A stretch of DNA of 64,000 nucleotides from Cliona cf. orientalis (taxonomy: Eukaryota > Porifera > Demospongiae > Clionaida > Clionaidae): NCBI GenBank assembly GCA_963930775.1, contig OZ005697.1, positions 5,354,292-5,418,291 of the forward strand, given 5' to 3'. Below the pieces are notes generated by a model. It searched no databases. It worked only from the letters and a program-made list of their open reading frames with translations, and was not told where the DNA came from. This document shows, piece after piece, positions 1 through 64,000 of this stretch; the stretch's first letter is position 1; every line of letters starts with the position of its first letter. A program made the translations under genes and the position numbers.

Positions 1-388
1 CGGAGCACTAGCACTGCACGCGCTAACGAGTAGCTCACTTATGCCTAGCGCCTTACTGTTCCTCGAGTCTTGCACTTTCATATTCTTGATCTATCCAGCA
101 GAGCACTAGAACACTACCGCTGCATGCACCAGCGCACGTGCGCTAGGGCTAGGGAGGGCCCTGTCACATGACTTCACCATGGCAACACATTCTGAGCATG
201 CTCATTATATCACAAAATGGCGTATCAGATACGCCCAGTTGTCAATGCGCCGTACACACCTATTACGTAACTGTCAAGATAACGCAAAATTAGCGTGCCA
301 CTGCACTGCGCGCTACTAAATGGAATGGATTTATACTTAAACTAAGATGAGAGGTCAAGGCAACCTTGAGCTAGCCCTGGAAATAGAA

Positions 389-404
389 AGAAAGAAAGAA
401 AGAT
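389..404. repeat. (GAAA)n microsatellite
   Basis: About four tandem GAAA units. The surrounding 1-1460 stretch shows no gene, only AT-rich sequence, a poly-G tract near 988-999 and another G-rich stretch near 1220-1235. Confidence 0.7.
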
Positions 405-1461
405 TAACAAACGGCCATTTTTTGAGCAACTGGTTCTGGCATGTACAATTGATTTGATGAATGATCTTGGTCTTGTTAGATATATAATTTGCCGGAGATT
501 CTTATTTTCACACTTAGAAATTTCATAAAATTACCTATTTTGAGATAATGGGGTATTTGTAATGTATTACACATATGGCATATCCGGGCCATCCCTACTT
601 ATAGAGTCTACCGACTCTATGATAGAAGGTAGAGTATCAAAGCTTAGCATCAACAAATGACGCCAAATCTGGAGAACAAGGCATTTTCAGCGAAATCCAC
701 ACAATACATGCATTTGGAACGCTGCAAGAAATAATGTACAAAACCACATTTTGGACTCGCTAACGAGGTATGTAGCAATTAGCTTGGAAACAGATACACA
801 GAACAACTAAACTCTCGCACATGCACTGAGTTAACCCTCAGTGCATGCGTGAGTCATTCTGTGTGTACATGTGTGTCTGCTACCACACTAGCTGCTATGT
901 ACATGTACCTGGCAAGGTGCTATTAGGATTTTTATGTGTGGATTTCATTAAATTAATGCCAGGGTTTTATCTGGCCCAAAAATTTAGGGGGGGGGGGGAA
1001 ACATGGGAGAAGTTGAAGTAATGGACCGCCTTGGTGGCCCAAGGGGGTGGGAGGGGGAGGTGCCCCCTCCCGCGCGAAGCGCTGGAAGCTAAAAGATAAA
1101 TTAATATTAATGTTCCCATAAAGGCATCCAAGTAACACTTCAATATAATTAGTCCAGGTGATATGTGTATGCATTTAATTGTGAAATCTTACGAAATTTA
1201 ATAATTTTTTGTAAATTTTGAGGGGGGAGGGGGGGACACACCCTGCTGGGCTCTATGCAGATAAACCCCTGAATACTTTGTTTAAAAATTCTGTCGATAT
1301 TTGCTGATTACTACGGCCTTCTTTGCTTCTTGATGAGCCAATGAAAGAGGCCATGATCTCTTCATATTTGTAATGTGTAGCTCTAGGAATTATTATTATA
1401 GCTCGGTCACGGTAGGCTAATAACTACGTACGCTTCTTGGCTTTATATGTACTTCGTACTA

Positions 1462-1593
1462 GATCTGCTGATCTGGCAATGCCACATGCTTGTCCACTTC
1501 CTCTGGAAGCAGAATTCCATGCTTTGAGCACCAGATGAATCGCATCTCATCTAACTGGTCTACTCTCTGCTCCTGCTCATAGCTGTCTTGATC
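1462..1593 (-). other. Short coding-like open stretch, unrecognised
   Basis: On the minus strand this 44-codon stretch is open between two stops and has a protein-like composition, with acidic and amphipathic segments such as RVDQLDEMRFIW and LLPEEVDKHV. It has no start codon of its own and no clear splice pair was identified. It could be a fragment of a transposon protein or a downstream exon of the gene starting at 4018 on the same strand, but its frame could not be linked to that gene. Low confidence. Confidence 0.2.
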
Positions 1594-1750
1594 TCAGGCT
1601 CGCCCCACTACAGGCTCTGCATGACACTAGTTACATGTAACTTGGATATTAGTTCAGGTTTATACATGTAGTTCCTTCTTGGAGATCCAGTAGTGGAGCC
1701 TCCTGTGCGGAGTGTGGACAACCAAACCCATCTCTACAAGTCATCAAGAT

Positions 1751-2114
1751 GCATGCGCAGCAAGGGCAAAGCAATCAGTTCCGTCCATCTGTCTGTCTAT
1801 TTGTCTGCATAAAAATTGTCAGATCTCGAGATCTATGCATCAGAGCAACTCGTAAGCACAACACATCTGTTGAAAAACTTACTTTATTATGCTTCAAATC
1901 ATTTAGTAAGGCCCGCGAGAGTAAAAAAAATGAGTTTTTATTGGCCACGCCTATCAACTGCACCCCCTTGTGCTTTCTGGTCATGCACACAACCTAGCAT
2001 AGTGTGTAGGTAAAGGTAGTCAACAAGCGCACACACATAAAATTAATTATAGTGACATTGCTGTACTGCAGGATGCAGATGCAGCACGCAGGGTATGTGC
2101 TCTAAAGAGCTCTA
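1751..2114. mobile_element. MITE-like repeat, 'AGAGCTCTATAGAGCAC' family, copy 1
   Basis: One end carries a GCATGCGCA...AAGGGCAAAGCAATC motif and the other GGGTATGTGCTCTAAAGAGCTC. The same paired ends recur near 20918-21328, 36204-36581, 56054-56310 and 60638-61018. These make a dispersed family of roughly 260-410 bp. Interior text such as GATCTCGAGATCTATGCATC is shared with the 60.7 kb copy. No coding capacity; superfamily not assigned. Confidence 0.55.
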
Positions 2115-2145
2115 GTCCAATGGATATGGGCAAATAAATAATATC

Positions 2146-2530
2146 ACAGAATCCTGCGATTACGCCCCCCCCCCCCTTGTGCATGCTAGCATTGGGCAAA
2201 AGTGGGGAGGGGGCTTATACATGTATGCGGGATCCTAACACTTCCGTGTGACGACCATTACCGACCGCTGAATGCCACGTGGGTGTGCTATCTCTGTACT
2301 GTTTGGTGGGCAAAACTCAAGAAAAACGATAAAGTAAGGCATAACAAGACACAAATAGCTACTTTGTAGTTGTGGCTACTGTTTTTACTTGGCTGATGGT
2401 CTGTAATGTCTGCATTTTACAGTCAGAGGGGGGAGCTTATAAGCGAGATAAAATTACCTATGCAGGAACTTGACCTAAAAATGCAGGAGGGGCTTATATG
2501 TGAGGGGGGCATAATCGCGGGATTCTACGG
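2146..2530. mobile_element. MITE with CCGTAGAATCCCGCGATTACG-type ends, copy 1
   Basis: The right end reads CGCGGGATTCTACGG followed by TA, and the left end carries the complementary GAATCCTGCGATTACG. A C-tract (about 14) and several G-rich blocks lie inside. A related, larger and rearranged copy in the opposite orientation occupies 42096-43275, and a degenerate one lies at 13120-13360. About 385 bp, non-coding. Confidence 0.65.
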
Positions 2531-2984
2531 TATGTAAAGTTCTAATTACAAAAATAATTTTAGAACTGCGTCAATTAAAACATTTAAAATCATTTCAGGC
2601 GCCAGTTTTCATATTTCTCACTACAATTTGGCCAGAGGAGCCACACATCATGATATTATATCAATTTTTTTATTGATTATGAGCAACAAGTATGATTGAT
2701 GTCACAATCATGGAATAATGTGGCTAATATGCATGAGTTACTCACAGTATTAAGGCTCATACTTGGAAAATCTAAACAGTATCATCTCCCTAGCTGTGCA
2801 TGTCAATTGAGTGTGCAGGCCAGCTGCAGCAGAACCAACTTTGAACCTATTAGTATTACTTCGTAGACCACACCCCTCGATGCGGGTCAATAGCAGCTGC
2901 TCGAACTCGACTGCAATGGCCACGTTCTCATTCTGTCGAATCTACCACCAGGCTATGACAAAGAACAGATCTCATCTCTCGCTT

Positions 2985-3190
2985 CGCTTGAGGCTCAGCA
3001 GGACACTCAAAAATGCGCGGCACTTCGCACTGTTCGTTCGAGAATGCATCTCTACAGCCACCCTTGTTTGTGCACACGGCACTGCAAATCTGACCAATCG
3101 TGGGCCTTCTGAATTTGTAGAAGAGTACATCTTTTGTGCCCTCCAGGTTAGGACATGGACTATATAAGAAAAATGATTGTCTGAAAAATA
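2985..3190. repeat. Dispersed repeat, inverted relative to 13745-13945
   Basis: The stretch from AGAATGCATCTCTA through CCAATCGTGGGCCTTCTGAA and CCTCCAGGTTAGGACA recurs reverse-complemented at 13745-13945, with moderate divergence. Open frames across it are incidental to the repeat. No terminal repeats were defined. Confidence 0.6.
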
Positions 3191-3382
3191 TTTTTTGTTG
3201 TATATAGTATAACAACATTTGCTTTGGTACTCCCTCAATTATTTGGCTGGAGTTGAAAGATTGATTAGTTGATATCTACCCAATTATCCTCCCATTGTGC
3301 ATAATAAAGTATGGATTAAGGCAGTAAAAAGGATAAAAAAAAAATGCCACATTAAAACAGTAGAATTGGTGACCTGTAGCAT

Positions 3383-3770
3383 GAGTAAATAAGGAGGGGG
3401 AGAGAGTACTGAACGCGCTATATACTCCGTATAAGATATTTTCGGAAAGTCACACACCAGGAATTCAAAATTGACCAGTGAGATCACTCGATTCAAATGG
3501 TACATTATGGGCGTGGCCTCAAGTGCAAGCCAATGTGAGCACAATTTCAACCGAAAACGCGAGTAGCTCACAATATAAAATGAGTGTTCATAAAGATTCT
3601 AGCATAAAATTCAATAAAATACGTCTATTCTTCACAGTTCCAAGAAAAATCAAGTGTTTAGCCCTTTGGGCTAGTCATGTGCATACGGCAGCAAGTTACG
3701 TTACTTGCTGAAAACATATTATACGGGGTATATTGCACGTTCGATACTCTCTTCCTCTCATTATTTACTC
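3383..3770. mobile_element. 400-bp foldback MITE (GAGTAAAT family), copy 1
   Basis: It starts GAGTAAATAAGGAGGGGGAG and ends with the near-complement CTCTCATTATTTACTC. The interior also folds back: GAACGCGCTATATACTCCGT near the left pairs with ACGGGGTATATTGCACGTTC near the right. A fuller copy with target duplication is at 27638-28038, and a third, itself interrupted, is at 32008-32718. Non-coding. Confidence 0.75.
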
Positions 3771-3841
3771 TTGCCAGTAGTGACCTCCTTGCATAAATAA
3801 ATCTATCAATCAATACACTGTGCATGTATGCAATAACTAAC

Positions 3842-4018
3842 GAAACTCCATACCATCACTGCCATTCACTCCTGAAGCTTGAGCCTGAGGAATCATCTTG
3901 GCAGCAAACTGTAATACGTGAACATACAGGTTTAATTTTAATACACAGGAATACTATAATTTACTACCTCCTTTGCTCTCCTAACAGCATCGGCTAACTC
4001 CGTTCCGCCTTCTGACAT
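3842..4018 (-). CDS. N-terminus of a FUBP/KHSRP-like KH-domain protein (partial, two exons)
   Basis: Two minus-strand exons are inferred: 4018-3968, starting at an ATG and ending at a GTAGTA donor, and 3908-3842, following a TATTACAG acceptor and ending at a GTTAGT donor. Joined in frame they read MSEGGTELADAVRRAKEFAA then KMIPQAQASGVNGSDGMEF. The segment ADAVRRAKEFAAKM closely resembles the ADAVQRARQIAAKI helix at the start of vertebrate FUBP/KHSRP proteins, single-stranded nucleic-acid binders with KH domains. No KH domain (GxxG loop) was found between 1 and 3840, so the rest is presumably off the left edge after a long intron. Similar helices occur in some other RNA-binding proteins, so the family call is moderate. 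Confidence 0.5.
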
Positions 4019-6239
4019 TATTCTATTGGGCACAACAACGCGACAAAGATTGCATTCAACACCTTTAGCTCAGAAGTGACGGTTTTGACGATCTTTTCCA
4101 AGCAAGTGAGTGCTTATCTCGTTCCAATATCCCGATTCCGATGCAGAAGAATGGCGCATGGGAATGAGTTTAGTAACAACCATCGATATAGGTGTGCTTT
4201 AAATAGAAAACGCCCCATTTGTGAATAAAACCAGGTGCGGATCGCGTATCCCATCACTACAAAAAACGCTGTCCACCGGGCTGCGTGGCTGACAGTGCAT
4301 GGAGGAGGTACACAAGATTCTAGCTCCTGGCTATAGGTTGGGTGTGTCTTGTGGCCTAACTGCAGCGGCTATGTCGGCCACCGAGGAGAGCGAGGATAGT
4401 GCGCAGTCGTTGCGGCCGCGAGATCCGGTCTGGGGACCTCGGGCAATCAAAAACGCGTAGGCCCCTTTGCTAGCGATGCACGCGGTCCCATAGTTTATCG
4501 GATAGTCCACAAACTCCAAGTCTGCAGTGCGCTGCTGGCCAGTAAGGACTTTGAGGCCGTGATGTGGCCCGGATCGAGCGTTCTGTGTAGGGGCATGCCA
4601 GCCCACCTGTGTACTTGCTCGTCGCTGCGGGCGCATGAAACTTTCGTTAGCGGGCCTGGTCGTTCAGTCATTTACGCACAGGCGAGAGCTATGAAGGCCC
4701 TCTTCGGACACCTCACCTGACTACGGAATGTGCGGCACCTAGTCAACGAGCGCATACAAAAGTAAGGGGAAGTTACCCTTGCCCACTATAGAATGTTGGC
4801 TATGGTATTTTGTTCAGCAATTCGACCGTTTTTGGATTGCTCACCGCAGTATTGAGGTGCACAGCGAGTTGCAACACGTGGAACTGAACGATCAAGCGAC
4901 TTGCAGCTCTTATACACCTTTCCGTGTAGCGTAGTACTCTAGCTCCACAGCCAAGGTTAGCATATGCAGTTTTGATTCCGGTTGCATACCAAGCGAGCTA
5001 GTAGATGCGAAGGATATGTGGACTCGCGATCTGAAACAATCCCACACACATCGAGCGCTTGCTGACTTGGCATATCTGAATTACAGCCGCTCGTAACAGC
5101 GGTTGATGCGTGCGTTGTCATGAGCTCGGACCCTAGGCGTGCAGGATTATCGTGATTCGCGCTATGCGTAGATCAGGCTAGCAAGTAGCGCGTCACTATG
5201 CACGGCTCACTGGCGAAAAGTTCTATTTGTCGGGTGGCCACGCCCACTTCAATAATGATGATTCTACTATAGAAATATCCAGCGATTTCACACAAAAAAG
5301 CATGGGCGTGAGGTGGGGATTCGATGTGATCACGCCCTTTAAATTGCATGTCTCAGGGAATCTAGATATAGCTGGCATTTGACTTGCAGCCACGGACGCA
5401 CTTCGCGGTCACACCAACTACGGGAACGCACAAGCATAAAAAAGATGCAATGCATTCGTCAGCAGTGGCGGAAATCATTTTTCCATACCAGTGTCACAGG
5501 CTAGAATGACTCCCAGGCTAAAGTGACTCCCCAGTCATTCTAACCTAAGGATGGAATGACTTCCTCCAGGAGGAAATGACTCTCCCAGATAATTGGTATT
5601 TTGCAGTTGTATTCGCATCCCTGCAGCTGAGCAGCTTCTCTAGACATGATACAAAAAGAAGCCACAGACTCCCACTGGCATTGGCCTTTGCCTCTAAAGC
5701 CTGAGCCCCTCACTTTCGCTGAGCATCCCTCCCTAAACATTTTTATGTTCGTTGTGCAAAGGTCAATGATGTCTTGAACCTTGATTTTCAAGACCTGTCA
5801 AACTGCACATATCCAGAAAACAATTTGGGGGGGGGGGGGGGGGGGGGGGCTGGAGTGGGCGTGGCAGTTTCACGCATCGTGTCACCCCTCCTCCCCCATT
5901 AACCACTAAGATGCGTTTTTGGATGTCACTGAGGTATTACATGATTTCACCTAGTGCTCAATTTATTATTGATCACTTGCACCGCAGTGCAAAAAAAACA
6001 CGCTCCCCTCCCCCACTAGCTATATTTATCTCTTTCTCTCTATCCTTTCCTTTTTTCTTCTTTCTCTCTTCCTTTTGGGGGGGGGAGGGGGAGGGGGGAG
6101 CCTTCCCCCACTGGATGAAACCCTGCTAGCTATGAATAAACACACCAGACTCTTTTTCCGCGTGCGTTAAAGAGGCTGGGCACGAGACTACTAAAAGATT
6201 ACTGATCATGCCTGTCAGGATCGTGACATAGCCCGACTT
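4019..6239. other. Intergenic region, no gene recognised
   Basis: This lies between the divergent FUBP-like and CREB3-like genes. The 4330-5200 part is richer in G+C and CpG than its surroundings and has an open minus frame (4331-4636) with no recognisable protein. A run of about 23 G lies at 5827-5849 and G-rich tracts at 6077-6100. Short repeats of the word GAATGACT occur at 5500-5600. Confidence 0.5.
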
Positions 6240-7170
6240 TCGCGTTGGGACAGGTGTCCTAACGATAAACGTCCCATCTAAATTACGTCCGGGGGACGTA
6301 AACGGGTTAACGAGCTACGTCCGGGGGGACGCATGTCGCCATCGACTATTGTCCGGTGGGACGCGATTCACCGTTGAACTGCGTCCCAGAGCGTAGAATA
6401 TCGTCCCCTTCGTAGACTTCCGCTGCTCGCGGCTGCCGTACTCGTAACAAACAATAGCAAGAGTATGGTCTTGACAGTAGTAAGATAATGTTGTTGAATA
6501 CTATCTTAGTATAATAATATTATACTTTATAATGAACAAAAATTACTTATCATGATCTATGAATCAAAGATACTAGCTATACACATATCAACAACAAGAA
6601 TGGCAGCACCATAGTTCAGTGTATGTCTCAAGGAACAGAGAAGAATCCAACACAGTGTATATAGCTACATGATACCAATGCTCACACTTGTCGCATTGAA
6701 TCATGTCTCCATACTGGCAGTGATTCTGGCGTTTGGCTGCATTTTCTTGTGGTTGGAAACCGCACAAATTCTGTAAACACTGCAATAGGTGATTTCTCAT
6801 CTGTCAAGTGGTACTGTGCATGGAAGTATACTGATATGTACTAGAATATGATTTCACGGTCATATTTTTTATTACATACCGTGCTCTTCTCTCCGTCATT
6901 CTCATCATCCTACTTCCCATCTAGTCTGGGTGCCAGCTGAGCCCCTTCACAAGAGGGAGGAAGGGGCTGGGAATCTCATCAGTGCCTGTCTTTTCTCCAT
7001 CATCTTCCTCTCCATCAGTGCCTAATTAGCCCTTTGGCGCCTTTTTCATTGGGGCGCTCGCGGCGGCGGGCGGACGTTATTCCAGCGCGCGGGACGGATA
7101 TCGTTAATTGATTGCGTCCCCAGGACGTATTATTTTACGTCCCCCGGACGCGATTCTACGGGGGACGCTA
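6240..7170. mobile_element. Possible decayed element bounded by CGTCC...GGACG palindromes
   Basis: Two GC-rich blocks (6265-6410 and 7065-7170) contain many variants of the imperfect palindrome CGTCCGGGGGACG, for example near 6295, 6335, 6355, 7118 and 7138. One shared segment, CGTCCGGGGGACGTAAA, is inverted between the blocks. They flank an AT-rich middle with a broken PHD-finger-like reading frame. This layout fits a decayed DNA transposon, but no clean termini or target duplication are visible. Confidence 0.4.
6588..6800 (-). pseudogene. PHD-finger-like fragment
   Basis: The minus-strand frame includes CQYGDMIQCDKCEHWYH, which matches the middle of a PHD zinc finger (C-x-x-C pair followed by W-Y-H). 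The upstream cysteine pair is not well placed and the downstream part does not continue as a normal PHD finger, although a CCHSCC tail is present at the end. PHD fingers read histone tails in host proteins and are also found in some DNA transposons. Its position between palindromic GC-rich blocks favours a transposon remnant, but one exon of an unrecognised gene is possible. Confidence 0.4.
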
Positions 7171-7221
7171 TACGGCATGACACCGGGATCGGAATTGGAT
7201 CCGGAACGTTGCTGTGACAGC

Positions 7222-7229
7222 TGACGTCA
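7222..7229. promoter_or_regulatory. Palindromic CRE motif upstream of the CREB3-like gene
   Basis: A perfect TGACGTCA lies 102 bases before the chosen start codon. This is the consensus site for CREB/ATF-type bZIP dimers, and CREB3-family proteins bind CRE and related UPR elements. Autoregulation is an inference. Confidence 0.45.
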
Positions 7230-7281
7230 GCTATATTTCATTCGCGTGCGCATTCTATACACGAGACGATCCTTGCCGAAT

Positions 7282-7320
7282 ATGATTGTGACGATCATGA
7301 GTGGTGAGTTGACATCGTAG
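7282..7320 (+). promoter_or_regulatory. Short upstream ORF in the presumed 5' leader
   Basis: An ATG at 7282 opens a 12-codon frame, with a second in-frame ATG at 7297, ending at a TAG ten bases before the main ATG at 7331. It would be a uORF if transcription starts upstream of it, which the sequence alone cannot prove. uORFs are common in stress-response bZIP mRNAs. Confidence 0.4.
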
Positions 7321-7330
7321 GTCAACCACG

Positions 7331-10300
7331 ATGGATATGGATTGCCAGATGTACCGTCATAATGGGAAGGGCAGTCTATGCAGTGTTAAAAGCATTATTG
7401 GATGTGAAGAACGTAATCCAAGCAACGATTCAACATTGATAGCTATGTTCGAGGATCTTCAGGAGGGGACTCTACTTTCCGCGGTAAATAATGATGTTCT
7501 AGATACCGATTTGAGGGCAAATTGGATTGCTCCGGACATAGGAATGGTAGGGCAAAGTATCACGGGAAAGTTCAGTCTTGACAACCTGTTTGAAAGTGTA
7601 CCTTTTGTGGACAATTCAAGTGGTAAAGTACATATCAACGAGGAATCGCCGACTTTCAGTGTATCTGAGTCTGGTACGGTGATGGACGATGAAAATGAGC
7701 CCTCGCAAGTCGGACCAACTGAAAATAGCTGCTCAAGCTCAACTACTTATCAAGCGAGTATTATATCTGGCAATTCTTGCAAGAGCAAAGGTGATGCACT
7801 TTCTCCTACTGTTGATCTACAGCAACAGCTTGATTGTATACACCATGATCATTGCTACATTAAAGAAAGTGGCTATAAACAAGGCAGTTTTAGATCAGCA
7901 TATTCCAGTTCTAGTGACAGCCTAGAGGAAAGCACAAACTCAGATGGAGGTGAGGTACAGAAGTGAGTGTTAGTATGCCTGGATAATGGATCAGGTAGTT
8001 AGGTGCAGTATAGACCCATTGCACGTACAAGAAAAATCCGTAAAACTCCGTAAATTGTCCTCCAACGGCCGCCATGTTGGAGTACAAGCGTCTATGTAAA
8101 CTTGTACTAGTAAGCGCTAAATGGTGATGTTGCTCTATTGATGTGCATGGATGCCAAATAACTAACTGATATTTCGAAGCACGCTGTGGTTAGTCTAACA
8201 TACTGCAACCATCAGAAAAACGGATGCTTACCTTCTTTGCAAACGAGCGGCAAAGGCAGCCTCTGTACATTTTCGCCATAGAAAACAGCTCCAGTTGTCC
8301 TCCAGGGCGGCCCACTGCACGCGCCCCGTGACGTCACGTGCAATGGGTCTATTGGCTTTTAGCATAATAGCATCTAATAATAGCATCATGCTATTACCAT
8401 ATATCTCTATACAATTTTTTGCTATTAGCACTGCCTTGCTATTATTGCTAATACACACTCTATGTTCCAGTCCTTGTAATACAGTACGCTCAATGTGCTT
8501 TTGCTATTTTGCTATTCACAGTAAAACTGCTGTAATACTGAAGTCATGCTATTTTGCTACCGTTAATCTTAGGAGGCGTGCTATTTTGCTATTTTGTAGT
8601 CATGGTCTTAGAAGTCGTGCTATTCATGCTATTTTGCTATTAGGTATAGTTATGGTCTTAGAACTGAAGTCGTGCTATTTTGCTATTGATGCTATTTTGT
8701 AGTTAGTGTTGGGAGGTATGCTAGTTTACTATTAATGCTATTTTGCTATTTAAGTTAGTTAATCTTAGGAGGTGTGCTATTTTGCTATTTATGCTATTTT
8801 GCTATTTTTAGTTAGTCTTAGAAGCTGTGCTATTTTGCTATCTATGCTATTTTGCTATTTTAGTTAAGTCTTAGAGGCTGTGCTATTTTGCTACTTTCGA
8901 TAGCAAAATAGTAATAATAGCAAAATACCGTATGGCCGGAAATTTTCGAGGGAGCCATTTTTCGCGGTTGACTGGCGATCCACGAAAATTAAATCCGCGA
9001 AATAAAAAGCCTAAACGCACGCGCGCACGCGCGATAACAGGGGGCGTGGCCATCGTGGTGCATACCGCTGCTCAGCTGGATTGAACTAACAGCTGGTTTA
9101 CTTCACACCAGTTCATTATTGTTGAGTTCTTCTGCACAAATGTCTCTAGCCTCGATCATATGCTATACTCTCGTGCCATTTCTCGATCTCTGCTAAGTAC
9201 AAGTGCGATCGATCGATCGCTTGCTGGTTTTTTCGGCCGATTCCAACGAGATTTGAGCCGCGGCGCACGTGCAGTAAGAGGTGGAGCCGGACGGATATTG
9301 TGGGTGGAGCAACCCTGGAACGTCCATCCGCGAAAATTAGATCGCGAAATCTTTGAAGATGGGCCTTCCGCGAAAATTGGATCCCTCGAAAATTTCCGGC
9401 CATACGGTAGCACCAAAACCATATATATTAACACCTAATAGCAAAATAGCACACTAGATTGGCGAAATGGTGTCAATAGCAAAATAGCAATAATAGCATA
9501 ATAGCACCAAAACCTAACCCTAAACCTGTAACCTGTAACCAGTAACCGTCCTTTGACCATAACCATTAGCATAAAATAGCATCAGTAAACCTTTATTTGC
9601 TATTTATGCTAATAGCATGATTTTGAAATAGCACAAATAGCACTGTCAATAGTACTTGCTAAAAGCCAATACTGCACCTTAATGGGATTAGGGTTGGAGG
9701 GTTAGTCTACAGGTATAGGTGTTTTTTATGTATTCTCGCAAAAGGAACCATGGGTTGTGCACCTTACAGTGGACTTAGGTTTGGTGTGGGCCAGTATCAC
9801 TGTCGCGGTTAAGTGTGAGTGAGTGCCCAGGTAAATTGCCTATGCGATCTTCATTATATATTGCCATGGCTACTATTGATTTTAGTCTCACTCAAGTATG
9901 GCTACTAGTTGAGGGCGGGGGTGGCCAGCTTTATTAATACTGGGCCAATACCGTAGGTCGGGTTTTGAATGCATAGTTAAAGGATTGCGAATGGTGCTAT
10001 ACAAGCCAGATTGCGTTTCTAATTATTATGAATTGCCAAACTGGAAAGCCATACCCTCAATCTTAGCTATAGAGGCATCCATGGCTTTGTGAGGCTGCAT
10101 GTGGGGTGAACTATTTACATACTATTTGAGCGATAGTTGCGCTTGGCTGGATGTTGGTAGGTTGACAATTAGCTTGAAGAATTGATGAAAATTTATTCTC
10201 AACAATCAACAGCTATATGCAAGTAGATCGAACACGTGTGAGATCGAGACGCGTGTATATTTGTGATCGCACTAGCATGCATATGCATGCGAGCTTAAAC

Positions 10301-13300
10301 AAAAGGGGTGTGGTTACGTGTAATATTTATTGTGTATTCAATTCTTTTTCCCGCAATTCTTTTGCATCTTGTATAAAAACTCACAATTCACAATCAAAAG
10401 ATGTACCGACACAGCCCTAGAAGCAGCTGTAAATGCTAATGTGCTGGATCGATCAAGCTACATGTAGCTAGCTATATAGTCTAGTCCCCAGACCTCACCT
10501 CCAAGGAGGAAAGGGTCTGGTGAACTTGGCAGAATCCTTGGATCTGTGCTGAGGAATTTCCACACGCCAATGAGGTCACAGCTCTGGCTCAGTCACATGA
10601 CACAGCTTACCGCAGAAATGCAACATTGATATCGCTAGTGCTGTATAGCTGTATAATCTGTTCAATTTCACTGACCAATCAAGTTCAAGGTTTGCTTTAT
10701 TGCTGGTTGCAATCATATTCAAATGCATGCAACCATGGTGACCAATCTGAACCAGGACTTGTTGGCGTGCTCCATAGAGCGAGAACCGAGGGTTCAGCCA
10801 AAGTTCACCAGACCCTTGTCCCTCCTCGAGGGTGAGGTCTGGGAGGATCTGGGGATGAGACTAACATGCCGCACATCACATACCCAAATGTTTGTGGGCG
10901 TGGTTATGCTCCTTATATAATATCAGGAGTAGATTAGATAGGAGTGTTGAACTACATGCAAACTCATTCCGGAGGATGATGTAGATAATACGTGAGTAAA
11001 TGAATCTGAGGTCATCTATGTCATCCTACCGGAACGCTGTTACTGTAGTTGAACATTCCTATCTAATCTATACATACTCCTGATAATATCATAGAATCGG
11101 AAGATTGTATAAGTAGGGATGGCCTGGATATGTATGTACATGTAATACATTACAAAACGCTTATAACTCAAAATAACTAAAATTTTAATATGATCTACAT
11201 GTACATCGAAATATCTATCTATCAAGTCCTAACACATTCATGGGTATGCCTCCAAACGTTGGCTCAGTGGATAGAGCACCATACAATGTACCTGCCATAG
11301 AGGCCCTGCATAAGCCTAGTACCCCAAATACACTATGAGTTCAAGCTTGAATATGCAAATCCCAGGCAGTCTTTTGATAGCTAGGACATCTTTGTATCAC
11401 ACACTACTGAACATGCATCAGTGGGATTGATTCTCGAGACATAGCTGCAGGAACCATCATCTAGACTGACCTGCGAATGAAGCCATGCCTCTTGTTATCT
11501 CGATCCCAAAGCTGGCTAACCGTAAAGAAGGCTGTTGAGAACCAAGTAGCAATGAAAAACTTCTGTTTCGGGAGCGTACTTTAGAGGGTGATCAGGTGAG
11601 CGCTTTAGCAGTTCCGATAGTCGCCAATATATACAGCTGGTTCAGGCAAGGCATGCTTTGGGCCAATACTGCCAAGTTACTAAACATCTCACTGATTACA
11701 ATTTGGACACTACCCAAACCCAAACCCAAAGCCTGACTTAAAGGCTAGGATTGCACTAAAATGTTGAATCAGGTACCTGCTTTCCCATAATATTATATTG
11801 TGGGAGCACAGTTGGATAGTTACATGTAGCTAGATCCAGGAAAAAAATTCGAAATTGTAGTTCCATGCATTAAGAATGAATAGGCAAACCGTAGCTGTCA
11901 AGAAACCCCTTTAGTTTCCAGATTCAACATTTATGCACTAAGATCTCTTGAAACTTAGCCTAAAAGTGGGTGTGGTCACCAAATTTTTGCATGCACTTTG
12001 TGTGCAACTGCTTAGAAACCCCATACAAGAAATCTGGGGTACGCCCCTGAGGAGTATATGCAGGAAGAAGATAATTGTATTTACTGTATTACCAATGCAT
12101 GATTATTATCCTTAGGCTATGAAACCATGTCGGTGACAACATCTCCTGGTATTCTGAGCAGTGCAGAGCATCCAAGTGGTGGATCACTGAAGTTAGATCC
12201 ACCTGCTGAGCAGATTACGTCACCTCTATGTCCATTTATTGAAGGACATATTGATCCAGTGACTCTGATTGACAGCAGGATTAGGGTATGATCTTAATTA
12301 CTGAATGTCGTATGTTTTAATTTTAACAGGGCCGTGTTGACATATTGACACACACACAGCTCACTATTTTTGCACATTATAATGTATATTGTAGGCATAG
12401 GATCCCTTGATTATGCTGCCCCCCCCCCCCCCCCCAGAGCTGTAAATAATGAATTTTAGTTGTTCTGACATAATATTATTGTCCTAGCAATGTGAGATTT
12501 GGTCGGCCATCTCCTAGCTTTGGTTGGACACAAGTGTTTGCCATTTTCTGTATGCATTTCACTATTGAACCATGGTGCAAAAAACAACAAAATTGAAGGA
12601 TTGTCAAAATGTACAGAAACAAGATTAATATTGTAGGGATACTAAATTACATTCACTAGATCTATACATCCCTATGCTCGATTTTCGACGATTATCAGGC
12701 TGTCTCCCACCGTGATGTTCAGTTTTTCAGGATAGCACTTGTCCCTTTGCCTGAAAGAACTGAAGTATGCGGTGCAAGTACAGCTGGTATCTAGAGTCAT
12801 ACTTCCTCACTCGCTCAAAAAAATACCGAAGTACATAAGCTACAGTGTTCATATAACCCAGGACTAGAGCAGAAACTTGCCGGGTAGCTGTAAAAGATTT
12901 CCGAGTTAATCGCGCAATAAATAGAAATAAAAGTTCTAACAGCCAGCTCAGCACTTTAGGTAGTCTGTATTGCACATGCGTAACGTTTTGACCTTTGCAC
13001 TTCAGTGTTTGTGCAGTGCTCAGCAAAAAAGATGCTAGGCCACTATGGCCGCTCAAGTTGCTGGGTGGTCGGTCAAGTGAGCTCTTTGCTCGGAAATGGC
13101 TGATGGCCGACTGTTATTTATAGCTCTGCCCCCCCCTTCTGCATGCTAGCATTGGGTAAAATTAGTTATTTGCTGGACCGTGACATTTCAGCATGATGAT
13201 CATTACTGATTGACGAAGGCCACATGGGCGTGCGATTGATGCATGTTTTCAGACAGTTTGATGATTGAGCTAAACTCTCAAGGCATTATAAATGTGACGT

Positions 13301-16300
13301 AAATGGCTAGTGTGCTTAGGTAGAACTATACTTTTATTGGCTTATGGACATGTACCGTAGATATGGGTTTTTAAGCGCGTGCGCCTATTGCAACATCAGC
13401 AAGAAACTATACACTTTAATCCTAGATACGTTTAAAAGTCGATACTAAATTGACCACACCCCACATATATGGGTGGGTAAGCATTATCAACAAATGTGCC
13501 GGGTTCGCGTGCACATAAGAAAAGACGAGCTGCTTGATACAGATAAGCTGCTCTTTGCATTATATATATAGCTCTAGGTAACTAGTGTGCCTACATGTAC
13601 ATATATTCCTAGAAGTTAAACCAGGAAGAAGGTACTTATTTCTATATACCGTATTTATTAGCTGCGGCTACTATTAATTTCGGCCTTGCTGAGTGCAGCT
13701 ACTAATCAAGGGTGGCTTTTATTATGCTGTATCACAACGAAAAATGTTTTTCGCCGGTCATTTTTCTTATATAGTCCGTGTCCTAACCTGGAGGGCATAA
13801 ATGATGCGCTCTGCTACAAGTTCAGAAGGCCCACGATTGGTCAGAATTGCTGTTGCCATGTGCACAAACAAGGGTAGCCATAGAGATGCATTCTCAAATG
13901 AAGGGCGCCAAGCACCGCATGTTTCTAGAGGCCTGCTGAGCAGGCCACTTAGCCTCGAGTGACTGTTGACATACAGCTAGGGAGATAGATTAATTCTCTG
14001 AGTACGTGAGCTAACGATCATTCATGGCTTGCGATCGTGGCCACCATATCCAGTGATGTTTTTAGGATCGTAGGTTTTGAGGTATACCCAGCTGGTAATT
14101 ACATGTACATACATGTACACTGTACATGTGTATTGTATATTACAGCACTTGATGAGTAGCTGTGAAGTAGGTCTAACTGAAGAAGAGAAACTCACACTGA
14201 AAGCAGAAGGATTACCCATTCCTACCACCTTGCCACTTACGAAGGTATATTATTACAATGTAAGCCAAAAACTTTACTGCCTGCACCGAATAGTATTCAA
14301 TTGAAGTGGCCAGGAACACCTGTTTACCTAGCGTTTTTCACTAATACTGACCACCTTGAAATTATATTTTCAGTAGCAATTTACTATTCAGTGGTTATGA
14401 AGTAATTATGGTGTAATTATATTATTAGGTATTTAGAAAATTCAGGGCCTCAATAGAGCCTTTCTGAGACTTGAAAATCTGTAAGTACGTAGAGTATCTA
14501 ATGCATGTATCCAGCGAATACTTTATATAAGCTGTGTGCTACAAGTATGGCTGTTTGAACTTCTTGGCTTACGTAATCCCTATAGCTACATGCTATATAT
14601 AGCAAGCTGTACACGACCTGACCAATCTGAACTTTGGAAACTGTATTACGCTGTCAATTTCATCTCTGTGATTAAAGTATTGAGGTTTGTCACTTTCGAG
14701 GTCGAAAGTCATCTCAGACTCCATCTCTGCGATTGGGGCATTCAGTGTGTGCACTACATGTATGTTGATGACCTTTTATCATATGCACCGTTTTAGTGAC
14801 AGTAATGACAACAATAAGTATAGTGTACCCATGATAAAAATTGATCAGTTGTGGTAGCTATGGGCCCTTGGTAAGGTACAGTAGGAGTAAAAAAAAACGG
14901 TGACGCTTCCGTTCTGTTCCGTCCCGTTCAGACAGAAGCGAAACGGCCGTTCACCATGCCCAAGTACATGTATGGAAACAGGACGGGTGGAGGCGATGCG
15001 ACGGAAAATGTAGTCGACTATTGCTAGCACGAAAATGACGTCTCAAAAGCCTAAGAAAGCCAAAAGAAGCATCGCTCTATACAAGCGATCGCATTTGGAG
15101 GCAATCAGAGTCGATTGGCAACGCGAGATCGATCAATCGTCGATAGCAGACCTCGAACCTAGTCGAGCCTCGATCGCAGAACTCGCTCAAAATCGAAGAG
15201 CGGCAGTAGTGAACTGCCCCAGAACAGTTTAGAAGACCATAGCAGTATGAAACTATCGATTCTAGTCGGCGAGTCAATGTGCTGGCCTTCCTTTTTTTAC
15301 ACGTCGAAAGACCACGCCCAATTACTAACGGCTGGCATGAACAGTGCAACGGCGTCTGAACGGGACGGACCGGAACGGAAGCGTCACTGTTTTTTTGGCT
15401 CCTACTGTACATCTCAAGCCCAAATCCCATAGCTGCCTACATTTAAGTGCGTAACCTATGCTTTTCATGACAGTACAGCTTAACCTTTTTGATTTCTACA
15501 AAATTAGACCATAATATTATTTGTATACTTTAGACTGAAGAAAAGGCCCTGAGAAATGTTCGTAGGAAGATCAGGAACAAGGTACATGTATATACCATAC
15601 CCTTGCGAAAGAGGGCGCACTACGCAATATCCCCCCCCCCCCCCCCCCCACTTTGGGCTCAAGTGCCTTATGAGGTCTAATGTTTACTCAAATATACGCC
15701 CATCTGTAGCTGCCCTGGAAAAGTGCAGCTCAAATGGCTGGCTTATGAGGACTAACCTTCAAATAATCGAGGTATAAGATCGATAAGTAGCCCGCCAAAC
15801 AGCCGCAGAACTAGCCTGGTTAGCCTTATGCCGTGTTTCAGCACAAAATAACGATTGTGCGTGGCTAGCGATTGTAACCACGCCCACTTAGTACGGCTGC
15901 CATCAATGGCACACGGTGAAGTATCAGCCTGACAGCCGGCCACCCTTGCTCTTGATTGGTAACCATGCTCTAATAAGGTTGAAGTCAATAAGTAGCTGCG
16001 GCTACTATTAATATTATGAACATCTGTGGATAATTTACCTGGGCACTCTTTTGTGTCTAATCGCGACACTGATACCTTGAATATCGGTCCATCCCCCAGT
16101 CTAGGCCCAGTGTAAGGTGCACTGCCCATGGGCCCTCTTTCGCGAGAGTACGGTGACTATTCAGAATATATGCAGTGATGCTGATATTGTATGACAGGTA
16201 GTTTTTGCGGGTGCTAATTCTCATGGAAAGTCAGAGAAAGCCCTCAGAATTAGTTTTTATTCTTTTAAATTTTTGTGACAGCAATCCAATTCAGGGGCGT

Positions 16301-19300
16301 GGCGCTGCACAAATGATGTGATCGATACACATGCTTGATCTTGTTCATGATTTTCCTTGTCACTGAGCAACATCTTACCAAATAGCATGAGATAGAATCA
16401 GAGTCGAAGAGGCCATCAGCTGGATGACAGTAGTGGATGTTACTGCGCAAATAGCATGGGATAGAATGAAGATGCCATCAGCCAGATGACAGGAGCGAAT
16501 GTTGCTTGCTAACATTGAGAACAGTTGGCCATGCTGCCATGATGTTTTTGGCCATGCCCATTATCTATCCACTCGCATGTAACATCACTGCAGGCATTAA
16601 TTTTTGTGGGTAGGAATTTCTGTGACTGCCTAATTAGGTCAACCACAAAAATTAGCACCCCATGAAAATTACTAGCCATATAGTATCACTTATATGTAAA
16701 TATTATGTACGTGTATAATTAGAAAGAAAATACCGTAATTCACGTTAAATTTTTGTTAGAAATACCGTACCCTCGCGAAAGAGGGCCCACTACGGAATGT
16801 CGGCCCACCCCCCCACTTTGGGCTCAATTTCCTGCTAAGGTCTAGTGTTTACTCAAATATGCGCCCATGTGTAGCTGCCCTTGAAAGTGCAGTTCAAATG
16901 CATGAAATGGCTGGACTGTACTTCGAATAATCTATGTAAGATCGATAAGTAATGTGCTAAAACTAAGCCTAGCTAACTTTATGCCACGTTTCAGCACAAA
17001 TAAACGATCATACACGGCTAGCGATCATAGCCACGCCCACTGAATACGGCTGCACTCAACGACACACGGTGAAGTATCGCGGCCGTCCTTGCTCTGGATT
17101 GGTAACCGTGCTTGAATAAGGCTGAAATCAATAGCAGCCGCTGCTACTATTTAAATTATGAAGCTAGCGTGGGTAACTTACCTGGGTGCTCTTTTGAGTA
17201 TAAACGTGATACTGATATCTCGAATATCGGCCCATCCCCCAATTTTGGCCCAATGTAAGGTGCACCGCCCATGGGCCCTATTTCGCGAGGGTACGGTATT
17301 CGTATAACAATATTTTCATCAACTTCAAACGCGCACCATATATTCATTGTAGAAGTTAGTATAGGTAAACTATTTTCAAGAAAAAATTTTCGTCACTGCG
17401 CAAAATCAAATTTTTGTAACAAAATTTTCATGAATTATGGTAATTGTATGCACCGTAGGTTGCTGCCCAACAAAGTAGGAAAAGAAAGAAGGAACATCTA
17501 CTTACTTTAGAGCAAAGGTCAGTACATAATATAATCAGTCCTCTTTATGGTTGCAGACAACAACTAGAGCTACATGTACCTAGAACACATACCCCATGTG
17601 CTTTGCATCTGCATCCTGTATTACACAGAGATGAGAGCTGCAGCAAGTATGCGGCTGTTGACGACCTTTACCTTTTATTGTGCTAGGTTGTGCACGAGCA
17701 GAAAGTACCTGACCTACTGGGGGTAGTGTTGATAGGTATGGCCAATAAAACGTTGCTCAGATGCTGACAGACAGACAGATGGCTAGAACTGGTTGCTTTA
17801 CCCTTTGTGTACATGTGCGTGGGGTAATAAATATATTATGCATAGTTGGGTTGTGGACTTGAGGTACACCTACTTCTCGGAGGTACCAAATGATGTACTA
17901 CACTGTAGTTACCACATGGATTTTTCTAGAATTGTTGGGGGGGGGTGCAAATTGAAACTTTTAAACTTCAGGGGGGGGGGGGGGGGCTGACCTCATACCA
18001 TGCATGTAACAAGTCAATGAAAGACTTGAAACTTTGAAAGGAGGTTTTTGGGGAGGGCATTGAGAGGAATTGGATGTGTACGTGTAATTCGCGTGGTGTG
18101 TGCACACACGCAAGAATAGTACAGCCAACACATCAATGCCAGCTGTTAACATTAGTATCATGTATGGGCAAGTGCCCACTCCGCCTATGTACCACATTTC
18201 AAGGGGTCAATGTAGCAGCTTCTATACAAATGTAATATGTAATTTATAACCTGCGTGCAGGCCAAAATAGCGAGTCGTGTTTAAACGCCCATGAGCCGTG
18301 ACACTATGGTATTAGGTTTATTAGTCAGCAGCCACAACTTTTTGCTCCAAATATCCACTATTACTTCCAGGGAGGGCAAAACCACCTTCGGGGGGGGGGG
18401 GGGGGGGTGGCTAGCCTCATCCCCAGGCATTCTGTCTGAGGGGGGAGGGGGAAGGAAGGCCTGGTATCCACTGCATGCACATGTGCTATTACCGTACCCT
18501 CGCGAAAGAGGGCCCACTATGGAATGTCGGCCCACCCCCCACTTTGGGCTCAATTTCCTGCTAAGGTCTCGTGTTTACTCGAATATGCGCCCATGTGTAG
18601 CTGCCCTTGAAAAGGCAGCTCAAATGGCTGATTTATGAGGACTTAACTTTGAATAGATATGTAAGATCGATAAATAACTAAACAGCCGTAGAACTAAGCC
18701 TAGCTAGCGTTAAACGATCATACACGGCTAGTGATCGTAGCCACGCCCACTTAATACGGCTGCACTCAACGACACACAGTAAAGTATCGCGGCCGCCCTT
18801 GCTCTGGATTGGTAACCGTGCTTGAATAAGGCTGAAATCAATAGCAGCCGCTGCTACTATTCAAATTATGAAGCTAGCGTGGGTAACTTACCTGGGCGTT
18901 CTTTCGCGTATAAACGCGATACTGATACCTCAACTATCGGCCCATCCCCCAATCTTGGCCCAATGTAAGGTGCACCGCCCATGGGCCCTCTTTCGCGATG
19001 GTACGGTATTATTCAAATTCTGTATAATTCGATTACGTACAAATACTGCCTAGTATGCTTGCCGTTTGACCTTAATGCATCATGCTTAATGTACCTAGAA
19101 ACGGCAGGCTTAGACGGTTTGAATTTTGAGTGAGATTTCGAGGTAGCTCGAGTGACGTTGTCGATCGATCGATGAAGGCCTCTGAACAGTGTGGGCACGC
19201 GTTTAGCGCAATTGCTAGTACAAAGGTCAGGAGGTCATCCCGTATTCTTTAGACACATGGACCGTTTCACTTGTCAGCATGTGGTAGGAATTAGTGTATG

Positions 19301-22300
19301 GACACATTTATACGGAAAATGTAGTGCATGCGCATATAGTGGATACCAGGCCTTCCCTCCCCCTCCCCCTCCCCTGTATCAGGAAAAAAATTTACCAGAT
19401 TTTGGGATCTGATTAATTATATGGCAGATGTGGCGACTGCATTGGTGAATATTTGTTCCACGTTTGTTCTGTAGCGCAAAGGTAGACATAAAGGTTTATT
19501 CAGTGAACTTCAGCTATCGTAAACTGTAAGTAGGGATGACCGGATATGCCATTATAAAAAGGTTAATGACTCAGAGAAAATAACTTACATATTCATGATC
19601 TACGCCAGAATACCTGTAGACACGTATCTATCAAGCCCTGAAACATCCATGGAAATAATCAGGCATGCCTGAATGAGCTGTTTTTAAAATTATAAATAAA
19701 CTGCATTTTATCAATCTCTTTCATTTCAAGTGAGCCGGCGCATTAAGCAGGAAAAAAAATGGTCCAGAAACTACCACAGTCGAAGTGGATGCACAGTAGA
19801 GCAAGCAGGCATCCAAATAGCAATAATTACGTATGGCTTCCTATACAAACATATGGGAAACTTTAAAGGAGTATAACTTTAATTCTAAGGCGTGAATCAA
19901 ATTTTCTCATATCAAATCTCGTGTTTCAACCCATTCTGCGTGCCGGTGTAAAAATGATCTCCCCAAGTGTTCCCAATCCCCCCACTGCAGAAAAAAAATA
20001 TTTTTTTCAAGTGAGCCAACACACACTATAATAATATGCTACTGCATTTCACCTATTGTCCGTGAATTTTGATCTGGGGCATGTTTATTGATCAAAATTT
20101 AATGAGCTCAAATTCCCACCATTTGCCAGTGGGGGGATAGGTGGGGCAATACATATTGATAGGTGCATAACCTAGTGGTAATTTTCGTTATCGGTCGTTA
20201 CCAAAAGATATTACTATTTTCATGCTATTATGCTGTCAGGTAAAAGTTAGCAGAATAGCATAGCTTTGCTAATAGCCAATAGCATAATACTAATACATAT
20301 GTAGCATGTGGTATAGCCAATTCTGCACCTTGATGGAATCAGAAGAATCCGGTGGGAGTCAACACATGCATCAAACAATAGGTGCATGATAATTGAGAAA
20401 AGTAATAAGCGTAGGGATGTATAGTGGATGTCATTATTCCCTACAATCTTGCTTTTTGGCACTGCCATCCCTATTTCATCCTTCAATTTTATTCAAACGT
20501 TTTTATACTTGTAATAGTACTGTAGGATTGGTATGTTGTGCGAGGTTAAATTTATGCCATTTTCTAGTTAAAAGTATTATGCGATTTTTATTTATGTGAT
20601 AATACCGTGAGCCAGACCCCACCCTTGAGGGTGGGGTCTTGGCACGAGACTAGCTGCTGCTGTAGTAGAGGAAAGAGCTATCAGCCCTTAGTATAGGTGA
20701 TTAATGCTGAAAATACTCACCGGTAGTCCGTAAATATCGGCAGCGTACTTCTCTCTGGCTCTTTCCAGGCTCAAACTGCTGTAATGTTCGGCCAAACAGA
20801 CTGAGCGCTTGCTAGCTGATCGATCACGCTTGCAATAAGACCACGTGTAATGCGCATTATTATTTTGCGATTTTTTAATTGTGCGATTTCGCTTAGTTCG
20901 CATAATCGCATATCTAACTAGAGCTCTATAGAGCACATACCCTGCACTCTCTGTAGCCACTATAGCGTCGTATTGCAACACTATGAGGCATACATGTAGC
21001 TGTTTCATGACGTGACGACCCTTTCCAACACAGTGCTTGAGCATGTGCAGTCGCATCCGCATACTATTATGCTAAAAGAGTGGGTGTGGTCGATAAACCA
21101 CAGGCATGCTGAACAGAAAATGCACGATTTATAGCACTAGTAAGCCTTTTTGAGGAATTTGAAACGCGTACAAACCAGTTTTTCACCGATGTCCACCGAT
21201 TGGTTGTGCTTTCAGCATGCATAGATACCTAGAACGCGAGATCTGGCGATTTTCGTGCCGACGACAACGACGACGACGACAGACATACAAACCGATTGCT
21301 TTACCCCTTGCGCATGCGCGCGGCGTAAAAATACCGCATAACATACCAATCCTACGGTATACTATGTGATTACAGTGATAGTAGTATTCTTGTACTTTGA
21401 TGTGTAAAATCTTGTATATCAATTCTAAAATTTAATAATATTGCAAGTGAAATATACAAATTAACCTCACTATCACAGGCTAATAGTATACATATACAAA
21501 TCAGATAGGTATTGCATCTCAGAATGGTATTTCAAACTCAGGTGTCTGTTAAATTTGGGTAAATAGCACTCTGAAATAGCATTAAATTTGGTTCATCAAA
21601 ATTAATTGTACTCGCTATTACTCGTACAATTTTTGAACCAAATACATACAATGTCATGTATAATATTATATTACCTATTTCAGAATGCCAAATTCAAAAT
21701 ACCGTATGGCGGCCGCAGGTAACTTTCGGGGGCACTAATTTTCGTGAAAAGTCCGAAAAGGCCCTCAAAATTAAAATTTGTGGTTATCAACCAGTCCAGG
21801 GGCATGGCACTGCACAAGTGATGATGTAATTGATATGCGCGCTCAATTTTGCTCGTGATCTTCTTTGTTACTAAGCCATACCTGTAGAGATTTGGACAAA
21901 TAGCATGAGATAGAAGAATATTAGTGTCAAAGACGCCATCAGCTGGATGACAGTGGCTACTATTGCTTGCTAACACTGAGAAGCATTGGCCACACTGCTA
22001 CGATGTTTGTGGCCACACCCATCATCATGGACTCGCATAATATCGATGTATATCACCGTAGGCATTATTTTTTGTGGGTGGGAAAATTTCGTGACTGCCA
22101 AGTCAACCACGAAAATAACAAGAATTAGCACCCCACAAAAATTATTGAACTGGCAGTTTACTGTCACTGCCCACATGGATTTTCTCAAAAATGGCACTTT
22201 GGCCCTGCCCCCTCGAGTGCTGCAATTGAGGGCATGGCCTTGGCAATCACGAGTCCAAACCTAGTATTTCTTACACTCTTACTAGTTTGAAATCTGAATA

Positions 22301-23182
22301 ATGACCGTCTGCCGCCCGCCTGCATGCAAAATCGAAAAGTCTGACGTTAACTGAATCTGTTACCTCGCCTTATTATGGTAATAAAGAACATTAAAAATTT
22401 TGGGTCCATGAATATCGGCGGGTCTATACTACAAACAGTACTACTGTGATCGCTGATCCAGGCCATACTTGAGCTCTGTTTGTATATTTCTTAGAGTAAA
22501 AGCCTACAGTACTGAAAATGTAAGTTTAAGGAAGAGAATCGAAATGTTGGAGTCAGAAAATAAGTGAGCATAATAATATTATGATGTACAGTGAGGGTGT
22601 TGAATTACTACTTGATCTTGATGTAGGGTGCTGTTTGCTCGACTACAGAAAGTAAATTCTTCAGGAATCACCCATCTTTCAACCCAAGCTGGTGCCTGTT
22701 TAATGGTATTGTTATAATTATTGGTGTAATAAGTGAGAGTAGTTTATACATATTATATAAAAAATTACTTTGATTTTGTAGATAATTGCTTTGTGTTTTG
22801 CTATAATACTGGGTGGTTGTGCACCTACAACTCCTTGGTCCTCTCAAAAGCAATCGGATTATACTACTAGTTCAGGTAAATTAAATATTACATCAATATC
22901 AATGTAGAGAAAGTGACCATGTATTCAAATGCAGTGCGTTCTCGATCACTCTTGTCATTGGAGTATCAAACCAACTTTCAGAGTTTCACTTGTAGTTGGT
23001 TTCATCATATGATTGTACTTCACAGTGGGTTGGACTGCTTTTGTACGGATATGTGTGGTGACAGTGAAGGTAGTGAAGTCGTACCATCATCAATAAAGGA
23101 ACTCACTAATGTATCAGATTACAACTATAACACTAATACTGTATTATATTATAGTTCACTACATACTTCTGATAGTACTTAA
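7331..23182 (+). CDS. CREB3/OASIS-like membrane-bound bZIP transcription factor (nine exons)
   Basis: Exons 7331-7949, 12116-12285, 14146-14244, 15534-15581, 17459-17517, 22495-22563, 22627-22705, 22782-22875 and 22908-23182 all have GT-AG borders, keep phase and join to 503 codons plus stop. Residues 1-260 are an acidic, Ser-rich presumed activation region. Residues about 273-312 contain LTEEEKLTL, GLPIPT and LPLTK, the block that precedes the bZIP in OASIS proteins. The basic region spans 305-324 (RRKIRNK, then AAQQSRKRKK, with the N-x7-R signature) and the zipper runs to about 365. A single hydrophobic segment lies at about 376-395. The luminal tail has a site-1-protease-type RSLL at 425-428 and an NVS glycosylation sequon. 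Family knowledge: such factors sit in the ER membrane and are cut by S1P/S2P to release the nuclear part. The start is the first ATG after an in-frame TGA 21 bases upstream. The introns are full of MITEs. Confidence 0.9.
8011..8349. mobile_element. MITE, TAGACCCATTGCACGT ends, nested
   Basis: The ends TAGACCCATTGCACGT and ACGTGCAATGGGTCTA are exact inverted repeats, flanked by TA. The element splits the left terminus of the foldback element (GCAGTA | TTGGC). Inner inverted text (GTCCTCCA...GG near 8058 and 8298) suggests longer symmetry. The right arm contains GTGACGTCACGTG, a CRE-type core. Confidence 0.7.
8928..9407. mobile_element. MITE, CCGTATGGCCGGAAATTTTCG ends, TA target duplication
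   Basis: The ends are near-perfect inverted repeats of CCGTATGGCCGGAAATTTTC and beyond, with TA on both sides. Removing the 480 bp restores the host repeat text CAAAATAGCACC. Open frames on both strands inside (9146-9438) are by-products of the symmetry. Confidence 0.8.
10482..10864. mobile_element. MITE, TAGTCTCGTCCCCAGACC-type ends
   Basis: The left end TAGTCCCCAGACCTCACCTC and the right text GGTGAGGTCTGGGAGG...GGGGATGAGACTA are inverted relatives. Inside, AAAGGGTCTGGTGAACTT is mirrored by AAAGTTCACCAGACCC. Related copies are at 48595-49353 and short solo ends at 20603-20655. Non-coding, about 380 bp. Confidence 0.6.
11250..11345 (+). repeat. tRNA-like (SINE-head-like) segment
   Basis: TGGCTCAGTGGATAGAGC resembles a pol III A box in a tRNA D-arm, and GAGTTCAAGCT about 60 bases later resembles a B box. 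A full tRNA cloverleaf is not formed, so this is better read as a degraded tRNA-derived SINE head than a tRNA gene. Confidence 0.3.
13120..13360. mobile_element. Degenerate copy of the 2146-2530 MITE
   Basis: The segment CCCCCC...TGCATGCTAGCATTGGG, followed by GACCGTGACATTTCAGC...GACGAAGGCCACATGGGCGTG, parallels the left half of the 2146-2530 copy, with heavy divergence and no clear ends. Confidence 0.45.
13745..13945. repeat. Dispersed repeat, inverted partner of 2985-3190
   Basis: Contains TCCTAACCTGGAGGGCATAA and CAGAAGGCCCACGATTGGTC in reverse complement to the 2985-3190 copy. It lies in intron 2 of the CREB3-like gene. Confidence 0.6.
14335..14795. repeat. Dispersed repeat related to 26285-26475, 40320-40545, 47400-47600 and 49510-49760
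   Basis: Shared text includes AGGGCCTCAATAGAGCCTTT, GTATCTAATGCATGTATCCA, CTCAGACTCCATCTCTG and TTGATGACCTTTT. The copies contain different subsets of these blocks, which suggests fragments of one longer family. No protein was recognised. Confidence 0.5.
15594..16153. mobile_element. MITE, CCGTACCCTCGCGAAAGAGG family, copy A
   Basis: The left end CATACCCTTGCGAAAGAGGG and right end GGGCCCTCTTTCGCGAGAGT are inverted. It lies in intron 4 of the CREB3-like gene and begins about a dozen bases after the exon 4 donor. It contains a C-tract of about 20. Its ends are more diverged than those of copies B and C, so it is probably the oldest of the three. Confidence 0.75.
16198..16684. mobile_element. 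MITE, GGGTAATTTTCGTGGGTGC family, copy 1 (diverged)
   Basis: The left text TTTTTGCGGGTGCTAATTC and right text AATTAGCACCCCATGAAAAT are inverted and match the better copies at 21702-22148 and 53060-53525. Shared interior landmarks include GGCGTGGCGCTGCAC and GCCATCAGC-GATGACAG. The terminal CCGTA is no longer clear. Confidence 0.65.
16765..17296. mobile_element. MITE, CCGTACCCTCGCGAAAGAGG family, copy B
   Basis: 532 bp with ends CCGTACCCTCGCGAAAGAGG and the inverted CCTATTTCGCGAGGGTACGG, flanked by TA on both sides. The interior (GCCCATGTGTAGCTGCCCTT, CACGCCCACTGAATACGGCTGC) matches copies A and C. It ends about 160 bases before exon 5 of the CREB3-like gene. Confidence 0.85.
18492..19006. 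mobile_element. MITE, CCGTACCCTCGCGAAAGAGG family, copy C
   Basis: 515 bp with inverted ends and TA flanks, very similar to copy B, including the long block GCTCTGGATTGGTAACCGTG. It lies in intron 5 of the CREB3-like gene. The similarity of B and C suggests recent activity or local duplication. Confidence 0.85.
20603..20655. repeat. Short hairpin of the GGGTCTGG/CACGAGACTAG family
   Basis: CAGACCCCACCCTTGAGGGTGGGGTCTTG is an inverted repeat followed by GGCACGAGACTAG. It looks like fused ends of the element type at 48595-49353. It should not be read as a bacterial-style terminator. Confidence 0.55.
20918..21328. mobile_element. MITE-like repeat, 'AGAGCTCTATAGAGCAC' family, copy 2
   Basis: It begins CTAGAGCTCTATAGAGCACA and ends with TTACCCCTTGCGCATGCGCG. 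It lies within the 5-kb intron 5 of the CREB3-like gene. A (GACGAC)n run occurs near 21258-21280. Confidence 0.6.
21702..22148. mobile_element. MITE, CCGTATGGCGGGTAATTTTCG family, copy 2
   Basis: The left end CCGTATGGCGGCCGCAGGTA continues into GGGGGCACTAATTTTCGTG. The right arm ends near GAATTAGCACCCCACAAAAA. About 447 bp, in intron 5 of the CREB3-like gene, ending about 350 bases before exon 6. Confidence 0.75.
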
Positions 23183-23620
23183 GCAAGTTGGATGCTATTT
23201 ATTGTATACTCGTTTGATAACAATTTTGTTTATCTGTTGCTAACAATGCAGGACATTGTATAAAAATTAATGTTGCATTGCAGCTCCCAGTCATACACAT
23301 AAATTGTGGACAATGGTAATTACCAAGTCCCATTAAAACTAATGTGCCAAGCCAAAGACAGAAAGGTCATCTCCCCCCTCTGTCAGTTGAGTTTCAGAAG
23401 CGATCATGCAAAAAGTCCATCGGTTTTTATAAAGCGTTTTTTAGTACAGTGCCGCAGCATCTACTATGCATGACATAATGCAACTCACCCTCGCATAGAA
23501 ATGGTATGTGCTTATTACATGAATTTGTAGTATCATAGACATACGTAGTAGTTGCAGCTAGACAATTTGCACACAGTATCAATAGATATCAATAATTACA
23601 GAATTCACGAAGCAAAAACA
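23183..23620. other. Intergenic space between convergent genes
   Basis: 438 bases separate the stop codons of the CREB3-like gene (plus) and eRF1 (minus), so both 3' UTRs must lie here. An ATTAAA at 23332-23337 could serve as a poly(A) signal for the plus-strand gene. No canonical AATAAA was seen for eRF1 on the minus strand. Confidence 0.5.
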
Positions 23621-24949
23621 TTAATAGTCGTCATCATAGAATTCTTCATCAGACATTACTTCCATTGATTGGAAGTCGACTCTGTACCTTAGGATTCCAC
23701 CAATCCCTCCAAATCCTTTGCAGAATTGTGAACCTTCTTGTGATCGATCTGTTACAATCTCTAAAGTGGCACCAAATGACTTATAATTGTTAGCCAGCCA
23801 CTCCAGTAGTGGACATTTGTCAGAGAGTTCCAATTCCACTCCTGTTTCCTTGTCAACAAAGTAAGTTTTGTCCTTTTCTTGTTCCGGGGACAAATGAAGG
23901 ACTACCTCTTCTCCTATAGCATGATTCTTGAGGACGTATCGCGTGATATCCAGGTTCTCCCAGACAATAAGTGTCTCAACAGCACCCATGTTCAAAGCTT
24001 GAAGTGTATCTTGGATACCAAAGCAAAATTTTCCAGTGTCTTGAGAGATTTCGTCAAAATACCTACCAATGAGTTTCTTTTCTTGGATAAACTTGACGTT
24101 TGAAAGGACTTCAGCAGCTAATTCAATAGCCTGATTGAAGCCATTTTCTCCACCATAAGAAACGTCGACAATCTTCAGCACTTTGCATTGAAGACGGGGA
24201 TCAAACATGTCCGACTGACTCAGCTCTGTCTTGAAATCTGCTGATCCTGCAAGAATGAGACCCTCAACATTTGGTCTGTCGTTTGATATAAACAATTGTA
24301 CAGCTGTTTCCGCAACTTTTCTAACATAGTTGTGTCTCTTCTCCATTCGAAGACGAGCAAAACGAAGAGCTGACTGCCCTCCTCTTCCATGCTTTTTGGG
24401 CAAATCAACTGTGAATTTATGCAATACATCGCGGGTGTTGCCACACAGCGTTCCAAATAGAGCTCCATTTCCATCCATGACAATAAATCCAAATTTGTTA
24501 TCATCAGCAAGAAGAGCACTGAGTGCTTCTGTGTGAAACTTGTTATCACACAGATAGAGAGATGTATTTATTGGTTTGAAAGGTTCAAAATCAATGTTGA
24601 CCTTCTTTTCCTTTCCTTCGTCTGTGACAATCGTACCACAGTAGATCACCAATCCATTCTGAGGTACTTTAGAATAGAGCTTCAACCTCTGCTGAACTGA
24701 TGTAATTGCTCCAAGCACGGACAGTCTATTGACTCGACTCTTGATGTTAGATGCTGTGCCAAATTCATCAGCAAGCATTTTTGCAACTCGTGAAATTTGG
24801 TCTTTCGGTGGAATAATGAGAGAAATCATACTAGTCCCATTACCACGAGCAGCTTCGAGGCTTTTAATAAGCTTCTTGATCTTCCACATTTGGACATTTC
24901 TGTCAGCAGCATCATCAGAGGCTGACGGAACTGAAGCAGCTGTTGCCAT
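23621..24949 (-). CDS. ETF1: Eukaryotic peptide chain release factor 1 (eRF1)
   Basis: 442 residues, close to the usual 437, with an N-terminus seven residues longer than the human protein. eRF1 reads all three stop codons in the ribosomal A site and triggers peptide release together with eRF3. Seen in the sequence: domain 1 with TASNIKS (NIKS at about 68-71) and YLCDNKF (about 132-138) for stop-codon recognition, domain 2 with GRGGQ (about 189-192) for hydrolysis, and domain 3 ending in an acidic tail (EEFYDDDY). All key motifs are intact and the family match is near-identical over long stretches. The coding region has no intron, unlike its neighbours. A pyrimidine-rich TTATTCAATTTAG just before the start on the minus strand could be the acceptor of a 5'-UTR intron. 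Confidence 0.98.
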
Positions 24950-25194
24950 ATCACTAAATTGAATAAAACAAGGCTAATACTAGTACTTATATTTAATAGA
25001 TTGTAACAAGACTTAGTATTCTAGCTAATTTTAAGCCCCTTGCAATTGGTGCCTTAGGTCTTCAGATACTTAATGCTACACTGCACTGACCATGAATTAC
25101 AGCTATCTGGCAGTTGCACTTTTGGCACCTACTTTTTGAAATGCTATTCTGCATCATGTTGTATCCCCTGACAATTATATCCCCAACCCCAACA

Positions 25195-25588
25195 TGTGAC
25201 CAGATTTGAGAAAAGGGGACACTTCACGCATTTCCAGAATTTTTGTTTTAAAATACTTATACATGTATTTCCAAAACCATAGCAGCTATGAACTTGAAAC
25301 TTGGCATAAATATTCTACCATTATCCTACTAACCTCGTCCCAGGCCACTCCCACATTTTCAATCCCACTACATGGGCTATAAACTTGGAGCCATGCCCAC
25401 TTCAGGCATGGGTGGGGCAAGCGTGCGTGTCAATCACATTTGAAAACACTGCTGTTTTATGCCCCTCTTTGGTGGCTCACCACTCGGAACAGGAGGCTTG
25501 CTCAGGCTTCTAATGTTGAATATGTGAAGTTGAAAAGTGATAAAAAAATCGCAATTTGCACGAAGTGCCCCCTTTAAATCTGGTCACA
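25195..25588. mobile_element. MITE, TGTGACCAGATTTGGGAAAA family, copy 1
   Basis: The left end TGTGACCAGATTTGAGAAAA and right end TTTAAATCTGGTCACA are inverted, with subterminal GGGGACACTTC mirrored by GAAGTGCCCCC. 394 bp. A longer relative spans 27080-28154. Confidence 0.65.
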
Positions 25589-26284
25589 AATTTCCACACA
25601 TGTACTACTGCCGAATCACAAATGAGATGTTTGAAATGCAAGGACAAGTTCTAATGTCAGCTCAAAAATCACCATATCTGAAAATCAAGGCAACTGAGCA
25701 ACTTACAAGTACATGATTGTATATGTACTGCAGATCTGTTGAAATGCTTCTAATCACTTGGCAAGACCCACAAGCATAGCAAGTACCAAGTTTTGTTGAC
25801 CATGCCTATTGACACTACCCACTGCAGGCCATGTGCTTTCTACTCATACACACAACCTACCACAACATGTAATGTAGGCTAACAGGTGTATGTTGGCTAC
25901 TGAAGCTCTCATCTCTGTGCAGGATGTATGCATGCATGCAATGCGCGTGGGGTATGTGAGCTATAGTTGCAGGTTGCTTTAGTGTGTGCACTAAAATGGC
26001 TCAGACATTGATTATGCAAAGTAATCTTTGAGCTCTTGTGATGGAAACAAACTACAGTTTAATTACAATGGTTCTTAAGCCTCCCACACTGGCTTTGTTG
26101 ATACATAGCATCAACTCCAGCTGATCAACTAGTCTACGTTGTTGAAATTTGCAAGAATTGGGGTATTTGTGCTGGTCATAGTATAATTTGACTAGCCATA
26201 AAAAAATTGGGTGGCCTTTCAGAGCCAGATTGGTGACTGGTACTGATTTTATTACAACTAATGTGGGAAAAGTCTTCAAAAACA

Positions 26285-26475
26285 CATTATATTCCCAGTA
26301 GGAATTTACTTTTCTGTGGTTATGAGGTGATTATGGTGTAACATATGGTGAAATTATTGGGTATTCTCTCAGGTAATCTATGAGGTAATTATGAGAAAAT
26401 TCAGGGCCTCGATGGAGCCTTTCTGAGACTTGAAAATCAGTAAATATATAGTGTATCTAATGCATGTATCCAGCA
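26285..26475. repeat. Dispersed repeat, second copy of the 14335 family
   Basis: Shares AAAATTCAGGGCCTCGATGG, GCCTTTCTGAGACTTGAAAA and GTATCTAATGCATGTATCC with 14335-14510. The surrounding stretch 25589-27079 otherwise shows no gene. A local duplication of GCATGCTCAATAGA-TTCCAGAAC occurs near 26888 and 27040. Confidence 0.5.
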
Positions 26476-27079
26476 AATCATAAGACTATAATTGTCTGTT
26501 CATCTGTCCATCCGTCCGTTACGGAAGGCCAGCAGAAGTGATTTGACCTCGCGACACAAGTGGCTATATACCTGGCCCTGGAGCATTAGAAGCTAGAGCA
26601 AGGCGATCTCTGTGAGTGCCAGCCTGGGCACTAGCTACAGGCATAAACACTAGCTTCTTGGACGGACTGTACAAAACCAAGAAACAAACGGGAACTTACA
26701 TTCAGTGGCCTGCAGTTAGGTAAGCAGCTTGATTCGTGAGAAGCTGTCGACCTAGTGGTCATCACGGAGGAAGTAGATTCTGATTTTGCTTCTCGCTTAC
26801 TCAAGTATTGCAATGGGAGCTACGAGCAAGTTAATGACCTTTTTTTGGACAGCTAGCCATGTGCTCAAGCAGGATGCCATAAATGCGCATGCTCAATAGA
26901 ATGTTCCAGAACGGGTGGGTAAAGGGCGATTTCAGCCACCTGCAGTTGCAATATTAACCTAGCACTCTGGCCTCTGGCAAGGCACCCTTAGAAACACAGT
27001 TCTAACGCAAAAGTGTGTCATAACTGAGCATGCTCAATAGAGTATTCCAGAACACAGGTAAAGGGCTCAACCGTTGTAT

Positions 27080-28154
27080 TGTGACCCGATTTGGGAAAAC
27101 CCTCCGTATGAGATTTTTTTCTGAAAATTGAGTTTGATGCATGGTTGATAAGCTCTACCATAGAGCTAACCCACGTTCAAGTCTTAGGCCGATCGCGCAC
27201 TTCGTTGTGGAGATACAGTGCTTTGTTTGCGATCGTGCCACCCCCCAATAATCGAGAAATTACGGTCTAAAGGCGTTGCTATGCACGCGTATGGCATTTC
27301 CACATACTACGCGTGACCCGGACATCAATTAAATGGACCTGGGCGGAGCCGTTCGAAATGAACGTAAAGATCGAACAAGAGTTGAATTTCGTTGTTGACA
27401 ACGACAGCCGATTGTTCTTAGATGCCCAAGAAGCTAAAAAGATGAGCGAACCTACAGTAGTTCCATGAATCTAGCAGTATCTAGGTAGAGAATTCTAATT
27501 AGCGCCCATAGCAACGGGCTCCGGGTACGGCAGCTGGGCCGACTAGGTGGGTCAAAGTGAAGGCTTATTTCGCCTTTGTATAGATCGACTAGCCTCCATA
27601 GACGACGGCAACAGTTAAAAGAAGGGTAGTTCGACATCAAGAGTAAATAATAAGGAGGGGAAGAGAGTGTCGAACGCGCTATATACCCCGTGTAATATGT
27701 TTTCGGCAAGTAACGTGACTTTCAGCCATGCGCACGTGACTAGCTCAAGGGGCTAAACACTTGATTTTTCTTAGAACTGAGAAGAATAGAGGCGTTTTTC
27801 ATGAGTTTTATGTTAGATTCTTCATAAACGCTTGTTTTATATTGTGATCTGCTCGTGCTTCAGTCGAAATCGCGCTCGCGTTAGCTTGCACTCGAGGCCA
27901 CGCCCACAACGTACCATTTGAATCGAGCGCTCTGATTGGTCAATTTTTTAATTCCTGGCACGTGACTATCCGAAAACATCTTGTACGGAGTATATAGCGA
28001 GTTCGATACTCTCTTCCCCTCCTTATTATTTACTCTTGTCGACATGTATATGACAAAATCTGGACTTTGATAAATTTTGACCTGAGCTACTAAAAACGCG
28101 CATTGCGCGAATCGCGCGGATCCCTTACAGAGGGTTTTCCCAAATCTGGTCACA
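27080..28154. mobile_element. TGTGACCAGATTTGGGAAAA element, copy 2, host of a nested MITE
   Basis: The ends TGTGACCCGATTTGGGAAAA and GAGGGTTTTCCCAAATCTGG (then TCACA) are inverted over about 25 bp. Without the nested element at 27638-28038 it would be about 670 bp. No protein was recognised inside. Confidence 0.65.
27638..28038. mobile_element. 400-bp foldback MITE (GAGTAAAT family), copy 2, nested
   Basis: 401 bp, from CAAGAGTAAATAATAAGGAG to the exact complementary end ATTATTTACTCTTG. It is flanked on both sides by TCGACAT, a seven-base target duplication. The arms are long and the interior is also symmetric (GAACGCGCTATATACC near the left, GGAGTATATAGCGAGTTC near the right). A target duplication of 7-8 bp is compatible with hAT-type movement. 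Confidence 0.85.
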
Positions 28155-28184
28155 TTTATACAAACTATCCTTTATTAGCTCTTA

Positions 28185-28609
28185 CCGTATATATAGCCGG
28201 AAAATTTGGCGGGGAATTAAATTTGGCAGTTTGGCGGTCTATATTACAACCACCAAATTTCCTATTCGCATATATACATATGGCAATCCCGTACCGAACC
28301 GCCAAATTTAAATCAGCCAATATTCTTGCAATAGCTACCGTATAGCCGGAAATATTGGTGGGGAATTAAATTTGGCAGTTTGGCGGTCTACATCACAACC
28401 GCCAAATTAAAATCCACCAAAAATTTCCTACTCGCATATATACGTATGGCGATCCTGTACCAAACCGCCAAATTTAAATCCGCCAATATTCTTGCAATAG
28501 CGATTTTGGGCTCAACCGCCAAATTTAATTCCCGCCAATATTTCCGGCTATACGGTATTTTGGGATCAATCACCAAATTTAATTCCCGCCAATATTTCCG
28601 GCTATACGA
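28185..28609. mobile_element. MITE inserted in a copy of itself, CCGTATAGCCGGAAATATTGG family
   Basis: An outer copy (left end 28185, right end about 28609) is split by an inner copy at 28338-28555. The inner copy has ends CCGTATAGCCGGAAATATTG and AATATTTCCGGCTATACGG and TA on both sides. Interior text (ATTCTTGCAATAGC, AACCGCCAAATTTAA) is shared by both, showing one family. Confidence 0.8.
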
Positions 28610-28730
28610 TAAATATCAATAATAGAACTATCGAATAAAGCAGGGGGCAAGCGGAGCAAGCCCCCTGCTTGTACATTATAAGCTGAAACAGGTGATTGAG
28701 AAGTGAAGGGAAGAGGAAAAATCTCGAGCA

Positions 28731-28798
28731 GGACCAAGCTGGGATTTGAACCCAGGACCTTCTAAATTCTAGCCAGACAACTGAGCTACTATTGAGCC
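28731..28798 (-). repeat. tRNA-derived SINE head
   Basis: On the minus strand AGTAGCTCAGTTGTCTGG matches an A box and CTGGGTTCAAATCCCAG a T-arm with B box. The acceptor stem pairs poorly and no proper anticodon arm forms, so a functional tRNA is unlikely. The sequence downstream (CTTCCCTTCACTTCTCAATC) recurs at 29860-29885, as expected for a SINE body. A hairpin of GCAGGGGGC...GCCCCCTGC lies at about 28643-28672. Confidence 0.5.
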
Positions 28799-28866
28799 CT
28801 AATGGAAATATTTTCAGACAGCCTGGCTTGTATAAAAATTAAATGCACAAAAATACACACGCAGTA

Positions 28867-29533
28867 TTAAGGTTACGGGATAGTGTTCCACCCAGACATG
28901 GTCAAAGTTCACATGAATAATAAATGAGACAGTTATATTCCAATTTTTGTCCACGTTCTTTGCACAGTCAAGGCACAGGTAAGTAGCTCTCCTGATGCCT
29001 GCCCCATGGTCCACAAAAACGAAAAGCAAACCTTCCACTGTCTGTCTGCAAGCGCGGGTAAGTTTTGCAATTTCCTGCATCAGTTTCTGCCAAGGTAAAC
29101 AGCCTCTATGTAATGATATACAAATGAAACGATAGCTTATGAGCCTCTACAGGGCCAGGTATAGCGTTTAAATTCTATCGAGTTACATGAACAGAAAGCA
29201 AACATAAAAACTTACTGCTCAGCTGCCATGTGACTCGCTTAATGGCGGCCCTCCAGGACAAAACCTTGTCTGACGACTCACCATCCTAGAGTTTTCGAAA
29301 AAGCGCTATACCTGGCCCTGCTCTGATCGATGGACTAGCGTGAACAACAGCGAAGTCAGTTCGTTCGAGTCTCTGGTCTTCAAAATTTGACGCAGGAACT
29401 TGACTTTGTTTGCATCTGGAAAATGGTCGACGTTCGTTCGCATTCCCGACTAAATCGCATTAAAACATACGTGAATTGTGTCCATGCGCAATCATTTATA
29501 AATTGCGCGTCGAATACTATCCCGTAACCTTAA
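28867..29533. mobile_element. Element with TTAAGGTTACGGGATAGT ends
   Basis: The left end TTAAGGTTACGGGATAGTGT is mirrored by AATACTATCCCGTAACCTTA and a final A. TTAA at both borders would fit the target duplication of piggyBac or Kolobok elements if the element proper starts at GGTTACGGG. Inner inverted text AGGGCCAGGTATAGCG and CGCTATACCTGGCCCT adds symmetry. 667 bp, non-coding. A solo end is near 48517. Confidence 0.6.
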
Positions 29534-29794
29534 TGATAATGTGGTACGGGGTCATTTGTCCAAAATTATTTAATGCGAAAATTTATCACAAGAAATATTT
29601 TAGACACGAAATATTCATGATTTACAGTACATCCTAGGAACTAGTTCAAACCTGGCCACTTCACTTCTTAATCTCAGTGATGGTATGACTCTACTGTACC
29701 TAGCTGCAAGCAGCTCGAGTTCACAGCCGTGGCCAGACCCTCCAAGGAGTCGTTTCCAGTCATGGCCTGACTGATGGCAGGGTTGATACTTAAA

Positions 29795-29926
29795 GGCCAA
29801 TTATCATAAGCCTGGTAAGGCAGGTGTTGAAACAGGCGATTGGTCCTGACTGATTTTTTCCCTCTTCCCTTCACTTCTCAATCGCCTGTTTCAACACCTG
29901 CCTTACCAGGCTTATGGCAATTAGCC
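29795..29926. repeat. Long hairpin, two 47-base arms
   Basis: The arm 29795-29841 and the arm 29880-29926 are reverse complements at about 43 of 47 positions, around a loop of about 38 bases. The loop side carries the SINE-tail text CTTCCCTTCACTTCTCAATC. It is probably two SINE ends in head-to-head arrangement. Confidence 0.7.
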
Positions 29927-30436
29927 TTTATTATTTTCAACATTATAAACTGCATGCTACTTACTCTGAAGTATAGCTGGTCAAACTTCTTGGCTTACAT
30001 AATTAATCTATAGATAGCGTGCGTTATATATTATACATGTATAATAGTCTTCTTTCATCTTCTACTGATATGCCAGGTGACTTTCAGGTCAATTAGTACA
30101 CGTACGTGGTTTTCATGCTTATCAAGCCATACGCAGGTCTCTTTGAAATTTATACACCGAGGGCTGCAGGCCCAAGGCTGTGTAAATCGTGAAGAGACTG
30201 AACCGAGTGATGTAATCGATTTGTACTATGGGACCAATCAGATTTGTGCTGCATTGGATACGCTTAGCAACCAGCGCTAGTAGTCGCAACTTCAAATTAA
30301 AGCTTCCATAGCAACTACCTGAAATAGTTTCAACTGGCCTTTGTGAACGATGGAGGACGAACTCGGCACTATCCTTTTGCAGATAACCCCGAGCAGCAGT
30401 TAACTTTGGAATCCATGACCTTTGAACTACTAAACG

Positions 30437-31558
30437 ATGACTCCGACTCCACCCCTTCCTCCATGCTATAGCTTCCTTCGACTATTCTGGTTCAAGGTTC
30501 GCTACCTTCAAATCAGCCACACCCCTCTGCTCGAGCAGGCAGCTCTTACTTTCACACTTTGCCAAGACGACGATGTAGAAGAAGCCAAAAAGAAGGCCAT
30601 CCCCAAAAACATGGATAAAAACACAAGCTCGGCTGTGAACATGTGGAAACAATGGAGTGCTCACAGACATCAAGTATGTGCTTCATACAGTGACTGGTCA
30701 ACTCACTTAATAATTGCAGCTCCATCTGAGCTAAACTACTGGCTTAGCAAATTAAATTTTGTTCTCGAAGTCAGAAAGGCTGATGGCGAGCATTACCCCA
30801 CTGACATCCTGCATGTAACTTGCAGTGATTTACAGCAATTCAAGAGACCAGACCTGAAATCAACCTCTTCAAGGATCCCTCTGCAGGATTTCAGTGTACC
30901 CTTGATGGAGAGTTGAAACAACTGCGCTCACTAGGTCTTGGAGTCAAAAAGAAGCAAGCAGAGGCAATCTCAACTGAGGAGAAAAACTTGCTGTGGGAGA
31001 GAGGGCTACTAGGTGAAGATAAACCACAAGCACTACTTGATACCATTTTCTTTCTGTGTGGAATTCATTTTGCACTACACGGTGGTGAAGAGCATCGCAG
31101 TTTCCAGCTTCCTCAATTTGAGTTGGTAATCCCCAAGAAGGAAGTGCTCACTTCATCTATAGAGAACTACTCAAAAAACAACCAAGGTGGCTTGCAGCAC
31201 CGCAAAGTAAAGCCTAAGTGTGTCACTTGCTTCGTAAATCAGAAAAATCCAGAACGCTGTCTGGTTCGTTTGTACCAAGTCTATCTTAGTCACTGTCTGG
31301 CAGATGTTCAGTCATTTTACCTGACTCCATTGCAAAAACAGAAGGGTGGGATTTGGTATTCCACATTCACCTTGTATCACCAGCACCATGCACTTATTTC
31401 AGAGTGGAGTAGACGAGCAGCTTAATATATCACACACTGGTCACAAGAGTGTAGATGGTGTTTGTTCTTATAAAAGGGTAAGCGAGGAGCAAAAAAGACA
31501 GCTTCTGAAATTCCTAGCTCAGCATGCACCAAGATCAATACCAAACCAGCTGAGTTAG
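30437..31558 (+). pseudogene. Crypton-type tyrosine recombinase / ZMYM-QRICH1 C-terminal domain relative, broken
   Basis: The plus strand encodes, in more than one frame, text typical of the domain shared by ZMYM2-4, QRICH1 and Crypton transposons: LNYWLSKLNFVLEVRKADG, GVKKKQAEAIS, NLLWERGLLG, FALHGGEEHRSFQL, NPERCLVRLYQVYLSHC, and finally HTGHKSVDGVCSYKR. The domain derives from a tyrosine recombinase of DNA transposons, and the last motif includes the position of the family's nucleophilic tyrosine. Frames change near 30845 and near 31390, where the conserved H-S-L-R-x-T-C block is also missing, so this is not a working gene. It is more likely a transposon-derived copy than a host ZMYM gene. 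Confidence 0.75.
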
Positions 31559-32007
31559 ATCAGCCTACGAGGATGAAACTCAGTGGACACGATCAGGCTA
31601 TATCAGTCACTTCAGACAAATGCAAACATGAGTCTTACCAATCCTACATGTAGGGTCATCAAATGCATCATGCACACCTTCCTTTACTTTCACTGGCTGC
31701 TCATCTGTCACTATAAATTACCACATGCGCTAAGTAGCTATAGAAAGTGATGGTTATGTTATTGTTGCTGAATGACACATCACAGCTAGCTAGCTATTCA
31801 TGTCATCCTAACATTGTAACATACTGTTAATGTATTGATTATGTGGCTGTATGATATTTTAAGCAAGAGTTGATGAAATTCGCCTGGTCGGCATGATTAT
31901 GTAAAAATTTAATTATGTAGCCTCAGAGAAGAGTGTCTTATAAAATAAGAAATCTTCTAGATACCTCCTATGCTGCAATCTGATTGGCCAGAATGTTACA
32001 ACCATGG

Positions 32008-32718
32008 TACAAAGAAGAGAAGAGAGTGTTGAACATGCTATATACTCTGTACAAGATGTATATACACGTATATGGAATGTCATGTGCCAGGAATTCAAAA
32101 ATTTATCAAGGAGATCAAATGGCATGTTGTGGGTGTGGCCTCGAGTGCAAGCTAAGGCGAGCACGATTTCAACTGAGCATGCTAGCTGATAACAAAACTA
32201 GTGTTAATGAAGAATGTAGCACAAAACTCATGAAAAAGGCCTGTTTTCACAAAAATCAAGTGTTTAGGCCAGGAAAAAAATTTTTTAGTTTCTCAGGCTT
32301 TTTCAGCTAAGAAATGATGTGGGCGGGCGGCTTTTTATTTTTTGGGGGCGTGGTTCATCACTAACCACGCCCATTTATTGACAACCTTATGCAAAAGTTT
32401 GAAAAGTGACTGGTCTTAGTTAATCTATAGTGTCTTATAGCTTAGCCATCAAAGAAACAGTTTTGAGAAGTAAGATGTCTGCCAGAGAGTGGCAAGGCTG
32501 GTGCTCAAACACAGCCAGCCAATGAGATCAAGCGGTAAGCTTACTTTTTAATCATTTAATTACCACACCCCAAAAAAGGCCCAGCAGCCAAAAAGTGATG
32601 CGGGTGGGCCTGAGAAACTAATTTTTTTGGCCTGGCCTTAGCCCCTAGGCTAGTCACACGCTCAAGGCAGAAAGTCACATTATTTGACACTCTCTTCTCT
32701 TCATTATTTATTCTTGGT
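32008..32718. mobile_element. GAGTAAAT-family foldback MITE, copy 3, interrupted
   Basis: The left part (GAGAAGAGAGTGTTGAACAT, then GGGTGTGGCCTCGAGTGCAA) and right part (GACACTCTCTTCTCTTCATT) match copies 1 and 2. The text breaks in the middle at GTGTTTA, exactly where a second element (32267-32637) is inserted. Diverged from the other copies. Confidence 0.7.
32267..32637. mobile_element. Harbinger-like MITE, nested
   Basis: 371 bp. The ends GGCCAGGAAAAAAATTTTTT and ATTTTTTTGGCCTGGCC, with AGTTTCTCAGGC-type subterminal symmetry, are inverted. TTA flanks both sides, and removing the element restores GTGTTTAGCCCC as in copy 1. A three-base TTA duplication is typical of PIF/Harbinger elements. 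Confidence 0.75.
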
Positions 32719-34427
32719 GCTAGCATAGATCATATAGATTTTATGTAGTGTACATAATCTACGGCGCGCTTTGATCTGTCATACTGTAAGTGGTCCCCCC
32801 TAAAAGCGGTCCTCCCGGACTCTTTATAGCAACTGTGCATGGTCTCCCCCGCAATTTACAAGAGGGGTCAGGGGCTGGGTTCTGGGTATAAATGGTTAGC
32901 AGGGTTAGTCTCAAGGGTTTGTCGGGGGGGGGGGGGGCCAAATACGGCGCAGTGGACAGTCCGGGGGGACCGTCGACAGCATGACATAACAAGATGTTAA
33001 TTATTAATATAGGTGAAGGCATTCTTCCTCAACAGGGGTGTATTTTCATTAAATGGAATAGTCGAATGTTTAGAAGAGGTTCTCGTATCCATAGCCCCCC
33101 CCCCCCCCCAACACACACTCTAAGAATTCCAACGTGCACCTTTCACGGGATAGTGGCTAGTGAATATAAGCAAATTAATAATTATCTGTATTTACCACAC
33201 TAAATATTCCAGCAGGTGAGCTCCTGATTCCAGCTAGTCTTCGACAGTACTTCTACTTGAATCCGACTAGTTGATCTTCAAACTATGGACTAAAATTAAT
33301 AGTCGCAAAGCCACGTGCTCAACCAGCATCCTCGACCTCGAGGGCACGGGTGTTTCACGCGGACATTTAGTCTTTAATTAGAATTTACGGTACGGTTGTA
33401 AATTTCAATTACGCGCATAGCAACGCGAACTCATTAGCGACCTTAGTGGTTGCTATATATACTACCAGAGCCTTTTACCATAGAAGGCAATAAAAACAGT
33501 CTTAAAATAGCAAACAAAGTCTCCTGATTCACTCAAGACCCAGTGCGCAAATATAGAACGCTTTATACTGTTGTGCGCATAGGTACAACGGTTGCCACCC
33601 CTGAACAAGATTTTTACAATGGTCATGTTTGACAGCCTATAGTGCATCTCCTGAAGTTTTCCTGGCTTCTTCTCCACTTCTAGCAGATAGCTGAAGGCTT
33701 AACAAATCCAGACATACCATGAGTCACTTGCTACTATTTTTTTTACATGTGGATATCAAGGTCCAAAAATTCACGAATAATCACTAATAAATACACTGAA
33801 ACAAGCTAATCTACAGATCCAGCAGCATCATGAGACACCAGTGGAGTTCCCTGAGACTCAATAAAGGTGTTGTGGAATGAAGTCTTGCCTAGCCAGGCCT
33901 AATAGTCCTGCTGAGTGTGTGTAAATGTATGATAGTACTGAAATATGCAATGTCGTGATGTATTGTACACAAAATGCTTATTGCACATGGCATGAGAGAG
34001 TAACAGGCAAAGACAGAAGGGAAAAAAGATGGAGAAAGAGAGGGAGTGAGGGATAGGGGGGATAGAGAGAGAGAGTGGGTAAGAGAAGAGAGATGTACCC
34101 TTGCATGTTCACTGCATTATATTGACTATTAGGCCTATACGAATACATGGAGTATACAAACCCCCACAATATCCTCCCAAGAACTGAAATACACAGGTTT
34201 TGAATGTTACCTGAGGCTGTTTTATCAACTAACTGCCTCTACACAACAAAACTACCTTCATTCCGGGCTTACCATTCTCACAAACGGCCAGAAACCATAG
34301 TCAGAGCTTGTAAATTTCAATTATTTTCCATCGCGTAAAACACCAACTAAAAAAATAAGTAACAACACATACTATGGCTTACAGGTAACTTCAGTCATAG
34401 CACAAGGCTACTCAAAAACTCACCTTG
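32719..34427. other. No gene recognised; simple and G-rich tracts
   Basis: Contains G/C homopolymer tracts (near 32920 and 33095) and an A/G-rich stretch (34000-34090). An open minus-strand frame at 33462-33677 includes KPGKLQEMHYRLSNMTIVKI, looks protein-like but was not recognised. At 34422-34427 the minus strand shows a strong donor-like CAAG|GTGAGT abutting the assembly gap. Confidence 0.4.
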
Positions 34428-34627
34428 NNNNNNNNNNNNNNNNNNNNNNNNNNNNNNNNNNNNNNNNNNNNNNNNNNNNNNNNNNNNNNNNNNNNNNNNN
34501 NNNNNNNNNNNNNNNNNNNNNNNNNNNNNNNNNNNNNNNNNNNNNNNNNNNNNNNNNNNNNNNNNNNNNNNNNNNNNNNNNNNNNNNNNNNNNNNNNNNN
34601 NNNNNNNNNNNNNNNNNNNNNNNNNNN
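34428..34627. other. Assembly gap (200 N)
   Basis: Exactly 200 undetermined bases, probably a placeholder length. Sequence on both sides is AT-rich and shows no recognised gene, but see the donor-like site next to its left edge. Confidence 1.
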
Positions 34628-36203
34628 TTTTGGCCAGCAAAAAGTAGAATAGTTTTCGAATTTAAAATGCGAAACCGCAAGTACGCAATTATTGCATTCC
34701 GCTGCGACAACTCGTGCCTATGCTGTAGGATACAGTAAATCAACGCGCAACTCTTCATTGTACAAGATGGAAATGGTCGACACGCGCATATGAGGACGGT
34801 ACGGATGATATTCGATAGTATGGTGTAAAGATGTAAGCATTGATACTTTGGTGGCCCATTTTTGTAATTTAGCATCATGAAAACTTATTCATGCTCGCAT
34901 GCATGTCTAGTAGTTTCATAAAATCGAGTCGGCCATGAAACCTGCAGGTAGTTCAGCGATCACAGTCGGTGCTCAGCATGCCCAAAGGTTAATCTATCCT
35001 ATGCTGCAGCAAAGGTTTGATTATCCCGTGTTGTACGAATTTGACACCGTCAATCAGTGGCATTTAGTGTACAGGGCGTGGACTTAGTTCCCAGACTGCA
35101 CGAGCCCCTTGTTGTGCCTAAATCTGCAGTGTGGTGGAGGGATAGGGCTCAGTCGACCCTGTTGTTGATATAGAGGTACGTGTTTATATATGGGGTGTTT
35201 TCTGGGACTTGCACTATGGGATTGTCTCGGACATGCTGGCTAATGTTTCACATCTTGTAGAATTTGGGAGTTGCTTCAAAGCAAAGTGTCTTCAGACTTG
35301 CTATGTATTCCTTACTGACTCTGTGTTAACATTGCTTTAGTAGTGCAGGTGGCATATAGGAATAGTACTGGATATGCATGCATGGCATGAGCATTAACTG
35401 GAGATAATGCTAGGCATCACTGAACTAAATTATTCAAGAATTGGCACACGAACCTCTAATGTGCAGCGAGACCGTTAGCTATATTGATGTTGTCTTAATT
35501 TCCGTGAACTACATGTGTGTATCTTTGAGTATGACCACGTGCATGAACAAATCCACTTGATTAGTATAGCATGTTGAAACTGGCTTGTACATGTCTCTCT
35601 ATAGTAGGAGTGCCAACCTTTTCAGCTGTGGGGGAAGGGAACGATCCTCCCTGGTCACGCCACACGATATGTGCTGCATGGACAGAATCACAAGTGTGGG
35701 GGCTAACAAATAGGCTGAGCATAGTTTGAACAAGAGTCTTAAAATGGGAATTGGCACTAAATCACATGGATTATGCATTGACTGTCAAGCACAGTTGTTA
35801 TGAGATCCTAAATGCTAATGATGACTCACGGTGATTATGTGCTAATCACACAAAAGCACTTGCACATATTGGTTTACTAGTATTAGCCTACAGCTATACA
35901 ACAGTGCACTGCATTCTTAGTGTTGCGTCAGATTCAATGGAGGATGGCGTAAGTGGCAAGGATGCAGGGTGTAGTATGAATATATTCATCATGTAGTAGT
36001 AACTACAGTATGATACTGGTGTGTTGCTACTAGATGCACTGCTCTAAACAAGGTGATAGAGAGCTAGAGTTTCCTTCACTTCGGGTGAGTGAGTGGTACA
36101 TCTGCCTGAGTTAGAGAGGTGTCGTTTTCATGCACTCAAGTGCTTGAACCTTTGGCTCACGAAGTGTGTACTGTTAGTGCTTCTCAGTTGCAGCATGACA
36201 TAA
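34628..36203. other. No gene recognised
   Basis: AT-rich sequence without long protein-like frames. Nothing beyond short palindromic words was seen. Confidence 0.5.
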
Positions 36204-36581
36204 TTACCCCGTGCGCATGCGCAAGGGTTAAGCAATCGGTTTGTACATCTATCATTGTCGTCGCCAGAACTCGTGTTCTAACAGGCATCTGTGCACGCTA
36301 TAAGCATAACCAATCGGTATGTGTCGGTTAAAAACTGATTTCCATGGGCTTCAAATTGCTAAAAATGGCTTACTAGCGCTATAAATCGAGCATTTCTGTT
36401 CAGTATGCCTATGGTTTATCGACCACACCCACTCCACTGGCATACGCTGATGGACTGCGCATGCGTGATATGCTCGAGCTCAATCTTGGAAAGTCAAGTC
36501 ATATAACAGCTCTGCATGCAATACTACGCTACACTGTACAGTGACTACAGAGCGCGCGGGTATGTGCTCTACAGAGCTCTA
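36204..36581. mobile_element. MITE-like repeat, 'AGAGCTCTATAGAGCAC' family, copy 3
   Basis: It begins TTACCCCGTGCGCATGCGCA and ends GGGTATGTGCTCTACAGAGC. The interior CATAGGTTTATCGACCAC-like text is shared, inverted, with the copy near 21085. Confidence 0.6.
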
Positions 36582-37365
36582 TCTTATTAAAGCATGATAA
36601 GTAGTCGAGAGAGGAGCAAACATGTTCAGGAAATTTGCATCAAATAGCACAGAGCATGTGTCGTGAAGGATGAGAATGTTTGCTTTAATGATTCACCTGT
36701 TCTTTAGTACTATCTGATTTATGGGCTGCACACACTTTCATGGTCATTGTTCTAGGAACTTGCAGTTCGGTGCTCCCTTTGATGTGGATGAACTAGCTAG
36801 CCTACATGAGCTGTTGTTGTGTGATCAGACATTGAAATTGAGCAGTCTACCTGCATAGGAAATACATAGCTAGCTACCTTTGATTAACAACTATTTTCAA
36901 TCCAATAGACTTCTGTGACTTTTCTTTGAAGTCTTACTAATTGGGTTTGTGAGTGGCAGCATCAGAGGCAGAGAGTGTTGCACTACAAACAATGCTATGC
37001 TATTAGTTGTGAGAATTTTTGGTTTAGATTTTGCTAGCCCGATCCCCCTCATGTATGCCATGGGGAAACAGCAGTTTTTGCTGATCTCCAACCTAGTTCT
37101 CCTTCAGCATATTATTGACATTAAGTATTGCAACAGTTTCTTGTCCCTGTAGCCACTCGTGATGCTAGGGGAAGATATAATAATAATAATATTATGTTTA
37201 AAACTTATCTACTGTACACAGTATATGGCATAGTAGAAAGCTTAAGCGTTTGTTGGTTTCGCTGCTACATTGCTATTGTATTTGATTCCACAATACGTAT
37301 ACATGCAAGTCTTCTTGGAGAGCATGGGTGGTGGTGTGCCAATAATGTCTGTGGTACCCCCTCTG

Positions 37366-37699
37366 CAGTGGCGGATCCAGGATTTCTAAAAGGGGGGTTG
37401 TAGTACACTCTTGCGCGCAAAATTTTAGAAGCCACGCCCACTTTGGGGCAAAACCACGCCCATTTTCGATCGTTTTTGATACAAACTACTAGCCCTACCA
37501 GTCCAATCGATCTGTTTTCGAACGAATTTTCTTCTAAAGCATTCTAAGGTGAGCCATAGTAGGAATTTTCTTAGTTCTATAGCCAGAAAGGGGGGTTCCA
37601 TTTAGTTCATCATCAATACTTCTTAGTTTTAGATGCAGCCCAAAGGGGGGTACACTTGCACCCCCCTTACCCCCCCCCCCCCCCCTGGATCCGCCACTG
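37366..37699. mobile_element. MITE with CAGTGGCGGATCCAGG ends (hAT-like)
   Basis: The exact inverted ends CAGTGGCGGATCCAGG and CCTGGATCCGCCACTG enclose 334 bp with a G-rich left and a poly-C right. CTCTG occurs on both sides as a direct repeat, shorter than the usual eight bases of hAT. This terminus type is widespread in hAT-derived MITEs. An isolated similar end, CAGTGGCGTAGGCGGGGG, lies at 47767. Confidence 0.75.
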
Positions 37700-38817
37700 C
37701 TCTGCCTCCTGTGTCCCCTGTTTATGGAATAGGTTTGGTGCTTTTTCTAATTAAATTCCAGAGCTGTGGTAACCAGTCAGTCCACACTCTGGTGTATTTC
37801 CATTAATATTTTCGCCGTGGCTATTGATCCGGCAGTCCGTAATACATTGCCTATGGAGATCGTCGACGCATGCGCAATCACGATTCGCTTGTATCTCGTT
37901 TTGTGAGCAGCGAGGCAAGTTCTAGACCCTAACGGTTAGCCTAAACCCATAATTTTACCCTAGAAGAACCCCTAACCCTACCCCAAACCCTAGTCCTACC
38001 CGGCTTCGCTTGCCGTCGACTGCCGGATCAATAGCCACTCCGTAATATTTTAGACAACCACAGCACACTCTGGTGTCCACATCAAGTGGCCATGCCTGGA
38101 AACCATCCTTGCATGAATTCATGCTGCTAATAAAGTTTTTACTCCCTGCAGGATGCATTTGTCTCTGCTATTGTTCAGGTTGCTCCTTAAGCCATTTACC
38201 ACTTGTCCTAATTGGCATTGATAGGAGTTGAAAATGACAATTATGATTTGACATGTATGCATGCATGAATTATTGTCTAGCTTTGAGCATATGAGTGTGT
38301 TAGTACTTAAAACACTTTCAAATTGCTATTCTGGGAATATGGCTTCTTTTTTGACAGTCCCTAGTTGTTGGTGGTGCACCTGCTCTTGCTTGGCCGGGTT
38401 CCAACACTGCCTGCATTTGCAGACACTTTGTCCGTAAGTAATTGAGGTAGTTGGTTGCTTGTGGCAGCCAATAGACTACTGGCCTCTTCAAAGCATGCCC
38501 ACTGAAGGACTCGAGGGACCATGCTTGTGTTATTACATGAGAATGTACATTAATCAAAATGTCTACATTTGTAGTGATTTCCGTTTCTATTGTAACTGTT
38601 GTTTTCGTTGTGCGGCTTGGCAGACATTATTATGGATATTCTTGATGTCAGCAGTTTCCTCTTAGTGGCTTCATTGCTACAGACCCTTGAATCCGTAGTT
38701 GATCCCCCTTTCATTCTGTGCTTTCCAAGGGATCCTGGCAAAATATTTCCGTCAAGATGTACTTCACCCCCAATAGAAATGAATCAGCTCCACCATTGAG
38801 TTCACTGCACGTATGTA
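37700..38817. other. No gene recognised
   Basis: Contains CCTAACGGTT and CCCTAACCCTA-like short runs (37925-38000) and CCGGCAGTC / GACTGCCGG inverted motifs (37830 and 38018), which suggest one more small palindromic element of about 200 bp. No protein-like frame was recognised. Confidence 0.4.
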
Positions 38818-39181
38818 CAGTCCAACCTCGATTATCTGAACTCTCGATTATCCGAACTCAAGATGCAAAGAAAATGCAGGGTCAAAGTACACATTGTGAC
38901 CACGTGACCGGAATGCGCATGCGCAGTTTGCGTAGTTGCCACGCGAGAACCAGCTGCTGCACTGCTATCAAATCTAGTTTTAACGCTCAAAGAAGTAAAA
39001 GAAATGCAAGGTAAGCATTCTATCAATCGAGGATGGGATTAAAATCATCAAAATGCTCGATAAATCTGTCAATAATACATTTTTGCATGCATGATCGATC
39101 TGGTGGGTGTGGCTTGGGCGTGGTCAACGTTATCCGAACGGGTCCAAATTTCCCCTTGGCCAAAGGGGTTCGGTTGGACTG
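38818..39181. mobile_element. Pogo/Tigger-like MITE
   Basis: The ends CAGTCCAACCTCGATTATCT and GGGGTTCGGTTGGACTG are inverted and flanked by TA on both sides. The terminus CAGTCCAACCTCGATTATC is typical of pogo-group Tc1/mariner elements. 364 bp, non-coding. Confidence 0.8.
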
Positions 39182-39183
39182 TA

Positions 39184-41410
39184 CATGTACAAATTCAGTC
39201 AATGCATAACTTAGTGGTAGTATTCTAGTGCAGGGATAGACTACCTGATTTATCAAGTTGTAAAATATTCATAGCTGGCATGCCACAACGTGTCACACAT
39301 TGTAATTGTGGTTAATTAACTCATGCGGACTACACCCCCATATACTTCTAGTTTTATAGACAAAGGGCGCAGGCCCGTGCTCCAGGCTGTTCAGTGAACT
39401 TTTTCCAGATTTCCAAGGCTTCATTCTCAGACAGTTTACTCAGTATCAATTCCATGCCACTACTGCAGGTATAGTATGGATCATAAGTCTAACCTTGTGC
39501 TCATTCTAGAATGTCCACTACTGATCTGCACAAAATTCAAAGTTCATTCCAGACAGCAATTTGTCCACAGTCAGCAGACAAGATGGCTCACTAAGAATAA
39601 TCTATTTGCCACGAAGAGGTTTCACTTGGACTGTAGCTAGTACTAGTACTAAAGTTTAGCCTGACTTACGTTTAATAGATTAGCTATGTTGTACTCTGGA
39701 TGGAAGTCTGTCTAAAGTCATGAATTATTTGTTCTTTTAAAGTGTGTTTGGTGTTCACCAGGTAAGTCCAGTACTCTCCAGATTGTAGTTAAAGATAGTT
39801 CTGATACTTAACCTATTTGTATACCAGGGCCTAGAGGTACAGCCTGCCCATTACTGATTTGCACAAAATTCAAAGTCTGTCCTAGCCAGGCGCAGGTTGA
39901 CCACCGTGGCCGCCATTGTCACTAGTGAAGACTACACTTCTTGATGATCTTGATACCACTAGAAAGCGCTCTCTTCAATGGTACCTTAGACAAGGTCATA
40001 GCTTGTTCACAACAAAAGTTACAAGCTGAATAATGTAGCTATAATTTTTACCGTCATGTGCGCGGCTTGCATATCATTAACCCCCATATACGTAGTACAA
40101 AATTCCATTTTCCGATAAAATGTATGGACTTCGGTCACCTTAGCGTAGACTGGATAGTACAAAGTATCAAACCTGTGATACACAGGCCTTCCAATGTCTC
40201 TCTAGAAAGGCACATCTGATCTTTTTTTCACTGGGAGTGACTGTCCTAATCTGCACTTTTGACCTCCAGGCATTGAGTAATCACCACTGGTTGTGTGGAT
40301 GTGGATGTTGAAGGAATACATTGCTGAAGTTTGGAAGGTACACTGCACTGTCAAGTTCGTCTCTGTGATTGAAGTGTCGAAACTTGTCGCTATCGAGGTT
40401 GAGACTTGGTCTTAGACTCCATCTCCATGATTTCTGGCGCCAGCATCGATGTGTGCGCATTCTATTGATGACCTTTTGCCACATGCATCATTACACTATG
40501 CAGCTACTGGGGATATGGTCAAGTGTTCATTTGCATTAGACATTTAATTTTACTGCCACTTTCCTGTAATCTGATTGGTCAACAGGAGGTAACTAAGTAG
40601 CTTGTAAATTTTATTTAATTTTGGCCAATAGGATCCATGGTAATAATAATAATATTATGAGAGCTCCAAGGCAAATAGCTCTACTACTATAGCAACAGTT
40701 GTAAAACTCTAAATAACTTAGCTCACCTCGACCAATGGGATCCACAGTATTTAGCATCCATCTCAGGGCCATCGGGATGCTAAATACTATAGATCCCTTG
40801 TCCTCGGTGTCTAACTATTTAATAGGTGTAGGAAGATATTGAAGGTTGGGGGGGGGGGGCCGAATGTCCAGTTGCAGGTGAAGTGCATGCGGAATTTTTA
40901 CGACCACACCCACTTTGTGTCAAACCACGCCCATTTTTTGCACGATAGAGACTGCTATCGTGAGTTTCTTGATGAAAAAATGAACTGCAAGTCAAGTGGA
41001 ATAGATTTAGAAGCAATTAAGGCACATTCACTCATAGTCACTGCAGACTAGCTGGATTGGATCTCACTCTGAACTGCAGATATGAAATGTCAGCTCAAAA
41101 ACCGGGGGGGGGGGGGGGGGGGGTAGCCATGCACCCCTGTTCCTATACCCATGTATTATATAATAAGAGTTTAGAATGTAGTTGTAACAAATACTGTGAT
41201 CTGATTGGACACTCAGAGGTCTCTGTTTCTCATACAGACGTATAGAGACCTACAAGTATAGCCAAGGGCAAAGAAAGATGCACATGCAGTGCAACAGTAG
41301 CCTAGTCCTCAGGTCAACTACCGTGGTTACAGTTGCTATATTATTCTAAATCAGAGACCTCGTCCAATGGTCTCTACACTTTTAAGAGACCATGGACTCG
41401 GTCTCTAACT
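39184..41410. other. Repeat-rich stretch without a gene
   Basis: A copy of the 14335-family repeat lies at 40320-40545 (GTCTTAGACTCCATCTCCAT, TTGATGACCTTTTGCCAC). A small hairpin TATTTAGCATCC...GGATGCTAAATA is at 40750-40789. Poly-G tracts occur at 40850 and 41104. Short open frames appear unrelated to known proteins. Confidence 0.5.
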
Positions 41411-42053
41411 ATTATTTATAAGAGGAGGGAAAGAGTGTCCTATTCTGTATTGCTGTGTGCAAACACCCTTTGCCAAGTACAGAGGTCAATATGGTCAGCA
41501 CTACATAAAGGTTACCACAAACCAGTACAGGTGCATGACCACCCATAGGTATTTTAGCGCTTATCACTGCACCTGTCAAAGTGTGGCCCCACCTCCCCCC
41601 ATCCGGGCATAGGTGGGGCCTTAGGTGGAGATTTGACCACCATGCAATCAATGACCCTGCATCCAGGGAAATCAAATGTCATATCAAATCCACCTGAGTT
41701 GAGCTCAATTGTCGTGCTTGAAACGGATTTATTCTCTCCCTTGACTCCACGATGCTATAGTATGTACTAGTGACTGTAATTATGTACGATCTTCACCCGA
41801 TGGGATACAAAAGCCCCACCCCTAGGGCGAGGCTAAGGATCAAATACGGGCAAATACCCCACCTATTGCCTGAACGGGGGTAGTGGGGCATTACTTTGAT
41901 AGGTGCACTAATACATGTACCATGTGTGCAAACACAAGTGCGTGGTTGTATGCCAGACGTTTGTGGTAAGTTTGTGTGTAAGATTGGCGAAGGGTGTTTG
42001 CACACATGGAGTAGGACACTCTCTTTCCCTCCTCTTATATAATTTACTCTTGG
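41411..42053. mobile_element. Foldback element, AAGAGGAGGGAAAGAGTGTCC ends
   Basis: The left arm TATAAGAGGAGGGAAAGAGT and right arm CTCTTTCCCTCCTCTTATAT are inverted. The symmetry continues inward through GTGCAAACACCCTTTGCCAA and GCGAAGGGTGTTTGCACAC, and through GCACCTGTCAAAGTGTGGCC and GGGGCATTACTTTGATAGGT. The ends resemble the GAGTAAAT family but the interior differs. 643 bp. Confidence 0.7.
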
Positions 42054-42095
42054 CTTTCACTATTAACGGTGAAAATTTAATTATCATTATTATTA

Positions 42096-43275
42096 CCGTA
42101 GAATCCGGCAATTACGGCCCCTTCGCGCATAAGCCCCCCTGCATTTTTAGGTGAAGTTCCTGCATAGGTATTTTTGTCTCGTGTATAAGCCCCCCCCCAA
42201 CAGTAAAAATTATGTAGACATTTAGAGTCCATAGGCCAACAATATTAAACGGTAGCTACAGCTATTTTTATAACAGCAAACTAGCTATTTGTGTCATATT
42301 ATGCCTTACTTTGCCTCGCGCATAAGCCCCCCTGCATTTTTAGCTGAAGTTCCTGCATAGGTATTTTTGTCTCGTGTATAAGCCCCCCCCCCCCCCCCCC
42401 CCAACAGTAAAAATTATGTACAGTGCAACCAAGCAAGAGAGCAAAACTTTTTAAAACCATATTTTTGGGCTAAAAACTACACAGACAGACCTACTTGATA
42501 TCAAAATGGCCACAACAATCATGTTTTACAAAATTGCAAATTTCCCATATATAGCCAATACAGAAGCCACATATGTGCAGGCCAGTTTTCATAGATTTTT
42601 CACTGATTTTGGATAAAAGTGGCTATATCTCAATTGGAAGTGGTAAGGAATCAAGACTTCAAATTTGGGATTTAGTAACTTCATTACAAGTGCTATCAGC
42701 CCACCAAGTGGAATTTCTTAACTAGAACTAAAATTATAGGAAAAAAATGTGCCTAACATATTTGGCCCTCCGAAAGGGATTTTAGGGCAATATCTGGTTA
42801 GCAATGCACTGCACAGCCTCTACACTCATGTCCAATTAACTTCATATGGAAGTGCATGACTGGGTAGAGCCCACATCCTTAACCGAAAACAATACTCATT
42901 TAATGTGCCTAACATATTTTGGAGAACCATGTTATTTTATGAAGCCATAAAAATGGAAGTAATCATGATTACATCCCTTAATTTAAATTCTATGTAGAGT
43001 TTATGTTGAAGAAGATTGGTACCAAATTTCAAACTCTTGTCTTTAATACATTTTATTTTATGAGTCAAAATAGGCTCAAATTCTGAAATAAAAAAGTTTT
43101 GCTCTCTTGCTTGGTTGCACTGTAGACATTTAGAGTCCATAGGCCAACAATATTAAACGGTAGCTACAGCTATTTTTATAACAGCAAACTAGCTATTTGT
43201 GTCATATTATGCCTTACTTTGTAGTTTTTCTTGAGTTTTGCCCATCAAACAGCCAGAGAAAGTACAGAGATCGCG
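42096..43275. mobile_element. CCGTAGAATCC MITE, copy 2, with internal tandem duplication and an insertion
   Basis: The left end CCGTAGAATCCGGCAATTAC is preceded by TA. A unit of about 195 bp (CGCGCATAAGCCCCCCTGCA through CATATTATGCCTTACTTT) occurs twice, at about 42123-42312 and about 42317-43219, and the second unit is split by the element at 42421-43122. The right end is eroded. Orientation is opposite to the copy at 2146-2530. Confidence 0.7.
42421..43122. mobile_element. TA-flanked element with CAGTGCAACCAAGCAAGAGA ends
   Basis: 702 bp with inverted ends of about 32 bp (CAGTGCAACCAAGCAAGAGA... and ...TTGCTTGGTTGCACTG) and TA at both borders. The empty site ATTATGTAGACATTT is seen intact at 42206, proving the insertion. 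A TA duplication plus the CAGT-CAACC terminus points to the pogo branch of Tc1/mariner. No transposase frame was seen. Confidence 0.85.
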
Positions 43276-43442
43276 CGCCCACGTGTGATCCCGCGAATAA
43301 ACTCCTCCCATGCATGCACTAGATCTAGCTATCTATATAAATTGGGGCGAGCCTGAGCGAGCCCCACATAAACGGTAATGCACTGCGCGACTGAGAGATA
43401 TGAGCTCGCTCCGCTCGCTCAGATCATAGATCGATCATAATT

Positions 43443-44209
43443 ATAGACTACGTAACCGGGATTGGAAACTGCTCACGTGAGCAATAGAGTCCATGGTCCA
43501 CTGCGCTGCACTGGTATATACATGGTGCAATCCGTGTCGCACGGAAAACCACAAAAATTGCGAAAAAATGGCCAAAAATCACACATTTTTCTAATACTTT
43601 TGACAATAGCTACTAAATAGAAACACTTACAACCTTATAACTTAGCTATCCTCGTGGACAAGGGCTTCTTCTAACTATTTATAGTGACGAGAAGTTCCTT
43701 GGTTCAGTATCTGAGGTGTTCTAGTCCCAACAACGAGGCGACTTCAAAATGGCGTCTTTTTTTGTGCTTCTGACTGTTTCTGGCTCAGCGGTAGCAGTAT
43801 ATCCTCCAAATAGTGGCTATCCTAGTGCAGAGGCACCATATTTTGACTTAGAACTTCAGTTTTTGGTAGCTGCTGCCACGGGACTCGAGATACAGGTCCA
43901 AAAGTTGTTTTGTACAGCGTCCTATGGGGCAAGTATGGGCGAAGGCGACTGAAATAGCAGTGAACAACTTCGTACCCCGAAAAGACTGCCGTAGATAGTT
44001 GCGCTCTTCAAAACTTTTTTGCTATAGTATTCTTCCATCATAGAGCTTTACTTTCGTTGCCTCCACTTAGCTACAGCACTAACACAGGCTGCAGTAGAGC
44101 CATGTTCAGCTGCCTCGGTCAAGGGGACACGGAGTGCCCGCCATGGATTGCATTAACTCTATTGCTCACGTGAGTAGTTTCCAATCCCGGCCCGGGTACG
44201 TAGTCTATA
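43443..44209. mobile_element. Foldback element, TAGACTACGT...GGGATTGGAAACTGCTCACGTGAG ends, copy 1
   Basis: The left end CCGGGATTGGAAACTGCTCA and right end GAGTAGTTTCCAATCCCGG are inverted, and both lie inside TAGACTACGTA / TACGTAGTCTA. The interior contains a short open frame (43749-43952) beginning next to AAAATGGCG, a phrase shared with copy 2. It is probably not a gene. Confidence 0.7.
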
Positions 44210-44223
44210 TGATCTATATATAA

Positions 44224-44364
44224 GTTAGACACTGAAGCCAAGGGATCTACAGGATTTAGAATACTGAAGACACTGATATAAAATCCCGAAGGCGAAGCCT
44301 GAGGGTTTTATAAGTGTCTGAAGTATTCTAAAGACTGTAGATCCCATTGGCCGAAGTATCTAAC
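44224..44364. repeat. Small foldback hairpin element
   Basis: The arms GTTAGACACTGAAGCCAAGG...ATAAAATCCC and GGGTTTTATAAGTGTCTGAA...GTATCTAAC pair over about 60 bases around a short GAAGGCGAAGCCTGA loop. Confidence 0.7.
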
Positions 44365-45463
44365 CTTATTTAGACTCTAGCATGAGGTTGCTAAGTAACA
44401 TGATGCAAGTTGTTGCCCTAGGTATCAAAAACTGGGTTTCTAAGTTGTAAGTATTCTAAGTTGTAAGCTTTCTAAGTTGTAGGCTTACTAAGTGACTTAG
44501 ATACTTGATGCCAACCAATCAAATGACAGAATTTGTTACAACTAGAGTCAGGCTCGCTAGCGCTCACTCCTTTATCACTGTGCCGCATATTACATGATTG
44601 GGCATGTGCCATCGACGACCTTTACCTACATATTTATGCGCAAGTGCATGATTAAGCTAGCGCACGTGCACATCCTGCCTGATCATGTGACTTGGCAATC
44701 AGCAAGCTCAAGAAACTCGTTAGTTGTCTTGCAGCTTCCCTCGCAAGGGCTCGGAAGAGGAGATGCCTAGAGTAGAATCGCCTCCTTCTGGAAAGCACCT
44801 ATGGGCAACATTGGCTCCAGAGTGTCATCCCTTTGCATTCCGCAGGCTGCCATTGTAAGTAGGTAGTACAGTTCAGTCTAATTTTGCCCTGGCGTTTTTT
44901 TTTTTTTGAAGCGGCTCACTTTACTCGCTGCTTGGGCCATACCCAGCCGTGTCAGTGGGCTATCGGTTGTATCGCCCCAAGTCCAGCGATGCCTAGATAA
45001 AGAACATTTTAGCTCGGGTCGAATCGCTTCCGGTCACCTCCCGCTCGTACAGACGCACGCACGCACGCACGGACAACTATAATCTTAGTATAATGATTAT
45101 ATATAATATATGGTACGTCGGTCCTTAGTTACGCCCCGCCCAACGTCCACCATTCCGTATATATGCTGCTCTAATTCAACGACTTGCAAATTTACATTCA
45201 TGTGTGCTAGGCTATCGCGCGCTATAAACGAGGCAAGAGCAAGACTCTTAAGACGGAATTCGTCGTCAATCGGAGCCTCAGCTAAACAGCGGCCAATAGT
45301 AGGAGAGCTACAGAGTCGGCAAAAGAGAAAGAGCTAGGCCAGGGTATCCTGCAGCCCATAGTTTATAGTTGGGCGTGGTGCAACATAAATCACTGTTACA
45401 CGCTCACTGTCACGGTCGCTCAGGCTCGCCCCCCGGCCCACAATGCTGTGCATTTCCCTAGTT

Positions 45464-45963
45464 ATAGAGATTGGAAACTGCTCACGTGAGTAATAGAACG
45501 TACGTACGTGTACGTGTACGCGCACTCCGTGCTATGGTTTGCATTCTTGGATAGACCGGTTGCTATAGAAGAAAATGGCGACCGCAGTGAACTTCTTATC
45601 GACTAATAGCAGCGAAATAAAGGCTTATTCTAGTGAAGGAGTCCCTACTTTAAACGTGGCCAGCAAAGTTGAATTTCCGAAGTCTCTCTGGTCTACGCTA
45701 CAGCCCCACAAAGTAAACATGGCCGATTTTTGGCCCTTTTCACGGCCTGCTCACTCACAGAAGACAGCGCATCAAGTGTCAAAACTATCACAAATAAGAC
45801 AGCGCATCTCAAAATGGCAAGTTCGAAACTACTTGATAAGTTCACCGCGGTCGCCATTTTCTGGCAATCTGCTCAAATTGTCATAGCAACGGGTCTATCC
45901 AAGAATGCATGCAAACCATAACACGTACACGTGCAGTTTCCAATCCCGTTTACGTAGTCTATA
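45464..45963. mobile_element. Foldback element, GGGATTGGAAACTGCTCACGTGAG family, copy 2
   Basis: The outer ends GATTGGAAACTGCTCACGTG and CGTGCAGTTTCCAATCCCGT are inverted. Inner arms AAAATGGCGACCGCAGTGAA (45573) and TTCACCGCGGTCGCCATTTT (45841) are also inverted. The two overlapping open frames at 45575-45921 follow from this symmetry. Another isolated end is at about 46045-46072. Confidence 0.7.
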
Positions 45964-46311
45964 ATATCAATGGACAGGGCCGGGCAAGACTGGGTGAAGA
46001 CTCGTATAGCTATGGGAGATAGGTATTATACTTGGCAAAACTGAGCGTTCTATAGCTCACGTGAGCAGTTTTCAATGGGGGGGGGGGCGTAATCGCGGGA
46101 TACATGTACAGTACATCCCCGAGTCCCAATCACGATGAACTTTTTTTAACTGTTAAGACTGTTTCAAAATGTTTAGCACGCATGAAAGTTTGTTGAGGCC
46201 CAGAATTTATAGAAGAGATTAATATAATTATGGCGATTCTCTCGGTTCCCTTTCTTTAACGAACTCGCTCTCTGGCTATTCAGTCCAGCACATGGCAGGT
46301 GGAGGTCACGA

Positions 46312-47296
46312 CCGGTGTGGTAGCGATCTATATCACCAGGGATACATGCCCCCCAGGACTCATATCGCTAGCGATGTGACCCCTTACCAGGTCCCATATC
46401 GCTAGAGATATGGGGATATATGCCCCCCTCCGCGCAGATGCTGCCGACGGGCACCGCGATGGTGGCTGTCTAGTCTCGCGTGGCCAGCACCTTCACTTCT
46501 GGTCACATTTGCTGTTTGCTGCCTAGATGGATTCCATTTGCAGAGCTGCATGCATTATGACTTGACATAGTGATCGATCTGTTCTGATCCTTGAGCTAGA
46601 AACATTTTATAGAATACATTGGCGGTTTTCTGCACGTATGTTGAATCTTCACCGGCCTCTTGGGCCTCGCCAACGTGGACGGAAATGGCTTCATCTTGCC
46701 ACTCTCGATGCAAGGCACAAAAAGTGTTGCCTTGCACATATATGTAGAAAGTATTCACATTTTGCTTGTCATTTGTTAGCATTACTCTGTGGCATAGGCG
46801 ATGGCAAAGAGCCCACAGTCAATGCCTCCTTGCTGCATCTGTGTGCTCTCAACATGGAAGGTGATGAAATCATGCAGATTCTGAAGCTGATTTCATTATT
46901 GAATCACAAGTGTTTGGTTAATACCAATCACTGTCATCCAGTGGTTATTGCCAACATGCGGAATCTGGAGGCTCAACCATCCAAGAAGGTGGGTTGAAGA
47001 GAGAAATTATCTCTTTAGCATATCGCTTGCAGCACTGCATGGTATGTTTATCTGTTCGCATTCGTTGACAGCCAATGTGACTGACTGATTTCGTTCTTGG
47101 ACAGTTTGATCGCATTTGCCTAGATGGATCATCTTTCGTTGCCTCTTATGATGAGGAGCTGCTATTACGCGTTTCCTACGGCGCTGCGTCGCACATTAGA
47201 AGCAGGCCGGAGGGCCCACATCGCGGGACCGCTAGCTACCTAGGCCCCCCTACGGCCCCATATCGCTAGCGATGTGGGGTACAGGGCCTACACCGG
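46312..47296. mobile_element. Element with CCGGTGTAG ends and CATATCGCTAGCGATGTG palindromes, copy 1
   Basis: The ends CCGGTGTGG and CTACACCGG are inverted. Subterminal palindromes of the type TATCGCTAGCGATGTG occur at both ends (46364, 46399, 47261). Inside lie open frames on both strands (46555-46997) and, downstream, QFDRICLDGSSFVASYDEEL on the plus strand. These look protein-like but were not recognised and may be remains of a transposase or a captured gene. Confidence 0.5.
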
Positions 47297-47589
47297 GTCA
47301 ACCAGTTCGCGCGCCCCAACATACGCGTATGACGTCACGCGCGCAGAGGGAAGTCAAAGGTGCGCATTAATTTAGTACTTTTCATGAGGGACGAGGGAGT
47401 TATCCCCAGTAGCAATTTATTAATGCAAGTAAGTTCACGCTTTGACGTAATCCCGTGGATAAATAAAACTAGCCTTGTGCTGTACGAACGATGCGTGACA
47501 TGCCACGATCAACCTGACGCTCGGAAGCTGTACGGCGCTATCGAGTTCATCTAAGCATCGAAACCGAGATCTCGAGTCGGTCTCAGACT

Positions 47590-48236
47590 CCGGTGTAGGA
47601 GAGATATGGGCTACACCAATTTCACTAGTGGTTTGAACCCCCCCCCCCCCCCCCCCCCCCGTAGGGAAATGGGAATCCCACTAGTTAATGTGCACGCCTG
47701 TGTCACGCTGTCAACGCTCCCCCCCCCCCCCCCCCGGATAGTCCAATGCGCTATCACAATTTCAAGCAGTGGCGTAGGCGGGGGTAGGGGGTGCTCGGGC
47801 TCGAGCATCCATTGAACAGACTCATCCAGCATCCGCCTTGGAAGATAGTTACATCCCAAGCTAGAACGCGTTCTCTTTGACAATTTGAACTTCGACCTTG
47901 ACGGTTAATATGTATGCGCGACCAATTTTTTTTCTTTTTTTTTGCGCGCGCGTACCCTTGGCCACATCTACTATATCACTAACCACGATTTTAAAATCTG
48001 TGATGCTTTATAGTCGTAGCTACCTACATTGATCATCACCTCTGACAATGTCAATATAATAGAATACTGTGACAAAGTCAGCAGCACCGGCGGTGGGGTT
48101 CCCATTTCACTAGGGGTCCCTCTACTCCTAGTGATTTGGGCACTCAGGGGTCCATATTTCACTTAGCCCATAACACTACTAGTGATATGGGTTGGGGGTG
48201 CCCAAAAAGTGGGGTCCCCATATCCCCGCTACACCG
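47590..48236. mobile_element. CCGGTGTAG-ended element, copy 2
   Basis: The left end CCGGTGTAGGAGAGATATGG and right end CCCATATCCCCGCTACACCG are inverted. Subterminal palindromic words (TTTCACTAGTGG, CACTACTAGTGATATGGG) parallel those of copy 1 with different cores. It contains two long C tracts (47637-47660 and 47720-47736). Confidence 0.6.
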
Positions 48237-48594
48237 GCATCGATGTGGTTTATAGACTATTGACGACCATTACCATAATACTAGGGGCCTGGTACACACT
48301 GCATGCGCATGCGCGGGGGACCCCAGAAAAACGTGGGGTACTAGGATACTAACGCATACTCTCCGTTTATCGTCCATAGAACTCTACGTCATGCAGAACC
48401 CGCGAACGATCACTATTATTATTATTATTAATTTGTTAATCACACCACAATAGGTGTACTGATAACATAATTATAATGTATAAAATAATATTAGTAGTAG
48501 TCATTAAGAGCTAGTGTTAGGTTATGGGATAGTGTGGCGCGATGTGAGCTGCATCTTTTGCAATTGGTGAGCTATATTTAGAATTAAAACGCGG

Positions 48595-49353
48595 CTGGTC
48601 TCGTGCCCAGACCCCACCCCATAAATAGCGATTACAGACCTCCAAGGGCCTGCAGTAGATCGTGAATATCTCGGCTCTGGCTGGGAGTACACTCATGAAA
48701 CAAATTGTAGTAGATAGCTCAATGAAAAAGCTATCTACCGAGGCCTTAACCTTGCAAATCGGTCCCGCGGAATCGCCGCTAGCTTCATTTTTGCTTGTAT
48801 TAAGTTTCTATGGAGAAAAGTTTAGGTGGGCGTGGCTTCGTAACGGTTTTGCCTACGATCGCGTTATAAGCGCCGTTGGATAGAGCTCGTGGAGAGCTAC
48901 CTTCTGATATTCGAACATTGATATCCCACTGGGAGAAGTTCCGCGGAAAAAACGGTGAAATTTGGAGGTCTGTAATCGCTACCATAAAGGGGGAAAGGGG
49001 TCTGGTGAATTTGGACCGTTTCCTTGGTTTGGCTAGTCTCGTGCCCAGACCCCACCCCTAGGCCCTGGGCACGAGACTAGGTTTGGCCGGCTCGGTGGGC
49101 GCGCGCCGACACTACGGTAGTGAAACAAACGTTGAATCTGATTGGTCATTGGCGCGGCTGCGCGCGGGCCGACAATTCAAATTTATACAGCAGGCAATGG
49201 CGCTTTGAATTTCTGCGATTGGCGAGTCATATGACTAAGGTAAAGCTGCAATCTCATTGGAGCGCTCAAATTCCTTTCCTTGGCCCAAGGATTGTGCCCA
49301 AATTCACCAGACCCTTTTCCCTCCTCGAGGGTAGGGTCTGGGGACGAGACTAA
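48595..49353. mobile_element. Two adjacent CTCGTGCCCAGACCCC elements
   Basis: The outer ends GTCTCGTGCCCAGACCCCAC and GGGTCTGGGGACGAGACTA are inverted. Between them a head-to-head junction, GTGCCCAGACCCCACCCCTA followed by GGCCCTGGGCACGAGAC, lies at 49030-49080. The phrase GGGGTCTGGTGAATTTGG is mirrored by AAATTCACCAGACCC. Related to 10482-10864. Confidence 0.6.
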
Positions 49354-49925
49354 AACGCGACCAACGTTGACGATCTTTACCGCGATAATTTGCGCATGCG
49401 CTATGAGCTAGCGAGCACGTGTTTGACGTATCGCTACGTTTTTACATACATACAAATAATATACGTAAGTTTCTCGTAGTACTGATAATAGTGTGGGGCT
49501 CGCCCCAATTAATTATACACCACGAGAACTACATGTATGTAGCTACTGGGGATGTGGTCAAGTTTTCATTATATCCCTAGTAGCAATTTACTTTTCTGAA
49601 ACAAGCAATATTTGCCCGGCCAGTAGCTAAGGGTATCAACTCGTGAAATTTTGCACAGATATAGGTGAATATGGAAAATGGTTCTGTAAAGTTTGTATAG
49701 TGACTCTTTACCACATACAATGAAGCTACTAGGGATGTGTTAATCGTTTCATTAACAAAAAAAAGTAAGTTATGGATATATAATTATTATAGCTATAATA
49801 ATAATAATGTAATTGCTTGTACTGGATCATTATACTACTGTGAAGTCAAAGCGGAGTACACATTGTACTGACCAGCCTATAATGTTATAACTATGTGTCC
49901 CATGATGTCTATTCTACAATTTAAT

Positions 49926-52900
49926 TTATGTGCAGCCTTCAGGTAGTAAGGAGTTGACACGTTCTAAGTAATCAGTTTGTTGCTGAAGCTCTAGAAGGGT
50001 AGCTTCTAAATTACTTCTTGCTTCTGCTTGCATAGTTACCATATTCTGAAGTTCTTGGTATAAAATTGTTGCATTATATGACAAGCGATCGCCCAAATTT
50101 TGAAGAAGCAGTTCAATAGCTGTTATGTTCTGTGACCGAGTTTGATCAAGAAGGGTATCCAGATTCATTCGCAAATTGTTGACAATATCTGTAGTGCTTG
50201 AATTGGCATTCTTCAATGAGTTAGCTAGAATAGTGGCATTTTCTGTAGCTGCATGTATTTCATCTATCCTAGAAACATTGCTGAAGGTATAATTTTGAAG
50301 TACAGATAAATATGAAGAATTCAGAAAGAGATCGTCAATATTTTCTTCAGTGTTTTCAACAAAAAGTGGCAAGTCCAATAATGAAATAATCTGTATGGGT
50401 TATTAGATGCAGATGAGTGCACATGTATTTGAACTAGCATTAATTTATACCTTAAGTAATTGTACACACTTGTATTGGTGGCTACTAACTGCATAGCTAT
50501 TATAATGTACGTTCCATGAGCAAGAGGGCACTGCAGTCCCACAAAGAGGATCTACAATGCTTACATAGATGATATGCCTTATTTGTTATTCAAACGAGCG
50601 TCAATTTATTGTGAACCACGATTTTTTCTTAAGCTGTCAATTAATTAATCCGAAAAATAAACTTGCCTATATACTACACACTGGTACCAATGTGATTCAT
50701 AATTAATTTTGGCTTGATAATGCGAACTGGTAGGCTCAGGAATACCCCACCTACCGTATTTCTTCTAAAAATTCGGCCCTTCTAATTATTCGGCACCCTT
50801 TACCGAATGATTGAATATAGTCTCTAATTTTTCGGCAAAGGTCGTCATGTGTATATGCTATAAACGGGATTGGAATGCGCACGCAGACAGAATGATGAAT
50901 ATTAACCTCTAAAAATTCGGCGAAGCTAAAGCAATATTATTATTTCCATGCCGAATTTTTAGAAGAAATACGGTATATACAGATTTGCACCACTTGTTGA
51001 TTGCTATAAGCATAATAAAAGTCTGGGTGGTATAACTTTGCTCGCTGGCTCTTGCTCATGGCACATTCCATACAGATCCCAAATTCTAAGTGCAGTGAAT
51101 ACACAATAATAACACCGTGCATAGTGACCTCATAGGGTACAAAGACATGTCAACATTATTACTTACCTGTTCAGCTTCTCTTGTGGTATCCTTTGCATTG
51201 GTGGCTATTTGTGTTGAACTTTGGATTTCAATATTTGCTTGTTCGATCTCTATAGTGATGTTTCTGGCTAGGCTTTGTGTTTCTCTAGCCCTACTTTCAA
51301 TAAGCTGTGCATCAGCAACTATCTGACTTATATCTTCACTGACATTCTGTGACTCACTACTAAAGTTTTGTAACTTCCAAAGAATTTCCTGAATATGATT
51401 GATGGTAGCAAGGACCAACATTAAACCTTGTTCAGCCTTCATTTCCTGGATGGCAAGCTCAGTATAGGCATTGCTTAATCTTGTGGTAAGATTGGTTATA
51501 TTGGTTTCAAATTTGTCAAAGTTCTCCACATATAAACCAACTATCCTATAAATTGCAGCATGCTGGTTGAAGTAGGTGTTGATTTCAGGCATGATGTCCA
51601 AAATTGTATGGTTTTTTGTGTCTGTAGCATTGTAGATGAGAGTACTTAGATCATCTTCTACATTCTCATAGTATGGTAGGTGAGTAGGCTGCTGCCGAAT
51701 CAGAGCTCCCAAGGATGCTATTTCTGTAAATAGCATTTCCAATTCACTTTTTGATGACAGAATAGCTGAACTGAGAGAAACAGATTTCAGTTTTAGATTC
51801 TCAGATGTGCTCTCAATGACTGCAATTGTATCTTGCACATTCCGTACCGCACTTGTGCCCAATTTGGAATACGTTTGAGTTGAGTCAATGAGATCACTGA
51901 GTTCAATTATTTGAAATGATATTATTTGACTGATATTAAAGAGATCCTCTGCAACTGAATTTATAAGCATAAATTTTTCTTCAATCATATTTAGAGCTTG
52001 TGCTATCTCAAGAACAGTCATTGATTGAAGGATCTGCTCGAGTGCCTGTTGTGTAGCAATAAAATTAGACATAGTACGATCCATTAGTTCTTCTGATGTT
52101 GATGCCAAAACAAGAACGGTTGTTGAAACGCTCCTTAAGTCACTGAGGTCAACTTCGATCTGTCTTAGTTGCCCCAGAAGTGTGTCATTCAGGGTTGCCA
52201 TAAGGTGTTCATATTGAACTATTATTGAATAATATCTGGTTAAAGTACTATTCACCAGACTTAAGGTTATATTTGATTGTACTTGTGTATCAGCCAATTG
52301 ATCACTGATAGCATGTTCTTCATCCCCAAATGATGCTAGTATCTGTTGTAGTCGTATAATACTGTCATTAAAGGATTGCTTTATCTGTAGAAAGTTTTGT
52401 TGAAGTTCTTCATAGCAGTCGGGGCACACTGAAAGAATTTCGCATGATCACTAAAAGTGTAACACAATAAGGTTTGAGCAACTTACATACACATCCTTCA
52501 TCAGTCTGAAAATAATTCAATACACACTGACTGCAGGTTCTACTTGTTGCTCCAGACTGACAAGTACAAATCCCATTTTCATCACATGATTCAGATACAG
52601 AATTGGAGACCACACACATACACTCTACAGATAAAGAACTGTGATGCCATCCAGAAATATTGGTAGCAATTAAAATTAATTAACTTAAGTAGTTGGATCC
52701 CAAATATTTATTATTGATAACATTGGCGGATTTTAGTTCGGTGGTTTGGTATAGGATCCACATATATACATGTACATGTACATATTATAAGATTGGCGGA
52801 TTTAATTTGGCAGGCAGACTGTACCACCAAATTTAGTTTCAGGCCAAATTTTCAGGCTGAGTAGCAATTCTGATTTGGATTTCATCAGTATGGTGGAAAC

Positions 52901-55900
52901 ATAACATTGGAGTCTAATAGAAACATCATAATCAAACAACTTTCCATAATGAAGCTTGTATATACTCTCAACATAACTGACAGGGTTTCATCCAGTGGGG
53001 TGGCCGGGGGGCAGCATTCCCTCAAACTCCCTAGCTTCTCCCCCTAAAACTTTGACTTACCATATGGCGGGTAATTTTCGTGGGTGCTAATTTTCGTGGA
53101 AAGTCGGAAAAGGCCCTCAAAATTAATTTTCGTGGTTTTAAATTTCATGACAGCAACCAGTCAAGGGGCGTGGCACTGCAGCACAAGCGATGGTATAATC
53201 GATGCGCGCGCTCGCGATCTCGCTCACCATCTTCTTTGTTACTAATCCATACCTGCAGAGGCTTGGACAAATAGTATGAGATAGAAGAATATTAGTGTCT
53301 AAGACACTATCAGCCGTGGCTACTGTTGCTTGCTACACTGGTAAGGGTAAGTGTTGGCTGCACTGCCACGATGTTTGTGGCCACGCCCATCATCATGGAC
53401 TCGCATAATACCATATCACCGGCACCGTAGGCATTAATTTTCGTGGGTGGGAAAATTTCGTGACTGCCAAATCAACAACGAAAATAACGAAAATTAGCAC
53501 CCCACGAAAATTACCCGCCATACGGTTATATCACAATATCACAATAAGTCACCAAATCATACCACTAGCATCTTTTGATCAAAAATTACCCGAAACAATC
53601 TGGAGTAATAATTATTCTAAAATACATCCCAAGAACTTGGCGTGCTACATACGCCCACTCATTTATTGCACTTCCACCCCAAATCTTTATTGCTAGATGA
53701 AACTCTGACTGATGACACGCTGTAACCTACACCAAACTTAACTTACAGATGACACATTGTACTAATACCTGTGCAGCCTTCTGGAGATAGTCCAAAGTAT
53801 CCTGTATCACACTGATCACATTTCAGTCCACTCACGCCATGTTTGCACTGACACTGACCAATAGCGTCACACTGAGTGCTCTCAGCACCTTCTGGATGAC
53901 AATCACAAGGCAAACATCCCAGCATACTACTATAGCCATAATGACTGTCATCACATTCAGTGCATCTTCTTCCAGTAACGTTTGGCAAGCAAAAACATTT
54001 TCCAGTAATGGGATCACAGGATGAGCTGTTGGACCCACGGCTATCACAGTCACATACTGCATAGACATGCAGTAAGGTTACAGCATATTATTTAAAAATC
54101 CTACAAACATACCTGAACAATTTTTCGCAGCAATTGCATCACCATAATATCCATCAGCACAAACTTCACACTGATCACCAACTGTATTATTGAGACACTG
54201 AAGACAAATACCAGACGTTTTATTACAAGCTTCAGGATTATCATAATCAATATTTCCATTGCACTGGCAGTCAGAGCATGTGGTTGGAGTTCCTGTGAGA
54301 TCTCCAGTAGGATCTCCAAAATATCCATTAATACAGGATTCACATTTCAGTCCAGTATGTCCTGGGGGACAATTAAAACAAATAACCTGGCCGAGAGTTG
54401 CATTAAAGCTGCATTCAGCAGAAAATTGCCCTGGTTCACTGGTACGAGGGCAAGGACAGAGTTGACAATGAATCTGCTGAAGTGGTTCACCGTAAGTACC
54501 TGGTTGACAGATCTCACAAAATCTTCCAGTGGTATAGTTGCTACAATTAGTGCATACACCTGTCTTTGAGTTACAAGAATCTGAAAATCCATTGCACTGA
54601 CAAGGTACACAGGAACCATTGGAGGATCGAGTATACCCATTGGCACACTGTTCACATGAAAGACCCTTGTAGTTTGGTGGACATGAGCACTGTTCAACCC
54701 ATGCAACTTGATCTTCACCTACAGACGATTGTTGCACTGTGTCCAGCATGATGGCATTGATGACTACTGGATCACTATAGCTAGCTGTAATGTACACATT
54801 GTCCAAGGAGAACAAGACTGACTGCAAAATAAAAGCATTGATGGGAAGATTTGTGGTCATATCAATCCATCCTGAAGACTCGTGCAGACGTACTTGAAGA
54901 ATAATTAACCCAGCATCAATGGATGCCATCGAAAAGTTTGCACCTATGCGTGTTTCGTCAGACAAAAGTATAACATCAGCTGGGAAAATTGTTGTTCCGA
55001 TCATTTCATGGGATGTATCTATAACAACCGTGAGGTACTGATTATATGAACTGAGTTTATTTCCACCAAATATTGATGGTGCTTGCAAATAAGTAGCTGT
55101 ATTGGATTCCAGTATGATACCAGTGGATGCATTGTAAGAAATACTGGTCTGATTATAGATTGTAGTCCACCCATGGCTTGCACTTTCATTGAATCGAGTA
55201 GTGATGACAACAGCAGTATATCCACTGGCTGAAGTACAGTTGAATGACTCTCCTGAACAAAAGCAAGGTTGACATCCAGAGGGGTTGGACTGACAAAGAT
55301 TGTAAGTTCCTTCTACACACTGAGAGCAATCCCTCCCTTCAACGTTTTGCTTGCATTGGCACTGACCAGTGAAATTATTACATAATGAACTGAATGATCC
55401 AGATATTTCACAAGAGCAAGAGCTACAGTGTTCAATCAGCAATATTGTATGGATTTCTATTATGGAATAATATTATACCTGCATCCAGTTTGTGAGAATC
55501 CAAAGTGCCGCTCCTGGCAAGTATTACAGCTGGCACCCCTAACTCCAGGCTTGCAAATACAAAGCCCACTTTGCTCATTACACTGTAGAGATACTGCACC
55601 TGCAATAAAAAGCAATGGTCAATTTTCCAAACTCCCATGACTAATCGAACACGACAAGACAAACCACAACAATTTTAACCAAGTCCAGCATAGAAGGAAG
55701 TTAATTACTCAGTAACAAAGTATAGTAGATAGGTTGGAACCTTTTGTTTGGGCTGAGCTAGCCTGGGCACGAGGCTAGGGCTGAACACGATCCACAAAAT
55801 TGCTACAGTAGTGGCCACACTGAAATTAGTACCTCAATATTATTATGGAAAGTATTTTTTTTCCATCACATTAGCTATATTTGGCATGAGACATTAAGTT

Positions 55901-58900
55901 GGGTTTCTCAAAAAATGCTAATTGTAGAAGTGCGGTACAACATAATGTAAGTGAACAACATAATATTCAGACTTGAATTACACAGCCTGGGTTTCTAAAT
56001 ATCACACTTAATAGAATAATATACAAAGGCTATTTTTGTTAAACGAGCATAGAACTAGAGCTCTGTAGAGCACATGCCCCGTGTGAAAGGGCCTGGGTAC
56101 GAGGCTAATGGCATGCATGCATTATGCATTGAGTAGACGATGGCTAAACAAAAAGGCACAATTTGTGATGCTGGTAGGTTGTGTCTCTCATACTGAAGCC
56201 AGTTTTCAACAAATTCGACTGATTTGTTGTGGTTATGAGTTGCTCAGGTGACTAGGTCTCAAGATATGGCGTATTTTGTACTCACGATGACATGACTGAT
56301 TACCCCTTGCACATATACATGTAACTTACAATTAATAGATTCTTACAATCATAACCTGTCCGACAGTATAGCGATCAATTAGTCATGCTTAAGGTGATCA
56401 TAATTACAATAATATTTTTACCATGCAGTGTTCTTAAAGAGATATGGATGTCCCAAACATGTGGGGAAATTTAGGCCATAACAATACTGGGTATTATTAG
56501 ATATTGTATAGGTTTATTGCCACGGTTATTGTAGTGGGTATAATATGCTATTGAGCTTGGCATAGCAGATCAATGACGATTTCAAGGAAGCATAAATTCA
56601 GGACATTTTGGTCTGTTGACCTTCATCAGCTGTACTAACAAAGGTCTATCAGAGGAGATCCAGAGACTCTGCAGAGGACTGAATGTGAAGATCTGCTTTA
56701 AGTCGCACAACACCCTAAGAGAGATAGGAGTGGTCTACGAGATACCATGCCAGGACTGTGAGAAGGTATACATTGGAGAGACTGGAAGAAGCCTCCAAAA
56801 GAGAATGATGGAGCACAAAGCAGCAGTGAGGAGAGGAGATAGGAACAATGGAATCGCTGTACATGCATGGGATGAAGACCATAGGATAGACTGGGAAGGT
56901 GCAAACATCAAGGAGCAACTGTGGAAGAGGAAGGCACTGGAGGCAGTACACATCTGCATGCAGCCTAACACGCACAATCTGGGTCGTGGCTTGATACTAA
57001 GTGATGTATGGCTACCTTTCACGAAGAAACAACAATAACTAATGTCATCAATATTCATTATTTATAACAATCATCTCATTACATCATTTCTGTTTTCAGT
57101 CTCTAGTCCATTGATTCCTTGGTTTTTGTTAGTACAGCTGATGAAGGTCTACGAACCAAAATGTTCCGAATTTATCTTTCCTTGAAGTTTTCATTGCACA
57201 ATAACATAATACTTGAAATTTTCATTGCACAATAACATAATACCCAATATATAATATTATATATGATGATAATTATATTACCGGGTATATGTAGGCATAA
57301 TGCAGATAGATATTCCAATGTAGGATCAGGCTTGTATTACCGTAGTGTCCTGGGTAAGTGCCCATGGGCGCTTAAACATAAATCGCAATTAAATTTTTGG
57401 CCTGCATGGGCGCTTACCCGGGATATAATTTCCATATGCATATTTTGTATAGAAACTGCTAAATTGACCCCTTGAAATGTGGTACATGGGGAGTTGGCGC
57501 TTGCCTACTGGACACTATGGTACATACAATAGCAAACAGACCACCATATAAATGCTGCTTATATCCCTTTTACATAGTTTTCTAGGACAATTATTCTTAA
57601 TATTATCGCACTGCTAAGTGTGCGATATTAACCCCCTTAGGGTGTACAGTGCGATATTAATTCCTTTAGGGTATACTAGTACTGTATACTTGATACTGAG
57701 GTAAGTTAGGAATATGAAGTGTACGGAGGGAATAATTGACACTACACAGGATACAATTTAGTAATCATTCAAATGACACTTGCCATGTGCAAGAACTAGC
57801 TAGCTAGTTCGTACGGTGTACCACGCTTCTCTCGATCGAGAAACTAAAAGGATGCCACTGTTATTGACAAAACTGATGCTGGACTATTATTAGCTAGTAG
57901 TACAGATAGACAGCTATTCAAAACACTCGTAGCTAGCTAGCTAGGCTACTGACAATCAACAGCTAACCTCGCTCAGTCAGCGAGTTCGAGTTGGATGGTT
58001 CTTTGTCTTGTCACTGTCAAAGTTGAACAATAGGTATTATAGACTACATAAACGTAGTCTATAGTATCTATGGTTGAATTTGTTTCTTTGGAGTGGCTTG
58101 TTTCCATGGAGAGGAGCCATTGACCAATCAGCGGTGAGATAAAACACTGCGGGGGGCCACTGTTTACTTCCTTGGGATATGAATTAGTTATATCACGTGC
58201 GCTCGGGATCTATGGTGACATATTGCACTCATCCCTCGGGCTTCGGTGCAATATATCGCATAGATCCCTCGCGCCCGTGATATAAACATTATATGAGACT
58301 GTAACAGTAAAAAGAAACTAGAGTCTGAGTTCTCTAGAGATATGCATATAGTAATATGTGACTTGGCAAAATAAAGTAGTAGTACAAAGGTTTTCTGGTA
58401 ACCCATACTCAGTGAACCTGCTTAGTATTTCCTTGGCTTGAAGGGCAATATTATATACCCCAGGGAACTAATAAAGGAACGTGCTACTGGAGAGCTAGGT
58501 TGTCCTAATGAAGATAAACCTACAGTATGAATCTGTTGTCAAAGATTACAAGTACATGTGTATACTCAGTAACTGATTCTTAATTAGCATACCAGTTATA
58601 TTGCAGCTACACTCTTTGCAGCCATCGCCAGAAGATAGATCCCAGTAGTTTTCTGCACATTCAGAACAATTCATACCCACAATGTTGCTCAAACAATTGC
58701 ACTTTCCACTCCCTCTGTCACATATAGCACTAATTGAGCCCTCAGAACTGCAACTACAGGCTGAGATGATAAAGCCATGATCACATACAGCTCTTATGTG
58801 AATAATTATGCAGCATACATACCACTGCATCCTGAAGAAGATAAGCTATGAAAACCAGGACGGCACATACTGCATTGCTGTCCTTGAACATTAGGTAAAC

Positions 58901-61900
58901 ATGGACACTGTCCTCCAAATGCCATACAAACTTGTCTTGGTATGGCTCCAACTTCAGAGCAGTTGCATCCTGAAAGGGAACATTATTATTGATTTGTACA
59001 AAAGAAGCTGAAGGCTCTTACTTAAAGCACCAGAATATAAGGCAGTAGACACCAAGAATATTGCTTGCCGACACAAGGGACTGATACTGTCTACAGTAGA
59101 CAGACTTCTATAATAACTAGCACACATGTCATAGTCAAGGAGTGTTGGACCACCCAATAATTCATATATTGTAGAAGCATTGACAAAGATTAGAATAAGT
59201 GAGTCAATACGCAGATTTGCAGTGCTATTCATCTGTCCTGAATCAAAATTGTCGAGCTCAAATTTATATGATCTTCCTCCTCGAAGACAGACTCTTTGTG
59301 AAATGGAAAGTCCATAACCCATATTCCATGATGAATACTCAATAGCAACAGTTTCATTTATCTCTGTAGTTGATTCACAAACAGGAGGATCATCTCCCTC
59401 TTCTGAGCCTACTGAAATAGTAAGTGACGCTGAAGACCATACACGAACACCCTCCAAATCATATCGAATTACAATGTCATAGAGGCCACTTATGGGAGGA
59501 ACCACACGTCCAAAGGTTATATTGCCAGCTTGATTGACCACTTGGTAATATCCATTGTCCCCGCTGGTCACGATTAAGGCATTTGGTACTCCAGCTGCGT
59601 ACTCTGCTTCATAGAGTAGATAATCAATGGATGGTAAAAAATAACCAGGAATGACATCAGAACACGTTCGTCCAGTTAAACCTGGTTGACAGAAACATTG
59701 TCCAGAATTTATGTCACAAAGTATGGATGATGATCCTCCAAGATTGCAGTCACAGGGTTGACAACCATCAAAGCTGCTAGAATTAAGCATGTAAAATCCT
59801 TCCATGCAAGAGTTGCACTTTCTTCCAACAACATTTGGTTTACAGATACATTCACCTGATAGAGTATCGCACTCAATTCCCATGCTCCCGGTAAGGTTAC
59901 ACTCACAGGCTGTGTGTACATAATCAAATAATACTAATACCTTATGAATAATGGTCATAATCACACACCTTGACAACCTTGTGGATTAGCCAAACTTAGA
60001 TTGAAGTATCCAGGAGCACATTTAGAACAGGTTCTACCAACCACATTCTCCTTACAAATACAATCTCCTATTTGAACACTTGTTGAGTTCTCCCTGGCAC
60101 AATCACCATCATTAGTGACACCAGGAATATGGCAACCACAAGCTATTTAATAATAATAATATAGTGAGTGTATAATTATGCACAATAATTTAACTAACCA
60201 ACACAAGCAGTTGGATCGGTGAAGGGGATTCCTTGCTGAGGATAGAAATAGGGCGCACAAATTTCACACTGTCTTCCAGAGGTATTATGCATACAGTTGA
60301 TACAAACACCTCCACTGGTACCATTGTTCAGTTCATAGATTGTCTCATCAAATTCACATAGATTTGAGTGTTTGTTACAGTTGCATTCTAAATATTTTAC
60401 AAATGCAGATCCACTTGATTGTAATAATATTACTCATGCAAAGCCTATTAGAAATACCACAATTTCTGTGTCAATGTGACTCATCCTAGGCACAAACGTA
60501 TGGAAGCCCAAATGGTTACTGCATAGTATGTTTATTTAGTCAGTAGATCCCTTTCTCATAAGGAGGAGTGATCTGGAAATGGGAGTCCCAGATAGGATAC
60601 CTTTACCCTTATAATAGCCAGAACATGTGAATATTTTTACCTCGCGAGTATGTGCAAGGGGTAAAACAATCGGTTTTGTCTGTTGTCGTCTGTCGTAAAC
60701 ACAAAAACTTGAGATCTAGGCATCTGAGTGACTCGTAAGTACAACATATCAGTCAATATCGTCGAAAAATTGGCTTCATTATGCTTCAAATCATTTGGCA
60801 AGGCCCATGAGTGTCGCAAATACTTCATTTTATTGGCCATACCTATGGACACTACTCACTACAGACCACTGTTCCGCTGATGCGCACAATCTGGCAAAAT
60901 ATGTTGTACATGCATGTAGCTAAAGGTCATCAATAGGCTCATGTTTGCTGGAGCTCTCTGATCTGACGTTGACACTGCAGCGCACGGGGTATGTGGTATG
61001 TGCTCTATAGAGCTCTAGTTGATCTATGGATTATGTAGCTTGAGGCTCAGATTGTCACCATCACTATCGAGCTGTGATAATTTTCTTATGCAAAATATTC
61101 TTGCTAAGTCTCCGCTGGGCCTATTCTGCTGATAAAAGTTCATGGACCAAGAAATAATGAGATATTGCATATTAAAAAACTGGGTGAGAAATTAGAGCCT
61201 GTAGAGAACATACATTGTACAGATGACAATATCGAATTTTTCTGGTTAAATTTTATTTAAATGCTACATGTGAGGCATAGCTGCAGGGGTCCTGGTGATG
61301 TCAGTGAAGATATTCCACCTCTCACCTCTCTTTACCCCAGGCCTTGCGCCTAGAAAGATATGGACTGCTACTACTTACACTTGGTTAGCATTCTGATTTG
61401 GTCCCATGGGGCTTCACATTTCAGCCAGCGGATAGCAGCATAATATAACTTTCACAAGCATTATTTAGAACATTTCACGATCTTTACCATGTACCAGTGT
61501 ACTAGTTGTGCTCACGACGACAATGACAATACTGGACGATACAACCGATTACTATACTCCTTGCGCATGTGTGCAGGGTAATCAACAAAGCTCCAATATT
61601 TTCAAATTGCAAATGGTAAATATTGCTGCTTCATCTCCCTCTCCAATGGATAAGTATCCACAGGAGCCCATCGGCTGGTCCTGGTATATACCCTTTTTCA
61701 ATTAATATGAACTATAATTATACCCAATGGCTTTAGTCAACTGTCCCTTTGATAACTGTCCACGAAATGTTCTTTGTTTCTATGTATCGAATAGCTGGAA
61801 ATTTTTGTCTGGAGAAAGTTTTGCCAATTTTGCTACCAACTTTCATTGGTGAAAACGAATTTTTTTGTCGTGTGTTAATGATTACATAGAGCACATACCC

Positions 61901-63532
61901 CGCATACCCTGGAAATATTACATAGAACACATACCCCGCGTGCCATGGAAATATAATAATATAATATCACCAATACCTCTTGTTAGAGGCCTCTATTTGT
62001 TGAAGTTCAGCCTCTTGCTGCTCAGAAAGTTTAAGTGATCTCTTTCGTTCCCTTCTGAGATCCATAATCACCAATCACATTAATTTTGGAGCATGCTGTA
62101 GAGAAGCTCGAGCATGCGCAGTAGACGCCCTAGTTCATGAGGTACTAGATGGGCGTGTTCGATGTAGGCATGTTCGACATACTTGCATGATTTGCAGCTC
62201 CCCTGGCGATTGCCTAGGATTAAGAAAGGGATAGGAGGTGCCTTTTCACTGCCTTAGACGATTTATCCCACTCATTAATCATACATTTGCTTAAATATTG
62301 AGATTATGTTGACAGACGACAGGCGACAGACAAACTGATTGCTTTACCACTTGCTGTGCATGCACGCACGTGAGATAATAATGGCATATTGGTGAAATTT
62401 TATTCCACCAAAATTAATAATGCAACCTAGCTTGGCGAAATATTTGTCTGGTCAAAGTTTTCGGCTATATGGTACGTTGGTATCTACATACAAAATTTCT
62501 TTGCATACCTTGACATTCAAAGGATCCATTTCCGTCAGCTCTTTGCCAAGGTACATCTTGATATAAATCTGCACACCTTTCACAAAATTTGCCAGTTGTA
62601 TTGTGCAGGCACTCACATTGGTAGGTTCTAGTTGAAGGATCTCTTGAGCAAGATGAAGCATGTCCATGGCACTGACAGCTACCAATTATACTCAAGTCCT
62701 CAATGGCATAGTAATAACCAAAATCTTCAATTTCACGGTTGGCAATGGGATAGTGATCCATCAGAAGAATTGAGATGTTTGTTGCTGTTATAAAATCATA
62801 GAGCTGCTCACTAAAACCAGGAATAGAATCATTACTTGAAGGTCTGCCTAGAGATGGGAAGAAACTGATTTGAGCTGGAGCAGGTGGACTTGGAATATTT
62901 TGGCATAAAACTGATGTTTCATTGTCTGAAGTCAACACTTGGTCAGGATTGATTCCATATGTGCCAAAACAAGACGATGAGAAGTAATGAAATGGAGCAT
63001 ATGTTTTTCCAAAATCTCTTGATTTGAGAACGTAAAAATTGTTTGGTAAAGGAGAAATAAAATTGAAAGCTATAACACTGATCTCCACCATGGTACCAAG
63101 AGCCATATCAATTGCAACCACTTGCTGAGGATTAATGCTGTTTTCTGACTGCCACCAGCTTTCTTCATTGAGCAAGAAGTCTGTCATAAATTCAGCTTCA
63201 TGTGAAAATTGAGGGTCACTTGCATTGCATACACCAGTACAATCGTTAATAAAGATTTGTCTCAAGTGGTCAATTTGTCGATAACAGAACATTGTTGGTG
63301 GGTCACCACATGTGCTGTTCACTCTTGGAATGACGTCCAGAGAGAACGAGCGCCGTGGCGGCTCACAACGAGTGGGCTTCCCACTGTCATCATAGCAAGA
63401 AGAAGTGGGTGGAAGAATGTTTTCTCCAATAACACCACTGAATCCTACCATCAAACTAAAGAGCAGCAGGAACTCCCCGAACACTCTATGAAGCAGAGAC
63501 GATTTACTGGACACGCCTCCTTGAAATCGCAC
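49926..63532 (-). CDS. Laminin chain, gamma-like but with both LF and L4 domains (twelve exons)
   Basis: Secreted basement-membrane protein. Exons: 63532-62509, 60387-60199, 60142-59969, 59909-59022, 58969-58823, 58760-58593, 55599-55479, 55422-54113, 54056-53769, 52624-52487, 52428-51167, 50390-49926. All have GT-AG borders and matching phases and total 2057 codons plus stop. Order seen: signal peptide (to about 36); LN domain with CYDDSGKPTRCEPP and YYYAIEDLSIIG, phrases like the gamma1 LN; LE repeats (about 288-545); LF / laminin IV type B (about 546-757); more LE; L4 / laminin IV type A (about 972-1155) splitting an LE; more LE to CPDCYEEL (about 1487); then about 570 residues of low-Cys helical coiled coil ending EGCT, with a penultimate Cys as in chains that disulfide-pair. 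No LG domains, so not alpha. Vertebrate gamma1 is about 1600 and beta1 about 1790 residues. LF is characteristic of beta chains and L4 of alpha and gamma chains, so the combination is odd. Confidence 0.93.
50754..50973. mobile_element. MITE, CCGTATTTCTTCTAAAAATTCGG ends, TA-flanked
   Basis: 220 bp in the last laminin intron. The ends CCGTATTTCTTCTAAAAATT and AATTTTTAGAAGAAATACGG are perfectly inverted with TA on both sides. Internal repeats of the word ATTCGGC occur. Confidence 0.85.
53060..53525. mobile_element. MITE, CCGTATGGCGGGTAATTTTCG family, copy 3
   Basis: 466 bp in a laminin intron. The left end CCATATGGCGGGTAATTTTC and right end GAAAATTACCCGCCATACGG are inverted, and TTA lies on both sides. 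The symmetric subterminal GTGCTAATTTTCGTGG / AACGAAAATTAGCAC extends the arms to about 45 bp. The best-preserved copy of its family here. Confidence 0.85.
56054..56310. mobile_element. MITE-like repeat, 'AGAGCTCTATAGAGCAC' family, copy 4
   Basis: It begins CTAGAGCTCTGTAGAGCACA and ends GATTACCCCTTGCACA. It lies in the 3-kb intron between laminin exons 6 and 7. Confidence 0.55.
56585..57183 (+). mobile_element. Penelope-like retroelement fragment with GIY-YIG endonuclease
   Basis: The frame 56616-57038 (140 residues) holds a GIY-YIG nuclease domain: VVYEIPCQDCEKVYIGETGR, the typical spacing to LQKRMMEHK, and a downstream HAWDEDHRIDW block. This is the C-terminal nuclease of Penelope-like elements, which use it to nick target DNA for reverse transcription. 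The reverse transcriptase part is absent, so this is a 5'-truncated copy. Inverted repeats of about 58 bases flank it (56585-56642 and 57125-57183), both including the text CAGCTGATGAAGGTC or its complement, as in the terminal repeats of these elements. It is inserted in a laminin intron on the opposite strand. The direct repeat TTTTCATTGCACAATAACAT occurs twice just downstream. Confidence 0.8.
57340..57520. mobile_element. Small MITE, CCGTAGTGTCCTGGGTAAG ends, TA-flanked
   Basis: 181 bp. The ends CCGTAGTGTCC and GGACACTATGG are inverted, with TA on both sides. Inner symmetric words are TGGGCGCTTA and GGGCGCTTACCC. It lies in the same laminin intron as the Penelope-like fragment. Confidence 0.75.
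58024..58052. repeat. Solo palindrome of TAGACTACGT ends
   Basis: TATAGACTACATAAACGTAGTCTATA is a palindrome made of two ends of the 43443/45464 element type without the interior. Confidence 0.55.
60638..61018. mobile_element. MITE-like repeat, 'AGAGCTCTATAGAGCAC' family, copy 5
   Basis: It begins with GTGCAAGGGGTAAAACAATC text and ends GTGCTCTATAGAGCTCTAG. It lies in laminin intron 1. The interior CTTGAGATCTAGGCATC matches copy 1. Confidence 0.6.
61979..62068 (-). other. Coding-like exon inside laminin intron 1, unrecognised
   Basis: The minus strand reads MDLRRERKRSLKLSEQQEAE and continues LQQIEASNKR before a possible donor AG|GTATTG. It is a highly charged helical stretch with a good ATG context. 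No continuing exon was found in the rest of the intron. It could be the first exon of a small nested gene, a remnant of one, or chance. Same strand as laminin but not in the inferred laminin transcript. Confidence 0.3.
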
Positions 63533-63860
63533 TAATCAATCGAAGAAATGCAATAAGTGAAAGGATAAATAATGAGTTAGAAACTTACTCAAAAACATTT
63601 TTCACATAAAATAGTGTTGCTTGCAAGCAAGTAGAAGATAATAATAATTATTATTCTCTAAGATCTTCTTTAATATGGGAAATGGCGCACAATGACACAC
63701 CCCTTTTCTACCGCCGCATGGGGGTGTGGTCACAGCCTTCTTATTAGCCCTCATGTATTTTTCAACTCCATACGTATCTAATAGGGTTATTGCATGGACT
63801 ATGATTTCATGAAATATTATCATCAAATTCAATATCATTATAATCATTATCATTATGTGT
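63533..63860. promoter_or_regulatory. Compact 5' region of the laminin gene
   Basis: Only 328 bases separate the laminin start codon from the stop codon of the upstream kinase exon on the same strand. The laminin promoter, its 5' UTR and the kinase 3' UTR must share this space unless a further upstream non-coding exon exists. An AATAAA overlaps the kinase stop codon (63860-63865, minus). No clear TATA box was identified. Confidence 0.4.
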
Positions 63861-64000
63861 TTATTCTTCTTTACAATCTTTGCATAAGACCCAAGAATGT
63901 GCCAAAACCTCGTCAAGGCCAAATCTCTGGACAGGATCATATGTTAGCATGGAGGTGATTAGATCACGGCATTCTTCTGAGATCCACAAGGGAAAATTGG
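63861..64000 (-). CDS. C-terminal end of a Ser/Thr protein kinase (partial)
   Basis: The minus frame runs from the window edge to a TAA and reads NFPLWISEECRDLITSML, then TYDPVQRFGLDEVLAHSWVL and a short tail CKDCKEE. This is the end of a kinase C-lobe (subdomains X-XI): S-x-E-C-x-D-L-I, then D-P-x-x-R with the conserved arginine, then H-x-W. The pattern is commonest in CAMK-group kinases such as the TSSK, SIK or CaMK types, but the catalytic part is outside the window, so the exact family is open. No regulatory domain follows; the protein ends about seven residues after the kinase fold. Confidence 0.8.
   Translation of the reverse strand, partial: NFPLWISEECRDLITSMLTYDPVQRFGLDEVLAHSWVLCKDCKEE

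Follow-up and report, generated by a model that had tools for sequence, protein, structure and literature searches.

Joining the minus-strand exons from 63598 to 49926 of the analysed window (the whole stretch of DNA, 64 kb long) yields one frame of 2060 residues with a single stop at its end. This is very probably a complete gene, and its product, most likely from a sponge, would be a laminin chain of the beta/gamma type that serves as one arm of a secreted heterotrimer. Laminin is the protein that builds the mesh beneath animal cell layers. The chain comprises an LN domain, LE1-4, a truncated LE5 (LE5t), an LF domain, LE6-9, an LE10 carrying an L4 domain, LE11-16, a 574-residue heptad region and a terminal cysteine. 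The succession of LN, LE array and C-terminal heptad region identifies it as a laminin chain, and the union of a beta-type LF with a gamma-type L4 places it in the beta/gamma type (Table 1).

Table 1. Exons and inserted domains of the laminin gene, in window coordinates
Feature	Position	Strand	Content and evidence
Exon 1 (candidate)	63589..63598	-	ATG and first 10 nt; donor ATGTTTTTGA/GTAAGT and acceptor GATTAG/TG hold the frame; proposed from sequence only
Exon 2	62509..63531	-	Candidate leader region, LN (residues 47-288; 63403-62678), LE1; Pfam Laminin_N, PDB matches
Exon 3	60199..60387	-	LE2; 8 Cys
Exon 4	59969..60142	-	LE3; 8 Cys
Exon 5	59022..59909	-	LE4, truncated LE5 (6 Cys), LF; beta2 5lf2 match, PF21199
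LF (laminin IV type B) domain	59022..59628	-	Residues 560-762; last codon completed in exon 6
Exon 6	58823..58969	-	LE6; 8 Cys
Exon 7	58593..58760	-	LE7 and first 2 Cys of LE8
Exon 8	55479..55599	-	Remaining 6 Cys of LE8; LE8 whole only with exons 7 and 8 joined
Exon 9	54113..55422	-	LE9, LE10 split by L4, LE11, LE12, LE13; PF00052, perlecan match
L4 (laminin IV type A) domain	54690..55235	-	Residues 970-1151; splits LE10 between its third and fourth Cys
Exon 10	53769..54056	-	LE14, LE15; 8 Cys each
Exon 11	52487..52624	-	LE16; 8 Cys
Exon 12	51167..52428	-	CPDC start, first part of heptad region
Exon 13	49926..50390	-	End of heptad region, C-terminal ...LPEGCT, stop

The gene contains 12 introns, eight of which measure 52-62 nt, and all 12 run from GT to AG, the borders having been picked by hand to fit this rule. 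The short introns and the type of chain are what point to a sponge as the source. An earlier reading of the sequence alone (hereafter, the sequence-only reading) had described twelve exons in one open frame; the single frame holds, but the count rises to 13, because its initial exon had no good ATG and we therefore propose a 10-nt exon 1, which would be followed by a 57-nt intron. A strict LE cysteine pattern, which misses other LEs, matched nine times in the six frames of the window, each time within exons of the model. Scans of the window with Rfam and for tRNAs returned no matches. Phase 1 marks both ends of each of exons 3-7, including the symmetric exon 5 that encodes LE4, LE5t and LF, so that such a block could be moved with the frame intact.

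The longest intron of the gene (2993 nt, 55600-58592) separates the LF-bearing from the L4-bearing part and carries the remnant of a GIY-YIG element (24.9 bits when scanned alone, against a cut-off of 22.6, and 21.3 bits in the read-through frame). A long intron with such an element could be taken to mean that a netrin/beta-like 5′ gene and an adjoining gamma/perlecan-like 3′ gene have been misjoined within this intron. We consider this extremely improbable: LE8 is interrupted by this intron, with two of its cysteines on one side and six on the other, and the domain attains its eight cysteines only when exons 7 and 8 are joined, which speaks for a single gene. Together with the uninterrupted frame, this bears out the initial judgement that an accidental join of two genes is unlikely.

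The domain search proposed alongside that judgement recovered Laminin_N, Laminin_B and laminin IV type B in the joined protein with Pfam, the last exceeding its cut-off only when the domain was scanned alone. Across the whole chain, Laminin_N scored 130.5 bits, and EGF_laminin and EGF_LMN_ATRN matched 15 and 5 stretches, respectively. All 22 sequences among the PDB matches listed for the LN domain are LN proteins. The best of them is netrin-1 (121.2 bits), and the laminins follow in the order gamma1 (90.3 bits), alpha1 (43.9), alpha5 (42.0) and beta1 (37.6). The N-terminal domain had been described as gamma-like, which agrees with gamma1 being the nearest laminin, but netrin-1 scores higher overall. 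The stretch from LE1 to the truncated LE5 scored 200.1 bits against the beta1 chain, in a region where the PDB gamma1 chain covers LE1-2 only.

In the whole-chain scan the LF domain reached 26.5 bits with LAMININ_IV_B, half a bit under the Pfam cut-off of 27, and scanned alone it exceeded the cut-off, matching PF21199 with 34.1 bits and covering positions 1-209 of the 210 in the profile. Aligned to laminin beta2 (5lf2), the LE5-LF-LE6 region scored 69.4 bits for the LF-bearing stretch and 97.4 bits with the second LE stretch included. A chance match is ruled out by the near-complete coverage of the PF21199 profile at that score together with the LF-bearing 5lf2 stretch. The LF domain noted after the first LE block is therefore real, but in the present numbering it spans about residues 560-762 rather than about 546-757. 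Guided by the LF features listed in the accessible part of PMC5338690, we find that the truncated LE5 ends in GYF, that ALYSGAL precedes LE6 and that the LF contains four cysteines (643, 673, 728 and 745), three of which align with beta2 cysteines while the third of the four is offset by six residues. The EAE of YEAEYA (565) and the aspartate of RIDSLIL (699) align with beta2 residues that resemble its calcium ligands. Searched alone against the PDB with phmmer, the LF returned no laminin or perlecan and one unrelated row. An AF2 model of the LF built without an alignment has low confidence (mean pLDDT 39.1), and a fold search with this model gave 15 matches at E ≤ 0.001, with 5lf2 at ranks 1 and 2 (TM-score by query only 0.39-0.40) alongside CBM35 modules and unrelated proteins such as 4-1BB ligand; given the quality of the model, this lends weak support to the LF identity. 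A scan with the pattern of the LE4-LE5t-LF exon over genome contigs, in a collection not aimed at animals, matched 38 stretches, not one of which is a relative.

The L4 domain was recognized, with Laminin_B scoring 55.9 bits in the whole chain (cut-off 22.4) and PF00052 scoring 60.5 bits on the domain alone and 58.9 bits on a piece of exon 9. Cysteine counts place it between Cys3 and Cys4 of LE10, in agreement with the proposal that an L4 splits one of the later LEs. The best single PDB match to the LE-L4-LE region is perlecan (9i5b, 174.6 bits). The L4 alone, searched with phmmer against the PDB, returned no laminin or perlecan and four unrelated rows; its AF2 model, also built without an alignment, is poor (mean pLDDT 40.1), and an exon 9 pattern scan of viral contigs, again in a collection not aimed at animals, gave no matches. 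Further on, LE12-14 align with gamma1 LE7-9 at 111.9 bits, against 61.1 bits for beta1, and the equivalent of gamma1 LE8 carries a candidate nidogen loop reading NIDYDNP where gamma1 has NIDPNAV. As judged by these matches the chain is a mosaic, netrin/gamma-like in LN, beta-like in LE5-LF and perlecan/gamma-like in L4 and LE12-14.

Over the 566 residues encoded by exons 12 and 13, the 3.5-residue hydrophobic periodicity amounts to 3.23, compared to a mean of 0.93 and a largest value of 1.84 in 500 shuffles. Cysteines occur only at positions 1, 4 and 573 of the 574-residue C-terminal part, which therefore lacks the cysteine-rich interruption of beta chains (L-beta). The coil matched no Pfam family and three NCBIfam families, none above cut-off, and phmmer searches of the PDB returned no laminin for either the coil (four unrelated rows, the best being delta crystallin at 20.9 bits) or its C-terminus (five unrelated rows). 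The gamma-like character suggested for CPDCYEEL, with which the coil begins, thus finds no confirmation. The chain ends in ...LPEGCT, with a glutamate fourth from the end, before the last cysteine, and one residue after that cysteine. In gamma1 the glutamate lies after the last cysteine, and the tail following it is longer. A gamma-chain glutamate close to the C-terminus is required for integrin binding according to the available text of PMC6744579.

No LG domains follow, the stop coming right after the terminal Cys-Thr, and Pfam found nothing at E ≤ 0.1 in the three minus-strand frames of 44001-49925, a scan that could overlook exons that are short or lie farther away. The absence of LG domains bears on the reading of the gene as an alpha3/alpha5-type chain that has lost them. 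In the accessible part of PMC5338690, the first insert of alpha3/alpha5 is weakly homologous to LF in its first ~200 residues and the second is an L4, so these chains too have an LF-like insert followed by an L4. The first insert of this chain, however, is about 200 residues long, against about 580, the LN domain favours gamma1 over alpha1 and alpha5, and the chain stops at the terminal Cys-Thr; we thus reject the alpha-type reading as highly improbable.

In the preferred beta/gamma-type reading, the chain would be secreted and its heptad region would wind with two other laminin chains, one alpha-like and one beta/gamma- or gamma-like. The CPDC cysteines, where the coil begins, and the lone cysteine near its end would hold the resulting trimer together. 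The LE array would act as a stiff spacer from which LF and L4 protrude as side globules, and the LN tips of neighbouring trimers would join to form a sheet on the cell surface. Since the chain has no LG domains, cell binding would fall to the alpha-like partner.

Chains of this kind have precedent. The accessible portion of PMC10280926 describes two chimeric beta/gamma-like laminin chains in Oopsacas minuta, likewise in A. queenslandica, along with gamma-like ones that bear one LamIVA (L4) domain, and reports that no beta chains were identified in either Amphimedon or Hexactinellida. Its term "chimeric" leads us to infer that LF plus L4 would define the published type. In view of the sponge chains and the alpha3/alpha5 inserts (PMC5338690), the combination of LF and L4 pointed out in the sequence-only reading need not surprise; known chains agree with the present one at the level of chain type, the domain order of the sponge chains being unprinted in the available part of PMC10280926. 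The accessible parts of PMC11260871, PMC5395295, PMC12549020, PMC5968619, PMC7385117, PMC4582122, PMC8380372, PMC4398486 and PMC4224354 do not treat chains with LF and L4. The present chain is a further example of the mixed type already reported from sponges, and the suggestion of a pre-split ancestor is in outline an already published proposal.

Two accounts of its origin may be entertained. On a tentative view, the short arm from which all laminin chains derive would have had the order LN-LE-LF-LE-L4-LE-coil, which is common to the present chain and, in outline, alpha3/alpha5; beta chains would then have lost L4, and gamma chains LE5t-LF-LE9. If true, the LE register (five LEs before LF as in beta, and LE12-14 corresponding to gamma1 LE7-9) would be a footprint of the beta/gamma split. 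Equally doubtful, and compatible with the beta/gamma-type reading, is that lineage-specific exon shuffling brought the LF-bearing LE5t-LF-LE6-LE9 block of a beta chain into a gamma chain. Netrin/gamma-like LN and gamma-like LE12-14 do flank a beta-like LE5t-LF, and the phases of exons 3-7 are favourable; the lack of identified beta chains in Amphimedon and Hexactinellida, however, leaves no obvious donor, and chimeric chains in two sponge classes suggest that the type is old (PMC10280926, accessible portion). This gene alone leaves the picture proposed from Amphimedon and Oopsacas unchanged, while providing a complete, cleanly spliced mixed chain whose LE register and intron phases bear on the origin of the three laminin chain types.

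Among known systems, netrin-1 and perlecan provide the best single PDB matches to the LN and LE-L4-LE regions, respectively, but neither is known to unite LN, LF, L4 and a laminin coil. Laminin gamma1 resembles the chain in having the nearest laminin LN, an L4 between Cys3 and Cys4 of an LE, LE7-9 similar to LE12-14 down to the NID loop, a coil without cysteine-rich interruption and a cysteine near the C-terminus; the present chain differs in its LF and additional LE5t-LE9, and so does not fit a description of single L4 and no LF, as well as in its altered nidogen loop and the one residue after its last cysteine. Laminins beta1 and beta2 share LE1-LE5 with a truncated LE5 and an LF directly behind, whereas this chain has an L4 and a netrin/gamma-like LN and lacks the L-beta interruption. 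Laminins alpha3 and alpha5 likewise have an LF-like insert behind a truncated LE and a later L4 (PMC5338690, accessible part), but their first insert is much longer and alpha chains end in LG domains. The chimeric chains of the sponges Oopsacas minuta and Amphimedon queenslandica, likened here by their description in the accessible portion of PMC10280926, combine beta and gamma features in one chain as this one does.

The minus-strand laminin gene is represented by 13 exons that join into a single 2060-residue frame. A sequence-only reading had twelve exons in one frame; the single frame stands, while its first exon lacked a good ATG. A further exon of 10 nt was therefore added, which we infer to give an in-frame ATG 5′ of a hydrophobic stretch. 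All 12 introns are GT..AG, the exon borders having been set by hand to give this, and their lengths are 52-62 nt in eight cases and 776, 1144, 2121 and 2993 nt in the others.

Coordinates of the laminin exons and of other features in the window
Feature	Position	Strand
Laminin exon 1	63598-63589	minus
Laminin exon 2	63531-62509	minus
Laminin exon 3	60387-60199	minus
Laminin exon 4	60142-59969	minus
Laminin exon 5	59909-59022	minus
Laminin exon 6	58969-58823	minus
Laminin exon 7	58760-58593	minus
Laminin exon 8	55599-55479	minus
Laminin exon 9	55422-54113	minus
Laminin exon 10	54056-53769	minus
Laminin exon 11	52624-52487	minus
Laminin exon 12	52428-51167	minus
Laminin exon 13	50390-49926	minus
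Protein kinase domain end	63864-63998	minus
GIY-YIG remnant	56577-57038	plus
MITE-like element	50752-50975	
eRF1 gene	23621-24973	minus
QRICH1/DUF3504 ORFs	30434-31425	plus
Assembly gap	34428-34627	

Against Pfam, the whole chain matched Laminin_N (130.5 bits), EGF_laminin in 15 stretches, EGF_LMN_ATRN in five, Laminin_B (55.9 bits) and LAMININ_IV_B (26.5 bits, 0.5 bit below cut-off). By themselves, the type A domain (L4) scored 60.5 bits and the type B domain (LF) 34.1 bits over profile positions 1-209 of 210, bearing out the proposal that both lie in one chain. The laminin EGF-like repeats (LE) contain eight cysteines each in LE1-4, LE6-8 and LE11-16, six in LE5 and nine in LE9, and LE10 is divided into three cysteines, L4 and five cysteines. 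Around LF and L4, these counts fit the insertion modes given in PMC5338690, with LF following a truncated LE5 without the 7-8 disulphide and L4 lying between cysteines 3 and 4.

Any false join would need the place occupied by the 2993-nt intron, which cuts LE8 after its second cysteine and leaves the remaining six in exon 8; this division makes an accidental join of two genes unlikely, as had been argued from the open frame. Minus-strand read-through of the 2993-nt and 2121-nt introns yielded no laminin domain (the sole row was Rua1_C, sub-cut-off at 17.4 bits), and all nine matches to a strict LE pattern in six frames of the window fell within model exons. Judged from sequence, the laminin chain is one gene. 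The 2993-nt intron also holds a GIY-YIG endonuclease remnant (24.9 bits), presumably of a Penelope-like element, and the last intron a MITE-like element with perfect 26-nt inverted repeats separated by 172 nt; at up to 3 mismatches the repeat occurs nowhere else in the window. Just upstream of the laminin gene, a protein kinase domain is represented by its C-terminal end (24.7 bits with Pkinase, below the cut-off of 31.7; last 32 profile positions). Elsewhere are a gene for the translation release factor eRF1, apparently without introns and with three eRF1 domains, two overlapping ORFs with QRICH1 (35.2 bits) and DUF3504 (95.3 bits) that we take to be Crypton-recombinase-like, and a gap of 200 N.

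The LE5-LF-LE6 stretch matched laminin beta2 (PDB 5lf2) with 69.4 bits; a second stretch, of LE only, is included in the row total of 97.4 bits. LF alone (202 residues) found no laminin in PDB by phmmer, which means that the neighbouring LEs contribute to the pairwise signal. Within the alignment, EAE and the Asp of IDS pair with residues of beta2 that are apparently the calcium ligands described in PMC5338690; three of the four LF cysteines (643, 673, 728, 745) align with beta2 cysteines and the other, third in order, sits six residues before its counterpart, and ALYSGAL aligns with the segment preceding LE6. Because these features accompany the profile hit, we consider the LF assignment firm. 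In an AF2 model of mean pLDDT 39.1, the LF part forms eight strands and then three helices. A fold search against PDB placed 5lf2 at ranks 1 and 2 (TM-scores by query 0.39 and 0.40 at E 2.6e-06 and 2.7e-06); other proteins followed, those at ranks 6, 8, 9 and 11-13 being CBM35 modules. Given the poor model, this lends weak support.

Among the 22 PDB sequences listed for the N-terminal domain (LN), gamma1 was the top laminin (three rows, 84.4-90.3 bits), agreeing in part with its description as gamma-like, but netrin-1 scored higher (nine rows, 117.7-121.2 bits). Other scores were 95.7 bits for unc-6 netrin, 56.9 for netrin-G1, 53.7 and 52.0 for netrin-4, 43.9 for alpha1, 42.0 for alpha5, 40.1 and 40.0 for netrin-G2, and 37.6 and 33.1 for beta1. 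LE1 to truncated LE5 gave 200.1 bits with beta1 and 70.5 with gamma1, a difference that cannot be read as a preference for beta in LE1-2 because the gamma1 PDB chain has LE1-2 only there; rows with LE1 alone reached 37.2 (gamma1), 33.5 (beta1) and 33.1 bits (alpha1). LE12-14 matched gamma1 LE7-9 at 111.9 bits (best perlecan row 72.2, beta1 61.1), and LE-L4-LE matched perlecan at 174.6 bits. The chain thus comprises a netrin/gamma-like tip, a beta-like block of truncated LE5 and LF, and a gamma/perlecan-like stretch around and after L4. The C-terminal 574 residues (the coil) have a 3.5-residue hydrophobic periodicity of 3.23, against a mean of 0.93 and a maximum of 1.84 in 500 shuffles, and cysteines at positions 1, 4 and 573 only, hence no L-beta interruption, a feature named in PMC6744579. 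Searches of Pfam, NCBIfam and PDB with the coil gave no laminin match, and the suggested gamma-like coil start is not confirmed.

While the architecture comes from the sequence itself, its working is extrapolated from laminin biology (PMC6744579). The chain would join a trimer by its coil, with disulphide bonds where the coil starts and close to where it ends; LN-LN contacts would polymerise trimers, and the LE array would be a rod bearing LF and L4 as globules on its periphery. At the C-terminus the last cysteine is followed by one residue and Glu is fourth from the end, an arrangement that may or may not allow the gamma-type integrin contact. The architecture fits reciprocal loss starting from a chain of this kind, and also a beta block inserted into a gamma chain; phase 1 in ten of the 12 introns permits shuffling.

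One scan each of genome_contigs and viral_contigs, collections not meant for animals, returned no relatives. Fahey and Degnan (2012) reportedly described five laminin-related genes of Amphimedon with non-canonical architectures, and a further chain type said to be common to Amphimedon, Nematostella and a sea urchin. The vertebrate rule invoked earlier, LF in beta and L4 in alpha and gamma chains, holds for the L4 second insert of alpha3/alpha5, but their first insert is weakly LF-homologous (PMC5338690), so LF-like and L4 domains do share a vertebrate chain. At the nidogen loop, gamma1 has NIDPNAV whereas the present chain has NIDYDNP; on nidogen itself two sources differ, PMC10280926 considering that it arose later than sponges' other components and PMC7385117 naming genes for both nidogen and perlecan in the sponge Ephydatia muelleri. 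Beta chains have five LEs before LF, a spacing equalled here. At the level of chain type, the gene fits the beta/gamma type of PMC10280926, which gives Oopsacas minuta one alpha-like and two chimeric beta/gamma-like laminin chains, as in Amphimedon.
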